Shown in pieces: positions 1 to 52,080 of a stretch of 52,080 nucleotides of DNA (its first letter is position 1; each line of letters starts with the position of its first letter). The DNA is from an uncultured Lachnospiraceae bacterium (GTDB lineage: Bacteria > Bacillota > Clostridia > Lachnospirales > Lachnospiraceae). The notes beneath the pieces are model-generated. The model did no database searches. It saw only the letters and a program-made list of their open reading frames with translations, and was not told where the DNA came from. Location: NCBI GenBank assembly GCA_946405625.1, contig CAMJHQ010000024.1:1-52080 (forward strand). Direction: 5' to 3'. Made by a program: the position numbers and the translations under genes.

Positions 1-55
1 CGGATCAATCATCATCTAGCAGATTGCTCATCATCTCCGGATCAATCATCATCTA
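1..55. repeat. Direct repeat at the 3' end of the first gene
   Basis: A 17-base string (CGGATCAATCATCATCT) occurs at 1-17 and again at 39-55, period 38. On the minus strand the inner copy is the last codons and stop of the gene at 42-845. The outer copy lies just downstream and is preceded by a degenerate copy of the same coding end (it would read MSNLLDDD then stop). It looks like a small tandem duplication of a gene end. The window edge cuts it, so more copies may follow. Confidence 0.8.
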
Positions 56-845
56 TACCGATCAGATTCTGCGTCAGCTTTTTGTAATCTCTGTAATATG
101 TAACAGCCACAACTTTGTTGCTTGTTCCGTTTACCGTCATAACAAGACAGTCATTGTTCTTTTTATTATAATAATAGTACGCATTTGATTGTCCGCCTGC
201 CAGATCAAGGATTGTAACCATACACTTTTCATATACATAGGTTGTCTTCTTAACTGCTTCGGCTTCCGTCATACCTACGCTTACGCCGTACATTTCCCAT
301 TTTCTTTCGGCAAGATGTATTCCTCCAAACTCTCCATCAACCATGAAAGGATATATATCCCCGCCGGAATAAGCCTCTATAGTGATATTGTCAGCCAGTT
401 TCGGTATATACTTATCCATTTTCGTATCTCTGGTAAATTCTCCGTCGATCTGGGCGTCCAGCTCATCATAAGATGAATGCATAAAAGGCGTAAGATCCTT
501 CGTTTTGGGATGAATTACCGTTTTATAAAGTATTACCGGTAAAATCAAAAGAATTATCACCGCAATGATAAACTTTATCAACTTAACATCAAACAGGAAT
601 TTAGCACCTGAATCTTTCGGTACTGTCGCATATCTCCTGTCGGGTATTATCGGCGGAGAAGCCGGCGGTCTTATACTGCTTCCCTGCGGATTTACAACAT
701 CAAACTCAAGTTCCGGATTAAACTCCGGTTCGCCGTTTCCGCCTTCCTTCGGCTCCCGTGCCGTAGTACTCTCAGTCCAGGAGCTGCCGTAATAACCTCT
801 TGCCGGTTCATCTCCCGAATCATCATGCTTTATCTGTAATGCCAT
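42..845 (-). CDS. Single-span membrane protein of unknown function
   Basis: 267 residues, family not recognised. Residues 1-87 are hydrophilic and rich in Pro, Gly, Ser and Glu. One membrane segment follows at about 90-110 (IKFIIAVIILLILPVILYK), then an extracellular domain of about 150 residues with the pattern YGVSVGMTEAEAVKKTTYVYE. That pattern recalls small 'bounded by one hairpin' sensor or lipoprotein domains, but I cannot name it. There is no signal peptide, so the orientation (N-terminus inside) is inferred. The start is supported by a GGGGGAAAG ribosome binding site. It is the last visible gene of the operon that starts at 4315, 39 bases after the AMP ligase. Confidence 0.75.
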   Translation of the reverse strand: MALQIKHDDSGDEPARGYYGSSWTESTTAREPKEGGNGEPEFNPELEFDVVNPQGSSIRPPASPPIIPDRRYATVPKDSGAKFLFDVKLIKFIIAVIILLILPVILYKTVIHPKTKDLTPFMHSSYDELDAQIDGEFTRDTKMDKYIPKLADNITIEAYSGGDIYPFMVDGEFGGIHLAERKWEMYGVSVGMTEAEAVKKTTYVYEKCMVTILDLAGGQSNAYYYYNKKNNDCLVMTVNGTSNKVVAVTYYRDYKKLTQNLIGIDDD

Positions 846-884
846 TTATCTTTCCCCCTGATAAATATAATACTTATTTTTTCT

Positions 885-2297
885 TTACTTCTTGTAATAC
901 TTTTCCAGTGCACTGTATAGCACTTTACCCGAATCATTCTTCGGGATTTCATCTATCACAACAGGATTAAATGCAACCTGATTAAGTCCTGTCTTCATTG
1001 CAACAAAACTCTTTACCTCATCCTTAAGGCTTTCATCCGTTACAAAGATATACATATGATCGTCAATTCCTCCGCAGGCTACTCCTATCCCTTCGAAGTG
1101 TCCCTTGATCATACGCTCAACCTCATCAAGATTTACCCTGTTGCCGTAAACCTTAAGAAATCTCTTCTTTCGTCCAACGATATAGTAGAAGCCTTCCTCA
1201 TCAAACTCTGCCATATCACCGGTCTGAAGAATTCCGCCTCTCTCATCACCGAGAGCAAGGTCTTCACCCTTCTCGGCATAACCCAGGGTTACATTCGGAC
1301 CTTCATATACAAGCTCGCCCGTTACGCGAGGTGTAGTTATATTCTTACCATCAGTATCTATCAGATGAAATGTACCGCCCGGTATGGCAATTCCCATAGA
1401 ACCGCATTTGCTTACGGCATACTCTGCAGGAAGATATCCCATTCTTGCGGTGGCCTCACACTGACCATACATAATGATAAATTTCTTACCATTCTTTTCA
1501 GCATAATCAGCAAACTTACTGTGAAGCTCTACTATAAGCTTTCCACCCGCCTGAGTCATGTATCTGAGCGACGGTAGATCCATTCTTGTAAATCTGAGCT
1601 TATCGAGCATTTCATATGTGTATGGAACACCACCGAAGGATGTTGCTCCCTCAGACTTGAAAAATGTCCAGAAATCCTTCTGCATCAAGCCTTTATCTGT
1701 AACCAGGAGCTCCGCTCCCACAAGAAAATGACTGTTAATTATCGAAAGTCCGTATGTATAATTCATCGGAAGCGTTGTGATCGGCTTCTCACTTGAATCA
1801 AGCTCCAGATACTCCGCAATGGACTTTGCATTTGCAAGAACATTGCTATAGCTCTGACGGACAAACTTCGGACTTCCCGTCGATCCCGATGTTGTAAGAA
1901 GAAGGCACAGTTCATCATTCAGAGTATATGACTCATCATAGTTTGTCTTAAGGAGAACATAATCCATAAATGAATATACATTCTCGAAATCCTTGAAATC
2001 TTCTTCCATATCTTCCGGACCCCAGATAAAAGAAGGCTTATATATGCTAAGAAGGTTATCCAGAAGTTCTCTCTCGAGAGCAGCACTAAGAAGTACCGGA
2101 ACAACTCTTTTTTCAATAAATGATGCATATCCGACAACCGAACCTACTGTATTTCGGCATAACGAAAAGACAAGGCATCTCTCTCCTATCTTCTCGTATA
2201 TAGCTGCCTTTTCCTTACAAAGTCCCTCATATGTAACGATGCTTCCAAACTCATCCTTAACGGCAGGAGCATCCCCAAATCTGCTAAAATCCCACAT
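885..2297 (-). CDS. AMP-forming acyl/aminoacyl ligase (adenylation enzyme)
   Basis: 470 residues, a full-length but compact member of the ANL superfamily. These enzymes activate a carboxylic acid as acyl-AMP and load it on CoA or a carrier protein. Visible motifs are the phosphate loop TTSGSTGSPK (about 135-144), the A5 motif YGQCEATARMGYLP (277-290), TGD at 359-361, the hinge GRKKRFLKVYGNRV (375-388) and the catalytic lysine in NDSGK at about 458. The start has AAAGGA six bases upstream. It follows the DUF2142-like gene by 53 bases. No carrier protein is fused to it. The two free ACPs at 25.8-26.3 kb are possible partners, which is an inference. Substrate unknown. Confidence 0.88.
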   Translation of the reverse strand: MWDFSRFGDAPAVKDEFGSIVTYEGLCKEKAAIYEKIGERCLVFSLCRNTVGSVVGYASFIEKRVVPVLLSAALERELLDNLLSIYKPSFIWGPEDMEEDFKDFENVYSFMDYVLLKTNYDESYTLNDELCLLLTTSGSTGSPKFVRQSYSNVLANAKSIAEYLELDSSEKPITTLPMNYTYGLSIINSHFLVGAELLVTDKGLMQKDFWTFFKSEGATSFGGVPYTYEMLDKLRFTRMDLPSLRYMTQAGGKLIVELHSKFADYAEKNGKKFIIMYGQCEATARMGYLPAEYAVSKCGSMGIAIPGGTFHLIDTDGKNITTPRVTGELVYEGPNVTLGYAEKGEDLALGDERGGILQTGDMAEFDEEGFYYIVGRKKRFLKVYGNRVNLDEVERMIKGHFEGIGVACGGIDDHMYIFVTDESLKDEVKSFVAMKTGLNQVAFNPVVIDEIPKNDSGKVLYSALEKYYKK

Positions 2298-2350
2298 AAC
2301 AAGTCCTTTCCGACAGCCGCTTTACGATACCCCTGCAGCTATCTGATTTT

Positions 2351-4315
2351 CTATAAATATGCCTGCACTGTACTTACAGCTGCCATTATTACCGCAAGGA
2401 GAAGACATGCAACTTCAATGAAGATTCTGCTCTCCGTCTTTCCTTCGATACATTTTCTCTTAAATGCTAATCCGAGTGGAAGAATAAGCGGAATAAAATA
2501 CCAGCCCTGAATTCCACCGAATAATCCACTCATTCTATTATTCATAGCAAAATGACCTGCTGCCATAATGCCTGCTGTAAGAATCACTGCAAGCACTGCA
2601 AGAATACGTCCCTTAGCAGAGATTACATTTTCAGAATCCTTCTTACTGCATATGATCATCTCGACTATGATAACCAATCCGACAATGATCCAAATGATAC
2701 TGCTATATCCGAACAGTCCCTTACCGAATACTCCTCCGAACAACTGACCTATCCAGTTTGAACCGGTTGCTGCATTTGCGATGTCAGCATCAGCCGGAAC
2801 AGAATAACCGCTTGCAACTATGTACCAGCCGATTCCCGCTGCCACTGAAGTAAGAAGCGTGATACATTTATATGCTTTCGCGCCTATCTTCGATGCAAAT
2901 CCTTCATCCTTTACAAGGAATATAAGGAGTACGAGCGGCAAGAATCTAAGTCCCGAAAATGCGATAAGAATACTCATCAGAAGCAGAACTGCCTTATCTA
3001 TAAGTTTTACCTTATCCTTACTCATTGTTCTACAGATATATGCTATATAGAAAAGCGTCATAGCAAGAAGTGTGCCCTCTGCAGAATATGAAACCATAAG
3101 CGCCAGAGATACAGGATTCATTGCTACCGCAAGCATGAGCAGGCGTCTGTCAGGTATCAGGCAGATAGCTCCTATAACAAGTAGCATATTGATAAGCAGT
3201 GCAAAGAACCGACCGAATCCGTAGAACAGGAATACATTCTGCGTAAACATACTTCCAAGCTTAAGACCAATGGCCTGTGGAATATATGCAGTCGGAGAAT
3301 TAAGTGCCTGAACAGGATTATCTACTGTAATATAATCCGTTGCAAAATTATGCTCCATCAGATTTTCCTGACGGGTATAAAGGAAACTTGCCCCAGTATC
3401 CGACTTAACTGATTTGGTTACATTTTTTATGCCATTATATAGCTCCTGGGATATGGTAGCAGTTCCCACAGCATTTTCAGACTTATCAGAAAAAAACTTC
3501 CCTTCAGATATTTCGAAAGCTCGAAGGAAATGTCCTTCTTCATCAAATACGCTGTTGTAAGGTGTGATAAGGAAGAATACTACTGCTGCCGCAGCAAAAA
3601 TCATAGAAAAAACAAATGATTCCTTCTTGCCTTTCTTGTAAAACAGGAATGCGATAAGCCCCAAAAGAACGAGCGAAAGCTCAATAGAATAGATATAACT
3701 TGCAAATGAGCTGTAAACTGTTGTATGTACCCAGTTCCTGCCATTAAGGCCAATCGAACCATAACCGTAATCCGAAGATTTACCTGTTATAATTCCAATA
3801 TTACTATCTTCCTCTGCCCATGCATCCAGATAATAATTTGCATTCTGCATCAGGCCAAGTCCCTCGAATGACAGGAAATAGTATCCGTCAACGATATCAT
3901 CAGAATGTACTTCCCACTGATTAACCGGCAAGCCATAAGGTTCCAGCATATCGATAATGATAAAGCTGTTCTTATCCGGATCAGGAGTCATGTAAATCCT
4001 TACTCCGTATGTATCATCAGTCGGAATCGAAATAACCTGCGTTGTTTTTTCTTCCTTTGCAGGATAAACCAATTCATATTCGTCACCCGGAACAAGTGCA
4101 CTTTCCTTAGCCTTTGAGAAGAACAATGCATTGATTCCAAGAATGGCAATTTCCGCTATGATAAGATATATAAAAACACCCATGGTTTCATTCTTGGAAA
4201 GCGTGATCTCATCCTGCTTCTTCTTAGCCATTTTCGGCTTCTTTGATTCGGATTCATCTTCCTGCCCTGTCTTCTCATATTCTTCGTTTTCCGTAATGTT
4301 CTTGTTGTCGTCCAT
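2351..4315 (-). CDS. DUF2142-like polytopic membrane protein
   Basis: 654 residues. The N-terminus is charged (K/E-rich, residues 1-45), followed by a first membrane segment at about 47-67 and an extracytoplasmic domain of about 140 residues. Many further membrane helices then run to the C-terminus. The signature PYNSVFDEEGHFLRAFEIS after the second group of helices matches the acidic 'DE-x-H' loop of DUF2142 and related GT-C fold proteins, which use polyprenyl-phosphate sugars. It may therefore be a surface-glycan transferase, but no activity can be read directly. An extended -10 promoter lies just upstream. It heads the operon with the AMP ligase and the unknown membrane protein. Confidence 0.8.
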   Translation of the reverse strand: MDDNKNITENEEYEKTGQEDESESKKPKMAKKKQDEITLSKNETMGVFIYLIIAEIAILGINALFFSKAKESALVPGDEYELVYPAKEEKTTQVISIPTDDTYGVRIYMTPDPDKNSFIIIDMLEPYGLPVNQWEVHSDDIVDGYYFLSFEGLGLMQNANYYLDAWAEEDSNIGIITGKSSDYGYGSIGLNGRNWVHTTVYSSFASYIYSIELSLVLLGLIAFLFYKKGKKESFVFSMIFAAAAVVFFLITPYNSVFDEEGHFLRAFEISEGKFFSDKSENAVGTATISQELYNGIKNVTKSVKSDTGASFLYTRQENLMEHNFATDYITVDNPVQALNSPTAYIPQAIGLKLGSMFTQNVFLFYGFGRFFALLINMLLVIGAICLIPDRRLLMLAVAMNPVSLALMVSYSAEGTLLAMTLFYIAYICRTMSKDKVKLIDKAVLLLMSILIAFSGLRFLPLVLLIFLVKDEGFASKIGAKAYKCITLLTSVAAGIGWYIVASGYSVPADADIANAATGSNWIGQLFGGVFGKGLFGYSSIIWIIVGLVIIVEMIICSKKDSENVISAKGRILAVLAVILTAGIMAAGHFAMNNRMSGLFGGIQGWYFIPLILPLGLAFKRKCIEGKTESRIFIEVACLLLAVIMAAVSTVQAYL

Positions 4316-4363
4316 TTCTTAACCCTTCACGTAATAGTCTTAATCTTTAGTAAGTCATATAAA

Positions 4364-4372
4364 ATTATACCA
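4364..4372 (-). promoter_or_regulatory. Extended -10 promoter for the DUF2142 operon
   Basis: The minus strand reads TGGTATAAT, a perfect extended -10 (TGnTATAAT), about 49 bases before the ATG at 4315. No good -35 is seen, as is common for extended -10 promoters. It lies only about 8 bases beyond the T-tract of the preceding terminator, so termination and initiation are packed together. Confidence 0.65.
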
Positions 4373-4379
4373 TAAACAA

Positions 4380-4417
4380 GACAAAAACCCACTAAGTTTT
4401 CTCATACTCAGTGAGTT
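4380..4417 (-). terminator. Rho-independent terminator of the flippase gene
   Basis: A 12-base-pair stem (4386-4397 with 4406-4417; two G-T wobble pairs) with an 8-base loop is followed on the minus strand by TTTTTGTC. The stem includes the last codons and the stop of the flippase gene. It should separate the sugar cassette from the downstream DUF2142 operon. Confidence 0.75.
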
Positions 4418-5685
4418 TTGTCATCTTTTTTATATACGATCATAAATACTATAGCATAATACAGGCTGAGCAAGGTAAGTAATGCCAGATAGAACAGTAC
4501 CGCACCTCTAAGCTCATGCTTTCTTACAATCATGTCAGAAAGGATAAATGCCACAGCAGCACATAAGATATAACCTGAACAAACAAGCTTCTGATGTCTC
4601 ATAATAGTAAGTGCATTGACAAAGATGCCTGCCAATCCCATAAATCCACTGGCTACAACTATCAAAAGTATATCGGCCTTATAAGGTGCGAGATCCGTGT
4701 TATATAAAAGCGACATAACCGGAACTCCGATTGCATACGCTCCTATCAGACACACTACTGTGATCACAAGAACATAGAACAACTGCTTCAAAAAAAGTCT
4801 TATAAACTGCTTCTTTTCCCTTTCTGCCCACATACGGGATATTTTTACCATGATCGGATTAAAAATGAAACTCGACAGAAGGCCTACCACAAAGACAGGC
4901 ATGGTAACATATCCATATATAGCCTGTCCCTTATCATCCATAAATCTGTCAATTGAATATTTCGGAGCAGAGCCAATATAACTGGAGAAAAAGTTTGCAA
5001 GGAAAAGAGGCATAACTGCCAAAAACAATTTCACCACTTTTGAAGCTATCAGCTTTCCCTTACCATTTACTGTATCCAATGTTTCACGCGTCATAATAAG
5101 AAACAAGGTCATAACCGCAAAAGTATATATAGTAGAAATCGTAACCGAAAACAAAAGATTACGAGAAACTATCACAAGTACAATAAAGAGAATTATAGTT
5201 GATATAACACGTAATGCCATGCATTTCGCTCCAATATCAAGCCTTCCCTTCTTCTGATAATCACCGTAGTAAACATCTTCATAAGCTTCCGCAACGCGCA
5301 TCATACACATCCATATGACTACACCGGTCTTGAACGCTGAATATCCCACCGTAAATGCCGAATAAAGTGTATATACTACAGAGACCATTATCATTGCTGC
5401 GCATGATATAACTCTCGACATATGATAATCTCTGAACGAAAATTCATCCTTCAGATCCGAAACCTGATACGGACGCATTCCAAATTTACCGATAAAAAGG
5501 AACAAATTGGAGCTTGTATTACCTAAAAGATATATTCCCCTCATATCCATGCCTAAAACATGTGAAATAACTATAAGCATAATAACGGACTGAAAAGCCG
5601 AAGTCATACCGCTGACCATGTTCCAGAAAGCACCGCTGTGAGTTATATTTTTACTTGTCATTAGGAAGTTTTTAAGTTTATTCAC
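4408..5685 (-). CDS. Wzx-type polysaccharide flippase (MOP superfamily)
   Basis: 425 residues, hydrophobic throughout, with roughly 12 predicted membrane helices starting at about residue 20. The N-terminal pattern NITHSGAFWNMVSGMTSAFQS is typical of O-antigen/capsule flippases of the MATE-like MOP superfamily. These move undecaprenyl-linked glycan units across the membrane. The first codon appears to be GTG, with AAGGG about 11 bases upstream; an in-frame ATG eight codons later has no clear ribosome binding site. It lies 197 bases downstream of the epimerase gene, after a hairpin, and ends in its own terminator. The context suggests export of a glycan carrying the nonulosonic acid. No Wzy polymerase is recognised nearby. 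Confidence 0.85.
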   Translation of the reverse strand: MNKLKNFLMTSKNITHSGAFWNMVSGMTSAFQSVIMLIVISHVLGMDMRGIYLLGNTSSNLFLFIGKFGMRPYQVSDLKDEFSFRDYHMSRVISCAAMIMVSVVYTLYSAFTVGYSAFKTGVVIWMCMMRVAEAYEDVYYGDYQKKGRLDIGAKCMALRVISTIILFIVLVIVSRNLLFSVTISTIYTFAVMTLFLIMTRETLDTVNGKGKLIASKVVKLFLAVMPLFLANFFSSYIGSAPKYSIDRFMDDKGQAIYGYVTMPVFVVGLLSSFIFNPIMVKISRMWAEREKKQFIRLFLKQLFYVLVITVVCLIGAYAIGVPVMSLLYNTDLAPYKADILLIVVASGFMGLAGIFVNALTIMRHQKLVCSGYILCAAVAFILSDMIVRKHELRGAVLFYLALLTLLSLYYAIVFMIVYKKDDKTH

Positions 5686-5799
5686 AATCAGGTGTACCCT
5701 TCGATATAATCCCTATATTCCTCTTTAAATATAAATAAGTTTCACAACAATATCCAAAAATCTATAAAATCAAATTTAACCTTCACCAATTACAATAAA

Positions 5800-5848
5800 T
5801 AGTTTCCTGTAAGTCAGCTTACAGCATACCCAACTCATCAGGAAACTA
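5800..5848 (-). terminator. Hairpin region after the nonulosonate genes, possible terminator or attenuator
   Basis: The 197-base gap 5686-5882 contains a 10-base inverted repeat (5800-5809 with 5839-5848) and, inside it, a 7-base stem CTGTAAG/CTTACAG (5807-5813 with 5818-5824). The two stems share CTG, so they cannot both form fully. The minus-strand sequence after the outer stem (TTTATTG) is only weakly T-rich. I see no clear promoter in the rest of the gap. Confidence 0.4.
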
Positions 5849-5882
5849 ATTTACAAAATTGCACAGTTTTATTTATTGAATA

Positions 5883-7046
5883 TTATTTTAAATCATAAAA
5901 TGACTTTTTCAAATCGATAGATTCATTATTTACCATATAAAGAATCTTTTCTGCAATCCTTTCAGAAGCATGTCCGTCGCCATAAGGACTCACTACCTTT
6001 CTACATAATTCTTTATGTGCATCACTAAGTGCAGTATCTATTCCTCGCTTTATACTCTCCGCATCATCATTACAATTAATAATACTATCACATTGTAATC
6101 TTCCTCTTTGTCTATCACCTATATTAACTGTTGGAATACCAAATGCAGGTGTTTCAATAATTCCACTAGATGAATTTCCTAAAACAAATTCTGCAAATCG
6201 CATAAGAGATAAATACTTTCGGACACCTAATGAAGAAAAAACATAAAGATTATCTATTCTATCAGCCGCCTGATCCAGTAGTTCATTAATTCTAGCCCCA
6301 CCCTGATCAGCATTTGATTTTGTAACAATAAATGAAATGTCCGGAAAACAATTAATAGCCTCAATAAAAGCATTAATTTTATCGTCAACTAAGCCATTAT
6401 CCATAGTAACAGGATGATATGTACATAATGCATATTTATGAACAGATATTCCAATACTATTTAGTGCCTGTTCCTTACTCATATCTGCAATAGACAGAAT
6501 ATTATCTAAACTTGTTGATCCATAGTTAAATACTCTATCCGGAGATTCTCCCAATTGAATAACTCTTTTTTTACTATCCTCATTTGTAACAAAATGAAGA
6601 TAACTAATTTTCGTTATTGCATGTCTAATCCATTCGTCAATAGCACCTTCTGTAATATCTCCACCACAAAGATGAAATATAGGTGTTTTCGTATTTCCCG
6701 CAGCAATTGCAATAGCCAAAGTTTCATATCTATCACCCAATAAAACAACCGCATAGTATCTGTTTTTAATAAACAGTTCAGTAAACTTTGATAACGTATT
6801 TGCCTGATTGTTAGAAATGTCCCATTCCGTTTCAGATCTGACAGGTATCTGGATCTTATGATCAATCCTTACTCCATCTTCTAATATTTCATTTATAGTT
6901 GAACCATATGCGTCACTCAGATGAGTTCCAGTTACTATGAGATCCACTTTAAAATTATCATTTTCATTTTTTCGAAGTTCTTTTATAATCGGTGCTAATA
7001 GGCCATATTCCGCTCTGGTTGCTGTTACTATTGCAATTCTTTTCAT
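5883..7046 (-). CDS. legG: Hydrolysing NDP-sugar 2-epimerase (LegG/NeuC type)
   Basis: 387 residues, the normal length for hydrolysing UDP- or GDP-N-acetylhexosamine 2-epimerases (GT-B fold). These remove the nucleotide and invert C2, giving the ManNAc-type sugar used by the synthase. The N-terminal motif TATRAEYGLLAPI, the HLCGGDITEGAIDEWIRH segment and the late NSSSGIIETPAFGIPTVNIGDRQ segment identify the family. In legionaminic acid pathways this is LegG and acts on the 2,4-diacetamido-trideoxy sugar nucleotide. In sialic acid pathways it is NeuC and acts on UDP-GlcNAc. The dehydratase and aminotransferase in the same operon favour LegG. It overlaps the synthase gene by four bases (ATGA), a sign of coupled translation. 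Confidence 0.9.
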   Translation of the reverse strand: MKRIAIVTATRAEYGLLAPIIKELRKNENDNFKVDLIVTGTHLSDAYGSTINEILEDGVRIDHKIQIPVRSETEWDISNNQANTLSKFTELFIKNRYYAVVLLGDRYETLAIAIAAGNTKTPIFHLCGGDITEGAIDEWIRHAITKISYLHFVTNEDSKKRVIQLGESPDRVFNYGSTSLDNILSIADMSKEQALNSIGISVHKYALCTYHPVTMDNGLVDDKINAFIEAINCFPDISFIVTKSNADQGGARINELLDQAADRIDNLYVFSSLGVRKYLSLMRFAEFVLGNSSSGIIETPAFGIPTVNIGDRQRGRLQCDSIINCNDDAESIKRGIDTALSDAHKELCRKVVSPYGDGHASERIAEKILYMVNNESIDLKKSFYDLK

Positions 7047-8035
7047 AGTTCGATTAATTCATCCTCTTCAAAATCTCTTTTTGCAACTTTTCCAACCACA
7101 TCAAACCATCTCATTGGGCTTATTCCCGTACCTGGTCGTTTAACAGTCAAGTTTTCTTCAGTAAACACTTCACCGCATTTAATATTTTTACATGCCACAA
7201 CACTTTTTCTTGCGACCGAAATATTCTTTATTTCCGACGGCGATGGCGTTTTATCTCCTGATCCAATTGCTTTCTCAATGTTTCTAATGCCCTTTACCAT
7301 CATCTCCATTTCATGAGGTTCAAGGCTCGCCTTATGATCCGGACCTTCGAGATTGTTATCTAATGTAAAGTGTTTTTCAATAATTGTTGCTCCCATAGCT
7401 ACAGCTGCAATAGGAACTTCTATTCCTTTTGTATGATCAGAATACCCTACTTCGTATCCAAATATATCCTTTAGCGTATTCATTGCCTTCAGATTTACAT
7501 CTTCATATGGGGTCGGATATTCGGTATTACAATGAAGCAGCTTAATACTTCCTACACCATAATTAGTTAATACATCAATTGCATCTTTTATCTCAGAAAT
7601 ATTACACATGCCTGTCGACATAACTACAGGTTTGTGAGTTTGGGCAATAGCTCTAAGATATGGAAGATTTGTTACTTCTCCTGATGGAATCTTCCAAAAT
7701 GGCATATCAATACTATCCAGAAATTCAATACTTGCTTGATCAAAAGGAGTTGATAAAAAACATATCCCAACTTTGTCGCAATATTCTTTAATTTTTATAA
7801 ACTCATCATAAGATAATTCCAGTTTCCGAAGCATATCTATCTGAAATCCATCACCAGTAGTACCCTGCTGATACTTAGCTTTTTTTGCATTTTTTGATAC
7901 TAGTGCCGAAGAATCAAATGTTTGAAATTTGACACAGTCAACTCCAGCTTCTTTAGCAGCATCAACCAATTGACATGCCATTTCAAAACTGCCGTTATGG
8001 TTCACTCCTGCTTCTGCAATTATATATACGCTCAT
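7043..8035 (-). CDS. legI: Nonulosonic acid synthase (LegI/NeuB type)
   Basis: 330 residues. It condenses phosphoenolpyruvate with a 6-deoxy or N-acetyl mannosamine-type aldose to form a nine-carbon 2-keto acid in the cytoplasm. The TIM-barrel domain (about 1-265) shows AEAGVNHNGS near the start, GVDCVKFQTF at about 30-40, and EKHFTLDNNLEGPDHKASL at about 217-235. The C-terminal SAF (antifreeze-like) domain covers about 270-330, with SVVACKNIKCGEVFTEENL and the end motif KRPGTGISP. Length and architecture are normal. It overlaps the acetyltransferase gene by one base and the epimerase by four. Whether the product is legionaminic acid or a stereoisomer cannot be read from this protein. Confidence 0.93.
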   Translation of the reverse strand: MSVYIIAEAGVNHNGSFEMACQLVDAAKEAGVDCVKFQTFDSSALVSKNAKKAKYQQGTTGDGFQIDMLRKLELSYDEFIKIKEYCDKVGICFLSTPFDQASIEFLDSIDMPFWKIPSGEVTNLPYLRAIAQTHKPVVMSTGMCNISEIKDAIDVLTNYGVGSIKLLHCNTEYPTPYEDVNLKAMNTLKDIFGYEVGYSDHTKGIEVPIAAVAMGATIIEKHFTLDNNLEGPDHKASLEPHEMEMMVKGIRNIEKAIGSGDKTPSPSEIKNISVARKSVVACKNIKCGEVFTEENLTVKRPGTGISPMRWFDVVGKVAKRDFEEDELIEL

Positions 8036-8661
8036 TATTGCACCACCTTACATGGATTACCATAAGCCTTAACTTTGGTAGGAATATCCTTAACAACAAC
8101 ACTTCCGGCACCAACGATAGATTGACTTCCAACTGAAATACCTTGTATCACGACAGTCCCTGCCCCAATGTGAGTTTCATCACCTATTGATACATTACCA
8201 CATATTGTTGTCCCGGGACTTATATGTGAAAAGGATCCGACTACACAATCGTGTTCTATAATCGATCCAGTATTTAATATAGCACATTCCTTAACCAATG
8301 AATTTGTATTAACAACAGCTTTCTTTCCGATATATACACCCTCTTTTATCTCACAATTATTAGCAACAATAGCTGTAGGATCTATAATCGTAGCAATACT
8401 AATTCCATATGATTTAACCATCTCATATAGTTTTTTTCTTATTCTTACATCACCGACACTACCGACTGATATAAACGCTTCATTCCACCCTTTTTTATAT
8501 AATGCCTCTATATCATCATCAGTACCAATAACAGGAACCGCTGACATTGAAGAATCATTATTATCAATAATACCTATCTCATCATATAAATTCATGGAAA
8601 TTATACTATCAACAATTGAACGGCAATGTCCGCCCCCTCCAATTAATAGTAATCGTCTCAT
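8035..8661 (-). CDS. PglD/NeuD-type sugar acetyltransferase
   Basis: 208 residues. The N-terminal Rossmann-like half begins LLLIGGGGHCRSIVDSI and binds the nucleotide sugar. The C-terminal half is a left-handed beta-helix of hexapeptide repeats (for example IKEGVYIGKKAVVN and GNVSIGDETHIGAGTVV) that binds acetyl-CoA. PglD-like enzymes N-acetylate the 4-amino group of UDP- or GDP-linked 4-amino-4,6-dideoxy sugars, which is the LegH step. NeuD proteins of sialic acid loci are close relatives. An in-frame GTG two codons upstream lies too close to the AGGAG site, so the ATG at 8661 is preferred. It sits between aminotransferase and synthase, as the pathway would predict. Confidence 0.88.
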   Translation of the reverse strand: MRRLLLIGGGGHCRSIVDSIISMNLYDEIGIIDNNDSSMSAVPVIGTDDDIEALYKKGWNEAFISVGSVGDVRIRKKLYEMVKSYGISIATIIDPTAIVANNCEIKEGVYIGKKAVVNTNSLVKECAILNTGSIIEHDCVVGSFSHISPGTTICGNVSIGDETHIGAGTVVIQGISVGSQSIVGAGSVVVKDIPTKVKAYGNPCKVVQ

Positions 8662-8677
8662 AATCACTCCTAACCAT

Positions 8678-9850
8678 TTAAGTCAAACTGTTTAAAAGTG
8701 TTTTAATCTCATTCGATACAAAAATAATTTCTTCTTTTGTAATATTTGTACTAGAAGGAATATTTAAAATACAATCCCTATAAGTTACTGCTTTATCAAT
8801 TTCAAATGCATCACAATGCCTATAAGGCTTCTGCTCATTTATCAATCCCCATATAGCTCTCGTCTGTATTCCACACTTTTCAAGTTCTAAAATGATTTCC
8901 TTCATCGGTGTTTTTATTTTTTCTCTATTAATCTTGAGAGAATAAAACCATTTATTTGATAACGTCCCATCTCTGAATTGCATTAATCGTGCAAGATCAA
9001 AATTATCAAACTCTTTCTTATAAGTTTCATAATTGCTCTGTTTTCTATCAATAAACATCTGAAGTTCTTCCATCTGAGCAACTCCAAGCGCTGCTTGAAT
9101 ATTAGTCATCCGATAATTGTATCCAATTTCTTCATGCATATAAAAATGCGGATCATCCTTTGCTTGTGTCGACAAATATCTCATATGGTCAACAACATCT
9201 TTTTTCAAGGATGTTACTGCTCCTCCTCCGCCAGTAGTTATAATCTTGTTTCCATTAAAACTATATGCTCCAAAATCTCCTATTGTTCCTGCATATTTTC
9301 CTTTATACTTCCCTGAAGTATAATATGTACCTAACGCCTCTGTTGCATCCTCTATCACAATAATATTGTATTTCTCGGCAATTTCAGTTATGGCCTCCAT
9401 GTCTGCCATATTTCCAAAAACATGAACTACAACCATTGCTTTTACTGGTTTACCTTTATATTTCAGAACGCCATCAGAATAATCACATTCTTCCCGACAG
9501 AACTTTTGTAATTTCACCGGATCCATACATAAACTTTCATCGCAATCCATAAAAACCGGTTCTGCAAATTGATATCTTACCGGATTTACTGCTGCTATAA
9601 ATGTCAATGTTGGAACTATCACAACATCTCCAGGTTTCACCCCCGCTTCCACTAAGGAAAGATGTATTGCAGAAGTTCCTGATTGACAAGCCGCAACGTT
9701 TTCTACACAAAGAAAATTAGCTAAATCACTCTCCAACTGTGAGATATATGCTCCTCCTGTAGAAACCCATCCCTGCTCAATTGCATCATCTACATACTTT
9801 CTTTCATTTCCTTCAAAATTGGGAATTGATAAAGGAATAAACTTACTCAT
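8678..9850 (-). CDS. legC: LegC-type DegT aminotransferase
   Basis: 390 residues, a full-length PLP-dependent DegT/DnrJ/EryC1 aminotransferase. It should aminate C4 of the 4-keto-6-deoxy-N-acetylhexosamine nucleotide, with glutamate as usual donor. The opening IPLSIPNFEGNERKYVDDAI and GWVSTGG are characteristic of the LegC family. The PLP-binding aspartate lies in VIEDATEALGTYY (about 165-177), and the catalytic lysine is Lys202 in SFNGNKIITTGGGG. A clear AGGATT site precedes the ATG. It lies between the dehydratase (27 bases) and the acetyltransferase (16 bases), matching the order of reactions. Confidence 0.92.
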   Translation of the reverse strand: MSKFIPLSIPNFEGNERKYVDDAIEQGWVSTGGAYISQLESDLANFLCVENVAACQSGTSAIHLSLVEAGVKPGDVVIVPTLTFIAAVNPVRYQFAEPVFMDCDESLCMDPVKLQKFCREECDYSDGVLKYKGKPVKAMVVVHVFGNMADMEAITEIAEKYNIIVIEDATEALGTYYTSGKYKGKYAGTIGDFGAYSFNGNKIITTGGGGAVTSLKKDVVDHMRYLSTQAKDDPHFYMHEEIGYNYRMTNIQAALGVAQMEELQMFIDRKQSNYETYKKEFDNFDLARLMQFRDGTLSNKWFYSLKINREKIKTPMKEIILELEKCGIQTRAIWGLINEQKPYRHCDAFEIDKAVTYRDCILNIPSSTNITKEEIIFVSNEIKTLLNSLT

Positions 9851-9877
9851 CTTCTAATCCTACTATAAAAATCCAAA

Positions 9878-11086
9878 TCACATTTTTCCATCTAAAGATT
9901 TCCCTGTTTCTATATGTTCAAAATTCGGAAGATAATTACTCAATATCCTGACTATATCTTCTTTTGAAACAGTCAATTTATCAAACGCTTCATTTAATGA
10001 ATCAAATAATGTATTGATTTTTGTTTTGTCTGGAATCTCCTTTCCAGTGATAACTCCAAGCGAATAAAACCTATCTTCATCAATAAGCTCGTTTTCTGTA
10101 TAGAACTCTTCATATGGTTTCTCACCTGAAGTATCTGATTTTTGAAAAAATACTGGATATTCTTTTCCGCCCTGTTTCAATCCTGATGATTTAGCAATAG
10201 CCTCATCCTCAGATTCGCACTCAAAAACACTATATCCATTTTCTTTTAAAAGATTTCTCCCTATTTCATCAAACGTCATCATTTGAGACTCTTTTAGTTT
10301 CGGATAAAAAACCTCTCTGTTTTCACCTAACATACAAGCCAACATACATATCTGCCCACTTTCTTCAGGAGAAACAAAATATCTTCTAACATCCGATGGG
10401 CCTGATAAAGGCTGAAGCTTCTGAATTCTCTCCAAAAAACCAGCTGGTAAAGATCCATTTGAAAAAGCAACATTTGCAAACCTTGCTGTCTTTACAGGAA
10501 ATCTATCAGAGTAACTGAAAATAACATCTTCCATTATTCTTTTAGATGCCCCCATAATATTTACCGGATTTGCCGCCTTATCGGTAGATACACAAAAATA
10601 TACCTCTGGCGGAAAATCAGACAACAAATCAAGTAATCCTTTTGCGTTGAGTACATTATTTCTTATAAGAGCTTCTACAGAAAATATATCTTTTTCGGAT
10701 CTTACATGCTTATGCGCTGAAAAATTGCCTACAATATCAAAGCCCTTACGACTTATAAACATTTTTCTAAATACATTTGATTCAAATCCCATAGGATATG
10801 TAATAAACTCATCCGGAATATATGTATTCATAGATGATCTGATGTCTCGTGTTAATTCCGTCAGTGCATTTTCATTTGTGTCAACAACAACCAATGATTT
10901 AGGTTTGAAAGGTAATAACGCTTTTATAAATGATGAACCTATAGTACCAGCTCCACCAATAACGCAAATTGTCTTGTTTTGTATTTTTTTCTGCAATTTA
11001 TCTTTATTATCCCAGATATCATTGACAAACAAAGAACTATCTCTTTTAATAACAATTTTGCATATAAACTCACTTATGTCTATCAT
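9878..11086 (-). CDS. Nucleotide-sugar 4,6-dehydratase, CapD/FlaA1-like
   Basis: 402 residues of the extended SDR type (polysaccharide biosynthesis protein family). It should form the 4-keto-6-deoxy sugar nucleotide that starts the pathway. The Rossmann motif GGAGTIGSSF is at about 44-53, after an unusual 40-residue N-terminal extension. The catalytic region reads STDKAANPVNIMGASK (167-182), so Met replaces the usual Tyr of YxxxK. This is typical of WbpM/FlaA1/PseB dehydratases, not of the classical LegB. A longer frame exists, but its start overlaps the upstream gene. The ATG at 11086 has AGGTGA eight bases upstream. Residues from about 255 to 402 form a C-terminal domain with weak similarity to known ones. 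Confidence 0.85.
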   Translation of the reverse strand: MIDISEFICKIVIKRDSSLFVNDIWDNKDKLQKKIQNKTICVIGGAGTIGSSFIKALLPFKPKSLVVVDTNENALTELTRDIRSSMNTYIPDEFITYPMGFESNVFRKMFISRKGFDIVGNFSAHKHVRSEKDIFSVEALIRNNVLNAKGLLDLLSDFPPEVYFCVSTDKAANPVNIMGASKRIMEDVIFSYSDRFPVKTARFANVAFSNGSLPAGFLERIQKLQPLSGPSDVRRYFVSPEESGQICMLACMLGENREVFYPKLKESQMMTFDEIGRNLLKENGYSVFECESEDEAIAKSSGLKQGGKEYPVFFQKSDTSGEKPYEEFYTENELIDEDRFYSLGVITGKEIPDKTKINTLFDSLNEAFDKLTVSKEDIVRILSNYLPNFEHIETGKSLDGKM

Positions 11087-11099
11087 CGTTACATTCACC

Positions 11100-11795
11100 T
11101 CATAAAAACAGATCGTGATTATCAACAATACATTCTGCAAGCATAAAATCATATTCTGAATCAATATCAATGCTCCTATTAATAGGCATTACATAAGCGA
11201 AACTCCCCGATTGGTATAAATACTTATCATTTTTGAATCTTTCACAATTCACAATATATATTGCTCCATTCAATCTATAAAACTTACCATTTGTTTGGCG
11301 TTGTTTCATCTGATTTCGGGGAATAAAACCAGATAATTCCATATTATCTGATAAACGGCCTATCCACATCGGTGAATGTTCTGCTTCACAAACAGATACA
11401 ACTGCAAATGATGCCTTTTTACTATATATATCGTAAGCATTTACAATATCATCTTTATTTCTTAACGGTGATGTAGGCTGTAACAAACAGAATGACTCAA
11501 ACATCTGACCTTTATTCGAATAAAAATTTAACACCTCTTCCACAACATCCCATGTATCTGCTGAATCACTGGCGTTTTCTAAACAACGTAAAAATGGCAC
11601 TTTAGCCCCATATTGTTTTGCAATTTCTGCATATTGTTGTGAATCTGTTGAAACCATAATCTCATCAAATTGCATAGAGTTTATAGCAGCTTCTATAGTG
11701 TACGCAATTAAAGGTTTCCCACATAAATTTTTAATATTCTTATTCCTTACGCCTTTAGATCCACTTCTTGCTGGAATAATCGCTATATTCCCCAT
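11100..11795 (-). CDS. legF: CMP-nonulosonate cytidylyltransferase (LegF/NeuA type)
   Basis: 231 residues. It activates the nine-carbon acid with CTP to give the CMP-linked donor. The N-terminal IIPARSGSKGVRNKNIKNL is the signature nucleotide-binding loop of CMP-sialate synthetases and matches at residues about 5-23. The LQPTSPLRNKDDI segment (about 105-117) and DIDSEYDFMLAE near the C-terminus, which carry metal and substrate ligands, are also present. Length is that of the short NeuA/LegF/PseF form without an esterase domain. An AAAGGA site precedes the ATG. It is four bases after the amidotransferase gene and 13 bases before the dehydratase start. Confidence 0.93.
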   Translation of the reverse strand: MGNIAIIPARSGSKGVRNKNIKNLCGKPLIAYTIEAAINSMQFDEIMVSTDSQQYAEIAKQYGAKVPFLRCLENASDSADTWDVVEEVLNFYSNKGQMFESFCLLQPTSPLRNKDDIVNAYDIYSKKASFAVVSVCEAEHSPMWIGRLSDNMELSGFIPRNQMKQRQTNGKFYRLNGAIYIVNCERFKNDKYLYQSGSFAYVMPINRSIDIDSEYDFMLAECIVDNHDLFL

Positions 11796-11798
11796 AAT

Positions 11799-12956
11799 TT
11801 ATCCTTTCCAGATTGGATTACGCAATTCCCATACACCATTATTCTTTGTCCATATATGATCTGATCTCCAAGAATCTACAACTTCCCAGAATTTGTCCTC
11901 ATCAATATCACAATAATCTAAGAATGTTTTAAAATACTTTTCAGGAAATTCCCCATCGTATTTCTTAACTAATTCTATCCCCTCTTCTCTACTAATATAT
12001 CCATCTCTAATTTCATGTGCAGTATCAGCTGTAGCGCGACCAATTCCAAATTTAATAAATCCAAGCCAATAATGAAATCCATCAATCTCATCATCTAAAG
12101 ATGCAAAATTAGTATATGTACCAATTGATCTTTCTTCAGAAGGTTTAAATCCCGTATTTTTACAACAATACTCATAATTGTTTCTAGGATTCCACTTTGT
12201 GTAATATGACATAAAATGAATCTCTGTACCATTTTCCTTAATTTTTTCAAACTCAGGAGCCATATAAGGATATAAATCTTTTATATTAATACCATATTCC
12301 ATAAATTTTTCAGGTGGGATATTGGAAAAATAGTGTTTATTGTGATCGGTTATCTCTCTTGTTGGCGAATCTGCATTCTTCATATCACCGCCATATTCAA
12401 CTTCTCCGTTTTCTCCATACATAATAAGCGGAATATTATATGCAACACTAATTTTTAATGGAAAATTAGTCTGTCCATATATGAATGGTTGAAACGGATC
12501 CCCCATCAATTCAAAAGAAAGCTTTGTTAACAATCTTTTAACTTTTTGATTTGGTGAACCCAAAATATTATCGAAACCAGCTTCTATAAAATTTGCAAGA
12601 TTCCTCTTCCCAACTGGAGAATCAACTAATGATGCCCATGTAACCGTTAATGGATGCATACCATATTTTTCTTTTAACTGATGAGCTACAAAACTACCAT
12701 CTTTTCCACCTGAGCATGGTACTATTACATCATATGAGCCATCTTCCTTCCTAAAACGCTCACATAATTCTTTTAATTCTCTTTCTCGTTGTTCCCAATC
12801 TATAAATGATTGTTTTCTTTCTGCAAATCTGCATGCACTACATACACCTTCTTCATCAAATGTTATACGCGGTCTTTGATTTGACATTGTACATTTTTTA
12901 CAATATCTAATTTCCTTTGGAAGATTATACATTTTTTCAACATTTTTTTTATCCAT
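11799..12956 (-). CDS. N-acetyl sugar amidotransferase (PseA/PtmG/WbpG-like)
   Basis: 385 residues. This family uses a PP-loop ATP pyrophosphatase fold to turn an N-acetyl group on a sugar into an acetamidino group, as known for pseudaminic and legionaminic acid derivatives. The PP-loop is SGGKDGS at about 82-88. Four cysteines in two CxxC pairs (CKKC at 19-22, CSAC at 39-42) form a likely zinc site, and further cysteines occur at CC in the NYEYCCKN segment. A longer frame has no ribosome binding site, whereas the ATG at 12956 has AAGGAGAG just upstream. Some relatives need HisH/HisF-like ammonia-supplying partners. None is in the window. Confidence 0.88.
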   Translation of the reverse strand: MDKKNVEKMYNLPKEIRYCKKCTMSNQRPRITFDEEGVCSACRFAERKQSFIDWEQRERELKELCERFRKEDGSYDVIVPCSGGKDGSFVAHQLKEKYGMHPLTVTWASLVDSPVGKRNLANFIEAGFDNILGSPNQKVKRLLTKLSFELMGDPFQPFIYGQTNFPLKISVAYNIPLIMYGENGEVEYGGDMKNADSPTREITDHNKHYFSNIPPEKFMEYGINIKDLYPYMAPEFEKIKENGTEIHFMSYYTKWNPRNNYEYCCKNTGFKPSEERSIGTYTNFASLDDEIDGFHYWLGFIKFGIGRATADTAHEIRDGYISREEGIELVKKYDGEFPEKYFKTFLDYCDIDEDKFWEVVDSWRSDHIWTKNNGVWELRNPIWKG

Positions 12957-12966
12957 TTTACTCTCC

Positions 12967-13953
12967 TTATACTTCATGATACGTGTTCCAGCCATCTTCG
13001 CTACTAAACACACCACCTTTATCCATAATGGCATATAAATTAGCCATTTGAGCTTGTTTTTCTATATCAATAAGAATTGTTTTATCATCATCAAAAAACA
13101 ACCGTGTCTGGTAAAACAATCCAGGTTTAAACTCTTTATCCAACTTATCATCTATATTATAATCTACTATACTAACCGTTCCTTTTTCTTGAACTTTTAA
13201 CCGTTCTAATGGTTCAAAAATAAGTTTACGCTTTTTCGTTAAAACTTCTAATGACCAACGACCTGCACTTTCCCAATTTGCTTTATATGAAAACAACACA
13301 CCTTTTGTCGTTTTTCCCGCTCCCGCATATTTACTCGCTTTAGAATGCCATGGTAAACTACCCTCACAAAAACTGCATATCATATTGGGGATCCCACCAA
13401 GATAAAATGCAAGATCAACAACATGTGTAGAATTTGCCAAAAACCATTCTTCTAATTCTCCTGACGGAAAGTTATACTGAGAAATAACATGTCCCCATTC
13501 TGTAAACTCAAAATTAAAAGATGTAACTCCTCCATCTTCTTTTATCAATTCTTGAGCTTTCAGTACAGATGCATAGCATCTTCGATTGTACGCAACATAT
13601 ACATCTGCTTTTTTTTCTTTTGCCAAAAGTGATAATTCTTTCATTTCACATTGTGACATTCCTCCTGGTTTTTCTATCAATAATTTTTTTACTCCTATTT
13701 CAAGTAATCTTTTTGAAACACTAGCTAGATTCAAGGGATTAACAGCAACAATTGCATATTCTGGAATTTGAATACTTTTATTTTTATCTATTCCTCCTCG
13801 AAATACACTTACTCCCGTTTCTTTTTCACATTCGGAAGCTGATTCTTCGCCCCTTCCTATTACTGAAAACCTTTTATCCATCGCCTTCAAAACTTTAATA
13901 TATTCACGCGCCATTCCGCCAGCGCCAATAATCCATATATTATTCTCTTCCAT
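12967..13953 (-). CDS. Gfo/Idh/MocA family sugar oxidoreductase
   Basis: 328 residues. The N-terminal Rossmann fold shows IWIIGAGGMAREYIKVLK (about 5-22) and the family motif EKPGGMS at about 107-113, which holds the catalytic-region lysine. The C-terminal alpha/beta domain follows. These NAD(P)-dependent enzymes oxidise or epimerise sugars or sugar nucleotides. A TTG five codons earlier falls inside the ribosome binding site GAGGTG, so the ATG at 13953 is chosen. It is 10 bases before the amidotransferase. Its substrate cannot be read from the sequence. An extra tailoring step on the nonulosonate or its hexosamine precursor is the likely role. Confidence 0.82.
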   Translation of the reverse strand: MEENNIWIIGAGGMAREYIKVLKAMDKRFSVIGRGEESASECEKETGVSVFRGGIDKNKSIQIPEYAIVAVNPLNLASVSKRLLEIGVKKLLIEKPGGMSQCEMKELSLLAKEKKADVYVAYNRRCYASVLKAQELIKEDGGVTSFNFEFTEWGHVISQYNFPSGELEEWFLANSTHVVDLAFYLGGIPNMICSFCEGSLPWHSKASKYAGAGKTTKGVLFSYKANWESAGRWSLEVLTKKRKLIFEPLERLKVQEKGTVSIVDYNIDDKLDKEFKPGLFYQTRLFFDDDKTILIDIEKQAQMANLYAIMDKGGVFSSEDGWNTYHEV

Positions 13954-13970
13954 CTTTTTACACCTCAAAA

Positions 13971-14936
13971 TTATGTTATTGGACAGTAACCTGTTTTACT
14001 GCTATCTTTAATACTATATTTTAACGAAAATGCCTCTAATAGCGTTTTATGCCATTGTACAGTATCTTTATACTTCGTTAATCCACATTTCCCCTCTTTA
14101 ATAATCTCTAATACTATTTTGTCAGTCAACTGACTCTGATAAAATATAGGAAACTCATAAACTTGCGTACTACCATTTTGTGAAATCTTCATCGTTTGGT
14201 TCATTTCCGATATCGTTATTATACTGTTTTTACAAAATAATGTAAGACAATAATCAGATTCTCCCGTTTTTTCCGAATCAAATAGTATTCTAACCTTTTC
14301 ACCAATTTCACAAATGAGTTTTCCGGTAAACTCTACATATCCATTTCTTTTAGATTCTATAATCTCTTCATCCAACAAACTAGTATCTACTGTCAACTCA
14401 TCATATGTATCTAATAAAAATCCCATAACGTCAATAGTATGAATCACATTACACGCAAGCCCCCAATTGGATCCATAGAGCAATACATCTAATCTATCAT
14501 TGGGATTAATTCGTTTCTTTAATTCAATATACCCCGGATACATTCTACATGGACAATTTACATAGGCTTTAATACCATTTTTTTCAATTATCTGATTCAC
14601 CTCATCATAATCACAGATTTGTGGAAATAAAAACTTTTCAAAAATCACATATTTTATACTTACAGTACTTATCAATTGTTCAAAGATTTTCTTTCTAACA
14701 AGCGATGACGTTGCAATAATAGCGATATCAATTGCCTCTTTAAGATGATTTATATTTTCATAACATACAATATTTATAAACTTATTATGTTTGCTTTTTT
14801 CAAATTCTTTTGCTTTATTCAATGCCTCTGCATTTACATCTATCAAAAAAAGATTTATCTTATCATGTTCTAAATTCATCAATGATTGAAAATGTCTAAA
14901 ACCAATTCCTCCCACTCCTATTAATACAATATTCAT
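13971..14936 (-). CDS. Second Gfo/Idh/MocA-like oxidoreductase
   Basis: 321 residues. The N-terminus MNIVLIGVGGIGFRHFQSLM is a clear dinucleotide-binding fold. The FEKFLFPQ segment at about 99-106 stands where the EKP motif of the family is expected, so the proline is displaced and the motif is degenerate. The C-terminal domain is divergent from the neighbouring paralogue. The protein is low in GC and lies 17 bases upstream of the first oxidoreductase, with which it may act on the same substrate or as a heteromer. Function is an inference. Loss of the canonical EKP makes a changed reaction or a non-catalytic partner possible. Confidence 0.72.
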   Translation of the reverse strand: MNIVLIGVGGIGFRHFQSLMNLEHDKINLFLIDVNAEALNKAKEFEKSKHNKFINIVCYENINHLKEAIDIAIIATSSLVRKKIFEQLISTVSIKYVIFEKFLFPQICDYDEVNQIIEKNGIKAYVNCPCRMYPGYIELKKRINPNDRLDVLLYGSNWGLACNVIHTIDVMGFLLDTYDELTVDTSLLDEEIIESKRNGYVEFTGKLICEIGEKVRILFDSEKTGESDYCLTLFCKNSIITISEMNQTMKISQNGSTQVYEFPIFYQSQLTDKIVLEIIKEGKCGLTKYKDTVQWHKTLLEAFSLKYSIKDSSKTGYCPIT

Positions 14937-14973
14937 AACATGCTCCTTTTCAATATCACATAATCTTCAATAT

Positions 14974-15957
14974 CTAAAAGTCTGAATCTATAGAAAATCG
15001 TTTTATTCCTTTTCTTCTTAATATACACTTTTCACATATGGTTCCTTCATCTGATACTCCATCTAAAAAAAACGATCTATATAGTTTATACTTATCGCAT
15101 TCCCACGCCTTAACCAGATCTAATTCCTTTTTCAAATCATAAAACTCCACATCATCGTGATAGGCATCACAACAAGGAACCACCTTACCAAATGCATTGA
15201 TATACATTGTATCAAATAACATAGGACAAACAAATGATTCATCAATAGTATCTGAATCTTCATAAATTTGATATTCTCTTTTCATTTCTTCTATATCTTT
15301 TAATCCTGATAAAATAATAGGTATAAAAAGGATATCATCTACCAAATCTCCAAAAACTTTTTTTACATCTTCTATAACATATTGCGTTTTTTTAGTAACT
15401 ACACATGATAATGATATCGCCAAATCACTATTTCTTATATTTCTTTGATTAACTATATATTCAATATTCTTTTTAACTATTTCAAAATCATCTGTCTTAT
15501 GAATCATTCGATAGGTTTCAGAATCACCAGCATTAACGGAAAACCTTATACTATCTAAGCCTGCATCAATTAAAGCATCAATTTTATCATAATTTGCAAG
15601 TGTTCCATTTGTTGTAATAAATGTATAGCTAAAGCCTAATTGCTTAGAATACTTAATCACTTCAATTAAATCCTTATACAAGAACACTTCGCCTGCCAAA
15701 TAAAACCCTATTTCCTTTTTTCCGATTCCTTTCTCCCATGCTACTCTGAGTATTTTTTTCACAAACTCAATCGATAAAGCAGCAGGTTCTACCTTATTAA
15801 TTGCATATTCACCATGATATGGACAAAACACACATTTTTGATTACATGTATTGTTTAATTCAATATTTAATGACTGTGGTAATGGAGGTATTCTGCAATA
15901 ATGATTAACTATACCAAATCTTTCTTTCATATGTTCTTTCATAACTTTTTTACTCAT
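14974..15957 (-). CDS. Radical SAM / SPASM enzyme
   Basis: 327 residues. The radical SAM cluster motif is C38-x3-C42-x2-C45 in NTCNQKCVFCPYHGEY. A C-terminal SPASM-type auxiliary cluster region has cysteines in VPCCDAYHDD and CEKCILRR, plus one in VCPMLFD. Such enzymes generate a 5'-deoxyadenosyl radical to modify peptides, or dehydrogenate or epimerise small substrates including sugars. The ATG at 15957 has GGGGA 10 bases upstream; a TTG two codons earlier is less likely. There is no nearby precursor peptide, and it lies inside the sugar cassette, so a sugar substrate is more likely than a RiPP. This is an inference. Confidence 0.85.
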   Translation of the reverse strand: MSKKVMKEHMKERFGIVNHYCRIPPLPQSLNIELNNTCNQKCVFCPYHGEYAINKVEPAALSIEFVKKILRVAWEKGIGKKEIGFYLAGEVFLYKDLIEVIKYSKQLGFSYTFITTNGTLANYDKIDALIDAGLDSIRFSVNAGDSETYRMIHKTDDFEIVKKNIEYIVNQRNIRNSDLAISLSCVVTKKTQYVIEDVKKVFGDLVDDILFIPIILSGLKDIEEMKREYQIYEDSDTIDESFVCPMLFDTMYINAFGKVVPCCDAYHDDVEFYDLKKELDLVKAWECDKYKLYRSFFLDGVSDEGTICEKCILRRKGIKRFSIDSDF

Positions 15958-16005
15958 AATCAATTTATCCCCATTTAATTATCTAAAAAGTATTTTTTTG
16001 CCATA

Positions 16006-17073
16006 TCACATAACTTCTAATCTACGTATCATATTTTGCAGCTCATCTCTTTGTCCCATATCCATCCATCTATCTTCAGATATTGGAAACATTCCTAAAT
16101 TATATCTTTTTTCTATGCATACTTTAAATAAATCTGTAATTTGACATATTTCCCCATCTGGAATCAGATTTAAAAATTCTGGACTAAGAACATAAAATCC
16201 AGTATTTACAATTGCCGAAATATCGGGTTTTTCAACAATTGAAGATACTCTCCCCTCTTCATTTGTCTCTATCACCCCATATGATAAGGTAGTATTTTTA
16301 ATAGCCCCTACAATAGTTGCAATATTACAATTTTTTATATGAAAATCCATGATATCAGCATAATCAGCTTCAACCAAAATATCGCAATTAGTCATAAAGA
16401 ATGGCTTGTCATATTTACCTGAAAGCAATTTCAAGCCACCAGCAGTTCCTAAAAAATCTGTTTCATCATAAAACTCAATTTCAGCATCATATTCTAATTC
16501 TTTAAAATATGATTTAATAAAATGCTTTTTGTAGTTTACAATCATATCAAAATGACTACATCCCGCTTTTTTAAACCTATCCATAATATGTTCTGTTATA
16601 GTCTTTTCGCCAATAGGAATAAGCGGCTTGGGTAATACATTTGTATAAGGTGCTAGACGTGTTCCTTTTCCACCTGCCATAATAACAACTGGCGCATTAA
16701 CTTCATGAAACATTGGAGTACGTCTATTCTCCTGAAAACATATATCTATAATAACATTATCTTCAGAAATAATTGGTACTGACCGTACCATTTTCTCACG
16801 CATAATACTAAATGCATTATTCTTTTCAAAAAAATATAACTTTATAGGATTTCTTTTCATTATATCTTTTGCTTTAGCATCTAGGTTATGAGACTTAATA
16901 ATTGATCGTCTAACGTCTCCATCAGTTATTGTCCCCAGTAAATGTTTTTCATCATCACATACGTAAACAATACCTTGTCCGTTTTTCTCAATCTGTTTCA
17001 TTATCTGAATGATTGTCATCTCCGTAGATACAATATATTCATTTATATTCATATTTTTTATAATGTATTTCAC
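16006..17073 (-). CDS. CBS-domain sugar-1-phosphate nucleotidyltransferase (PtmE/LegX-like)
   Basis: 355 residues. Residues about 1-118 are a tandem CBS pair (GTITDGDVRRSIIKS at about 47-61). Residues about 127-355 are a nucleotidyltransferase with MAGGKGTRLAPYTNVLPKPL at 132-151 and the metal-binding TNCDILVEADY at about 228-238. The same fusion in Campylobacter (PtmE) makes GDP-glucosamine for the GDP-linked legionaminic acid route, so this gene suggests a GDP- rather than UDP-linked pathway. The CBS pair may regulate it by nucleotide binding. The start is uncertain: GTG at 17073 has an AGGGGG site about 15 bases away, and an ATG seven codons later has none. Confidence 0.85.
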   Translation of the reverse strand: MKYIIKNMNINEYIVSTEMTIIQIMKQIEKNGQGIVYVCDDEKHLLGTITDGDVRRSIIKSHNLDAKAKDIMKRNPIKLYFFEKNNAFSIMREKMVRSVPIISEDNVIIDICFQENRRTPMFHEVNAPVVIMAGGKGTRLAPYTNVLPKPLIPIGEKTITEHIMDRFKKAGCSHFDMIVNYKKHFIKSYFKELEYDAEIEFYDETDFLGTAGGLKLLSGKYDKPFFMTNCDILVEADYADIMDFHIKNCNIATIVGAIKNTTLSYGVIETNEEGRVSSIVEKPDISAIVNTGFYVLSPEFLNLIPDGEICQITDLFKVCIEKRYNLGMFPISEDRWMDMGQRDELQNMIRRLEVM

Positions 17074-17144
17074 AAGAAATACAATATACCCCCTCTCTCT
17101 AATTAAATTTGCTCATAATACAATCAATCGTTACATAATTAACG

Positions 17145-18242
17145 TTATATTGCACATTTATTTAAAATCTCATTCAATGCATCCTCGCTCTCACATACAA
17201 TTATTTTATCTTTCTGAGAATAAATACTTTTTAACGCCTCTATACACTTATCATATATACTATCATTAACCTTCATGTGTTTTTTCATCATCTTATATAG
17301 AAAAACCACCTTAGGTTCTTGATTGAATATAATCTTCGGTGAAAAAACAACTGTTGAAAACGAATTAATAAATACCTTATCCGAAAAATCATTATATAAA
17401 CATAACATTTCAAATGGCAAACCAAATTCTATAGACTGATTTCCATCATATTTTGCTTTTATTTCTCTTGGATGACTCTTAATCATAAATTTGCCGGTTC
17501 TCAATACTTTATCAATTATTCTTGAAAATATAATATTACCAGACTTATCAAATTCTTCATTTCTTACAGTATCAAAAAAAACATTCTTTGATACTGTTGT
17601 GTTAGTTTTATCTATGTAAAACACTCTTTTTAACAATTTATTGACTTCACTATTTATGCCCCCAATCGGAATAATTGTTTTATCACTATTAGGATTAACT
17701 TGACGAAAAAAATCTGGAGAAGTTAGATAATAATCGCAATTGAATAATAATAAATCCCTCCCAAAAAATAGTTTTCTGGCATAATAATCTATCTTAGTTA
17801 TATCATCCATATGTTCATTATATGAACCTAATCCATCATCATAATAATGAATATTATAGTTTGAGCAGTTCTTAACAATATAGAATTTTATAAACCTTCC
17901 AAATACATCCGTTCTTGGATCATTTGCAAAAAAATAATCAGAATATTGTGAAATATCTCGAATCACTTTGGGAACTAATTTATTAAATTGCCCATATCCC
18001 TTTAAAGCATATATATATTGTGATATTTTATTATTCGGAAAACCCCAATCTTTATTTCTGTCAATTAAATAAACATTTTCAAACATATCTATTGCTATTA
18101 AATTAGCAGCAATCTGTTTTGCAGTCGAAAAAACATCATCAATATATATATCTGCCTTCAACTTCTTGTTTTGTAAAATCAAAACACTATTAAAAATATG
18201 GAATGGTGTTCCACAAAAAAAACAAGCTTTATTCTCTCCCAT
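17145..18242 (-). CDS. Bacterial sialyltransferase-like glycosyltransferase (GT52 type)
   Basis: 365 residues. Three patterns shared by bacterial sialyltransferases of the GT-B fold are in order. There is an acidic DDG (135-137, in YYDDGLGSY), an HP motif in IKSHPRE (257-258) and an S/T motif in NSFST (293-297). The N-terminal FFCGTPFHIFNSVLI resembles the opening of GT52 (Lst-like) enzymes. It most likely transfers the CMP-activated nonulosonic acid made by this cassette onto a glycan acceptor. It has an AGGAG site before its ATG and very low GC. The assignment rests on motifs, not on a database search. Confidence 0.78.
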   Translation of the reverse strand: MGENKACFFCGTPFHIFNSVLILQNKKLKADIYIDDVFSTAKQIAANLIAIDMFENVYLIDRNKDWGFPNNKISQYIYALKGYGQFNKLVPKVIRDISQYSDYFFANDPRTDVFGRFIKFYIVKNCSNYNIHYYDDGLGSYNEHMDDITKIDYYARKLFFGRDLLLFNCDYYLTSPDFFRQVNPNSDKTIIPIGGINSEVNKLLKRVFYIDKTNTTVSKNVFFDTVRNEEFDKSGNIIFSRIIDKVLRTGKFMIKSHPREIKAKYDGNQSIEFGLPFEMLCLYNDFSDKVFINSFSTVVFSPKIIFNQEPKVVFLYKMMKKHMKVNDSIYDKCIEALKSIYSQKDKIIVCESEDALNEILNKCAI

Positions 18243-18297
18243 AATTCTCCTATATGATATGAAAAATAATATTTCCGTTATAATATGAATCTATGAA

Positions 18298-19242
18298 TCA
18301 CTCATCGTATTCTTTATTATTAATTATATAATCTTTAACCACATATTGTGGTGAATTGTTTATACTAATATATATCCTTCCGATATATTCACCAATCAAT
18401 CCAAGCATGATCAGAATCATTCCGCCAATTATTAAGAGTAATGAAATAATAGTACTCCAACCTTCGACCTGAGTGATTCCCGATACTCTTCTGACTATCG
18501 TAACAATAGCATATATAAAACCGGCCAAAGCCAGGATAAATCCAAGGAATGCACTAAACTCAAGCGGTTTTACCGAAAATGCCGTAAATCCGTTGATCCA
18601 TAAAGAAAGCAGCTTAAACGGAGAATAACCCGAAACTCCTTCCAATCTCTTTCTATGATTTGTGGGAACGCTGGCTATATTCCTGGTTGTTCTGAGAATA
18701 AGACCTCCCATATAAGGGAATGCATTCTTATATTTTACTATCTCATCAATTATATATTTTCTGGCTATAAAGAAACTGCTTCCCTTTACATCTTTTGGTT
18801 CATGGAGCATAATCTCCGCCATTCTTTTAGCCATCCAGGTACCGAATTTTCGAAATGCTGTCTGCTTAATAACTCTGTAATAAGCATATACAACATCATA
18901 TCCTTCTTCTATCTTGGCTATCAGTTCGCCAAGTGAATCAAGCGGCGTCTGTCCGTCATCATCCAATGAAACAACAAAATCACCCGAACATCTGGCATAA
19001 CCTGCCAAGAGCGCTGAATGCTGTCCGAAGTTTCTTGCAAGATTAATTCCAATTCTGTTATCTTCCTCGGAAACAAGCTTTTTGATTACACTCCAAACAT
19101 TGTCAGGCGAACAGTCATTCACCATAACAATCTCGTAGGTATCCCCTTTTCTGCGAGACATTTCGGATTTAATCTCTGCAACAACCTTGGGAAGCGTATT
19201 TTCCGATCTATAACAAGGAATTACAAAAGAATATTTTGCCAT
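18298..19242 (-). CDS. GtrB/DPM1-like membrane glycosyltransferase (GT2)
   Basis: 314 residues. The GT2 domain opens with YSFVIPCYRSENTLPKVV and has the metal- and sugar-binding DDDGQ at 94-98. Two C-terminal membrane helices lie at about 230-252 and 262-285, followed by GEYIGRIYISINNSP, a pattern typical of GtrB, ArnC and CsbB. These enzymes attach a sugar to undecaprenyl phosphate, for use by a GT-C partner outside the membrane. Such partners could be the DUF2142-like or YfhO-like proteins of this window. It starts within the stop codon of the ketosynthase gene (TAATG), so the two are translationally coupled. Its composition is close to that of the acyl module. Confidence 0.9.
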   Translation of the reverse strand: MAKYSFVIPCYRSENTLPKVVAEIKSEMSRRKGDTYEIVMVNDCSPDNVWSVIKKLVSEEDNRIGINLARNFGQHSALLAGYARCSGDFVVSLDDDGQTPLDSLGELIAKIEEGYDVVYAYYRVIKQTAFRKFGTWMAKRMAEIMLHEPKDVKGSSFFIARKYIIDEIVKYKNAFPYMGGLILRTTRNIASVPTNHRKRLEGVSGYSPFKLLSLWINGFTAFSVKPLEFSAFLGFILALAGFIYAIVTIVRRVSGITQVEGWSTIISLLLIIGGMILIMLGLIGEYIGRIYISINNSPQYVVKDYIINNKEYDE

Positions 19243-20333
19243 TAGTGTTCCACGAATCCTTCCTTATAATAATCATCTGTACATTCGACAGAGTATATAT
19301 TCGTCGTATCTATAGTCACTGAAGCACATGCCCATGACAGTCCCACACCAAATCCGTAAAGGAAGAGTTTTTGTTCTCCCGACTCGTCGTGAAATGCATC
19401 ACAAAGTGTAAGCGGAATAGAGCAAACACTCGTATTTCCGTATCTATCAAGCGATATTTTCATTTTTTCTTTATCTGCACCAATCTTTTTGATCAAATGT
19501 TTAAGAATAAAAAGATTCGGTTGATGGAATATATATGCATCAAATTCATTCGGATCATATTCATACTTATCCATAAATTCCTTGGCTAGTTTCGGAACAT
19601 CTGTCATAGAAAAGCTGAAAACATCCATACCATTCATATACAAGTCATAATCCGATCTTGTATTACCATCTGACCATTCAGTTCTTTCTCTTGAAGCATC
19701 CACATTCCTGTATGCTCCTGCAGGAACTATAATCGATTTAAATCTGGAACCATCGGATTTCATTCCAATCCGTATCAGATTCGTCTCATCGCCAGACGGA
19801 GAATCAAGCTTCTCAATAAGAGTTGCCGTTCCTCCATCACCAAATATCATTCTGGATTTATCAAAAGGAGAAACGACCTTACTGGTTATATCTCCTGTTA
19901 GAAGTAATCCTCTCTTCGCACTTGACGAATTAAGGATAGACCCCATAGTCTGTAATCCATATATATATCCTGAACAACCAAGATTATTATCAAATACGAT
20001 ACAGTCAGTAGAAAGTCCCAATCTCTTTTGTAGAACACATGCAGTAGGCGGAACCTGATAATCCAGATAAGCCGCTGTGAAAATTAGTATATCAATAGAT
20101 TCCGGATCTATATTCATCTCATCCATCAAACGTTTTGCAGCAACATATGCAAGGTCTGATGATGTCTGCTCTTTAGATGCATGATGAGATTCCTTCACTC
20201 CGGTCGTTGCTATATTTTTTGAAACAGTATCCTCTCCGAAGAGTTCATCATACTCATGAGCATTTACTACTTTAGTTGGAACAGCTGCTGCGATTCCTGA
20301 TATTTTTATGTTATTAAATTCTGCCGAAATCAT
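19242..20333 (-). CDS. FabH-like ketoacyl-ACP synthase III, copy 1
   Basis: 363 residues, a full KAS III thiolase fold. The catalytic triad is intact: Cys120 in NLGCSG, His270 in FHQPN and Asn300 in YGNTS. It would condense an acyl-CoA starter with a malonyl-type unit on ACP, or transfer an acyl group. The NLGCS nucleophile context differs from the housekeeping FabH AACAG. It is seen in KAS III genes of surface-glycan loci, for example FabH2 in the Campylobacter flagellin-glycosylation locus. It overlaps the transketolase C-terminal subunit by 20 bases. It is a paralogue of the gene at 27110. Confidence 0.9.
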   Translation of the reverse strand: MISAEFNNIKISGIAAAVPTKVVNAHEYDELFGEDTVSKNIATTGVKESHHASKEQTSSDLAYVAAKRLMDEMNIDPESIDILIFTAAYLDYQVPPTACVLQKRLGLSTDCIVFDNNLGCSGYIYGLQTMGSILNSSSAKRGLLLTGDITSKVVSPFDKSRMIFGDGGTATLIEKLDSPSGDETNLIRIGMKSDGSRFKSIIVPAGAYRNVDASRERTEWSDGNTRSDYDLYMNGMDVFSFSMTDVPKLAKEFMDKYEYDPNEFDAYIFHQPNLFILKHLIKKIGADKEKMKISLDRYGNTSVCSIPLTLCDAFHDESGEQKLFLYGFGVGLSWACASVTIDTTNIYSVECTDDYYKEGFVEH

Positions 20334-21288
20334 TCAGAACCCTCTCTTTAATCTTCGCAGCCGATAGTCCGGCCTGATCTAACATATAAGAATAATCACC
20401 ATCTTTAAAGTATTTATCTTCAACGCCGATAATACTATGAACCGGTCTCTTCAATCTATTGGAATAGTATTCACTGATTGCACTTCCCAATCCACCGGAT
20501 ATATAATGTTCTTCTACAGATGCAACAAACTTGAATCTGTCTGCTATTTCATTCAAACATTCCACATCCAGAGGCTTTAACGTATGTGCATCATAGACCT
20601 CACAGGATAAACCTTCCTTTTCAATAAGTCTTGCTGCACGGACAGCTTCGTTAATAACAGCTCCTGTGGCAACTATACATATATCATATCCTTCTTTTAT
20701 CTTATTAAACTTTCCGAGTTTAAAATCATAATCATCTTTATAAATATTCGGTATTCCCGGTGTTCCTGTAAGCCTAAGATATGCCGGTCCGTTATAATCC
20801 ACCAGATGCTCTATACACTTGGCTGTTTCCACGCAATCAGCCGGTGAAAGGATAGTCATCCCAGGTATAGTTCTCATAAGCGCTATATCCTCCAACGCAT
20901 AATGAGTATTTCCCTGTGAGCCTAACGAGAAGCCACTTGCAAGTGCAACTACCTTCACATTTAAATGCATATATCCGACAAGAGTTCTGATAGCTTCAAA
21001 CGGTCGAAGTGAAGCAAATGGAGCAAAAGATGTAACGAATACGTTCTTTCCTTCAAGCGCCATACCCGATGCCATCGCAACCATATTCTGTTCGGATATT
21101 CCTGCATTAAAGAATCTGTCACTATGATTCTTCATATAATCCTCTAATCCCGCAGAGCTTCCGACATCGGCTGCAATCATATAAAAATCCTTAGAATCAT
21201 CTGCCACTTCATTAAGTATATTTCCAAACAGTTTTCTCTGGCCAAGTCTCGACCACTGTATTAATTTTTTCTTTTCATATTCAATCAT
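20314..21288 (-). CDS. Transketolase-like protein, C-terminal (Pyr/C) subunit
   Basis: 324 residues. It corresponds to the pyrimidine-binding and C-terminal domains of transketolase. The conserved glutamate that activates thiamine diphosphate is Glu66 in NAGISEQNMVAMASGMA, and the phosphate and substrate loop FAPFASLRPFEAIR follows. Together with the upstream subunit it should form a split, heteromeric transketolase of the kind often found in secondary-metabolite and sugar loci. It would transfer a two-carbon ketol group to an aldehyde acceptor. It starts within two bases of the N-subunit's stop and is followed by the ketosynthase with a 20-base overlap. Confidence 0.9.
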   Translation of the reverse strand: MIEYEKKKLIQWSRLGQRKLFGNILNEVADDSKDFYMIAADVGSSAGLEDYMKNHSDRFFNAGISEQNMVAMASGMALEGKNVFVTSFAPFASLRPFEAIRTLVGYMHLNVKVVALASGFSLGSQGNTHYALEDIALMRTIPGMTILSPADCVETAKCIEHLVDYNGPAYLRLTGTPGIPNIYKDDYDFKLGKFNKIKEGYDICIVATGAVINEAVRAARLIEKEGLSCEVYDAHTLKPLDVECLNEIADRFKFVASVEEHYISGGLGSAISEYYSNRLKRPVHSIIGVEDKYFKDGDYSYMLDQAGLSAAKIKERVLNDFGRI

Positions 21289-21289
21289 A

Positions 21290-22063
21290 TTATTTTAGTT
21301 CCTGAATATATCCGTTATACTCATCCTCAGTTATTCTCATGTGATGAATGCCTGATTTTCCTTCTATTGATGCTATTCCTTTACCTTTTACAGTATGAGC
21401 TATTATTGCTGTAGGATGCCCCTCCAAAAAACCATTCAAAGCATCTTCTATTTCAGTGTAATCATGTCCATCTACATGCTTTACATGCCAACCAAAATCC
21501 TCAAAAACCTTTCCGATATCTTTTATAGGCATTATGTCATTCGTATATCCGTCCAGCTGTTGACCATTAACATCAACTATGACTGTAATATTATCTAAAC
21601 CAAGTTTTGATGCCGTCATAGCTCCTTCCCATATACTTCCCTCGTTACACTCCCCGTCTCCGACAAGAACATATATATGAGAATCAGCACCATTCTGTTT
21701 TCTTATCAATGCAATCCCCGATGCAATAGATATTCCATATCCGAGACTTCCTCCGGATATATCTATGCCGTTCTCACTATCCTTTATTTCATGAGTTGTA
21801 AGCGAACTGCCGGAATCTTCAAAGGTGAGTAGTTTTTCCTTAGGAAAGTAACCGCATTCAGCCAAAACAGCATAATGAGCAAGTGCAACATGGCCCTTAC
21901 TTAAAATAAATCTATCTCCATCTTTCATGACCTTTCCATACAAAACCGCAAGGATATCCGCTGCCGAAAACGCCCCGCCGATATGTCCTCCGTTTGCACC
22001 TGCATGAAGAGTCATATCAAGCACATCTTTTCTTATATTATATGCAAGTTCTTTCACATCCAT
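21290..22063 (-). CDS. Transketolase-like protein, N-terminal (PP) subunit
   Basis: 257 residues from the chosen start. The thiamine diphosphate motif is GDGECN (135-140) through VDVNGQQLDG. The substrate-binding histidines are visible in NGGHIGG (about 27), SKGH (58) and KSGIHHMR near the end. This is the first half of transketolase, and the second half is the next gene. The frame extends to 22090, but that start has no ribosome binding site. The ATG at 22063 has GGAGG about 14 bases upstream, a rather long spacing. Either way the start lies inside the end of the SDR gene (ending 22038), which suggests translational coupling. Confidence 0.88.
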   Translation of the reverse strand: MDVKELAYNIRKDVLDMTLHAGANGGHIGGAFSAADILAVLYGKVMKDGDRFILSKGHVALAHYAVLAECGYFPKEKLLTFEDSGSSLTTHEIKDSENGIDISGGSLGYGISIASGIALIRKQNGADSHIYVLVGDGECNEGSIWEGAMTASKLGLDNITVIVDVNGQQLDGYTNDIMPIKDIGKVFEDFGWHVKHVDGHDYTEIEDALNGFLEGHPTAIIAHTVKGKGIASIEGKSGIHHMRITEDEYNGYIQELK

Positions 22064-22814
22064 ACTTCGAACTATATCCTCCGCCATCAACTATCAGCGT
22101 CTGTCCGCTGATATAGCTTGCCTCTTCGCTCCCAAGGAAGTAAACCGTATTTGCAATTTCCGATGGTTCACCCATTCTCCTAGCAACCAGTCTTTCTTTG
22201 AGACCTTCTCTCATCGAGTCTTCCATCTGCATGATCATTTCAGTATTGATCATACCCGGAGCCACTGCATTTACACGAATTCCGTAGGCCGCCAGCTCCT
22301 TTGAGAGTTTCTTCGTCATTCCGACTATTGCGGACTTTCCCGAAACATATTCGAATTGTCCTTCTATCCCTGTAAATGCGGCAATTGATGCCATATTTAC
22401 AATCGAACCTTTTCTGTTTCTAATCATCGCTCTGCAGACAATCTGTGTAATCTCAGTCTGTGCAAAGAAATTGACATCAAATGACTCTCTCACCTGATTC
22501 ATATCCGTCATAAGAAATGCCTTACTCGGAAGTACCACTCCCGCATTATTGACCAGCACATCAATCTTCTTATGAACAGATAACGCTTCCTTCAGAGCCG
22601 CCTTCATCTCTTCGGAATTTTTCAGATCAAAATATACCGGAACTACCTCAATAGATGGATTTTCACTCTTCAGATTTTCGATATCCCGCAAGAAATCTTC
22701 ACTTTCTTTCCTTGCATGTGCAAGGATTGTTACGGAATCTTCCTTCGCAAATCTTTCAAGAATCGCTTTTCCTATTCCTCTGTTTGTGCCGGTGATCAGT
22801 ACTGTTCTTCCCAT
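22038..22814 (-). CDS. SDR oxidoreductase, FabG-like, copy 1
   Basis: 258 residues, a classical short-chain dehydrogenase/reductase. The cofactor loop is TGTNRGIGKA (8-17), the NNAG motif is in VLVNNAGVVLP, and the catalytic Ser and YxxxK lie in NMASIAAF and FEYVSGKSAI. The end shows NAVAPGMINTEMI and the GQTLIVDGG motif. Proteins like this reduce 3-ketoacyl-ACP, so it may reduce the ketosynthase product, but SDRs acting on small ketones or sugars look alike. It lies between LuxC and the transketolase N-subunit, whose start it overlaps. Confidence 0.88.
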   Translation of the reverse strand: MGRTVLITGTNRGIGKAILERFAKEDSVTILAHARKESEDFLRDIENLKSENPSIEVVPVYFDLKNSEEMKAALKEALSVHKKIDVLVNNAGVVLPSKAFLMTDMNQVRESFDVNFFAQTEITQIVCRAMIRNRKGSIVNMASIAAFTGIEGQFEYVSGKSAIVGMTKKLSKELAAYGIRVNAVAPGMINTEMIMQMEDSMREGLKERLVARRMGEPSEIANTVYFLGSEEASYISGQTLIVDGGGYSSKYGCERTCI

Positions 22815-22857
22815 TTATACTTACCTTCTCATTTGCCGTAGCATTTAATTAATATGA

Positions 22858-24033
22858 CTAGCTCAGACTTACAATTCTTGATAAGCTTCTCACCAGATCA
22901 TAGCCATCCCATATAACACCTATATCCAGCGATTTTCCGACAGGTACTATTCTGTCGATACCTCTCAGATTATTATCGATCACATTTTTTCTTAACTCTT
23001 CCGCGTCAAGGCCAAAATATATAAGCGTCTGATACTTCTCGGTAATAATATCATTGATATCCGATATATCATTTATAGCCATCTCATGAAAATATCCGCT
23101 CTTACCACGAAGCTCTGTGATATCTTCCTTAGTATTCTTAATTTCTATCCTGTAAAGCAGATTATCCTTATTCTTATAATCCGCTATTCTTTCCTTATTC
23201 TCAATAGCTTCCTGACAAAGATTGGTATACTTATCAACAGCGACTGCATCCTGAAGATAATATCTGTCCTTTGCCAGATCATAAACAGCATTCCAGAATC
23301 GTTCTCGCGCTTCTGCATTGTCATTAACCCAGAATATCATCTGTGGACTTGAACAGGCATTCTGATCCATAAGATATGTATCATTATAGAAGTCTTCCGC
23401 AAGCTTCTTTATCACTGTTTCGTCAGCCTTCAGAACTGCCTCTGCGTCGATCATGCATATCGAATATCTGTCAGCAAAGGTTATATCCACACATCTCGGT
23501 TTTGCCCCAAGCTTCTTTATATTCTCGACTGTTCTGTCACCGCCCCAGATCATTCTGGCATCGGCGAGCTTTGAATACTCTGATGTAATCTCATCATCTG
23601 CCGAATATCTTATAAATGCAGTCCTCTTCTCTATCTCAGGATGCTTTTCCAGAACCGCTCTTATAACATCAAGTATAAGGTCTGTCTGAGGGAAGCTCCT
23701 GCTCGGAAGTCTTACGATATTTGCACACCCGGCCAGAACTCCGAACATATATGTAAACGCAAAATTCACAGGTATATTTCCCGGAGACACATGAAATACC
23801 AGACCTCGTCCGAGTCTCTTACTTACATCTCCGAAGCTTTCCTTAAGCTTCTCTATATTTCCCCGTCTGCACCAGAACGCAAAGGCCACTGCATCAGGAA
23901 ACTGCCTTATTCCGGGTGTCTTAAGGATAGCTTGAGACAAGTCATTGGCAAATGACAGTGCCTCATCCGAATAAACCTTCATAGGCGCATTTACGATATT
24001 TTCATTTCCTATTATGTAACTAACGTTTTTCAT
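22858..24033 (-). CDS. LuxC-like acyl reductase
   Basis: 391 residues from the chosen start. LuxC is the fatty-acid reductase that takes an acyl group from LuxE and reduces it with NADPH to an aldehyde. Visible are HVSPGNIPVN (81-90), the ALDH-like fold pattern, and the nucleophile Cys227 in LMDQNACSSPQ, a strong LuxC signature. It is shorter than luminous LuxC (about 480), mostly at the N-terminus. A longer frame upstream overlaps luxE by 143 bases and is unlikely. The ATG at 24033 overlaps the luxE stop by 14 bases, with AGGGGG upstream. No luciferase genes are present, so the aldehyde serves another purpose. Confidence 0.88.
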   Translation of the reverse strand: MKNVSYIIGNENIVNAPMKVYSDEALSFANDLSQAILKTPGIRQFPDAVAFAFWCRRGNIEKLKESFGDVSKRLGRGLVFHVSPGNIPVNFAFTYMFGVLAGCANIVRLPSRSFPQTDLILDVIRAVLEKHPEIEKRTAFIRYSADDEITSEYSKLADARMIWGGDRTVENIKKLGAKPRCVDITFADRYSICMIDAEAVLKADETVIKKLAEDFYNDTYLMDQNACSSPQMIFWVNDNAEARERFWNAVYDLAKDRYYLQDAVAVDKYTNLCQEAIENKERIADYKNKDNLLYRIEIKNTKEDITELRGKSGYFHEMAINDISDINDIITEKYQTLIYFGLDAEELRKNVIDNNLRGIDRIVPVGKSLDIGVIWDGYDLVRSLSRIVSLS

Positions 24034-25099
24034 AGGTATCGCTGCACCCCCTAAGTTCTGCTCCCTTAATTCTTCCGAATATCTTAAAATACTTTCCGCA
24101 TCTTCCGCATGGACAATCATCCTCTCCAAGGACGACACCCTCATCTTCTGTAAGTAGTGCATGCCCCGGATAGCTGGTCGGAAGAAGTGATATAAGCTCT
24201 ATAAGTCCCTTTTCACCTATTTCAGCATCAGAAAAGTCATAAGAACGTCTAATGTGGACATCTGAATAATTCGAGCAGTGCATATGTCCATATTCACACT
24301 CAACGAAAACAGAGCCGAGCTGCTCTGCCATACCATAATAATTATGGACTTCAACATTACCACCCAGGACCTTACTCAGTCTCTCATTATATTCCAGAGT
24401 ATCCACAGCCTGATCCTTAAGTTTCTTCCATCCACCTATATGGAAAACTATTGCTTTTTCAAAAGGAAATGAGATCCCCTTATCCTCAAGTACACGTATT
24501 ACATACTGCCATATCATATAGGTATAGCCAAACATAAGAACGGCCTCCCCCTTATGCTTATCACAAAATGCGGAAACCTTATCTATATCTATATCCATAT
24601 TTTCATCCAGCGCATATTCGGTTCCTCGACCAAATGTCGTAAAACCTATTATACCCGCTCCACGTGCAGAAAACATTGACCTGTCCTTCTTGACCATCTC
24701 TGTATCAAGCAGAAGGAGTGGAAGTCTCTGTTTTCCGATATAAGAAGAAATGATAGCTGCCAGAGTCTTTGTCTGACTTCTCACATTTTCCTTATCAAGA
24801 AATATCTTCGAAACCTTCTGTCCGGAGGTTCCCGAAGAGGTCATCGTTTTAACTATCTCTTCCTTAGGAACACTCCTAAGTTCATATTCCTTAAAAAGTC
24901 TTACCGGAATATACGGAACATCCGAAGTACTCTTAATACCGTCTATATCAGTTCCGAGCACACGAAGAATAGCACTATACTCGTCACAATTCTCGGCATG
25001 TTTACGAGTAAGAGCTTTAAGTCCATCAAGAAGAAGTTTTTCCTTCTCTTCTTTTTTTAGACCATATGGATCTATGTCATATAATTCATCAAGTGTCAT
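24020..25099 (-). CDS. LuxE-like acyl-protein synthetase
   Basis: 359 residues, the usual length of LuxE. It activates a carboxylic acid as acyl-AMP and carries the acyl group on to LuxC. The adenylate-forming P-loop reads TMTSSGTSGQKVSK (85-98), and the C-terminal part has a cysteine-rich stretch (CPCGRCGKYFKIFGRIKGAE) resembling PaaK/LuxE. It might also load an ACP. It precedes luxC with a 14-base overlap, so the two act as a unit. The gene starts with GAGGG eight bases upstream of the ATG and is 55 bases after the acetyltransferase. Confidence 0.9.
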   Translation of the reverse strand: MTLDELYDIDPYGLKKEEKEKLLLDGLKALTRKHAENCDEYSAILRVLGTDIDGIKSTSDVPYIPVRLFKEYELRSVPKEEIVKTMTSSGTSGQKVSKIFLDKENVRSQTKTLAAIISSYIGKQRLPLLLLDTEMVKKDRSMFSARGAGIIGFTTFGRGTEYALDENMDIDIDKVSAFCDKHKGEAVLMFGYTYMIWQYVIRVLEDKGISFPFEKAIVFHIGGWKKLKDQAVDTLEYNERLSKVLGGNVEVHNYYGMAEQLGSVFVECEYGHMHCSNYSDVHIRRSYDFSDAEIGEKGLIELISLLPTSYPGHALLTEDEGVVLGEDDCPCGRCGKYFKIFGRIKGAELRGCSDTYEKR

Positions 25100-25154
25100 A
25101 TTCGCCCTCTAAGCTAAGCACTAGTGCACTCAAAACATCAAATTAGTTATCTTC

Positions 25155-25817
25155 TCAAGCTTCTTTGATATATATATCCCTCGGCTCTGAAAAAATCGCA
25201 CCGAGTCCCGAATATATATTCATAACTGCCATATTCCTTGAACTGATTCGTCCCGTCAGACGTCTCTTTCCCATTTCCACCGCCTTCTTTACAGCAAATG
25301 CATATAAAGACATTGCGACTCCCGGAAGCCTGACCGACTGGTCTATCGCAGCAAGATGTATATCAGCTGTCTTATCATCTATATCCTCAATATCTATAAA
25401 ACCGAGCACATCGCCCTTATATCTGCATATAAAAACATTGCTGAGTTTATCCACCCATTCACTGAGTATCGTACGTGCGAGCTGCTCATCAGGAAGACAC
25501 AGGATATTAAATCGTCTGTCATAACCAAATGCAGCAACCGCTATTTCGAGAATTCTGCTCTTTTCAGAACTTCCATCTTCAACATCAAATCTGATAAGCT
25601 TTTCCATATCAGTCTGCACTTTCGTCAGATTGATCGTAACGCCGATTGTTCTGTCTCCGAGAATATATCCTCGCTCTGTCATCACTTTAGCGAATGCTAC
25701 ATCCGACTGAAGCTCGGCTCTGACATTTTTTCCCATGTCACCTTTTATCTCATCAGGCGTTTCAGCTGAAATATATAAAAAATCAGTATTATTATATACT
25801 TTAATCTCTTCCTGCAT
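25155..25817 (-). CDS. GNAT-family acyltransferase
   Basis: 220 residues. The C-terminal half has a GNAT-like course: GFIDIEDIDDKTADIHLAAID, then VAMSLYAFAVKKAVEMGKRRLTGRI and NMAVMNIYSGLGAIFSEPRDIYIK, where the last part is the usual beta-bulge plus substrate lid. The N-terminal half is less conserved. It probably transfers an acyl group from CoA or ACP to an amine, perhaps on a sugar. A clear AGGAG site precedes the ATG. It lies between the acyl carrier protein and LuxE, so it may use the acyl group made by this module. That is an inference. Confidence 0.72.
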   Translation of the reverse strand: MQEEIKVYNNTDFLYISAETPDEIKGDMGKNVRAELQSDVAFAKVMTERGYILGDRTIGVTINLTKVQTDMEKLIRFDVEDGSSEKSRILEIAVAAFGYDRRFNILCLPDEQLARTILSEWVDKLSNVFICRYKGDVLGFIDIEDIDDKTADIHLAAIDQSVRLPGVAMSLYAFAVKKAVEMGKRRLTGRISSRNMAVMNIYSGLGAIFSEPRDIYIKEA

Positions 25818-25849
25818 TCAGACTCCTGTTATCAGATTCACAATCTTTA

Positions 25850-26086
25850 CTAGATTTCTACTTCATACTTCTTCAGTATTTCCTTACCCTTCTCGAAAGA
25901 ATCAAAGGTAATGATATCATCAGTATCAAGGACTATGTCGAATGCATCCTCGATAGCTGCAACAAGCGTCATATGACCTACTGAATCCCACTCCGGAACT
26001 CCCTGGAATGCAAGTCCTTCAACCTGATCCTCATCGATTCCGAGGCCTTCAACAAATGCATTAATATATAATTCAAGGTTTGTCAT
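25850..26086 (-). CDS. Acyl carrier protein, copy 1
   Basis: 78 residues, acidic, typical ACP size. The phosphopantetheine attachment serine is Ser35 in PEWDSVGHMTLV, a form common in dedicated (non-FabD) carrier proteins of glycan and secondary-metabolite loci. Helix 2 and the C-terminal FEKGKEILKKY follow. It should carry the acyl intermediate through ketosynthase, SDR and acyltransferase. AAGGAG lies nine bases before the ATG. It is 39 bases after the other ACP gene, and the pair may serve different enzymes. Confidence 0.93.
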   Translation of the reverse strand: MTNLELYINAFVEGLGIDEDQVEGLAFQGVPEWDSVGHMTLVAAIEDAFDIVLDTDDIITFDSFEKGKEILKKYEVEI

Positions 26087-26125
26087 GATAAAAATCTCCT
26101 TAATTAAATTCGAATAAATATACTT

Positions 26126-26344
26126 TTATTCCATCATATCAAGAATGTCCTGAACAGTCTCAAGAGCCTTGATATCATCGCTCTTAATAGTCTTTCCGAA
26201 CTCATCATCCATGAGTACGATAAGTGAAAGCTTTGCAATCGAATCAAACTCATCTATATCTGCAAGCTCCATATCAGGCTCAAGTGAACCCTCATCCATA
26301 TCAAATGTCTCCTCAAGAAGCGCTAATTTTTCCTCTGTTGTCAT
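26126..26344 (-). CDS. Acyl carrier protein, copy 2
   Basis: 72 residues from the chosen start. The carrier serine is Ser35 in DEFDSIAKLSLIVLMDDEFG, slightly different from the canonical DSL. The frame starts earlier (26365), but that ATG overlaps the GAGAGGAG site, so the ATG nine bases after it is preferred. The sequence is clearly divergent from the neighbouring ACP. Holo-form requires a phosphopantetheinyl transferase, and none is in the window. It is 23 bases after the SDR gene. Confidence 0.9.
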   Translation of the reverse strand: MTTEEKLALLEETFDMDEGSLEPDMELADIDEFDSIAKLSLIVLMDDEFGKTIKSDDIKALETVQDILDMME

Positions 26345-26367
26345 AGTGTAAATCTCCTCTCTCATTA

Positions 26368-27117
26368 TTATGACAGCGCGCCGCCGTCATATATAAATGT
26401 ACTGCCTGTTATAAACTTTGCCGCATCGGAAAGCATATAACAGATTGCATTACCTGCATAATCTACCGGAATTACTCCGAGATACTGCTCTCTGAGCAGT
26501 TCTTCGTTATTTCCTCCGGACTCCAGGAAGCCCTTATACATATCTGTCTCAACCATTCCGAATGCAATAGTGTTAACTCTTATATTCTTTGCTGCCAGCT
26601 CCTTTGCATAAGGATGTACAACCGCATTCATAGCACTCTTTGCAGCGGAATATGCTCCCTGTGTCTTATTACCATGTATTGAGGCTACTGAGGATATTCC
26701 CAGATAGCTTGCTCCTTCATTGGAATTTTTTCTTGCAGATGCAGCTCTTATCAGTTCTGAAAATGCAAGAAAATGTATCTTCAGATTATCCATCAGAAAG
26801 TCCGGCTTTGTAAGCTTGACCGGTCTGTTAAGTCCGATTCCCGCAGCATGAACAAGACCGTCAAGTGGTCCGTCCTTCAGAACAATTTCCTTCACCAGAT
26901 CCTGAATACCTTCTGTATCATTCAGATCATATATATAGAAGCTATGTCCATCTCCCTCGAGAAGTCCGATGGTTTCCTTAAGCTTATCTTCACTTCTTGC
27001 TATAAGACTGATCTTAGCTCCAAGTTTGCTTGTCTGAACTGCAGCCGACCTTCCTATTCCTGCCGAGCCGCCTGTAATAAGTATATGTTTTCCCGATAAA
27101 TCCATAGGATTAATCAT
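26368..27117 (-). CDS. SDR oxidoreductase, FabG-like, copy 2
   Basis: 249 residues. The cofactor loop is TGGSAGIGRSA (14-24), followed by the LVHAAGIG segment. The catalytic region is SVASIHGNKTQGAYSAAKSAM with Tyr and Lys of YxxxK in place, and the C-terminal ITGSTFIYDGGALS is typical of FabG-like enzymes. It overlaps the ketosynthase by eight bases, so it may reduce its 3-keto product to a 3-hydroxyacyl-ACP. GGGGGAG is six bases before the ATG. It is only distantly related to the SDR at 22038. Confidence 0.9.
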   Translation of the reverse strand: MINPMDLSGKHILITGGSAGIGRSAAVQTSKLGAKISLIARSEDKLKETIGLLEGDGHSFYIYDLNDTEGIQDLVKEIVLKDGPLDGLVHAAGIGLNRPVKLTKPDFLMDNLKIHFLAFSELIRAASARKNSNEGASYLGISSVASIHGNKTQGAYSAAKSAMNAVVHPYAKELAAKNIRVNTIAFGMVETDMYKGFLESGGNNEELLREQYLGVIPVDYAGNAICYMLSDAAKFITGSTFIYDGGALS

Positions 27118-28189
27118 GGCTTACTCCCCCATCTTTAAAATAATCATCGGTATATATTATCGGGAAGATATCCTTCTTCTGTATCTCAGTATAAACAACT
27201 CCCCATGATAGTCCGATACCGAATCCGCACATCAATTCCCTTGAGGTGCCTTCAGTTTCATCATTTCCGTATATATCACATAATGTAAGCGGAATAGATG
27301 CACCGCTTGTATTGCCGAATCTATCTATTGTTTCCGGAATCTTATCCATCGGAATCTTGGTCTTCTTGGATATCTGCTTAAACATCATACGGTTTGCCTG
27401 ATGAAGTACAAGATGATCAAATTCTTCGATACCATTATCGGCAACAAACTTCTTAATAAGCTTCGGAACCTGAGAAATAGAGAACACAAAAACATCTGTT
27501 CCGTTTATATATCCATCATAATCAGATCTGATATTTCCGTCTCCCCACACCGTTCTCTCATGACTGCCGTTTCTGTTCCTGTATCCACCCGAAGGCATGA
27601 TTATTGACTTAAATCCTTCTCCGTCAGTCATCAATTCACCGATGATCGATGCACCTTCACTCTTGACCAAAAGAGTGGCTGAGCCCGCATCACCAAACAG
27701 CATATGCTCGGATTTATCCTCCGGTGAATTTGTCTTAGTACAGGTATCACCATTGAGTAGGAGTGCCTTTTCTATATTCAGGCTGTTCATCATCGCACCT
27801 GCAATATTTATACCATATACAAATGCCGAGCATCCCAGATTAACATCAAATGCAAGACAATTCTTCTCAAGGCCGAGTCTTTTATGAAGAACGCATGCTG
27901 TAGCAGGAAGCCTGTAATCAGGCGTCTGCGAAACAAAAACCAGAAGTCCTATCGAGGACTTATCTATCCCCTTCTTCTGAATGACATCTTCAGCTGCCAC
28001 ATAACAGAGATCCGATGCTGTCTGCTCTTCAGGAGTTCTGTATGAAGATTCAACTCCTGTAGTCTCTATAAAGCTGTCAACATACTCCTGTCCAAACTTA
28101 TCATAAAAATCCTTCGTCAGAACCTTATTATCCGGAACTGCACATGATATACCGTTTATTGCTATATTTTCCAGTCTGAACTCTGCCAT
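27110..28189 (-). CDS. FabH-like ketoacyl-ACP synthase III, copy 2
   Basis: 359 residues. The catalytic residues are Cys120 in NLGCSA, His263 in LHQAN and Asn293 in FGNTS, so it is intact. It is colinear with the copy at 19242 over nearly the whole length (same spacing around Cys120), indicating an old duplication. The difference in the starter pocket region suggests different substrates. It is coupled to the SDR behind it by an eight-base overlap and lies seven bases after the GNAT gene. Confidence 0.92.
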   Translation of the reverse strand: MAEFRLENIAINGISCAVPDNKVLTKDFYDKFGQEYVDSFIETTGVESSYRTPEEQTASDLCYVAAEDVIQKKGIDKSSIGLLVFVSQTPDYRLPATACVLHKRLGLEKNCLAFDVNLGCSAFVYGINIAGAMMNSLNIEKALLLNGDTCTKTNSPEDKSEHMLFGDAGSATLLVKSEGASIIGELMTDGEGFKSIIMPSGGYRNRNGSHERTVWGDGNIRSDYDGYINGTDVFVFSISQVPKLIKKFVADNGIEEFDHLVLHQANRMMFKQISKKTKIPMDKIPETIDRFGNTSGASIPLTLCDIYGNDETEGTSRELMCGFGIGLSWGVVYTEIQKKDIFPIIYTDDYFKDGGVSHD

Positions 28190-28195
28190 CCGTAT

Positions 28196-28762
28196 CTATT
28201 CTCCCTGAGTTTTCATCTTCATGTCGTACATTTTATCGATCATTTTCCTGATCTTCTGCACAGTACCGTTCTCTTCGGCGATATTCTGCTCAAAGTAGAG
28301 AGCTCTATGGGTTCCTCTCATCTCATCCCTCATATATATACCGCCTCTTTTAATCGCATCACTTATATGCTTGGGATTATTATCATATATTACATAGCAT
28401 GTCCTGCTTATGCCAAGCACTTCAATACAAAACTTATTCATCAGAAAGCCGACTTCCAAAGTTTCCATAGGTTCGCCTATGTTGACCTCTCTTCCGACCT
28501 CTGCTATATCCGTCCTAATATCATAAACACCTATAAGGCCGATTCTCTCACCCTTCTTATTAAGTACCACAAAATAATAATCATCCGGCTTCTGCATCTG
28601 ATTTTCAATATATCTTCTCTGAGCATCTACAGACTCTGCAAGCTGACCAACCGTATCCTTATTTCTCTTATCTGCTCTGATATTATATGAAAACTCTGCA
28701 TCTTCCGGAGTGATACTTCTGAGATCTACAAATTTTCCAACAATAACCTTATCGTATACCAT
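28196..28762 (-). CDS. GNAT-family acetyltransferase (RimJ/RimL type)
   Basis: 188 residues. It resembles the RimJ/RimL/SpeG group: the opening KFVDLRSITPEDAEF, YYFVVLNKKGERIGLIGVYDI, the central VNIGEPMETLEVGFLMNKF, and VIYDNNPKHISDAIKRGG, where the acetyl-CoA loop and the substrate lid are expected. It is the first gene of the long minus-strand run, about 140 bases from the divergent YfhO gene. It could N-acylate an amino sugar with a group delivered by the acyl module. The target is not visible in the sequence. Confidence 0.8.
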   Translation of the reverse strand: MVYDKVIVGKFVDLRSITPEDAEFSYNIRADKRNKDTVGQLAESVDAQRRYIENQMQKPDDYYFVVLNKKGERIGLIGVYDIRTDIAEVGREVNIGEPMETLEVGFLMNKFCIEVLGISRTCYVIYDNNPKHISDAIKRGGIYMRDEMRGTHRALYFEQNIAEENGTVQKIRKMIDKMYDMKMKTQGE

Positions 28763-28801
28763 ACAAGCCCCACTGATTACTATACCTCAAGACTACTCTA
28801 G

Positions 28802-28810
28802 ATTTTAACA
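28802..28810 (-). promoter_or_regulatory. Extended -10 promoter for the long minus-strand run
   Basis: The minus strand reads TGTTAAAAT (extended -10, TGnTAAAAT), about 40 bases before the GNAT start at 28762. The sequence 17 bases further upstream (TTTATT) is a poor -35. It would start transcription of the acyl module and perhaps of the sugar cassette behind it. Confidence 0.5.
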
Positions 28811-28862
28811 CATATTCACATAAAAATAAACATTTACCCATCTGTGATTTGAGAATAAATTG

Positions 28863-28871
28863 TGATATAAT
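28863..28871 (+). promoter_or_regulatory. Extended -10 promoter for the YfhO-like gene
   Basis: TGATATAAT is a perfect extended -10 (TGnTATAAT), 31 bases before the ATG at 28903. The ribosome binding site AAGAGGT lies at 28889-28895. It is back to back with the minus-strand promoter, so a shared regulator is possible in the 140-base gap. Confidence 0.6.
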
Positions 28872-28902
28872 CAAAGATATTTTTGTCTAAGAGGTAAAAC
28901 AC

Positions 28903-31900
28903 ATGCTAAACATTAAAAAAATCAATATTCCAAAAAGATTAATATACATTTTATCTTTTATAATTCCGTTCATTACTGTTATAGTCGGCCTGATTGCCGG
29001 CGGCTTTGCCCCCTTCGGTTCCAAAAATCTTCTGACAGCCGGCGGCTATGACAAGATAGTCCCTTTCTTTCATGAGTTTTACGACAGATTCCATTCAGGA
29101 ACATTATTTCAGTATAGTACAAGAGTCGGTCTCGGTTATGATTTTACAACTGTAATTACCTATTACTTATCAGATCCGACCAACTTTATCGTACTTCTTT
29201 TCCCAAAAACTGCTATGCTTGCCGTACTCAACCTGATCTTTGCCGTTAAAGTCGGCGCTTCAGGCCTTTTTATGGTGCTCTTCTTCTCTTATCGTTCAAA
29301 GATAAGAAAAATAGAATCCAATCCTTTTATGATCATTGCATTATCGTCAGCTTATGCACTTTCATCATATATGATGAGTTACGGAATAAATCTTTCTTAT
29401 ACCTCTGCCATAGCTCTATTCCCTCTTATTATGATGGGAATAGATAAGATATTCTATGAAAAAAAGTGGATTACCTATGCTGTAAGTATTACTCTTGCAA
29501 TATATTTCAATTTCTATATATCTATGATCATATTTACATTTTCAATAATCTATCTCTTTATTCTCGAATATAAGGATACGTCTCACTGTATTTCTACTTT
29601 ATTACATAAATTACTTAGTGACGTTCTCGCCTTTGGCGCGTCATTTATAATCATATATAATACCGTAACAAGCTCATTCTTTAAGGCCGATATAAATACC
29701 GGTTTCTATGGTCATGGTATGTACTCGAGTTTCTGGAACACTGTAAAAATGGGACTTACCCGTTCTCTTCCATATCAATTGACTGTTGATTCCAACGGTG
29801 TAAATATATTTGTCGGAACCCTGGGACTTATGGTCATACTACCATTCTTAATGAACAAAGGCCTGAAATTATCCTATAGAGTTAAAAATCTTCTACTCTT
29901 AAGTTTACTGATTATCGCCTGCTATTCAATTACATCAAATTATTTCTTTAATTTTTTCTACCTTAACATTGAAGATAAGGCCTTCTTTGGGTTTATAATA
30001 TGCTTCCTTCTTATAAGTATATGCTTTGATACACTTGCCAAGATAGATTATGTAAGACAGCGCTATATAGGTATTTCTTTCATCATTTCCGCTGCAATTG
30101 TCATAATGTCCATGCTTTTCTGTACAGGTTATGACACTATGACACCATTTATTACCTCACTTGAATTTCTGCTGTTCTACCTTTTAGCAATACTTGTTTA
30201 TAAACAGAAGAATATCTCCGGAGAGATATTTCATATACTTATATGTCTTCTTCTTGTATTCGAGCTGATATCAAATTCTTTTATATCATTGAAAGCACTT
30301 GGTAACCGATCCGAAGCATATGAACAGTCAACCACCTGCACAATCAACAGAGGAATTGACTATATTCATACTGTAGATCCTGAATCACGTGTATTTGTAT
30401 ATGATCATATCAATTCGACTTCTACTCCTATGTCTAATATGATAAATGGTTATGATTATATAATTGCTCAGAAGGATGTGGATATGGATTCATATCTTCA
30501 ACTAATGGACAATATCAATGACTACTCTATATATAAAAACCCATATAGTTTTTCCAAGGGTGTATGTATAAGTAAAAATCCCGACGACTATACATATAAT
30601 CCATCCTATCCTTATACAAGTGCTAACATTCTTGCAGAGGATGTTTTTGGTTCAGGTACTCTTTTTTCAGAGATTTCCGGAGGAGTTGCTAAAAGTATAG
30701 ATCCGTATACCGGAAAAACAATACTGGTTTTCAATGTCGATGAAACCGGTGAGATATATTCCAACTTAATCAGGAAAACTCTTCACTTTACGGCTGATTC
30801 AACTGACGAAAGTTATATAATTCCTCTCGACGAATCCCTACTCACCAAACGCGAAAGATATTTTTCGGGAGAAATAAAGAAGCTAAATATTGACTCCCTG
30901 GATTCAATCTACAATGAATATAAGAATAAAGATGCATATTCTTTCAATGATTCAACTGTATTTAGAATCCTTCCAATCTCCGACTTCACAAAATGGAGTA
31001 CCGATAACGGCACCATCTCTCGAGTAAATATATCGGGAGATGACCTTGTATGCCTTAAAACTGACAATAATTCTGCTTTCAATCTTACCTTTGCTCCTAA
31101 CCACCTATATGTGGGTGCTATCGTAAGTCTTATTTCGCTGCTCATTTTTGTGGCTGTTACGCTTGTAACAAAGAAAACAAAAAACACAGAGCAGACTGAT
31201 AATAAATTATATAAATTCGTTGACCGACATAAAGATCCTATATTAGTATTTATTATTTCATCAGTGGGATTTATTGCAATACTTATGTACACATGCTGTG
31301 TTCCTTTCGGTCAGAAATCCTTTGTCTCATCCGATGGATTTGTTCAGGGATATCCCTTGAACACGTACCTATTCGGAAAGCTTTATAATAATGATTTATC
31401 ATTACTTAATTATCAAATCGGATTCGGAATCGATAATTTTGTGCTTTTCTTCTCATCTCTCGTTCAGCCTTTTACTTGGATAATGTATATATTCAAAATA
31501 CCGATTAATATTTTCACAATGAATCTCTGTATCTATTCAAACTTTATACTGGTATTTTTATTTATGTATTTATACCTTACCAAAAGGCCATCTGCCAAGA
31601 CGCGTCCATTAAGCAGACTGACTATATATACTTGCGTTATTGCTTATTCATTATCAACATATATTATTGCCTATTTCCCTCTATTCCAGGGAATACCTTA
31701 TCTTCTTCCTTTAGTTCTTCTGGTAACAGAGAATCTATTATATAGAAAAAAGGTGTTACCATATATTTTGGTAATGGCATACTTAATGATGCAACAAAAT
31801 TACAGTGCATTCCTCGTATGTGAATTCCTCGTTCTCTTCTTCTTTATTAGTGATTTTGAGAGCATTAAGGATTTCTTCATGAAGGGCTTCCGTTTTGCCC

Positions 31901-33906
31901 TTTCATCCATACTGGCTGCCGGAATTGCCGCAGTCGGACTTCTTCCTTTCTACTTCTTTACAAGACAGTCGGCATATGCTGCAAACGATGCAAAATTAAC
32001 ATTTTCATTTGATCAGACAATTCTTAAATCTTTATATGATTTTGAGTTTTTACATGTCATAGAACCTGTTACAGATAATGATTACAGAGCAAATACATAT
32101 TGCGGACTTCTTCTGCTTCTTGTTTTAGCTCTTTATATATGTATTAAGAAAATTAAACCATCTGTTAGAATCCGTACAATCCTTCTGGTATTACTCCTGT
32201 ACTTCTCTTATGGTAACAGCCTTATGAACTTTATACTGCATGGGTTCCATAAGCAGGTAATGGTTCCGAACAGATTTTCATTATATTTTATTGTGCTTCT
32301 GATACTTATCTTTATAGAAGTAATTGAAAATTTCAAAACTCTCAATACAAAGAAGGCTATAATATCTGTGTCCACATGGTATGCTATACTCACTGTGGGA
32401 TTTTTAGTTCTTAACAAATCTCATTATGATATGTCTGCTATTTCAACTATTATGATTTTATCTCTTTATCTTGCATTAATTATTTTTTATCTGATAAAGA
32501 AGACACCTTTGGTAAAGAAGGCACTCTTGTATCTGACTATTGCCGAAGTTATGGCCAATGCTTATCTCATCAGTTTCATATCTATAGGACAGGTAGCATC
32601 ATTTGCCGATTCAAGTATGGAACAGACAAAGAAGCTGGCTGCGGAATATGGCTGCGGCAATGATAAGTTGATGAAGACCGAATTGCTCAACTACTTGTTA
32701 GTTAATGGTTCTTGTATGACTGATGTAAATTCAATTACATATTTCAGTTCAATTACCACAAGATACCAAACCGACTTATCGTTATACTATAGCTTAAATA
32801 CAGGCTCAAATATGATTGAATTCAAGCAGGGAAATCCACTTGCAAATCTGATGCTTTCTGTTAAGTACTTAATGACATCTGATTATAATGATTATATTGA
32901 ATTACCTTCATATTATGATAAGGTTGTCAAGGAAGGGGATGTAACATTATACGAAAACAAATATAGCCTTGATCCGGGAATCTTTATACCTGGCAACGGT
33001 GAATATGTACCTTATCAAAATCTGGATCAGGATACCTTTGATACTCTTAAATTTCAAAATGATATAACTAACAATATATTCTCAAAAGATATCTATAAGA
33101 TACTTGACAAAGATAAAGGTGAAGTAACATATGAAATCGATGAAGAAGAATCTCTTGACGGCGTTACAAATGTAAATATTAAAGTATCCGAAGATATCGA
33201 AGGATATACATACATCTCATATCATACAGCAATTTTCTACTTAGGTATTTCAAAACTCGGTGAAGTAGATGAATATGATATGGATCTTGGTCATCTTTTC
33301 AACAAATCAGATACTGAATTCAAAGAACTCACCGTCGGTGTATTAGACATAGATAATCTTGCAGAATTACATGATACTCTTGCTCAAAACACTGCTACAG
33401 ATCTTAAATATGGATTTAATACAATAACCGGAAATATAAACGCTCCGTCTAATGGTACGGTATACTTCTCACTACCGGCCTACCCTACATGGGAAGTATA
33501 TGTTGACGGACAAAAGACCGAATGGTTTACTTATATGGCAGGAATCGGAATACCCGTAGAAAGTGGAAACCATTCCATCAAGCTTGTTTATCATACTCTC
33601 GGCCTTAAGGAAGGTATGATAATTTCAGGTGTATCGATATTGATTCTTCTCGGATATATCTTTATATCAAAGAAAAAACGTCATTCCAATAAGCCTGAAA
33701 CTAAGGATTCAGAGACTGATGAGAATATTTCTGATGATTCTGAGGCTGTTGTTGATGATTCTAAAATATTTGATGATTCAGAGTTTGGTGATGAAAAATC
33801 TGAAATAACTAATGATATTGAATCCGAGGATAATGTTACTGATTCCTCACATACTGATGGGCAAACAATCATTGATAAGGAATCCGATACAAAAGCAGAT
33901 GAATAA
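28903..33906 (+). CDS. Tandem YfhO-like membrane protein (double length)
   Basis: 1667 residues, about twice the usual YfhO length. Unit 1 (about 1-770) and unit 2 (about 771-1595) each begin with a membrane helix and the motif of a substrate-facing loop. In unit 1 it is LLTAGGYDKIVPFFHEFYDR at about 43-62 and in unit 2 FVSSDGFVQGYPLNTYLF at about 808-825. Each continues with about a dozen helices and an extracytoplasmic domain. Unit 2 ends with the family motif AYPTWEVYVDGQKTEW and a last helix. Unit 1 lacks that beta-domain motif but ends with a helix. Residues 1610-1667 are an acidic D/E/S tail. YfhO of Bacillus works with a CsbB-like GT2 in teichoic acid glycosylation. The local GT2 at 18298 could be such a partner. 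Confidence 0.88.
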   Translation: MLNIKKINIPKRLIYILSFIIPFITVIVGLIAGGFAPFGSKNLLTAGGYDKIVPFFHEFYDRFHSGTLFQYSTRVGLGYDFTTVITYYLSDPTNFIVLLFPKTAMLAVLNLIFAVKVGASGLFMVLFFSYRSKIRKIESNPFMIIALSSAYALSSYMMSYGINLSYTSAIALFPLIMMGIDKIFYEKKWITYAVSITLAIYFNFYISMIIFTFSIIYLFILEYKDTSHCISTLLHKLLSDVLAFGASFIIIYNTVTSSFFKADINTGFYGHGMYSSFWNTVKMGLTRSLPYQLTVDSNGVNIFVGTLGLMVILPFLMNKGLKLSYRVKNLLLLSLLIIACYSITSNYFFNFFYLNIEDKAFFGFIICFLLISICFDTLAKIDYVRQRYIGISFIISAAIVIMSMLFCTGYDTMTPFITSLEFLLFYLLAILVYKQKNISGEIFHILICLLLVFELISNSFISLKALGNRSEAYEQSTTCTINRGIDYIHTVDPESRVFVYDHINSTSTPMSNMINGYDYIIAQKDVDMDSYLQLMDNINDYSIYKNPYSFSKGVCISKNPDDYTYNPSYPYTSANILAEDVFGSGTLFSEISGGVAKSIDPYTGKTILVFNVDETGEIYSNLIRKTLHFTADSTDESYIIPLDESLLTKRERYFSGEIKKLNIDSLDSIYNEYKNKDAYSFNDSTVFRILPISDFTKWSTDNGTISRVNISGDDLVCLKTDNNSAFNLTFAPNHLYVGAIVSLISLLIFVAVTLVTKKTKNTEQTDNKLYKFVDRHKDPILVFIISSVGFIAILMYTCCVPFGQKSFVSSDGFVQGYPLNTYLFGKLYNNDLSLLNYQIGFGIDNFVLFFSSLVQPFTWIMYIFKIPINIFTMNLCIYSNFILVFLFMYLYLTKRPSAKTRPLSRLTIYTCVIAYSLSTYIIAYFPLFQGIPYLLPLVLLVTENLLYRKKVLPYILVMAYLMMQQNYSAFLVCEFLVLFFFISDFESIKDFFMKGFRFALSSILAAGIAAVGLLPFYFFTRQSAYAANDAKLTFSFDQTILKSLYDFEFLHVIEPVTDNDYRANTYCGLLLLLVLALYICIKKIKPSVRIRTILLVLLLYFSYGNSLMNFILHGFHKQVMVPNRFSLYFIVLLILIFIEVIENFKTLNTKKAIISVSTWYAILTVGFLVLNKSHYDMSAISTIMILSLYLALIIFYLIKKTPLVKKALLYLTIAEVMANAYLISFISIGQVASFADSSMEQTKKLAAEYGCGNDKLMKTELLNYLLVNGSCMTDVNSITYFSSITTRYQTDLSLYYSLNTGSNMIEFKQGNPLANLMLSVKYLMTSDYNDYIELPSYYDKVVKEGDVTLYENKYSLDPGIFIPGNGEYVPYQNLDQDTFDTLKFQNDITNNIFSKDIYKILDKDKGEVTYEIDEEESLDGVTNVNIKVSEDIEGYTYISYHTAIFYLGISKLGEVDEYDMDLGHLFNKSDTEFKELTVGVLDIDNLAELHDTLAQNTATDLKYGFNTITGNINAPSNGTVYFSLPAYPTWEVYVDGQKTEWFTYMAGIGIPVESGNHSIKLVYHTLGLKEGMIISGVSILILLGYIFISKKKRHSNKPETKDSETDENISDDSEAVVDDSKIFDDSEFGDEKSEITNDIESEDNVTDSSHTDGQTIIDKESDTKADE

Positions 33907-34160
33907 ATCTCATATAAATAACCGGCAATTGTATAGATATATAAATACAATTAACAGTAACTATAAATGAAATTATTCAATTAATATGAATACAATTAAT
34001 TTAATTGTTGAAAAAAATCGTATGATATATTACAATATTTAGAGCCTTGCGGTGTCATAGAAGTATTCTACTATATGAACATTAAAAGCAGACATCGCAT
34101 ATCATTATATTGTTATATACGGTAACTTAGTTACCAATAAAAATCTTAGGAGGAATACCA
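33907..34160 (+). promoter_or_regulatory. Promoter and leader of efp
   Basis: TTGAAA at 34008-34013 and TACAAT at 34031-34036 are spaced exactly 17 bases, a strong sigma-A promoter. The leader is about 118 bases. It contains a small perfect hairpin GGTAAC-TTA-GTTACC (34121-34135) twelve bases before the AGGAGG site at 34148-34153. I recognise no riboswitch. Upstream of the promoter the gap is simple AT-rich sequence with repeated CAATTAATT-like words; no clear terminator follows the YfhO gene. Confidence 0.7.
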
Positions 34161-34718
34161 ATGATATCAGCAGGTGATTTCAGAAATGGCGTAACAGTTG
34201 AGATAGAGGGTAACATCTATCAGATAATCGAATTCATGCATGTAAAGCCCGGTAAAGGCGCTGCATTCGTAAGAGCTAAGCTTAAGAACATTATTAACGG
34301 TGGTGTGGTTGAGCGTACATTCAGACCTACAGAGAAGTTTGAAACAGCTCATATTGATAAGAGAGATATGACATATTCATATAAGGATGGAGATCTCTAC
34401 TACTTCATGGATCCGGAAAGCTATGATATGGTTCCTGTAAACGGACATGTTATTGAAGATGATATGAAGTTTGTTAAGGAAAATGAGGTTTGCAAGCTCA
34501 TGTCACATAATGGAGATGTATTTGCTATTGAGCCTCCTATCAACGTTGTACTTGAGGTTACAGAATGTGAGCCTGGTGTTGCAGGAAACACAGCTACAAA
34601 CGCTACAAAGCCTTGTACAGTTGAGACAGGTGCTACACTTAATGTACCACTCTTCGTTAACCAGGGAGATTCAATAAAGATTGATACACGTACAGGCGAG
34701 TATGTATCAAGAGTTTAA
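34161..34718 (+). CDS. efp: Elongation factor P
   Basis: 185 residues, standard EF-P with three beta-barrel domains. It relieves ribosome stalling at proline runs. The modifiable lysine lies in [17 protein letters not shown], Lys32 at the tip of the loop. The C-terminal domain has the family signature [21 protein letters not shown]-like segment at about 130-151. The start is fixed by AGGAGG seven bases upstream. It has its own promoter and terminator and is a stand-alone housekeeping gene. Codon choice is more like highly expressed genes than that of its neighbours. Modification genes are not adjacent. Confidence 0.98.
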
Positions 34719-34752
34719 TTTTAATTTTCCAATAATATAATAATTCCAATTT

Positions 34753-34786
34753 GGAGTGATCAGAATAATCTGATCACTCCTTTTTT
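34753..34786 (+). terminator. Rho-independent terminator of efp
   Basis: A perfect 11-base stem (GGAGTGATCAG at 34753-34763 with CTGATCACTCC at 34770-34780) with a 6-base loop is followed by TTTTTT. Confidence 0.95.
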
Positions 34787-34908
34787 ATCTCTCTTATATT
34801 TATATTCTACAAATCTATTATCAAACCTAATTTAAATAATATATCTTATTGAATTTTCAAATCTTACTGAAATATCAAATCTTATTGAAATAATTAATTT
34901 AAAAATCC

Positions 34909-34939
34909 AAAAAATAGCCCCGGCATTTCTGCCGGGGCT
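34909..34939 (-). terminator. Rho-independent terminator of the pilus operon
   Basis: A perfect 10-base GC-rich stem (34916-34925 with 34930-34939, AGCCCCGGCA/TGCCGGGGCT) with a four-base loop is followed on the minus strand by ATTTTTTGG. It lies 24 bases after the stop of the 2197-residue gene and faces the efp terminator. The stretch 34787-34908 between them is AT-rich with no other feature seen. Confidence 0.93.
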
Positions 34940-34962
34940 AAAGCTCTTATAAAGCTGATAAA

Positions 34963-37900
34963 TTACGTGAGATCATACATGAAAGGCTTAAGATTAATTC
35001 TAATCTTTCTATAAGTATTATAAGTCTTACCCTTTCTCTCTGTTGTTACACAAACTACGATATAAGTATGCATTCCGTCATAAGCATCAAAGTATGACTG
35101 TTTAAGCTTCATATCACCTACAGTGAATTTAGCTGTCTGATTAACAGTTACCGGACGCTTAAGGAAATCCTGAAGTTCATCACTCGTAGCCGGTGCGATA
35201 TCATCGCCGTTACCATTCGTATCATAGAATAATACATGATCTGCAGCTAACTTTGAAGGTTCTTCATATGGATGATTTACCTGCTCATTTTCAAGATCAA
35301 GATCATACCAACATCTTACTCTCTTAATTGTTTCAGTAGAGTCGATTGTATCTTTAATAGAAAATGCAGGAGTTACATTCGAATCCTTAACCTCAAGTAC
35401 ATAATTACCTAAGCCATCCGGCTTGATAATAGCATTTGCTGTACCATTCTTAATGTCATCATTAGTTGCATTCTCATCATACAACTTAAGCTGAGGTCCA
35501 ATAGCTGACTTATGAAGTGAATTTACAATTACATTAATGTAAAGTTTTCTCTCTTCAACGTTATCAGTACCAAAACCTGTAACATTCATATGACCAGCGC
35601 CACAATAGTAAACTGAATTATACTGATAAATAAAGTAATTCTCAGTACCATCATACGGATCTGCCGCAAGAAGATGCGACATTGTTCCCTTCGTTCCACC
35701 CTGAGTAGTAAAGTATACTACCATATTAGGATCTTCTACATCAAGGTCAAATGCCTGTGGGTGTGTTGAAGTAACTCTGAACTTATCCGGTAATTTGAAT
35801 GGGAAGTTCGTCAGAAGACCGGAATTGTTAATTCCTACTTCATCAGTAACAGCTCTTTTTCCTGTTGTTTTAAAAGAATGTAAACAATTCTGTCTATTCT
35901 GAGCTGATTCATTATAATAATCTTCCGCATTAGCATCATACATACCAAACTTATACATTGACTTATTCATCATATGATCAATATAGCCTGTATAACTTGC
36001 CATTGTTCTCGTCGAAACAGCTGTAGTAACAATAGGCTTGCCATTACTTAAAGGCTTACCGTCTGTTGTAAGTGTACTTAAGAAGTATTTATTAGGATCA
36101 TATGATCCCTTCGGAACAAATGATTGACCAACTCCACTCTTAAGTTTCCAGTTATCAAATTCTAATGTTGCAACCGCACATGGGGTTGAACTTCCAGGAT
36201 AAGTACCTGTTATAAATGATGCAGAATCTGACAGACCATTAGAATCTGTGAAATTAATTCTTGATCCAAGCACCGAACTTAAATCAGCAGCATTAATACA
36301 GATATTAAGCTTCTGCTTGTTAGATTCTGAAGTAAATCCACTAAGATTACCACCTTCTGAGGTATGTGATCCACTGGTAAGTGTAGCTTTTCCGGTAATT
36401 GCAGAAGTTGCAACACCGCTCTTAATAGGTATTACCTTACTATTATTTACAAGAACCTTATTTTGACTTAAGTACGGTTCATTTGTACTACAACATACAA
36501 CCAGATAATATGTATCTTCTGTTGGAAGCCATCCAGCATTATAATCCTGCTTTAATACATTAAGATTTACGTTTAATGTAGAAGCTCCGTTCGCAGTAGC
36601 TGTCGTCATAGAAGAATGATCGGATGAATATACATTATTTCCATCAAATGCTATAGTACCTGTGATTGAACTTGTATTTGCAGCATACCCACCGGATGGG
36701 CTGATCATCTTTATAGTCCAATCACTCAAGTTATAAACTGAATCACTTCCTTCTTGTGCCGGAGTCGGCATCTTAGACATAGCATAAATATATATCTTCG
36801 ATGAAGCAGAAGGTGCAGTAAATGTCATATTATAACTGTAATAAAGATCCTTCTCCTGATTAACAGGTATATTAAATGTTGTACCGCCATAATCAGCTAC
36901 AATTGTCCTTGAACTTATAAGGTCTTTATCGGCATCTGATGCTCCAACAACAAGATGTCTTGCATCCATACCGAATGTTTCTCTAAGTTCCTGAGCAAGA
37001 TTTATACTGAAATCCTCTCTATGTCTACCAACCTTAGCAGTATCAATTGTATCATGATACAGAAGAACCTTACCGCCCTCATCAGCATATCTTTTAATTG
37101 CATCAGTTGAATTATCTCTATCTATATCATCATAACCGAAATGGTTAGCAGGACCAAGAATTATAATACTGTAAACAGAATTAAGTAATGAATGACCATC
37201 ATCATCAACGGCTGCCTTAAACTTAGCTTCCATGTACTTATCATAGAAGTACTTATAGAAAATCATTGAATCACGCCAAGGCATAAAATATTTGCCATAC
37301 TCGAAAGTAACCTTAGCAGTATCACCTGCTAATGTAGGACCCTTACCATCATCACTTGCTAAATCGCATAATGAATAGAAATCATAATAATTATGATGCT
37401 TCATATAATATTGAAGGTCATCCAGCAAATATTGTCTTTGGTCAGATCTTAATGCATCACCTAAACCGCCATTTGCTACAGCATAATCATAAATCTTCTG
37501 ACAATAATCATTCATATCATTCTGTGCAACAGAATATTGAATAATTGTCGGTACATTAGATCCAAGCTGAAGCATCTCTGTTTCATAATGAAGATGATCC
37601 GTTAGTGTCAGACCATATTCTTCAAGCATATCCTGAAAATCAGAATATTCTGTTCCTGAATTTATACCAAGCTTACTGTTTATATCATCAAAGATATCAG
37701 GAGCACTGGTATATGATCCTCTACGAATATTATACTTTGTATATAAATTATTCAACTCTGAAACAAGAGTCGCATCACTTGCTCCACCACCGCGGACATT
37801 TTCAACTCTTCTACGTATATCATATAATTCAGCAGGCACGTACTCTATATCTTCATTTATAAGCATTTTCATCTCCTTGAAAAATGCTTCATACTTAGCC

Positions 37901-40900
37901 GCCTGCATATTATAACGATCTCTAAGATCAGTTCTGTCTGTTGCGGATAACGGTACATACATGCCTTCAACTTCGTCTACAAAATCCATAAACTCAACAG
38001 TGGACATAAAGTTTACATTAAAATCATAATCATCTTCTATTTGATCAGCAAGATTTTCATGTAAATTATCATTACCGTGGTCCGGCTGATCATGATCAGG
38101 ATCCAAGCCACCGTCAGGATCATAATCATGAATTCCAAATGTATGAACATGGACTCCTAATAGATTTCCTTCATACTTATAGTCTTTATCACCTGCTGTA
38201 ACCTTACACTCAGAATTAGCATCTCTGGAAGCAATACCATTTTGAACTGTAGGCGCTGTTAAACCGGATTTATCAGGCATATATGAATCACCATCAGCAA
38301 AACCGCCTTCACCGTTTACTTTACCTCGCATTACATCGGTAGTATACTTTCCGAGCTTGGCATAATGATTTCCCTTAAAAGGATAAGCTGAAGTTTCACA
38401 TTCAGTACAGAAATAGAGTGTAACATCTGATCTCCATCCAACCTTTGTATACATAGTATCTGGAAGAATCTGAAGAATGTCAATCTGCTCCTTCTGTCCC
38501 TGAGGAGCAATCTTACATATCTGTCTCCATGAAGATTTTGAACCACTTGTATGTTCAGCCGTTACCTGAAGATATAAAGCACCTGAAAACTCATCATCAA
38601 CAGAGTATGTAAATTTTCCTGTTGTAGCAGATATATCTGAAAGAACCTTTTCACTTTCATCAAACTTACTATCAGCATTATCATCAATATAAAGCGAGAA
38701 AGTAACACCTGCACTAGGAGAAATCATATCAAATTCATAATAAAGCGTATTGCTCTGTAAAGCTGAAGTCTTCATTAACTCAGGAGTAGACGAATTATAA
38801 GAAGTAGGGAAAGACGTCATTTTAAACTTAGGTCTATAGTTTACCCCTTTAGTATTTAACATCTTAACAATATCGGACTCATTTACAGTACTTGACGAGG
38901 TATAATTATTTCCGAAGAAATCTTCAACCTTATTTCCACCAAATACAGTTACTCCTGTCTTGGCATCTGCACAATACTTACCACCAGGATTAGGTATTCT
39001 AACATTATCTTTAGAATTAAAATCAAATATGATATTTGCTACCTTACCTTCACCAGGCTTATTATCATAGTAAGTATCTAAGAATTTAACCATATTGGAA
39101 TCCGGATCAATTACATGCTGAGTATACTTATTACTAAGACCAAGCATATCAGAATATGCTTTTGTAAGTTCAGATGTAACAACAACCGGCATACCGCTCT
39201 GAACATATTTTTTAAGTTCTTCTAACTTATCATATGTAATATCATTTCCATAAAGAACACCTATACCATCCTTAACGTATCCTTCATGAATTATTTCTCT
39301 TCCATTTCCATCAGAATACTCATACAAATCACCATTGTGATAATACATATTATAATATGTTGCATTAGTTGCACCAATATTATCATTTGCCTTAGTAGTA
39401 TCACCACCATTAGAATTAGCTCTGAAATACTGGAGCTCCTTTATACCGGAATTATCTCCACCTATATATATAAGATCGTAATTATCCAAAAGTGATACTC
39501 TTGAACTCTGAAATTGAGTTGTCGACATATGAACAACTTCAATCTGATTAACAGTATAATTAGCAAATTCAGTAGTTTGCTCAAGTATATGTTTAACCTT
39601 TGCTGGAGTAAGCTCCCAAGCATAATAATCCTTTAAATCAGATATATTAGCATTAGCTATAATTGCCTTTCCGGCTGCAGTAAACTCACCGGTTGTATAA
39701 TCCTTCATTGCTGAAAGAGATGTATTGCCATCAAAATATATCTCATCAGCTCCACCTTTAGTCATATTAGTGGTAACATTTGCTATTTTACCGGTATCAA
39801 TATAGTAGAATAACGAATCTACATCATTAACACCCCACATACAAGCTTCAAAACCATCATAAATATCATTGATTTTAGCAAATTCAGCTGCCAGCTTAAG
39901 ATCAACCGGATAAGCAGGCTGAAGCTCTAATACTCTGAATTTATCAGAACTATCCTCACCTGAACCAGATGGTCTATAAGCACCATTATTAATTATATAA
40001 ACTATAGGCTGTTCTGTGCTTGCAGTAGCTTGATTATCAGCATACTTCTGATTCATATCTTTACGCGAACATACAAGTACATTCTGATAAAGTCTCTTAT
40101 CATTTGAATCAACCAGTCTATTATAAATCTCATTAAATCCTGGCGCATTAAGCACAACTATATTCGAATTATTATTATTTGATGGTTTAAGACTTGGTCC
40201 AAATACAATATGCTGGTTAGCATACATCAAAGAAACAAATGTCATAAAATCATTTGCACCAGCACCGGAGCCATCAGATAACTGAACACCATTAGCAAGT
40301 GAATCTTCAAGTAAAATCAGATCATACTTCTGAAGAGCTGAAATATCCAATGCCGGATTACTCTTATCATATCCTATTGTATCAAAATGAATATAATCAG
40401 GTGCTGCAGAATATACTTTATATGCTAAATCCAAATCTGTGCCAGCAACAGGATAAACATCTATATTCTTCAATGTACCGGTATAAGCTTCACGACCACC
40501 AACTTCAATCGGATCTCCGTTTGCATCAACAGCAGGATTAACTGCACCATCGGGAACAGAAACTGTAAGTTTAGTTCCCTGTTTAAGTTCATCAGCAAGC
40601 GGTGTAGCATCAGTTGAAGAAGCTGCTGTAACAACAAGAACATTTGCTATTTTTGAATCATGAGTACTATTCTGTGTCTTATAAATATATGTACCATCAG
40701 AATCATACTGCTGAATCCAATTTTTATATAACTCATGTCCGTCTTTTACTAATGTAGGATCAATTGGCATGAACAAAGAACCGGATGCACGATTGAATAA
40801 CTCTGCAGGTGTATAACGATTACCTGTTGTAATATCTGATCCCCATATAAAAGTATTATATGTAGTGCCTGTTTCATAAAAAATCTTACAAAGTGATTTA

Positions 40901-41556
40901 AAATCACTTATAGCGACATTATTATCTTCTTGAGTCTTGGTAGGACTATCGATAATAATAGGCTTACCGTTACTCATTGCATAAATATTCAATACATCTT
41001 TCATATCACCATTAAGATCATTGCCGGTGTTCTGATCAAATACCTTGTCAGGATCAATACTGATGTATAAAAGATCTGCATTACTAATTGCGGCAATCGC
41101 CTGATTTTTAACAGTATCATTAGTATTAATAGTGCTTGTATCAAATCCTAAATACTCTATTTTATCAACAGGCATTTCTTTTGTCTGTTTATTTGATCTG
41201 TTTAATGTAAGCACAACTCTTCTAAATGCAGCAGTAGCATCCGTAGATGTACCAACATTTTCAACGGCAAATTGACTTAAAAGTGACAATGAACCAGAAG
41301 AAATCTCTACAATATGATAAACAGATGGATCAAATCCATTAACAACTTGAAGATTAGTATTGCAAGCATTTTCAATAATATAGTCAATATTTGTAAAGCC
41401 TGCAGGACGCGGATCCGCCATATCTACACTTTCTATCTCACTTGTACGAGAATCTTCAGCTAATGCATTTCTATATGACCAAAATGCAGCTCCAAGTCCT
41501 GTAACTAAGATCAGTGTAAAAAATGTAATAAGAATTCTCTTTCTTAACTTATTCAT
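34963..41556 (-). CDS. Giant membrane-anchored surface protein, candidate pilus tip protein
   Basis: 2197 residues. An N-terminal signal anchor (RKRILITFFTLILVTGLGAAFWSYR) precedes a very long extracytoplasmic part. I recall similar Lachnospiraceae proteins annotated DUF5057, which is a weak recollection. Patterns such as YDLILLEDSLANG, YDLIYIGGD and SIIILGPANHFGYDD with GGKVLLYHDT (residues about 1464-1505) resemble Rossmann or ThuA/GATase-like folds. Calcium-loop-like acid stretches occur at about 955 (DDNADSKFDESE), 1145-1170 (Asp/His-rich) and 2110 (DTNGNGDD). It is the last gene of the pilus operon, directly after four prepilin genes, where PilY1 lies in Gram-negative operons. The start has GGGAG upstream. 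Confidence 0.82.
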   Translation of the reverse strand: MNKLRKRILITFFTLILVTGLGAAFWSYRNALAEDSRTSEIESVDMADPRPAGFTNIDYIIENACNTNLQVVNGFDPSVYHIVEISSGSLSLLSQFAVENVGTSTDATAAFRRVVLTLNRSNKQTKEMPVDKIEYLGFDTSTINTNDTVKNQAIAAISNADLLYISIDPDKVFDQNTGNDLNGDMKDVLNIYAMSNGKPIIIDSPTKTQEDNNVAISDFKSLCKIFYETGTTYNTFIWGSDITTGNRYTPAELFNRASGSLFMPIDPTLVKDGHELYKNWIQQYDSDGTYIYKTQNSTHDSKIANVLVVTAASSTDATPLADELKQGTKLTVSVPDGAVNPAVDANGDPIEVGGREAYTGTLKNIDVYPVAGTDLDLAYKVYSAAPDYIHFDTIGYDKSNPALDISALQKYDLILLEDSLANGVQLSDGSGAGANDFMTFVSLMYANQHIVFGPSLKPSNNNNSNIVVLNAPGFNEIYNRLVDSNDKRLYQNVLVCSRKDMNQKYADNQATASTEQPIVYIINNGAYRPSGSGEDSSDKFRVLELQPAYPVDLKLAAEFAKINDIYDGFEACMWGVNDVDSLFYYIDTGKIANVTTNMTKGGADEIYFDGNTSLSAMKDYTTGEFTAAGKAIIANANISDLKDYYAWELTPAKVKHILEQTTEFANYTVNQIEVVHMSTTQFQSSRVSLLDNYDLIYIGGDNSGIKELQYFRANSNGGDTTKANDNIGATNATYYNMYYHNGDLYEYSDGNGREIIHEGYVKDGIGVLYGNDITYDKLEELKKYVQSGMPVVVTSELTKAYSDMLGLSNKYTQHVIDPDSNMVKFLDTYYDNKPGEGKVANIIFDFNSKDNVRIPNPGGKYCADAKTGVTVFGGNKVEDFFGNNYTSSSTVNESDIVKMLNTKGVNYRPKFKMTSFPTSYNSSTPELMKTSALQSNTLYYEFDMISPSAGVTFSLYIDDNADSKFDESEKVLSDISATTGKFTYSVDDEFSGALYLQVTAEHTSGSKSSWRQICKIAPQGQKEQIDILQILPDTMYTKVGWRSDVTLYFCTECETSAYPFKGNHYAKLGKYTTDVMRGKVNGEGGFADGDSYMPDKSGLTAPTVQNGIASRDANSECKVTAGDKDYKYEGNLLGVHVHTFGIHDYDPDGGLDPDHDQPDHGNDNLHENLADQIEDDYDFNVNFMSTVEFMDFVDEVEGMYVPLSATDRTDLRDRYNMQAAKYEAFFKEMKMLINEDIEYVPAELYDIRRRVENVRGGGASDATLVSELNNLYTKYNIRRGSYTSAPDIFDDINSKLGINSGTEYSDFQDMLEEYGLTLTDHLHYETEMLQLGSNVPTIIQYSVAQNDMNDYCQKIYDYAVANGGLGDALRSDQRQYLLDDLQYYMKHHNYYDFYSLCDLASDDGKGPTLAGDTAKVTFEYGKYFMPWRDSMIFYKYFYDKYMEAKFKAAVDDDGHSLLNSVYSIIILGPANHFGYDDIDRDNSTDAIKRYADEGGKVLLYHDTIDTAKVGRHREDFSINLAQELRETFGMDARHLVVGASDADKDLISSRTIVADYGGTTFNIPVNQEKDLYYSYNMTFTAPSASSKIYIYAMSKMPTPAQEGSDSVYNLSDWTIKMISPSGGYAANTSSITGTIAFDGNNVYSSDHSSMTTATANGASTLNVNLNVLKQDYNAGWLPTEDTYYLVVCCSTNEPYLSQNKVLVNNSKVIPIKSGVATSAITGKATLTSGSHTSEGGNLSGFTSESNKQKLNICINAADLSSVLGSRINFTDSNGLSDSASFITGTYPGSSTPCAVATLEFDNWKLKSGVGQSFVPKGSYDPNKYFLSTLTTDGKPLSNGKPIVTTAVSTRTMASYTGYIDHMMNKSMYKFGMYDANAEDYYNESAQNRQNCLHSFKTTGKRAVTDEVGINNSGLLTNFPFKLPDKFRVTSTHPQAFDLDVEDPNMVVYFTTQGGTKGTMSHLLAADPYDGTENYFIYQYNSVYYCGAGHMNVTGFGTDNVEERKLYINVIVNSLHKSAIGPQLKLYDENATNDDIKNGTANAIIKPDGLGNYVLEVKDSNVTPAFSIKDTIDSTETIKRVRCWYDLDLENEQVNHPYEEPSKLAADHVLFYDTNGNGDDIAPATSDELQDFLKRPVTVNQTAKFTVGDMKLKQSYFDAYDGMHTYIVVCVTTERKGKTYNTYRKIRINLKPFMYDLT

Positions 41557-41575
41557 AGATATACACTCTCCCTTT

Positions 41576-42550
41576 CTACTTTACGCCTACTGTACCGCCT
41601 ACAACACCTGAGTTGTGAATTCTAACCATATTCTCAACCGTATATGTCATATTTGAGTCATTAAAATATAATTTTATACCTACGCTATTTTTTGATTTAT
41701 CAAATCTGAAAACAGCGCCACTAACATAATTTGAACTACCATCAACAACATAATTTAAAGAATTTGATATTTTTAAACTATTCTGAACTTCCTTATCCCA
41801 ATTTTCGGGATTATCATCCGTAACAGCTATTGTATCAAGATCTTTCTGATACATGTATTTCTTCGTCAAATAAATACCATTTTTAGAAAAATAGAATGTA
41901 TATATACATCTATCACTATCACCAATGACTACATTATGGGCATCTGTTCCAAGTGACATTGAAGGAATATCCGCTGATTTTAAATCAATCGAAGCATCTT
42001 GATCGTCAATTTTGACAGTATCCATCATGTAAAACTTGGTAGGTCCCTGTACTCCGGCTGCATATGAATTATAGAAAATTTCTCCGGTAGAAACACTAAC
42101 CGATCCATTTGAACTAGGATTCATAACATGTCTATCAATCGGCACAGATGATACTACAACAAGCTTTTTAACATAAATATCCTTTAAGTTAATAGTGTCG
42201 GAATCGAAGGTCGGGGTTGACGGAACCATATCTTCGACTTTACTTCTGGCTTTTACATTTGAAAATGTAACAGATGTATCACCGCCCACCTGAGATTTGC
42301 TAAATGTTACCTCCGCATCTCCGGTTACTCCTTCAACATATATATACTTCGAAGTAATAATTACATCACTTATAAAATTGAACGTTTCATCCGCCTGACT
42401 TTGAACCTTAATATCGGTCTTGGTTTTTCTAAAGATGATATTGTTATTCATCATGAGTGAGATAACAGCCGTCATAAGTAATGATAAAATAACAAGAGCA
42501 ACAAGAATCTCAATTAAAGTTATACCTTTGTTGTTTCGTAATCTCTTCAT
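41576..42550 (-). CDS. Prepilin-type protein (PilW/GspJ-like)
   Basis: 324 residues. The class III signal peptide is short and basic (MKRLRNNKG), cleaved after Gly, then ITLIEILVALVILSLLMTAVI with Glu at +5 and one hydrophobic helix. The large C-terminal part, with KTDIKVQSQADETFNFISDVI-like helix extension, is typical of the PilW/GspJ minor pilins. It follows the GspH-like prepilin by 22 bases and comes just before the giant surface protein. Confidence 0.9.
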   Translation of the reverse strand: MKRLRNNKGITLIEILVALVILSLLMTAVISLMMNNNIIFRKTKTDIKVQSQADETFNFISDVIITSKYIYVEGVTGDAEVTFSKSQVGGDTSVTFSNVKARSKVEDMVPSTPTFDSDTINLKDIYVKKLVVVSSVPIDRHVMNPSSNGSVSVSTGEIFYNSYAAGVQGPTKFYMMDTVKIDDQDASIDLKSADIPSMSLGTDAHNVVIGDSDRCIYTFYFSKNGIYLTKKYMYQKDLDTIAVTDDNPENWDKEVQNSLKISNSLNYVVDGSSNYVSGAVFRFDKSKNSVGIKLYFNDSNMTYTVENMVRIHNSGVVGGTVGVK

Positions 42551-42572
42551 ATTACGCTTTCACCTCACATCA

Positions 42573-43199
42573 TTATCTGGCTTCATGGCTGCCGTTCTTA
42601 CGAACATAAACACGAGCAACCTGTGATCCGTTTTTCCTGAAAAAACAATATGCCCCATTTCCTGAAATAACATCACCTGACTTTGTAACTGCTATTACTA
42701 CACCAGTAAGTGAATCACCATTATGAAATGATCCCATGTCACCGTCACATTGTATTGTAGTTGTTGCAGTCCATGTAGCATCAAGTGAACTGCTCCAATC
42801 TACAGGATAATCTAATCCTGAATCATTTTCCGCTGTGTAAGATATACGAGCATATCCGGTAACTTTCTTACCCTTATAGTCATTAGGGTTTTCTGAATCT
42901 ACCTTAAACTTTATGATCGGACCAAACTTCTTTGCTCTACCCTTTTGAATATAAAAATTCTTTCCATCCTTATACACTCTGATTGCATACATTCCATATT
43001 CAAAATCATTCATAGATTTTGCTTTGGCAAAAAGCTCAGAAATTTCCGAATCAAAAACTACAGCTGCATCCTTACATTTAGCAGAATGAATCATAGAAAT
43101 TGATGCTATAGCCATAACGGAGACTATTCCAATAATAGCTATTACAATCACCATTTCCACAAAAGAATAGCCTTTGTTTTTGGACTTCTTATAATCCAT
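42573..43199 (-). CDS. Prepilin-type protein (GspH/FimU-like)
   Basis: 208 residues. The class III signal peptide MDYKKSKNKG is followed by YSFVEMVIVIAIIGIVSVMAI, with Glu at +5. The C-terminal domain has beta-rich GspH/FimU-like features and a short repeated end (VYVRKNGSHEAR after ARVYVRKNGSQ-like sequence). AAGGAG precedes the ATG. It is 12 bases after the giant PilX-like gene. A role in initiating pilus assembly is likely from its position in the minor pilin set. Confidence 0.9.
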   Translation of the reverse strand: MDYKKSKNKGYSFVEMVIVIAIIGIVSVMAIASISMIHSAKCKDAAVVFDSEISELFAKAKSMNDFEYGMYAIRVYKDGKNFYIQKGRAKKFGPIIKFKVDSENPNDYKGKKVTGYARISYTAENDSGLDYPVDWSSSLDATWTATTTIQCDGDMGSFHNGDSLTGVVIAVTKSGDVISGNGAYCFFRKNGSQVARVYVRKNGSHEAR

Positions 43200-43211
43200 A
43201 AATAATCTCCT

Positions 43212-46200
43212 TTACTCAATACCCTTTACCCAGTTGTCATACTTCAAAACAGACGTATAATCAAGATCAAAAACTTCAACAGTTTTATCATCTCCAGCAG
43301 AAACTTGAGTTGATGTATTCTCATAAGCCTTAAAAAGTGAAAGAACTTCATCAGCTAGAGCCTTCGTAGTAGCATCACCAACAGTTTCGATTCTAGTTTG
43401 AGGTACCTTCTTTCCATTTTCATCAAGCTTAAATGAACCATCCGGATTCAGCTGATACTGAACATTACCATGCTCATCTACTACAACAACTTCTCCATCT
43501 CCACTCTTCTCTACAAGCTGCAGCTCATTAAGAATTGCCTTAACTGCTTCTGGATTAGACTTGATTGTAGTAATATGATTGTTATTAGATATAATTACTT
43601 TACCACCTGATACAATAAGACCTTCAAAACTTGTAACATTTTCATCAAAAGTCACATCGCCCTTTGCAAGAATTATACCTTTAACCTTTCCATAATTTGC
43701 TGATGTACTATCAGTATATTTTGAATGAATCGTAATATCTTGTGATGATACATATACATCATTGCCTGATCCAAGATCTAACTCATTAACTGCAGTACCT
43801 GTAGGTACTTCTGACGAATACGTGGAAGCAAGTCCTTTAGGAACAATAATTTTCTCATTATCTATTCTAAAGAAATTTAAATAAGCATTAATAGGAGTAA
43901 GTGCAGCCTCTCCAGCAATACGTGATCCATAACCACTTGCATATGGATTTGCATTATCAACATCCTGTCCGCTAATTCCAAATTCAGTTTCACTTGTATT
44001 TAATGTATTATGCCATCCAATAATCTCATCAACGAGCTTAGCTTTAGCTGAATCTTTATTAATATTTGCAAGTGAGAACTTTACATACTGTGATTGCTTA
44101 AGAAGATCATCTGCAAGATTAAGTGCATCAGGCTTTCCACTAATTGTTAAATTAACAGAAGGATCCTTACTTAAAAGTTCCTTAAGCTCATTTGCATCAG
44201 CATATTCAGCTGTATAAATATTAAATGCCGTATCACTCTTTGCACTTATTGCACCACTTGAATAAATATGATTACCTGTAGCATTTGATGCAATACTGAT
44301 CTTACCTACTTCAAATGGAGTTTCGGCTGATTGATCATCAATTCTAGTCAAGAACGGTGCAATTCTATCATCATTTTCACACGCATACTGATAATCAACT
44401 ATCCACTGTTTAGACAAATCATCAGCATCATTTATATCTGGTAATGATGCATCACTGTTATGTCTCTGAACAACACCTGAATAATCATTTTTTATTAAAT
44501 CATAAGCCACTTCGAAATCATAATAGAATAAAGAATTACCAAATGAATCATATTTCTGACATGGCATATAAATTTCTTTTTTGTCGTTATCATATCCAAA
44601 ATAATCAGAGAAAAGTGAATTAGGATATGTCACATTATATGCAAGCTTTACTTTATAATAATCATGTCTCGTTCCATTGCTTAATGTATACTTAACTTTC
44701 TCAGGTGTATCTGCAATAGCCGGCGGCATATAAGCCTGCTGTGAAGGTTTTACAGATATCGAATCACCTGTTCTAAAGTCATCAACAGCTGCATCATATC
44801 TATATGACTTAACAACAGGATTAAAGTTAAGTCCGTTTGATGTATTATTTGGTGTACTTAAATCAATATATTTCGAAAGCTCAACGTATGCTCTACCAGC
44901 AACAAAAATAGTATCAGCTCTTGAAATATCAAGCGTAGAATTTTCGCCGTTCACAACTATAGCACTACTATTATAATGGCCTCGAGTATCTGACCAAACC
45001 TTATAATCTCTACTTATAAAATCACCGTCATCATAAACATTTATGTATGGTTCTTCAATAAGATCTCTGAAAACCGTTTCACACTTAAGTCCATGATAAG
45101 ATGTTTTGCCATCATCAGTTAATTGAGAAGAAATATCAGTTAAATATACATAATCGCCTTTTTTAACTTTTATTGTTCTCGCATTTTCACCGGTACCTTC
45201 AGTATATTCGTAATCTTCTCCGATATATTCATAAACTCTTTGTTCGTTTCGATCTCTACAAATATAATTACCGTTAGAGTCCTTCTTATAAGTAGCTTTT
45301 TTATACATTTCAGGATCTACAATAGGAGTAAACTTTCTATTATCTCTCTTAGTACTATCTCCATAACCATAATAAGAACCATTTAATGTAAATATCGAAT
45401 TATCAGCATCAAGCTGCAAATCGTCTCTAACATAAAGATCAGCATTAAATAACGCTGTTGAACCAAGAAGTTTAGATGGATCAGCCGGGTTAACAAGAGT
45501 AGTACCTCCAAGAACAATATTGTCAGCCCATACTTCTGAATTCTTAATCTTATTTGCCTCTAATCCATACATAGAAAGCGATCCACTGTTCATAACAGCA
45601 ATTGTACCAGGAACAATAACCATATTTGCAACAAGATCAACTTCTGTCCCATTAATATAAAGTCCTGAATACTTACTATGTTCATTTACTCCATCATACT
45701 TACACTGAATAATAGGTACACCAGATCTATAAAGATAATGATTATAGTAATCATAACCGGCACCACTTTCAACCTTGTTTCTATCATATTCCTGTGCCTG
45801 CTTACTTGTAGAATCAAGGAAAAGTGTTCTATTTGAAACTGGAAGCATAAAATATCTTGCGATATAAGAATCAGAATCTTCAACAATCTTCTGACCGGAA
45901 GGATCAAGAACCAAATTTCCATCTCCATCAACCTTATATTGCTTTATTCTTTCAACTGCTTTCCAAGAAAACCTATTCTCAATACCACCTCCAACAAGTT
46001 CCGGAGCAAGTTCAGGAGAATCAGCATACGATAAAGTATTCCTATCATCAGATGTAGAATTGATAATATCTCCTATAAGAGAATCATTGCCTAACGAATC
46101 TTTAGAATAAGTATAGGCAAAATATGTCTTAGAATTATCTTCTGTTGGATTATAGTCAGTCTGAAAATAATTATACCACTTGTTATAAAAATCCGCGCCT

Positions 46201-47039
46201 GCATAAATATTACCCTGAATATTTAATTTAGATGTCTGATTAATATCAACACCCATATCAGCAATAATACTATAATCAAGTAATGTATTAAAATCAGCCG
46301 TTATACTATTAAAATTAACTTCAAAATCAGGTTTTGAAATAACAATATCTGCTGAAATAGTCTGCGTAAAATCACCACTCGCCGGTGATCTGTTATAAGA
46401 AGCTGTTCTTGATACAACAATATTCTTAATAACAATCTTATCAAGCTTTAACTGATCATCTGTAGCACCGGTAAGAATATTGCCCTCTTTATCATACATG
46501 AGAACTGTAATACCTGCTCTACCACTCTTCTTCTGAAGACGATAACGATCTGTAGTTCCGGTAACAGGTACCTTATCATAATCATAAAGATGAACTGTAT
46601 CATTTGTTATACATGCAGCAAGTGAAGCAACAAATTCATTAGATTCTCCGGCTGAGCTAAAAGTAGTATAAACTTCCTGCATAAACCTTTTCTTAAAGTC
46701 TTTATTTGCTTCCTCATTGGTTTTTGTAACATAAGAGCCATTTGCACCGGCTGCAATATCATAATATGTCATATTTTCAACAGTATAATTGTATGCCTTC
46801 TGCATACAACTACCTGTCTTATTACCAACACCTGCATAAATCTGACTCATCGCCTGCTCTACATAAAACCAATTGTCTTTGGAATTATAATCATATAATT
46901 TAAGGCGATATACATATCCTACAGCTGTAAGTAGTGCACCGGTAAGTATTCCGATAAAACCAAGAGCAACTATTACAAGGATTAAACCGGAGCCTGCATT
47001 GTCTTTAATTTTCTTCAACTTTGATATTAGTTTCTTCAA
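43212..47039 (-). CDS. Giant PilX/GspK-like minor pilin
   Basis: 1275 residues. The first part is prepilin-like: basic leader KKLISKLKKIKDNAG, then SGLILVIVALGFIGILTGALL. Position +5 is Leu, not Glu, as in GspK, which caps pseudopili. The rest (about 1200 residues) is extracytoplasmic and rich in Asp, Asn, Tyr and Ser. It has beta-helix-like strings such as SSAIVVNGENSTLDISRAD and DVTFDENVTSFEGLIVSGGK. The start codon is TTG with AAGGAGG about 10 bases upstream; no in-frame ATG precedes the leader. It starts three bases after the previous stop. Normal PilX is about 200 residues, so this is a large extension. Confidence 0.85.
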   Translation of the reverse strand: MKKLISKLKKIKDNAGSGLILVIVALGFIGILTGALLTAVGYVYRLKLYDYNSKDNWFYVEQAMSQIYAGVGNKTGSCMQKAYNYTVENMTYYDIAAGANGSYVTKTNEEANKDFKKRFMQEVYTTFSSAGESNEFVASLAACITNDTVHLYDYDKVPVTGTTDRYRLQKKSGRAGITVLMYDKEGNILTGATDDQLKLDKIVIKNIVVSRTASYNRSPASGDFTQTISADIVISKPDFEVNFNSITADFNTLLDYSIIADMGVDINQTSKLNIQGNIYAGADFYNKWYNYFQTDYNPTEDNSKTYFAYTYSKDSLGNDSLIGDIINSTSDDRNTLSYADSPELAPELVGGGIENRFSWKAVERIKQYKVDGDGNLVLDPSGQKIVEDSDSYIARYFMLPVSNRTLFLDSTSKQAQEYDRNKVESGAGYDYYNHYLYRSGVPIIQCKYDGVNEHSKYSGLYINGTEVDLVANMVIVPGTIAVMNSGSLSMYGLEANKIKNSEVWADNIVLGGTTLVNPADPSKLLGSTALFNADLYVRDDLQLDADNSIFTLNGSYYGYGDSTKRDNRKFTPIVDPEMYKKATYKKDSNGNYICRDRNEQRVYEYIGEDYEYTEGTGENARTIKVKKGDYVYLTDISSQLTDDGKTSYHGLKCETVFRDLIEEPYINVYDDGDFISRDYKVWSDTRGHYNSSAIVVNGENSTLDISRADTIFVAGRAYVELSKYIDLSTPNNTSNGLNFNPVVKSYRYDAAVDDFRTGDSISVKPSQQAYMPPAIADTPEKVKYTLSNGTRHDYYKVKLAYNVTYPNSLFSDYFGYDNDKKEIYMPCQKYDSFGNSLFYYDFEVAYDLIKNDYSGVVQRHNSDASLPDINDADDLSKQWIVDYQYACENDDRIAPFLTRIDDQSAETPFEVGKISIASNATGNHIYSSGAISAKSDTAFNIYTAEYADANELKELLSKDPSVNLTISGKPDALNLADDLLKQSQYVKFSLANINKDSAKAKLVDEIIGWHNTLNTSETEFGISGQDVDNANPYASGYGSRIAGEAALTPINAYLNFFRIDNEKIIVPKGLASTYSSEVPTGTAVNELDLGSGNDVYVSSQDITIHSKYTDSTSANYGKVKGIILAKGDVTFDENVTSFEGLIVSGGKVIISNNNHITTIKSNPEAVKAILNELQLVEKSGDGEVVVVDEHGNVQYQLNPDGSFKLDENGKKVPQTRIETVGDATTKALADEVLSLFKAYENTSTQVSAGDDKTVEVFDLDYTSVLKYDNWVKGIE

Positions 47040-47041
47040 AA

Positions 47042-48979
47042 TTAATTAACCTCCTTAGCTCCAGAATATCTAGCAATTGGTTTACTATCATCACTATCAC
47101 CAACTCTTCTAAAAGTTACCTCAACAGTATTAAGTCGATTCTTTGATGAGACATCATCAACAATTGATCTAATATAATCTTTCTTAGCATCACCTAAATC
47201 ATCTGCCGGATCAGTATCTATCGCAGATGAACCACTATAATCTGAAACAGATCCTATATCTGTAACATAAACATCAGCCCCCAGATCATCAAGCTTCTCA
47301 ATTATTCCCGGACTACTGTAGGATCTGAAATTACCACCATTATGAGTATCTGTATATAACATACTAGCATCTGTTAATACAGTATCTCTTGATAATGCAT
47401 CCTTGTATTTTGCTTCAGTCTTGATATTTGTAAATACCCTAAGAGGTGTATTTGCACCACCGTTAGACTCGCCTATCCAAGCAAATTGAATTTCTACAGG
47501 TTTCTCCTCTCCTCTTGAACCATAAGTCCAAAAAACATCATCTTTATCAGGCCTTGGCTTATTTGCTTCATTATAAATAGGTTTACCTGTTTCAGAATCA
47601 ACTGCAGAATTACTCTTATCATATCTATCATATTTAACTGAAAGCTGATCCCATTCAGGCTTGATCAGATATAATTTGGATTCTTTTGAATCCTCATCAT
47701 TATAAACAAAAATTGTATCTAATGGAGCATATCTAAACGTAAGATATGTATCACTTGAATTCGTAACATACGGCTCATATACAAAATATATGTCCGGGCT
47801 CTTATTTGATGTATAAAATTTCTTTGAATAAACATTATACGAGAGCACTTCATCATGTATCGGAGCAGTACCTACAAGTTGAAAATGATCATAATAAAAA
47901 ACATCACAATCAACCTGATAGCACTCTTTATGACTATAATCCATTGTCTTGTAAATCGAAATTCTTGTTGCTTTTCTTGCAGTATCAACAGTATTAAAAC
48001 CGGTTATACCATTTTTGGATATAAGATACTGATTATACTGCTCAGGACTCTCATCCTTAAGATAATTCATTTTAATATTGAAAAAATCATTTTCAGCCTG
48101 CTTGTCAAAGCTGGCAGCGTTTCCTTGAATAAGAGCAACCTTGTTTGCATCGAGATTCTGCATAAAACTCATTTCCATGCTGTTAGGATCGCTGTATCTT
48201 GTATCAATAACATTATTACTTGTATCTAAATACTTTCCATGTGGTACAACGACAACTTCTTTCTTTATATCAAAAGATTCAGAATCAATAATGATTGAAT
48301 CATACCTTACTAACATTCCATCATCATTAAGCTCCCAGCCTAAATCATCGACAAAATGAGTAACTTCATCAGCCGTAAGACCATAAGGATTGTGTTCACT
48401 ATTTATGTCATAAGCAATATCGTATTTGATACTTCCGTCTGCATCTTTAATATTTATTACCTTTGAACCAATGTCATCCACTACTACAGTACGCTTAAAA
48501 GAATTTCCATTCTTACCAAGCGGTACTGTAGATAGAAGATAACAATCAATACCATACTTAATATTGTAATCATCATGAGCATGACCCGTCTCTTCAAAAT
48601 CTCGTTCAGAAATTTGAGTTAATGTAAAATCACCTGTAGACGGATCCTTCTCAAGCAAATAAAGTTTACAATATATATCATCTTCGTGTGCACGACCTAA
48701 AACATCAATCTTGGAATCAGAATTACTCAGGTCATCTTCAACAATTTGAATTGTAGGATCAGATAGATCTTGTTTAAATAAATTCTCATCCTTTGTACTT
48801 TGGAAAAACGTCATAACGTATTGAGCATTATCAAGGACATACTGCCTTTCTTTTGCCTGTCTGGACGTATTCATAGTATGAATAACCTGATACAAAATAG
48901 GTGTGATCAGAATTGTCAAAACCGCCACCGCTATTATGGAATCTACTATACTGAAACCCTTATTATTACGTTTGGTCAT
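47042..48979 (-). CDS. Large prepilin-type protein (PilV/GspI-like)
   Basis: 645 residues. The leader MTKRNNKG is followed by FSIVDSIIAVAVLTILITPIL. Position +5 is Asp instead of the usual Glu. The helix continues as QVIHTMNTSRQAKERQYVLDNAQYVMTFF, close to PilV/GspI. The remaining 550 residues are acidic and contain no domain I can name; normal PilV is about 150-200 residues. It comes 28 bases after the PilO-like gene. Asp at +5 keeps a negative charge, so assembly next to the N-terminal amine of a neighbouring subunit may still work. Confidence 0.85.
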   Translation of the reverse strand: MTKRNNKGFSIVDSIIAVAVLTILITPILYQVIHTMNTSRQAKERQYVLDNAQYVMTFFQSTKDENLFKQDLSDPTIQIVEDDLSNSDSKIDVLGRAHEDDIYCKLYLLEKDPSTGDFTLTQISERDFEETGHAHDDYNIKYGIDCYLLSTVPLGKNGNSFKRTVVVDDIGSKVINIKDADGSIKYDIAYDINSEHNPYGLTADEVTHFVDDLGWELNDDGMLVRYDSIIIDSESFDIKKEVVVVPHGKYLDTSNNVIDTRYSDPNSMEMSFMQNLDANKVALIQGNAASFDKQAENDFFNIKMNYLKDESPEQYNQYLISKNGITGFNTVDTARKATRISIYKTMDYSHKECYQVDCDVFYYDHFQLVGTAPIHDEVLSYNVYSKKFYTSNKSPDIYFVYEPYVTNSSDTYLTFRYAPLDTIFVYNDEDSKESKLYLIKPEWDQLSVKYDRYDKSNSAVDSETGKPIYNEANKPRPDKDDVFWTYGSRGEEKPVEIQFAWIGESNGGANTPLRVFTNIKTEAKYKDALSRDTVLTDASMLYTDTHNGGNFRSYSSPGIIEKLDDLGADVYVTDIGSVSDYSGSSAIDTDPADDLGDAKKDYIRSIVDDVSSKNRLNTVEVTFRRVGDSDDSKPIARYSGAKEVN

Positions 48980-49007
48980 AACACGCCACCTCTGTGAATA
49001 CTTGTCT

Positions 49008-50132
49008 TTAGTATACTTTCACTGTTCCGGACTTTGATCCAAGACTGAATCTACCGGCAGTTGAATCATCAACAACCTTGAAGTAAACAGGAATTGTAGT
49101 ACTATTATCAACAGAAACCTTTACTCCATTACTATCCTCTGAATCAACTCTTTCAGAAGACTTTACATATATAGTTACATCATTTGTAAGAATTTCTGTC
49201 TCGTATGACTTATCACCTATCTCATACTTAACAAAATTCTTATCATCCTGTGAATAAACAGAAATCTTAACATCTGTTACATCATTTCCTGAATAAGAAA
49301 CATACGTCTTCTCATCACTCTCACTAGCTGCAATGATAACTCCGTCAGCTGCATCATTCTTTGCACTGTTAAGAAGCATTACAATATTATGAGCACTAAC
49401 GATTGCTTCACCGTTATCAGCTGTATAAGGACTAGAATCTGCTGCAGGAGCACCTTCACCACCAAGGAAAATATTCTCAACACCCTTAGGCTGATTTAAT
49501 GAAGGAACATCCGGATTTCTTCCAGGACCGGTAATTGCATATGAATTAAGTACAATAGCTCCGGATACAATCTCAGTCTCAGGATTATAAGACATGTTTA
49601 CGCTTTCAATATTAAGTCTATACTTATAAGCAGCTACATAATCAAGATAATCCTTTATTTCCTGATATTTACATGTAAAGTTTATAGGATATGAAACCTT
49701 CTGGCAAACATAGTTCTGCTCAGGCTGTGGTGCTTCATTTCCTGTGGCAATATCACCTGTCTCCGCAGGTGCACTTGCACCAAGTGTATAGAATGTTGCA
49801 GGATGAGGAAGGCCAACAGATACGTTAGTCCAATCTTCAAAATACTCTTCTGTACCCTTAAGATACATAACTGCATTTTCCTGATTAAGATCAGGAGCAT
49901 ACTTTACAAGTTCTTCTTCGAACTGTCTCTTGAGCTCTTCTGTTTTAGCAACATACTCTTCTCTGTGAGCTTCCATTTCTTTAAGCTCATCATATCTCTG
50001 CTGTAATGAGTTAATCTCTGTAGTCAATTGTGCTTCTTTATCTTTTTCCGGCTGATATAAGAAATAATAACCGGCAATGCACAAAATGACAGCAAGAAAA
50101 ACTAATAATATATTAATATGACTTGTCTTCAT
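49008..50132 (-). CDS. PilO-like inner-membrane pilus assembly protein
   Basis: 374 residues. One membrane helix (about 7-27), then a coiled-coil stretch with heptads (EAQLTTEINSLQQRYDELKEM, about 33-75), then an alpha/beta domain and a longer C-terminal part of about 170 residues. The order helix, coiled coil, ferredoxin-like domain, with KEIKDYLDYVAAYKYRLNIESV-like sequence, is that of PilO. PilO pairs with PilN and links the assembly platform to the motor. It is four bases after the PilM-PilN gene, with GAGGGGG upstream. The C-terminal extension from about 225 is not typical. Confidence 0.82.
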   Translation of the reverse strand: MKTSHINILLVFLAVILCIAGYYFLYQPEKDKEAQLTTEINSLQQRYDELKEMEAHREEYVAKTEELKRQFEEELVKYAPDLNQENAVMYLKGTEEYFEDWTNVSVGLPHPATFYTLGASAPAETGDIATGNEAPQPEQNYVCQKVSYPINFTCKYQEIKDYLDYVAAYKYRLNIESVNMSYNPETEIVSGAIVLNSYAITGPGRNPDVPSLNQPKGVENIFLGGEGAPAADSSPYTADNGEAIVSAHNIVMLLNSAKNDAADGVIIAASESDEKTYVSYSGNDVTDVKISVYSQDDKNFVKYEIGDKSYETEILTNDVTIYVKSSERVDSEDSNGVKVSVDNSTTIPVYFKVVDDSTAGRFSLGSKSGTVKVY

Positions 50133-50135
50133 TAA

Positions 50136-51773
50136 TTATTCCCCCTCTCCAACAGATAATTCGCCTGTTTCTTCTTCAACAACTTCTTCTGCTGCAAAAG
50201 GATCTGTATAATTACATGTTACTGCTGAAGTAAATATAACCTCGTCAGATTTTTCATCTTTTGCCTGAGTAAGGGAACTAATATATACATTTTCAACCTC
50301 GTCGAGTTCTTTAAGTCCCATAATAAACTGAGCTACTGAATCATAGCTTCCGGATCTGATTGGGAATGTTATTCCACCCGAATTAGCACTAAAGCTTCCA
50401 AGTACTATATCCTTCGGACAGATCTTCTCGAGATCATCGATAAGCTTTCTAGCCTGCTCATTAAGAACATATGTTGATCTTGACATGCTAAGAATATCAG
50501 CTGTTTCAGCCATCTGTTTCTCATAAGCATGCTTTATAGCTTCTATATCTGCTATAGCTTCTATATCACGCTGTAACTGAGCTTTTCTATCTTCAAGCTT
50601 CTTAACCTTATTCTTCTGATTAAAGATAAGACCTGCCATAGCAAGTGCAGCAACGAGGCAAACTGCTATACCGATAATAGGTACTCCACCGCCTCCGCCT
50701 GATGATGAGCTGCTGGATCTTGATCCACCAATTGGGAATCCCATAGGTGCAAGAGCTCCACCGATAGAAGAAATAAGATATACAGGACTGTACACCCTCT
50801 GATCGATTGAAGGATCAAACTTTACATTGTAAAGGCTGTCCATGATTCTTGTGGATACATTAAGCTGTATCTTGAAGAGCCCATCGATACCCTTTATAAG
50901 AGCACCATCACCTGTAAGGAAAACATCATCAATCGGATTATTTGGATTCTTTGAAGCATAGAAGTCCATAACACGTCCGATATTGTTGATAAGATATCTG
51001 AAAGCACCTGTTGCTTCATTATCATCAAAATCAACTGTGATGATCTTGTCATTCTGGAGCATTGTCATAGCTGTAGTAGCATCAACACCCTTTTCCTGCA
51101 TAACAACATTAACTACAGGATTTGTTCCATATGGTACAGTTCTCTGAAGGAGAAGCTTGTCTCCGTTGACCACGTTGAGAACCGTTGACTCACTACCGAG
51201 CTGGATAACCATTGTTGTCGACTGCTCAGTTGTCTGAGTCTTGATAAGCTGAAGCATTGCGTTACCGATGTAATCAAGCTCCTGGCACTTAAGTCCCGCT
51301 GCAGCGGCAAGGCTGTAGTAAGAAGCACACATTGCTTCAGGTGCAGCAACTGCCATAACTCTCATCTTCTTTGAGCCATCATCTCCTGTGAAGCTCTCAA
51401 GGATGGAATGCTCGATAACATACTCTTCAATATTATTAACCGGGAAGTAATCAGCAGCATTGGCATTGATCAAAGCTCCAACTTTCTTAGGAGCAACTGC
51501 CGGTATTTCTACCTCTCTGTTAACAATCTTTGTGGAGTTCATAACAAAGACAGCATTCTTCGTTACAACGCCATTAGCACTGAGCTGATTTCTGATCTCA
51601 GATGCTATTCTTTCCTGATCTCTTATCTGACCGTCTTCATAAGAGTCTTCAGGAGTTTCAAAGATAAGTACCTTGTGGATATAGGTCTGCTTCTTCTGGG
51701 ATGCAGATATATCTACAATGGTAATGCTTTCATTAGTAATGTCTATCGACAATACTCTTCCACTTTTTGCCAT
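50136..51773 (-). CDS. PilM-PilN fusion protein
   Basis: 545 residues. Residues 1-345 are PilM, an actin-like fold: LSIDITNESITIVDI near the start, TTMVIQLGSESTVLNVV (about 186-202) and FLTGDGALIKGI (285-296). A Ser/Gly linker (349-363) leads to one membrane helix (364-384), a coiled coil (about 388-420) and a PilN-like domain to about 530. In Gram-negative bacteria PilM is a separate cytoplasmic protein that binds the PilN N-terminal INLLP motif; here the contact is covalent. GGGAGG lies seven bases before the ATG. Confidence 0.9.
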   Translation of the reverse strand: MAKSGRVLSIDITNESITIVDISASQKKQTYIHKVLIFETPEDSYEDGQIRDQERIASEIRNQLSANGVVTKNAVFVMNSTKIVNREVEIPAVAPKKVGALINANAADYFPVNNIEEYVIEHSILESFTGDDGSKKMRVMAVAAPEAMCASYYSLAAAAGLKCQELDYIGNAMLQLIKTQTTEQSTTMVIQLGSESTVLNVVNGDKLLLQRTVPYGTNPVVNVVMQEKGVDATTAMTMLQNDKIITVDFDDNEATGAFRYLINNIGRVMDFYASKNPNNPIDDVFLTGDGALIKGIDGLFKIQLNVSTRIMDSLYNVKFDPSIDQRVYSPVYLISSIGGALAPMGFPIGGSRSSSSSSGGGGGVPIIGIAVCLVAALAMAGLIFNQKNKVKKLEDRKAQLQRDIEAIADIEAIKHAYEKQMAETADILSMSRSTYVLNEQARKLIDDLEKICPKDIVLGSFSANSGGITFPIRSGSYDSVAQFIMGLKELDEVENVYISSLTQAKDEKSDEVIFTSAVTCNYTDPFAAEEVVEEETGELSVGEGE

Positions 51774-52032
51774 TCTATAGCCTCCCTCATTTAATCAGTA
51801 GTTTTTATTTAAGGTACTGAGTCCTTTGCAGTGGTCAGATGCAAGAAATCGCACCCCACAAGAGTACATCTCTATACCCCTTTTACATATATACCCCGAT
51901 ATATATGTAAAAGAAGAAATAAAAACTTCTGAATTTTTAAAATTCACATTTTTTTCATAAATTCCCTAAACATAGTAACGAGATTCCAAGGGTCGAGCTT
52001 GGAATCTCATATATACACTTTAGAATATAATC
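51774..52032 (-). other. Intergenic region upstream of the PilM-PilN gene
   Basis: This 259-base gap holds two perfect inverted repeats. One has 14-base arms (51880-51893 with 51900-51913, loop CCCCGA). The other has 11-base arms (51980-51990 with 51998-52008). Neither is followed by a good T-tract on the minus strand, so they are not clear terminators. The second could end or process the upstream transcript; the first may be an operator or mRNA structure. I see no convincing promoter. Confidence 0.5.
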
Positions 52033-52080
52033 TTACTTATACTCTGTACCAATTGATGGCTGCATCTGCCAATCTGTTAC
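52033..52080 (-). CDS. 3' end of an upstream gene, probably a pilus gene
   Basis: Only the last 15 codons and the TAA stop are in the window. They read VTDWQMQPSIGTEYK on the minus strand. The identity cannot be proved from so few residues. A major pilin is suggested by its place before the PilM-PilN gene, but other pilus genes are possible. It is followed by the 11-base inverted repeat. Confidence 0.5.
   Translation of the reverse strand, partial: VTDWQMQPSIGTEYK

Follow-up and report, generated by a model that had tools for sequence, protein, structure and literature searches.

Flagellin islands of Aeromonas Group II encode an acyl carrier protein (ACP), a 3-oxoacyl-ACP reductase, an AMP-dependent synthetase/ligase, LuxE and LuxC together with a GT2 glycosyltransferase and pseudaminic acid genes, and those of the Enterobacteriaceae encode the same first five gene types (PMC7874193, PMC4875605). 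The portions of the two reports drawn on here present the ACP/ligase/LuxE/LuxC cassette of these islands as 'fatty acid' genes, and the word 'transketolase' appears in neither main text. In Vibrio cholerae O1, the N-acyl group of perosamine has been ascribed to five genes (VC0248-VC0252), and wbeL (471 aa) is required for the O antigen (PMC3441752). Finally, in azinomycin biosynthesis, the transketolase pair AziC5/C6 adds two carbons to the carboxyl-bearing glutamate semialdehyde, according to the relevant part of PMC9570651.

The locus analyzed here, from an uncultured Lachnospiraceae bacterium, shares ACP, FabG-type SDR, ligase, LuxE and LuxC with the flagellin islands as well as, with those of Aeromonas, GT2 and nonulosonic acid (NulO) genes, but adds a split transketolase (TktN/TktC), KAS III and the N-acyltransferase GNAT2. 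Unlike in the flagellin islands, flagellin itself is not in evidence, with no PF00669 match in the 97.8% complete genome. The best explanation of the whole, to which we give about even chances, is that, in the window (the entire 52,080-nucleotide stretch analyzed), a NulO pathway of the legionaminic type is combined with a carrier-protein cassette making an unusual polyhydroxyacyl substituent.

Gene run in the window

A first-pass annotation had placed LuxE, LuxC, two KAS III, ACPs, SDRs, GNATs and a split transketolase in one unidirectional, overlapping run at 18298-28762, and all of these are recovered by family matches. The genes stand as named, but the run is longer: on the same (minus) strand it reaches position 885, via legionaminic-type NulO genes and an AMP-dependent ligase, which that annotation omitted.

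28903..33906, plus: YfhO-family membrane protein, divergent (PF09586, E 7e-130)
28196..28762, minus: GNAT1, N-acyltransferase of the Acetyltransf_3 family, opening the run (Pfam PF13302, E 6e-7)
27110..28189, minus: KS1, KAS III with Cys-His-Asn triad (PF08541/PF08545)
26368..27117, minus: SDR1, FabG-like reductase adjoining KS1 (PF13561, E 6e-40)
26126..26365, minus: ACP1 (PF00550, E 5e-6)
25850..26086, minus: ACP2, carrier protein of the LuxE/LuxC cassette (weak NCBIfam ACP match, E 3e-4)
25155..25817, minus: GNAT2, WecD-like by predicted fold (PF00583)
24020..25099, minus: LuxE acyl-protein synthetase (PF04443, E 8e-56)
22858..24162, minus: LuxC acyl reductase (PF05893, E 2e-29)
22038..22814, minus: SDR2, FabG-like reductase that accompanies the transketolase (Pfam)
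21290..22090, minus: TktN, thiamine diphosphate half of the cassette transketolase (PF00456, E 3e-33)
20314..21288, minus: TktC, pyrimidine/C-terminal half of the cassette transketolase (PF02779/PF02780)
19242..20333, minus: KS2, second KAS III with Cys-His-Asn triad (PF08541/PF08545)
18298..19242, minus: GT2 of the ArnC/PgfS type, polyprenyl-phosphate sugar synthase-like (PF00535; NCBIfam PRK10714, E 2e-50, below its cut-off)
16006..17073, minus: CBS plus sugar-nucleotidyltransferase (PF00483, PF00571)
11799..13034, minus: WbuX-family N-acetyl sugar amidotransferase (TIGR03573, over cut-off)
5883..11795, minus: NulO core with NeuC/LegG, NeuB/LegI, NeuD/LegH, LegC, a Polysacc_synt_2 dehydratase (LegB-like) and a cytidylyltransferase (NCBIfam/Pfam)
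885..2297, minus: Lig, AMP-dependent ligase at the far end of the run (PF00501, E 1e-33)

All genes between 18298 and 28762 are Pfam-supported except ACP2, in which a DSV phosphopantetheine motif is readable. KS1 and SDR1 overlap by 8 bp, SDR2 and TktN by 53 bp, and TktC and KS2 by 20 bp, whereas the 143-bp LuxC/LuxE overlap probably reflects an over-long LuxC start. ACP, FabG-type SDR, ligase, LuxE and LuxC all lie on one strand, with Lig about 23.5 kb from ACP2, a distance that counts against the explanation given above. We take the sugar-nucleotidyltransferase at 16006..17073 to be PtmE-like, and the YfhO-family protein is a possible partner of the ArnC/PgfS-like GT2. In both KS1 and KS2, the triads previously called intact can be read as Cys (NLGCSA / NLGCSG), His (LHQAN / FHQPN) and Asn (GNTSG / GNTSV).

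The part of the window's proteins that was scanned contains no luciferase, FabZ or FabI family member, in line with the earlier claim that luciferase, dehydratase and enoyl reductase are missing. The LuxC-LuxE pair of bioluminescence (7xc6) belongs to the same two families but is distant (E 3e-16 and 2e-6). A bioluminescence lux operon was considered and rejected given that LuxE and LuxC fall under the equivalog cut-offs and no luciferase was seen among the scanned proteins.

The carrier-protein cassette across genomes

The core conserved across genomes consists of ACP2, ligase, LuxE and LuxC, often with SDR2. Ligase, LuxE and LuxC occur together in 26 of 49 Lachnospiraceae loci, 74 of 80 loci from a LuxE-similarity scan and 19 of 22 Pseudomonadota loci. 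The transketolase, counted in the Lachnospiraceae as part of the cassette when within 3.5 kb on the same strand, is found in 7 of the 26 (SDR2 in all 7), 38 of the 74 (SDR2 in 35) and 4 of the 19, respectively; none of the 23 retrieved Lachnospiraceae LuxC loci lacking the full cassette has it (7/26 vs 0/23, Fisher p 0.011). Within 7 kb, the ligase is present in 72 of 77 LuxE loci and an ACP2-type carrier, on the same strand, in 52 of 77; by the same 7-kb count, SDR2 is present in 36 of 39 transketolase-bearing loci. The check put forward in the first-pass annotation, that LuxC, LuxE, split transketolase and ACP recur together, is borne out across several phyla. To call the module new was too strong for its core, because ACP, SDR, AMP-ligase, LuxE and LuxC are published in the cited portions of PMC7874193 and PMC4875605.

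The Lig counterpart adjoins LuxE/LuxC in other loci, where it belongs to the core of the cassette; in the window, Lig sits at the far end of the run. The next-best match to Lig in the window's own genome has 29% identity. We propose that Lig is the acid-activating enzyme of the cassette. The C-terminal Cys352 of LuxE is invariant (alignment A1, 16 rows). In 8 of 26 loci from Lachnospiraceae and 2 of 5 from other Bacillota, a cassette without transketolase lies next to genes resembling 4-hydroxybutyryl-CoA dehydratase, so the cassette is not glycan-specific.

KAS III is not a universal part of the cassette, yet it is found more often where the transketolase is present. In the LuxE sample, the loci of which are not independent, whole loci with and without transketolase contain KAS III in 19/38 and 3/36 cases, respectively (Fisher p 0.0001), and within 7 kb in 16/39 and 4/38 (p 0.004). 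Overall, only 20 of 77 LuxE loci have a KAS III within 7 kb, and among transketolase loci none was seen in 6 of the 7 from Lachnospiraceae and in all 4 from Pseudomonadota. Its proposed membership in the module accordingly holds as an enrichment but not as a general rule. KS1, SDR1 and ACP1 probably make a second, separate 3-hydroxyacyl group.

The cassette transketolase

The 55 cassette TktC form a single clade (support 93/96), separate from the split copy of the window's own genome, with hosts in Bacillota, Bacteroidota, Pseudomonadota, Spirochaetota, Synergistota, Melainabacteria and Thermodesulfobacteriota, among others; horizontal transfer is the probable mode of spread. The catalytic Glu411 and the thiamine diphosphate site of canonical transketolase (EC 2.2.1.1; E. 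coli numbering) are present: E411 is kept in 55/55 and H473 in 54/55 TktC, that of the window included, Asn185 occurs in every aligned TktN row, and H26, H66 and H261 are retained wherever aligned. In contrast, the equivalents of H461, D469 and R520 are each kept in 0/55 TktC, and Arg91, the partner of D469, is missing in 54/54 TktN including that of the window (Lys instead in 11). The split transketolase of Carboxydothermus hydrogenoformans (6yaj; PMC7661550), two-chain like the cassette enzyme and the best PDB match of TktC (E 2e-63), retains the His, Asp and Arg substrate contacts, all three of which the cassette enzymes have lost. His461, Asp469 and Arg520 are also retained in the split copy elsewhere in the same genome, which encodes three PF02779 proteins: this 325-aa copy, taken here as the housekeeping transketolase, a 652-aa open frame that is DXS-like by length, and the cassette TktC.

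In E. coli transketolase, according to the relevant parts of the source, H461S and R520V improve activity on glycolaldehyde and propionaldehyde, and D469T/A on propionaldehyde, although such single mutations, when combined, often abolished function (PMC3657141; see also PMC5073344). The cassette enzymes thus represent a natural clade without three residues that engineers altered singly for unphosphorylated aldehydes, and this supports an aldehyde-plus-ketol step. With the phosphate contacts lost, the acceptor is likely unphosphorylated, and LuxC would supply such an aldehyde. We tentatively suggest, at somewhat less than even confidence, that this subfamily, in at least six phyla of mostly animal-associated bacteria, serves surface-glycan assembly rather than sugar-phosphate metabolism, extending LuxC-made acyl aldehydes by two carbons to C6 polyhydroxyacyl groups on amino sugars.

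Among 397 Lachnospiraceae genomes, 12 TktC score at least 408 bits. Of these, 8 lie within cassettes (those of the window and the training loci), and a cassette LuxC is within 30 kb of 2 of the remaining 4. Two observations weigh against the overall explanation: L238 and L240 carry cassette-type transketolases without LuxE/LuxC, and H461, D469 and R520 are likewise missing from the TktC of L056, L070 and L151, which fall outside the clade and lie at 5-6 kb from a cassette.

Candidate pathway and alternatives

Gene content, conservation, the clade and the residue losses were computed, and from them we infer each reaction, acceptor and product of the following scheme. Judging by family membership, LuxE would activate a small acid with ATP and pass the acyl group to LuxC, which would reduce one carboxyl of a small diacid, most likely a C4 acid such as malate or succinate, to the aldehyde. 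TktN/TktC would then add a two-carbon ketol to the unphosphorylated aldehyde, consistent with the lost sugar-phosphate contacts, and SDR2 would reduce the new ketone or, in loci without transketolase, the aldehyde itself. The ligase would load the remaining carboxyl onto ACP2, from which GNAT2 would transfer the acyl group to a sugar amino group, in the window probably that of the NulO or its precursor.

The predicted GNAT2 model (pLDDT 93.8) best matches WecD, an amino-sugar acyltransferase (Foldseek, 2fs5, E 9e-13); its best sequence-profile match is streptothricin acetyltransferase (E 1e-8). The neighbors of the cassette in the window are surface-sugar genes, with NeuB, NeuC, NeuD, LegC and a cytidylyltransferase found. 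The earlier idea of an aldehyde extended by transketolase and placed on a surface sugar therefore gains from the TktC clade and residue losses, the sugar-gene neighbors and the WecD-like fold, while its chemistry is a prediction from sequences and models. Across the stretches examined, NulO genes (NeuB, NeuA or LegG matches) accompany 7 of 49 transketolase-bearing cassette loci (Lachnospiraceae 2/7, LuxE scan 5/38, Pseudomonadota 0/4, with L117 belonging to two of these sets). A NeuB gene lies within 7 kb in 0/39 loci with transketolase vs 6/38 without. With most cassettes having no NulO genes nearby, a NulO acceptor is not general, and the sugar may vary.

The V. cholerae O1 tetronate product is N-linked 2,4-dihydroxybutyryl. 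We take VC0248-VC0252 to be ACP, ligase, iron alcohol dehydrogenase and LuxE/LuxC, a set that resembles the window by description; there, the iron alcohol dehydrogenase presumably handles the aldehyde, as opposed to SDR2 and transketolase in the window. No iron alcohol dehydrogenase was detected among the scanned window proteins; it is present in other Pseudomonadota loci (L208, L209, L211-L213). The two-carbon addition to a carboxyl-bearing semialdehyde proposed for the window parallels azinomycin AziC4-AziC6 and vazabitide, where, however, the aldehyde arises via a kinase and a phosphate reductase, and the product is an antibiotic, whereas the window would employ LuxE/LuxC for a glycan. The scanned window proteins include no kinase of the glutamate kinase/semialdehyde reductase type.

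An unlikely but substantial alternative is that the locus comprises two units. The LuxE/LuxC cassette would make a small hydroxyacyl group with no ketol extension, as in V. cholerae O1 and, we propose, in Aeromonas, and TktN/TktC/SDR2 would separately supply a different building block, for example the precursor of a deoxy- or branched sugar. SDR2-TktN-TktC indeed hold tightly together, and the unit is also found on its own (L240) or at a distance of 17-28 kb from LuxC (L237, L239); transketolase is missing within 3.5 kb in 19/26 Lachnospiraceae, 36/74 LuxE-scan and 15/19 Pseudomonadota cassettes. However, it lies within 3.5 kb in 38/74 LuxE-scan loci, often between cassette genes, and the lost phosphate contacts argue for an acceptor of the kind LuxC would supply.

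The enrichment of KAS III with transketolase in the LuxE sample (19/38 vs 3/36) would also fit a short polyketide, along the lines of the first-pass annotation, with KS1/SDR1 making 3-hydroxybutyryl-ACP, LuxE/LuxC 3-hydroxybutanal and the transketolase a 4,6-dideoxyhexulose-like product. This appears improbable: half of the transketolase loci in that sample show no KAS III, as noted above for nearly all those of Lachnospiraceae and Pseudomonadota, the ligase is a far steadier partner, and ligase, ACP2 and GNAT2 would find no carboxyl on the product to work with. Still harder to credit is the suggestion of the Aeromonas and Enterobacteriaceae authors that LuxE/LuxC act on fatty acids, yielding a liposugar. 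It accords with the published annotation as fatty acid genes (portions cited of PMC7874193, PMC4875605), but no chain-elongation set was found among the scanned window proteins, LuxE and LuxC reach 62.5 of 550 and 42 of 750 bits, far under the bioluminescence equivalog cut-offs, and the part of the literature consulted on the Aeromonas AH-3 glycan gives units of 376.14 and 102 Da but mentions no fatty acyl.

If the polyhydroxyacyl scheme is correct, it would add a route of C-C bond formation to those of surface-sugar decoration and provide a source of biocatalysts. Starting from malate, the acyl residue would have a mass of 162.053 Da and be isobaric with hexose; starting from succinate, it would have 146.058 Da and be isobaric with deoxyhexose. 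Such groups may therefore be hidden, unrecognized, in existing glycan spectra. For glycan-locus LuxE/LuxC published as 'fatty acid synthesis' genes, the comparison offers a concrete and testable role in small acyl substituents, and it points to a possible identity for two Aeromonas flagellin masses that have lacked an explanation.

Gene content of the run

The minus-strand interval 28762-18298 contains all thirteen genes named by the first-pass annotation, each with family support, which for ACP2, unlike the other named genes, is weak in family searches. The same-strand run extends past this interval to 885, and an important partner, an AMP-dependent ligase, falls outside the bounds originally drawn:

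885-2297, minus strand: AMP-dependent ligase (family match), the last gene of importance in the run
17148-18242: 365-aa protein that reads like a polysialyltransferase-type glycosyltransferase

The nearest paralogue of the ligase in its own genome is 29% identical. The 365-aa protein has no Pfam or NCBIfam match; a relative (36%) is present in L058, a locus from another genome. A WbuX-type amidotransferase is encoded in the run, as is a nonulosonic acid (NulO) core of legionaminic type. Among the window proteins, NeuC, NeuB, NeuD, LegC and WbuX exceed their NCBIfam cut-offs, the cytidylyltransferase falls slightly below the PseF cut-off, and the core also contains a Polysacc_synt_2 dehydratase. 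Because NeuB and NeuC match sialic acid models, the label 'legionaminic' is based on LegC and the gene set. The GT2 belongs to the ArnC/PgfS type, and upstream of the run lies a divergent gene for a YfhO-family protein; the two together would suit a polyprenyl-phosphate sugar step.

Light production and long-chain synthesis are unlikely: the scanned window proteins include no luciferase or elongation enzymes, and LuxC and LuxE are distant. Flagellin is ruled out as the target in this organism, given that its own genome has no flagellin match. Type IV pilus-like genes (41576-51773), including PilM/PilN and a prepilin with an N-methylation motif, lie beside the glycan locus and are adjoined, on the same strand, by a gene for a 2197-aa secreted-looking protein (34963-41556).

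Conservation of the ligase-LuxE-LuxC cassette

Loci from other genomes were collected in four sets. A LuxC search of 397 Lachnospiraceae genomes gave matches in 74, many of them weak, and 49 loci were taken around the stronger ones. A search of genome contigs with a LuxE-alignment profile provided 80 loci, the best by LuxE similarity among at least 578 confirmed stretches. LuxE was matched in 24 of 398 Pseudomonadota genomes (22 loci examined; the two weakest, G655 and G699, left out) and in 6 of 398 Bacillota genomes, including that of the window. The loci are non-independent and the sets overlap: TktC, the C-terminal half of the split transketolase, is identical in L070 and L151 and near-identical in L076 and L122, and the Pseudomonadota locus L117, from the genome on which that sampling was centred, is counted in two sets. 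Neighbours were counted within 7 kb of LuxE, transketolases within 3.5 kb and context genes across whole loci; all these counts are lower bounds, owing to contig ends and short ORFs.

The ligase, LuxE and LuxC occur together in 26 of the 49 Lachnospiraceae loci (including L032, whose LuxE and LuxC are distant), 74 of the best 80 from the LuxE scan and 19 of 22 in Pseudomonadota. A transketolase lies within 3.5 kb on the same strand in 7 of the 26 Lachnospiraceae cassettes, all seven with the reductase SDR2, versus a match in none of the 23 loci without a full cassette, among them L069 with a cassette-type LuxC cut off by a contig end (p 0.011). The 74 LuxE-scan cassettes include 38 with transketolase, 54 with SDR2 and 35 with both; four of the 19 Pseudomonadota cassettes carry a transketolase, and none of the five Bacillota loci outside the window's own genome does. 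Within 7 kb of LuxE, at the 77 loci with a called LuxE among the best 80 of at least 578, we found the ligase 72 times, LuxC 71, SDR2 53, ACP2 52, transketolase 39 and the WecD-like N-acyltransferase GNAT2 22. The co-occurrence across related genomes that the first-pass annotation had named as a check on its central chemical idea, an aldehyde made by LuxE/LuxC and extended by transketolase, is borne out, and the idea also gains residue-level support.

Other LuxC loci are frequent in Lachnospiraceae, nearly all with LuxE (L031, L033-L051, L053, L054); these 22 fetched loci contain no transketolase match, and a ligase-like match is present in two (L031, L051).

Cassettes of this kind are known, though loosely interpreted, and the present one is a variant. 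PMC7874193 describes, in flagellin islands of 98 Aeromonas strains, genes for an ACP, a 3-oxoacyl-ACP reductase, an AMP-dependent synthetase, luxE and luxC, which its authors read as fatty acid genes and which the GT2 gene fgi-1 follows in almost every strain; PMC4875605 gives the same five gene types for 71-80 Enterobacteriaceae strains. The word transketolase is absent from the main texts of both, and the flagellin-glycosylation papers PMC5109656 and PMC13317340 contain none of the terms that we searched for. Our literature search, which mostly did not reach subscription papers, returned no paper uniting LuxE, LuxC, transketolase, polysaccharide and ketoacyl.

ACP2, SDR2, ligase, LuxE and LuxC, without a transketolase, are encoded at several Pseudomonadota loci that also carry pse-like genes (L199, L204 and L205 among them); L205 has the gene order of the Aeromonas Group II islands. 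In five other Pseudomonadota loci (L208, L209, L211-L213), an iron alcohol dehydrogenase adjoins LuxE. Four of these, all except L208, which is cut off by a contig end, encode a LuxE-LuxC fusion of about 820 aa followed by the ligase; a Pfam check covered two proteins of the iron-alcohol-dehydrogenase loci. All five presumably resemble the rfbM-rfbN gene order of V. cholerae O1. The five tetronate genes of that organism we take to encode an ACP, a ligase, an iron alcohol dehydrogenase, LuxC/LuxE and an acyltransferase. PMC3441752 assigns five genes to the synthesis of the acyl substituent on the perosamine nitrogen. The exchange of the aldehyde-handling enzyme between the Pseudomonadota loci is compatible with LuxC making the aldehyde and another enzyme finishing it.

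A distinct branch of split transketolases

PF02779 occurs in three genes of the window's genome: the window TktC, a 652-aa open frame and a split copy located elsewhere. The 55 cassette-type sequences group on a single branch in a midpoint-rooted tree of 66 TktC-type rows, separate from split copies and TK/DXS-like references; the support for this branch, 93/96, narrowly misses the program's threshold of 95 and 80. By sequence alignment with the genome's own split copy, equivalents of E. coli His461, Asp469 and Arg520 are present in 0 of these 55 TktC, a count that excludes L056, L070 and L151, whereas Glu411 (55/55), His473 (54/55) and Arg358 (39/55) are kept. In TktN, the N-terminal half, the Arg91 equivalent is missing in 54 of 54, with Lys in its place in 11; His26, His66 and His261 are retained wherever aligned, and His100 is variable.

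According to two studies of E. coli transketolase, Arg91 forms a salt bridge to Asp469 (PMC5073344) and His461 is associated with phosphate binding (PMC3657141). Higher activity came with H461S and R520V (on glycolaldehyde and propionaldehyde) and with D469T/A (on propionaldehyde), and combined mutations of this kind often abolished function (PMC3657141); S385Y/D469T/R520Q was reached by substrate walking to unphosphorylated aldehydes (PMC5073344). The TktC of L056, L070 and L151, outside the clade and 5-6 kb from a cassette, also lack His461, Asp469 and Arg520; the loss therefore points to altered specificity and is no unique hallmark.

When up to five TktC candidates per genome from the 397 Lachnospiraceae genomes were scored with a cassette profile, only 12 reached at least 408 bits, the next scoring 367. 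Eight of the 12 sit in cassettes and score high by construction, because they come from the window and seven training loci. In two of the four independent cases, TktC shares its contig with a cassette LuxC, at distances of 17 and 28 kb, and the second of these adjoins flagellin and NulO genes. Of the other two, one belongs to an isolated SDR2-TktN-TktC unit in L240 (9989-12540), from a genome that also has a full cassette (L052), and one to a cassette-type TktN-TktC in L238 (9171-10990) among uncharacterised neighbours, with no LuxE or LuxC match in the cluster.

Candidate chemistry and genomic settings

LuxE/LuxC may reduce one carboxyl of a small diacid. In the variant without transketolase, SDR2 would reduce the aldehyde directly; in the other, transketolase would first add C2 and SDR2 would then reduce the ketone. 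The ligase would load the remaining carboxyl onto ACP2, from which GNAT2 would transfer the acyl group to an amino sugar; for the variant with transketolase, the predicted acyl residue is 146.058 Da with succinate and 162.053 Da with malate as the starting acid. The azinomycin enzymes AziC5/C6 are a precedent for C2 extension of a carboxyl-retaining semialdehyde (PMC9570651). The predicted structure of GNAT2 (pLDDT 93.8) best matches WecD (E 9e-13, TM 0.72), followed by several GNATs whose substrates are not sugars; by sequence profile, its closest solved relative is streptothricin acetyltransferase. We consider this diacid route, each reaction step of which is inferred, to have an even chance of being correct, an estimate lowered because KAS III is enriched with transketolase and NulO genes lie near a minority of cassettes only.

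KAS III, which the first-pass annotation had placed in the module, is ruled out as a universal part by its presence within 7 kb of LuxE at 20 of the 77 loci (best 80 of at least 578). It is nevertheless linked to the transketolase variant: across whole loci of that scan, it occurs in 19 of 38 with transketolase versus 3 of 36 without (p 0.0001), although elsewhere in only 1 of 7 transketolase-bearing Lachnospiraceae loci and 0 of 4 in Pseudomonadota. This enrichment keeps alive a short polyketide route, in which an acyl group made by KAS III and SDR1 would feed LuxE/LuxC and transketolase, but we regard it as improbable. A second N-acyl position could plausibly receive a 3-hydroxyacyl group from KS1, SDR1 and ACP1.

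The diacid route without C2 extension can be compared with Aeromonas glycan masses. The cassette-bearing A. piscicola AH-3 is reported in PMC7874193 to carry a pseudaminic derivative of 376.14 Da as well as a 102 Da unit that is left unexplained. A. caviae Sch3N carries Pse5Ac7Ac; glycosyltransferase genes are absent from between its pse genes (PMC7874193), and its Group I description suggests that it lacks the lux cassette. Arithmetically, replacing one acetyl of Pse5Ac7Ac (316.127 Da) with dihydroxybutyryl (C4H6O3, 102.032) gives 376.148, and thus both AH-3 masses fit a tetronate-type group from a malate-fed cassette without transketolase. However, isomers such as O-methylglyceryl fit equally, the lateral-flagellin derivative of AH-3 is called probably phosphorylated in a review, and the assignment does not account for the 403 Da glycan that A. 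hydrophila AH-1 carries.

NeuB/NeuA/LegG matches accompany the cassette in 7 of 26 Lachnospiraceae, 11 of 74 LuxE-scan (best 80 of at least 578), 7 of 19 Pseudomonadota and 2 of 5 other Bacillota loci, and in 7 of the 49 transketolase-bearing cassette loci. Within 7 kb of LuxE, NeuB is found in 0 of 39 loci with transketolase versus 6 of 38 without (best 80 of at least 578). NulO synthesis, as in the window and Aeromonas, is therefore one setting among several. DegT aminotransferases (LegC matches; 18/77) and NeuD-type acyltransferases (11/77) within the same distance in that scan of the best 80 of at least 578 suggest that other amino sugars may also be acceptors.

Genes of the 4-hydroxybutyryl-CoA-dehydratase-like type neighbour cassettes without transketolase in 8 of the 26 Lachnospiraceae loci and in 2 of the 5 from other Bacillota. 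In nine loci (L055, L064, L065, L073, L075, L078, L079, L216, L217), none with a NulO gene match, ACP2, ligase, LuxE and LuxC are near HpaB/4-hydroxybutyryl-CoA-dehydratase-like, CoA transferase or butyrate-type genes, and some add a metallo-beta-lactamase-fold hydrolase. For such butyrate-type loci, we considered conversion of succinate to its semialdehyde by the cassette, but a partial CoA-dependent semialdehyde dehydrogenase also seems, by reading, to be encoded in L055.
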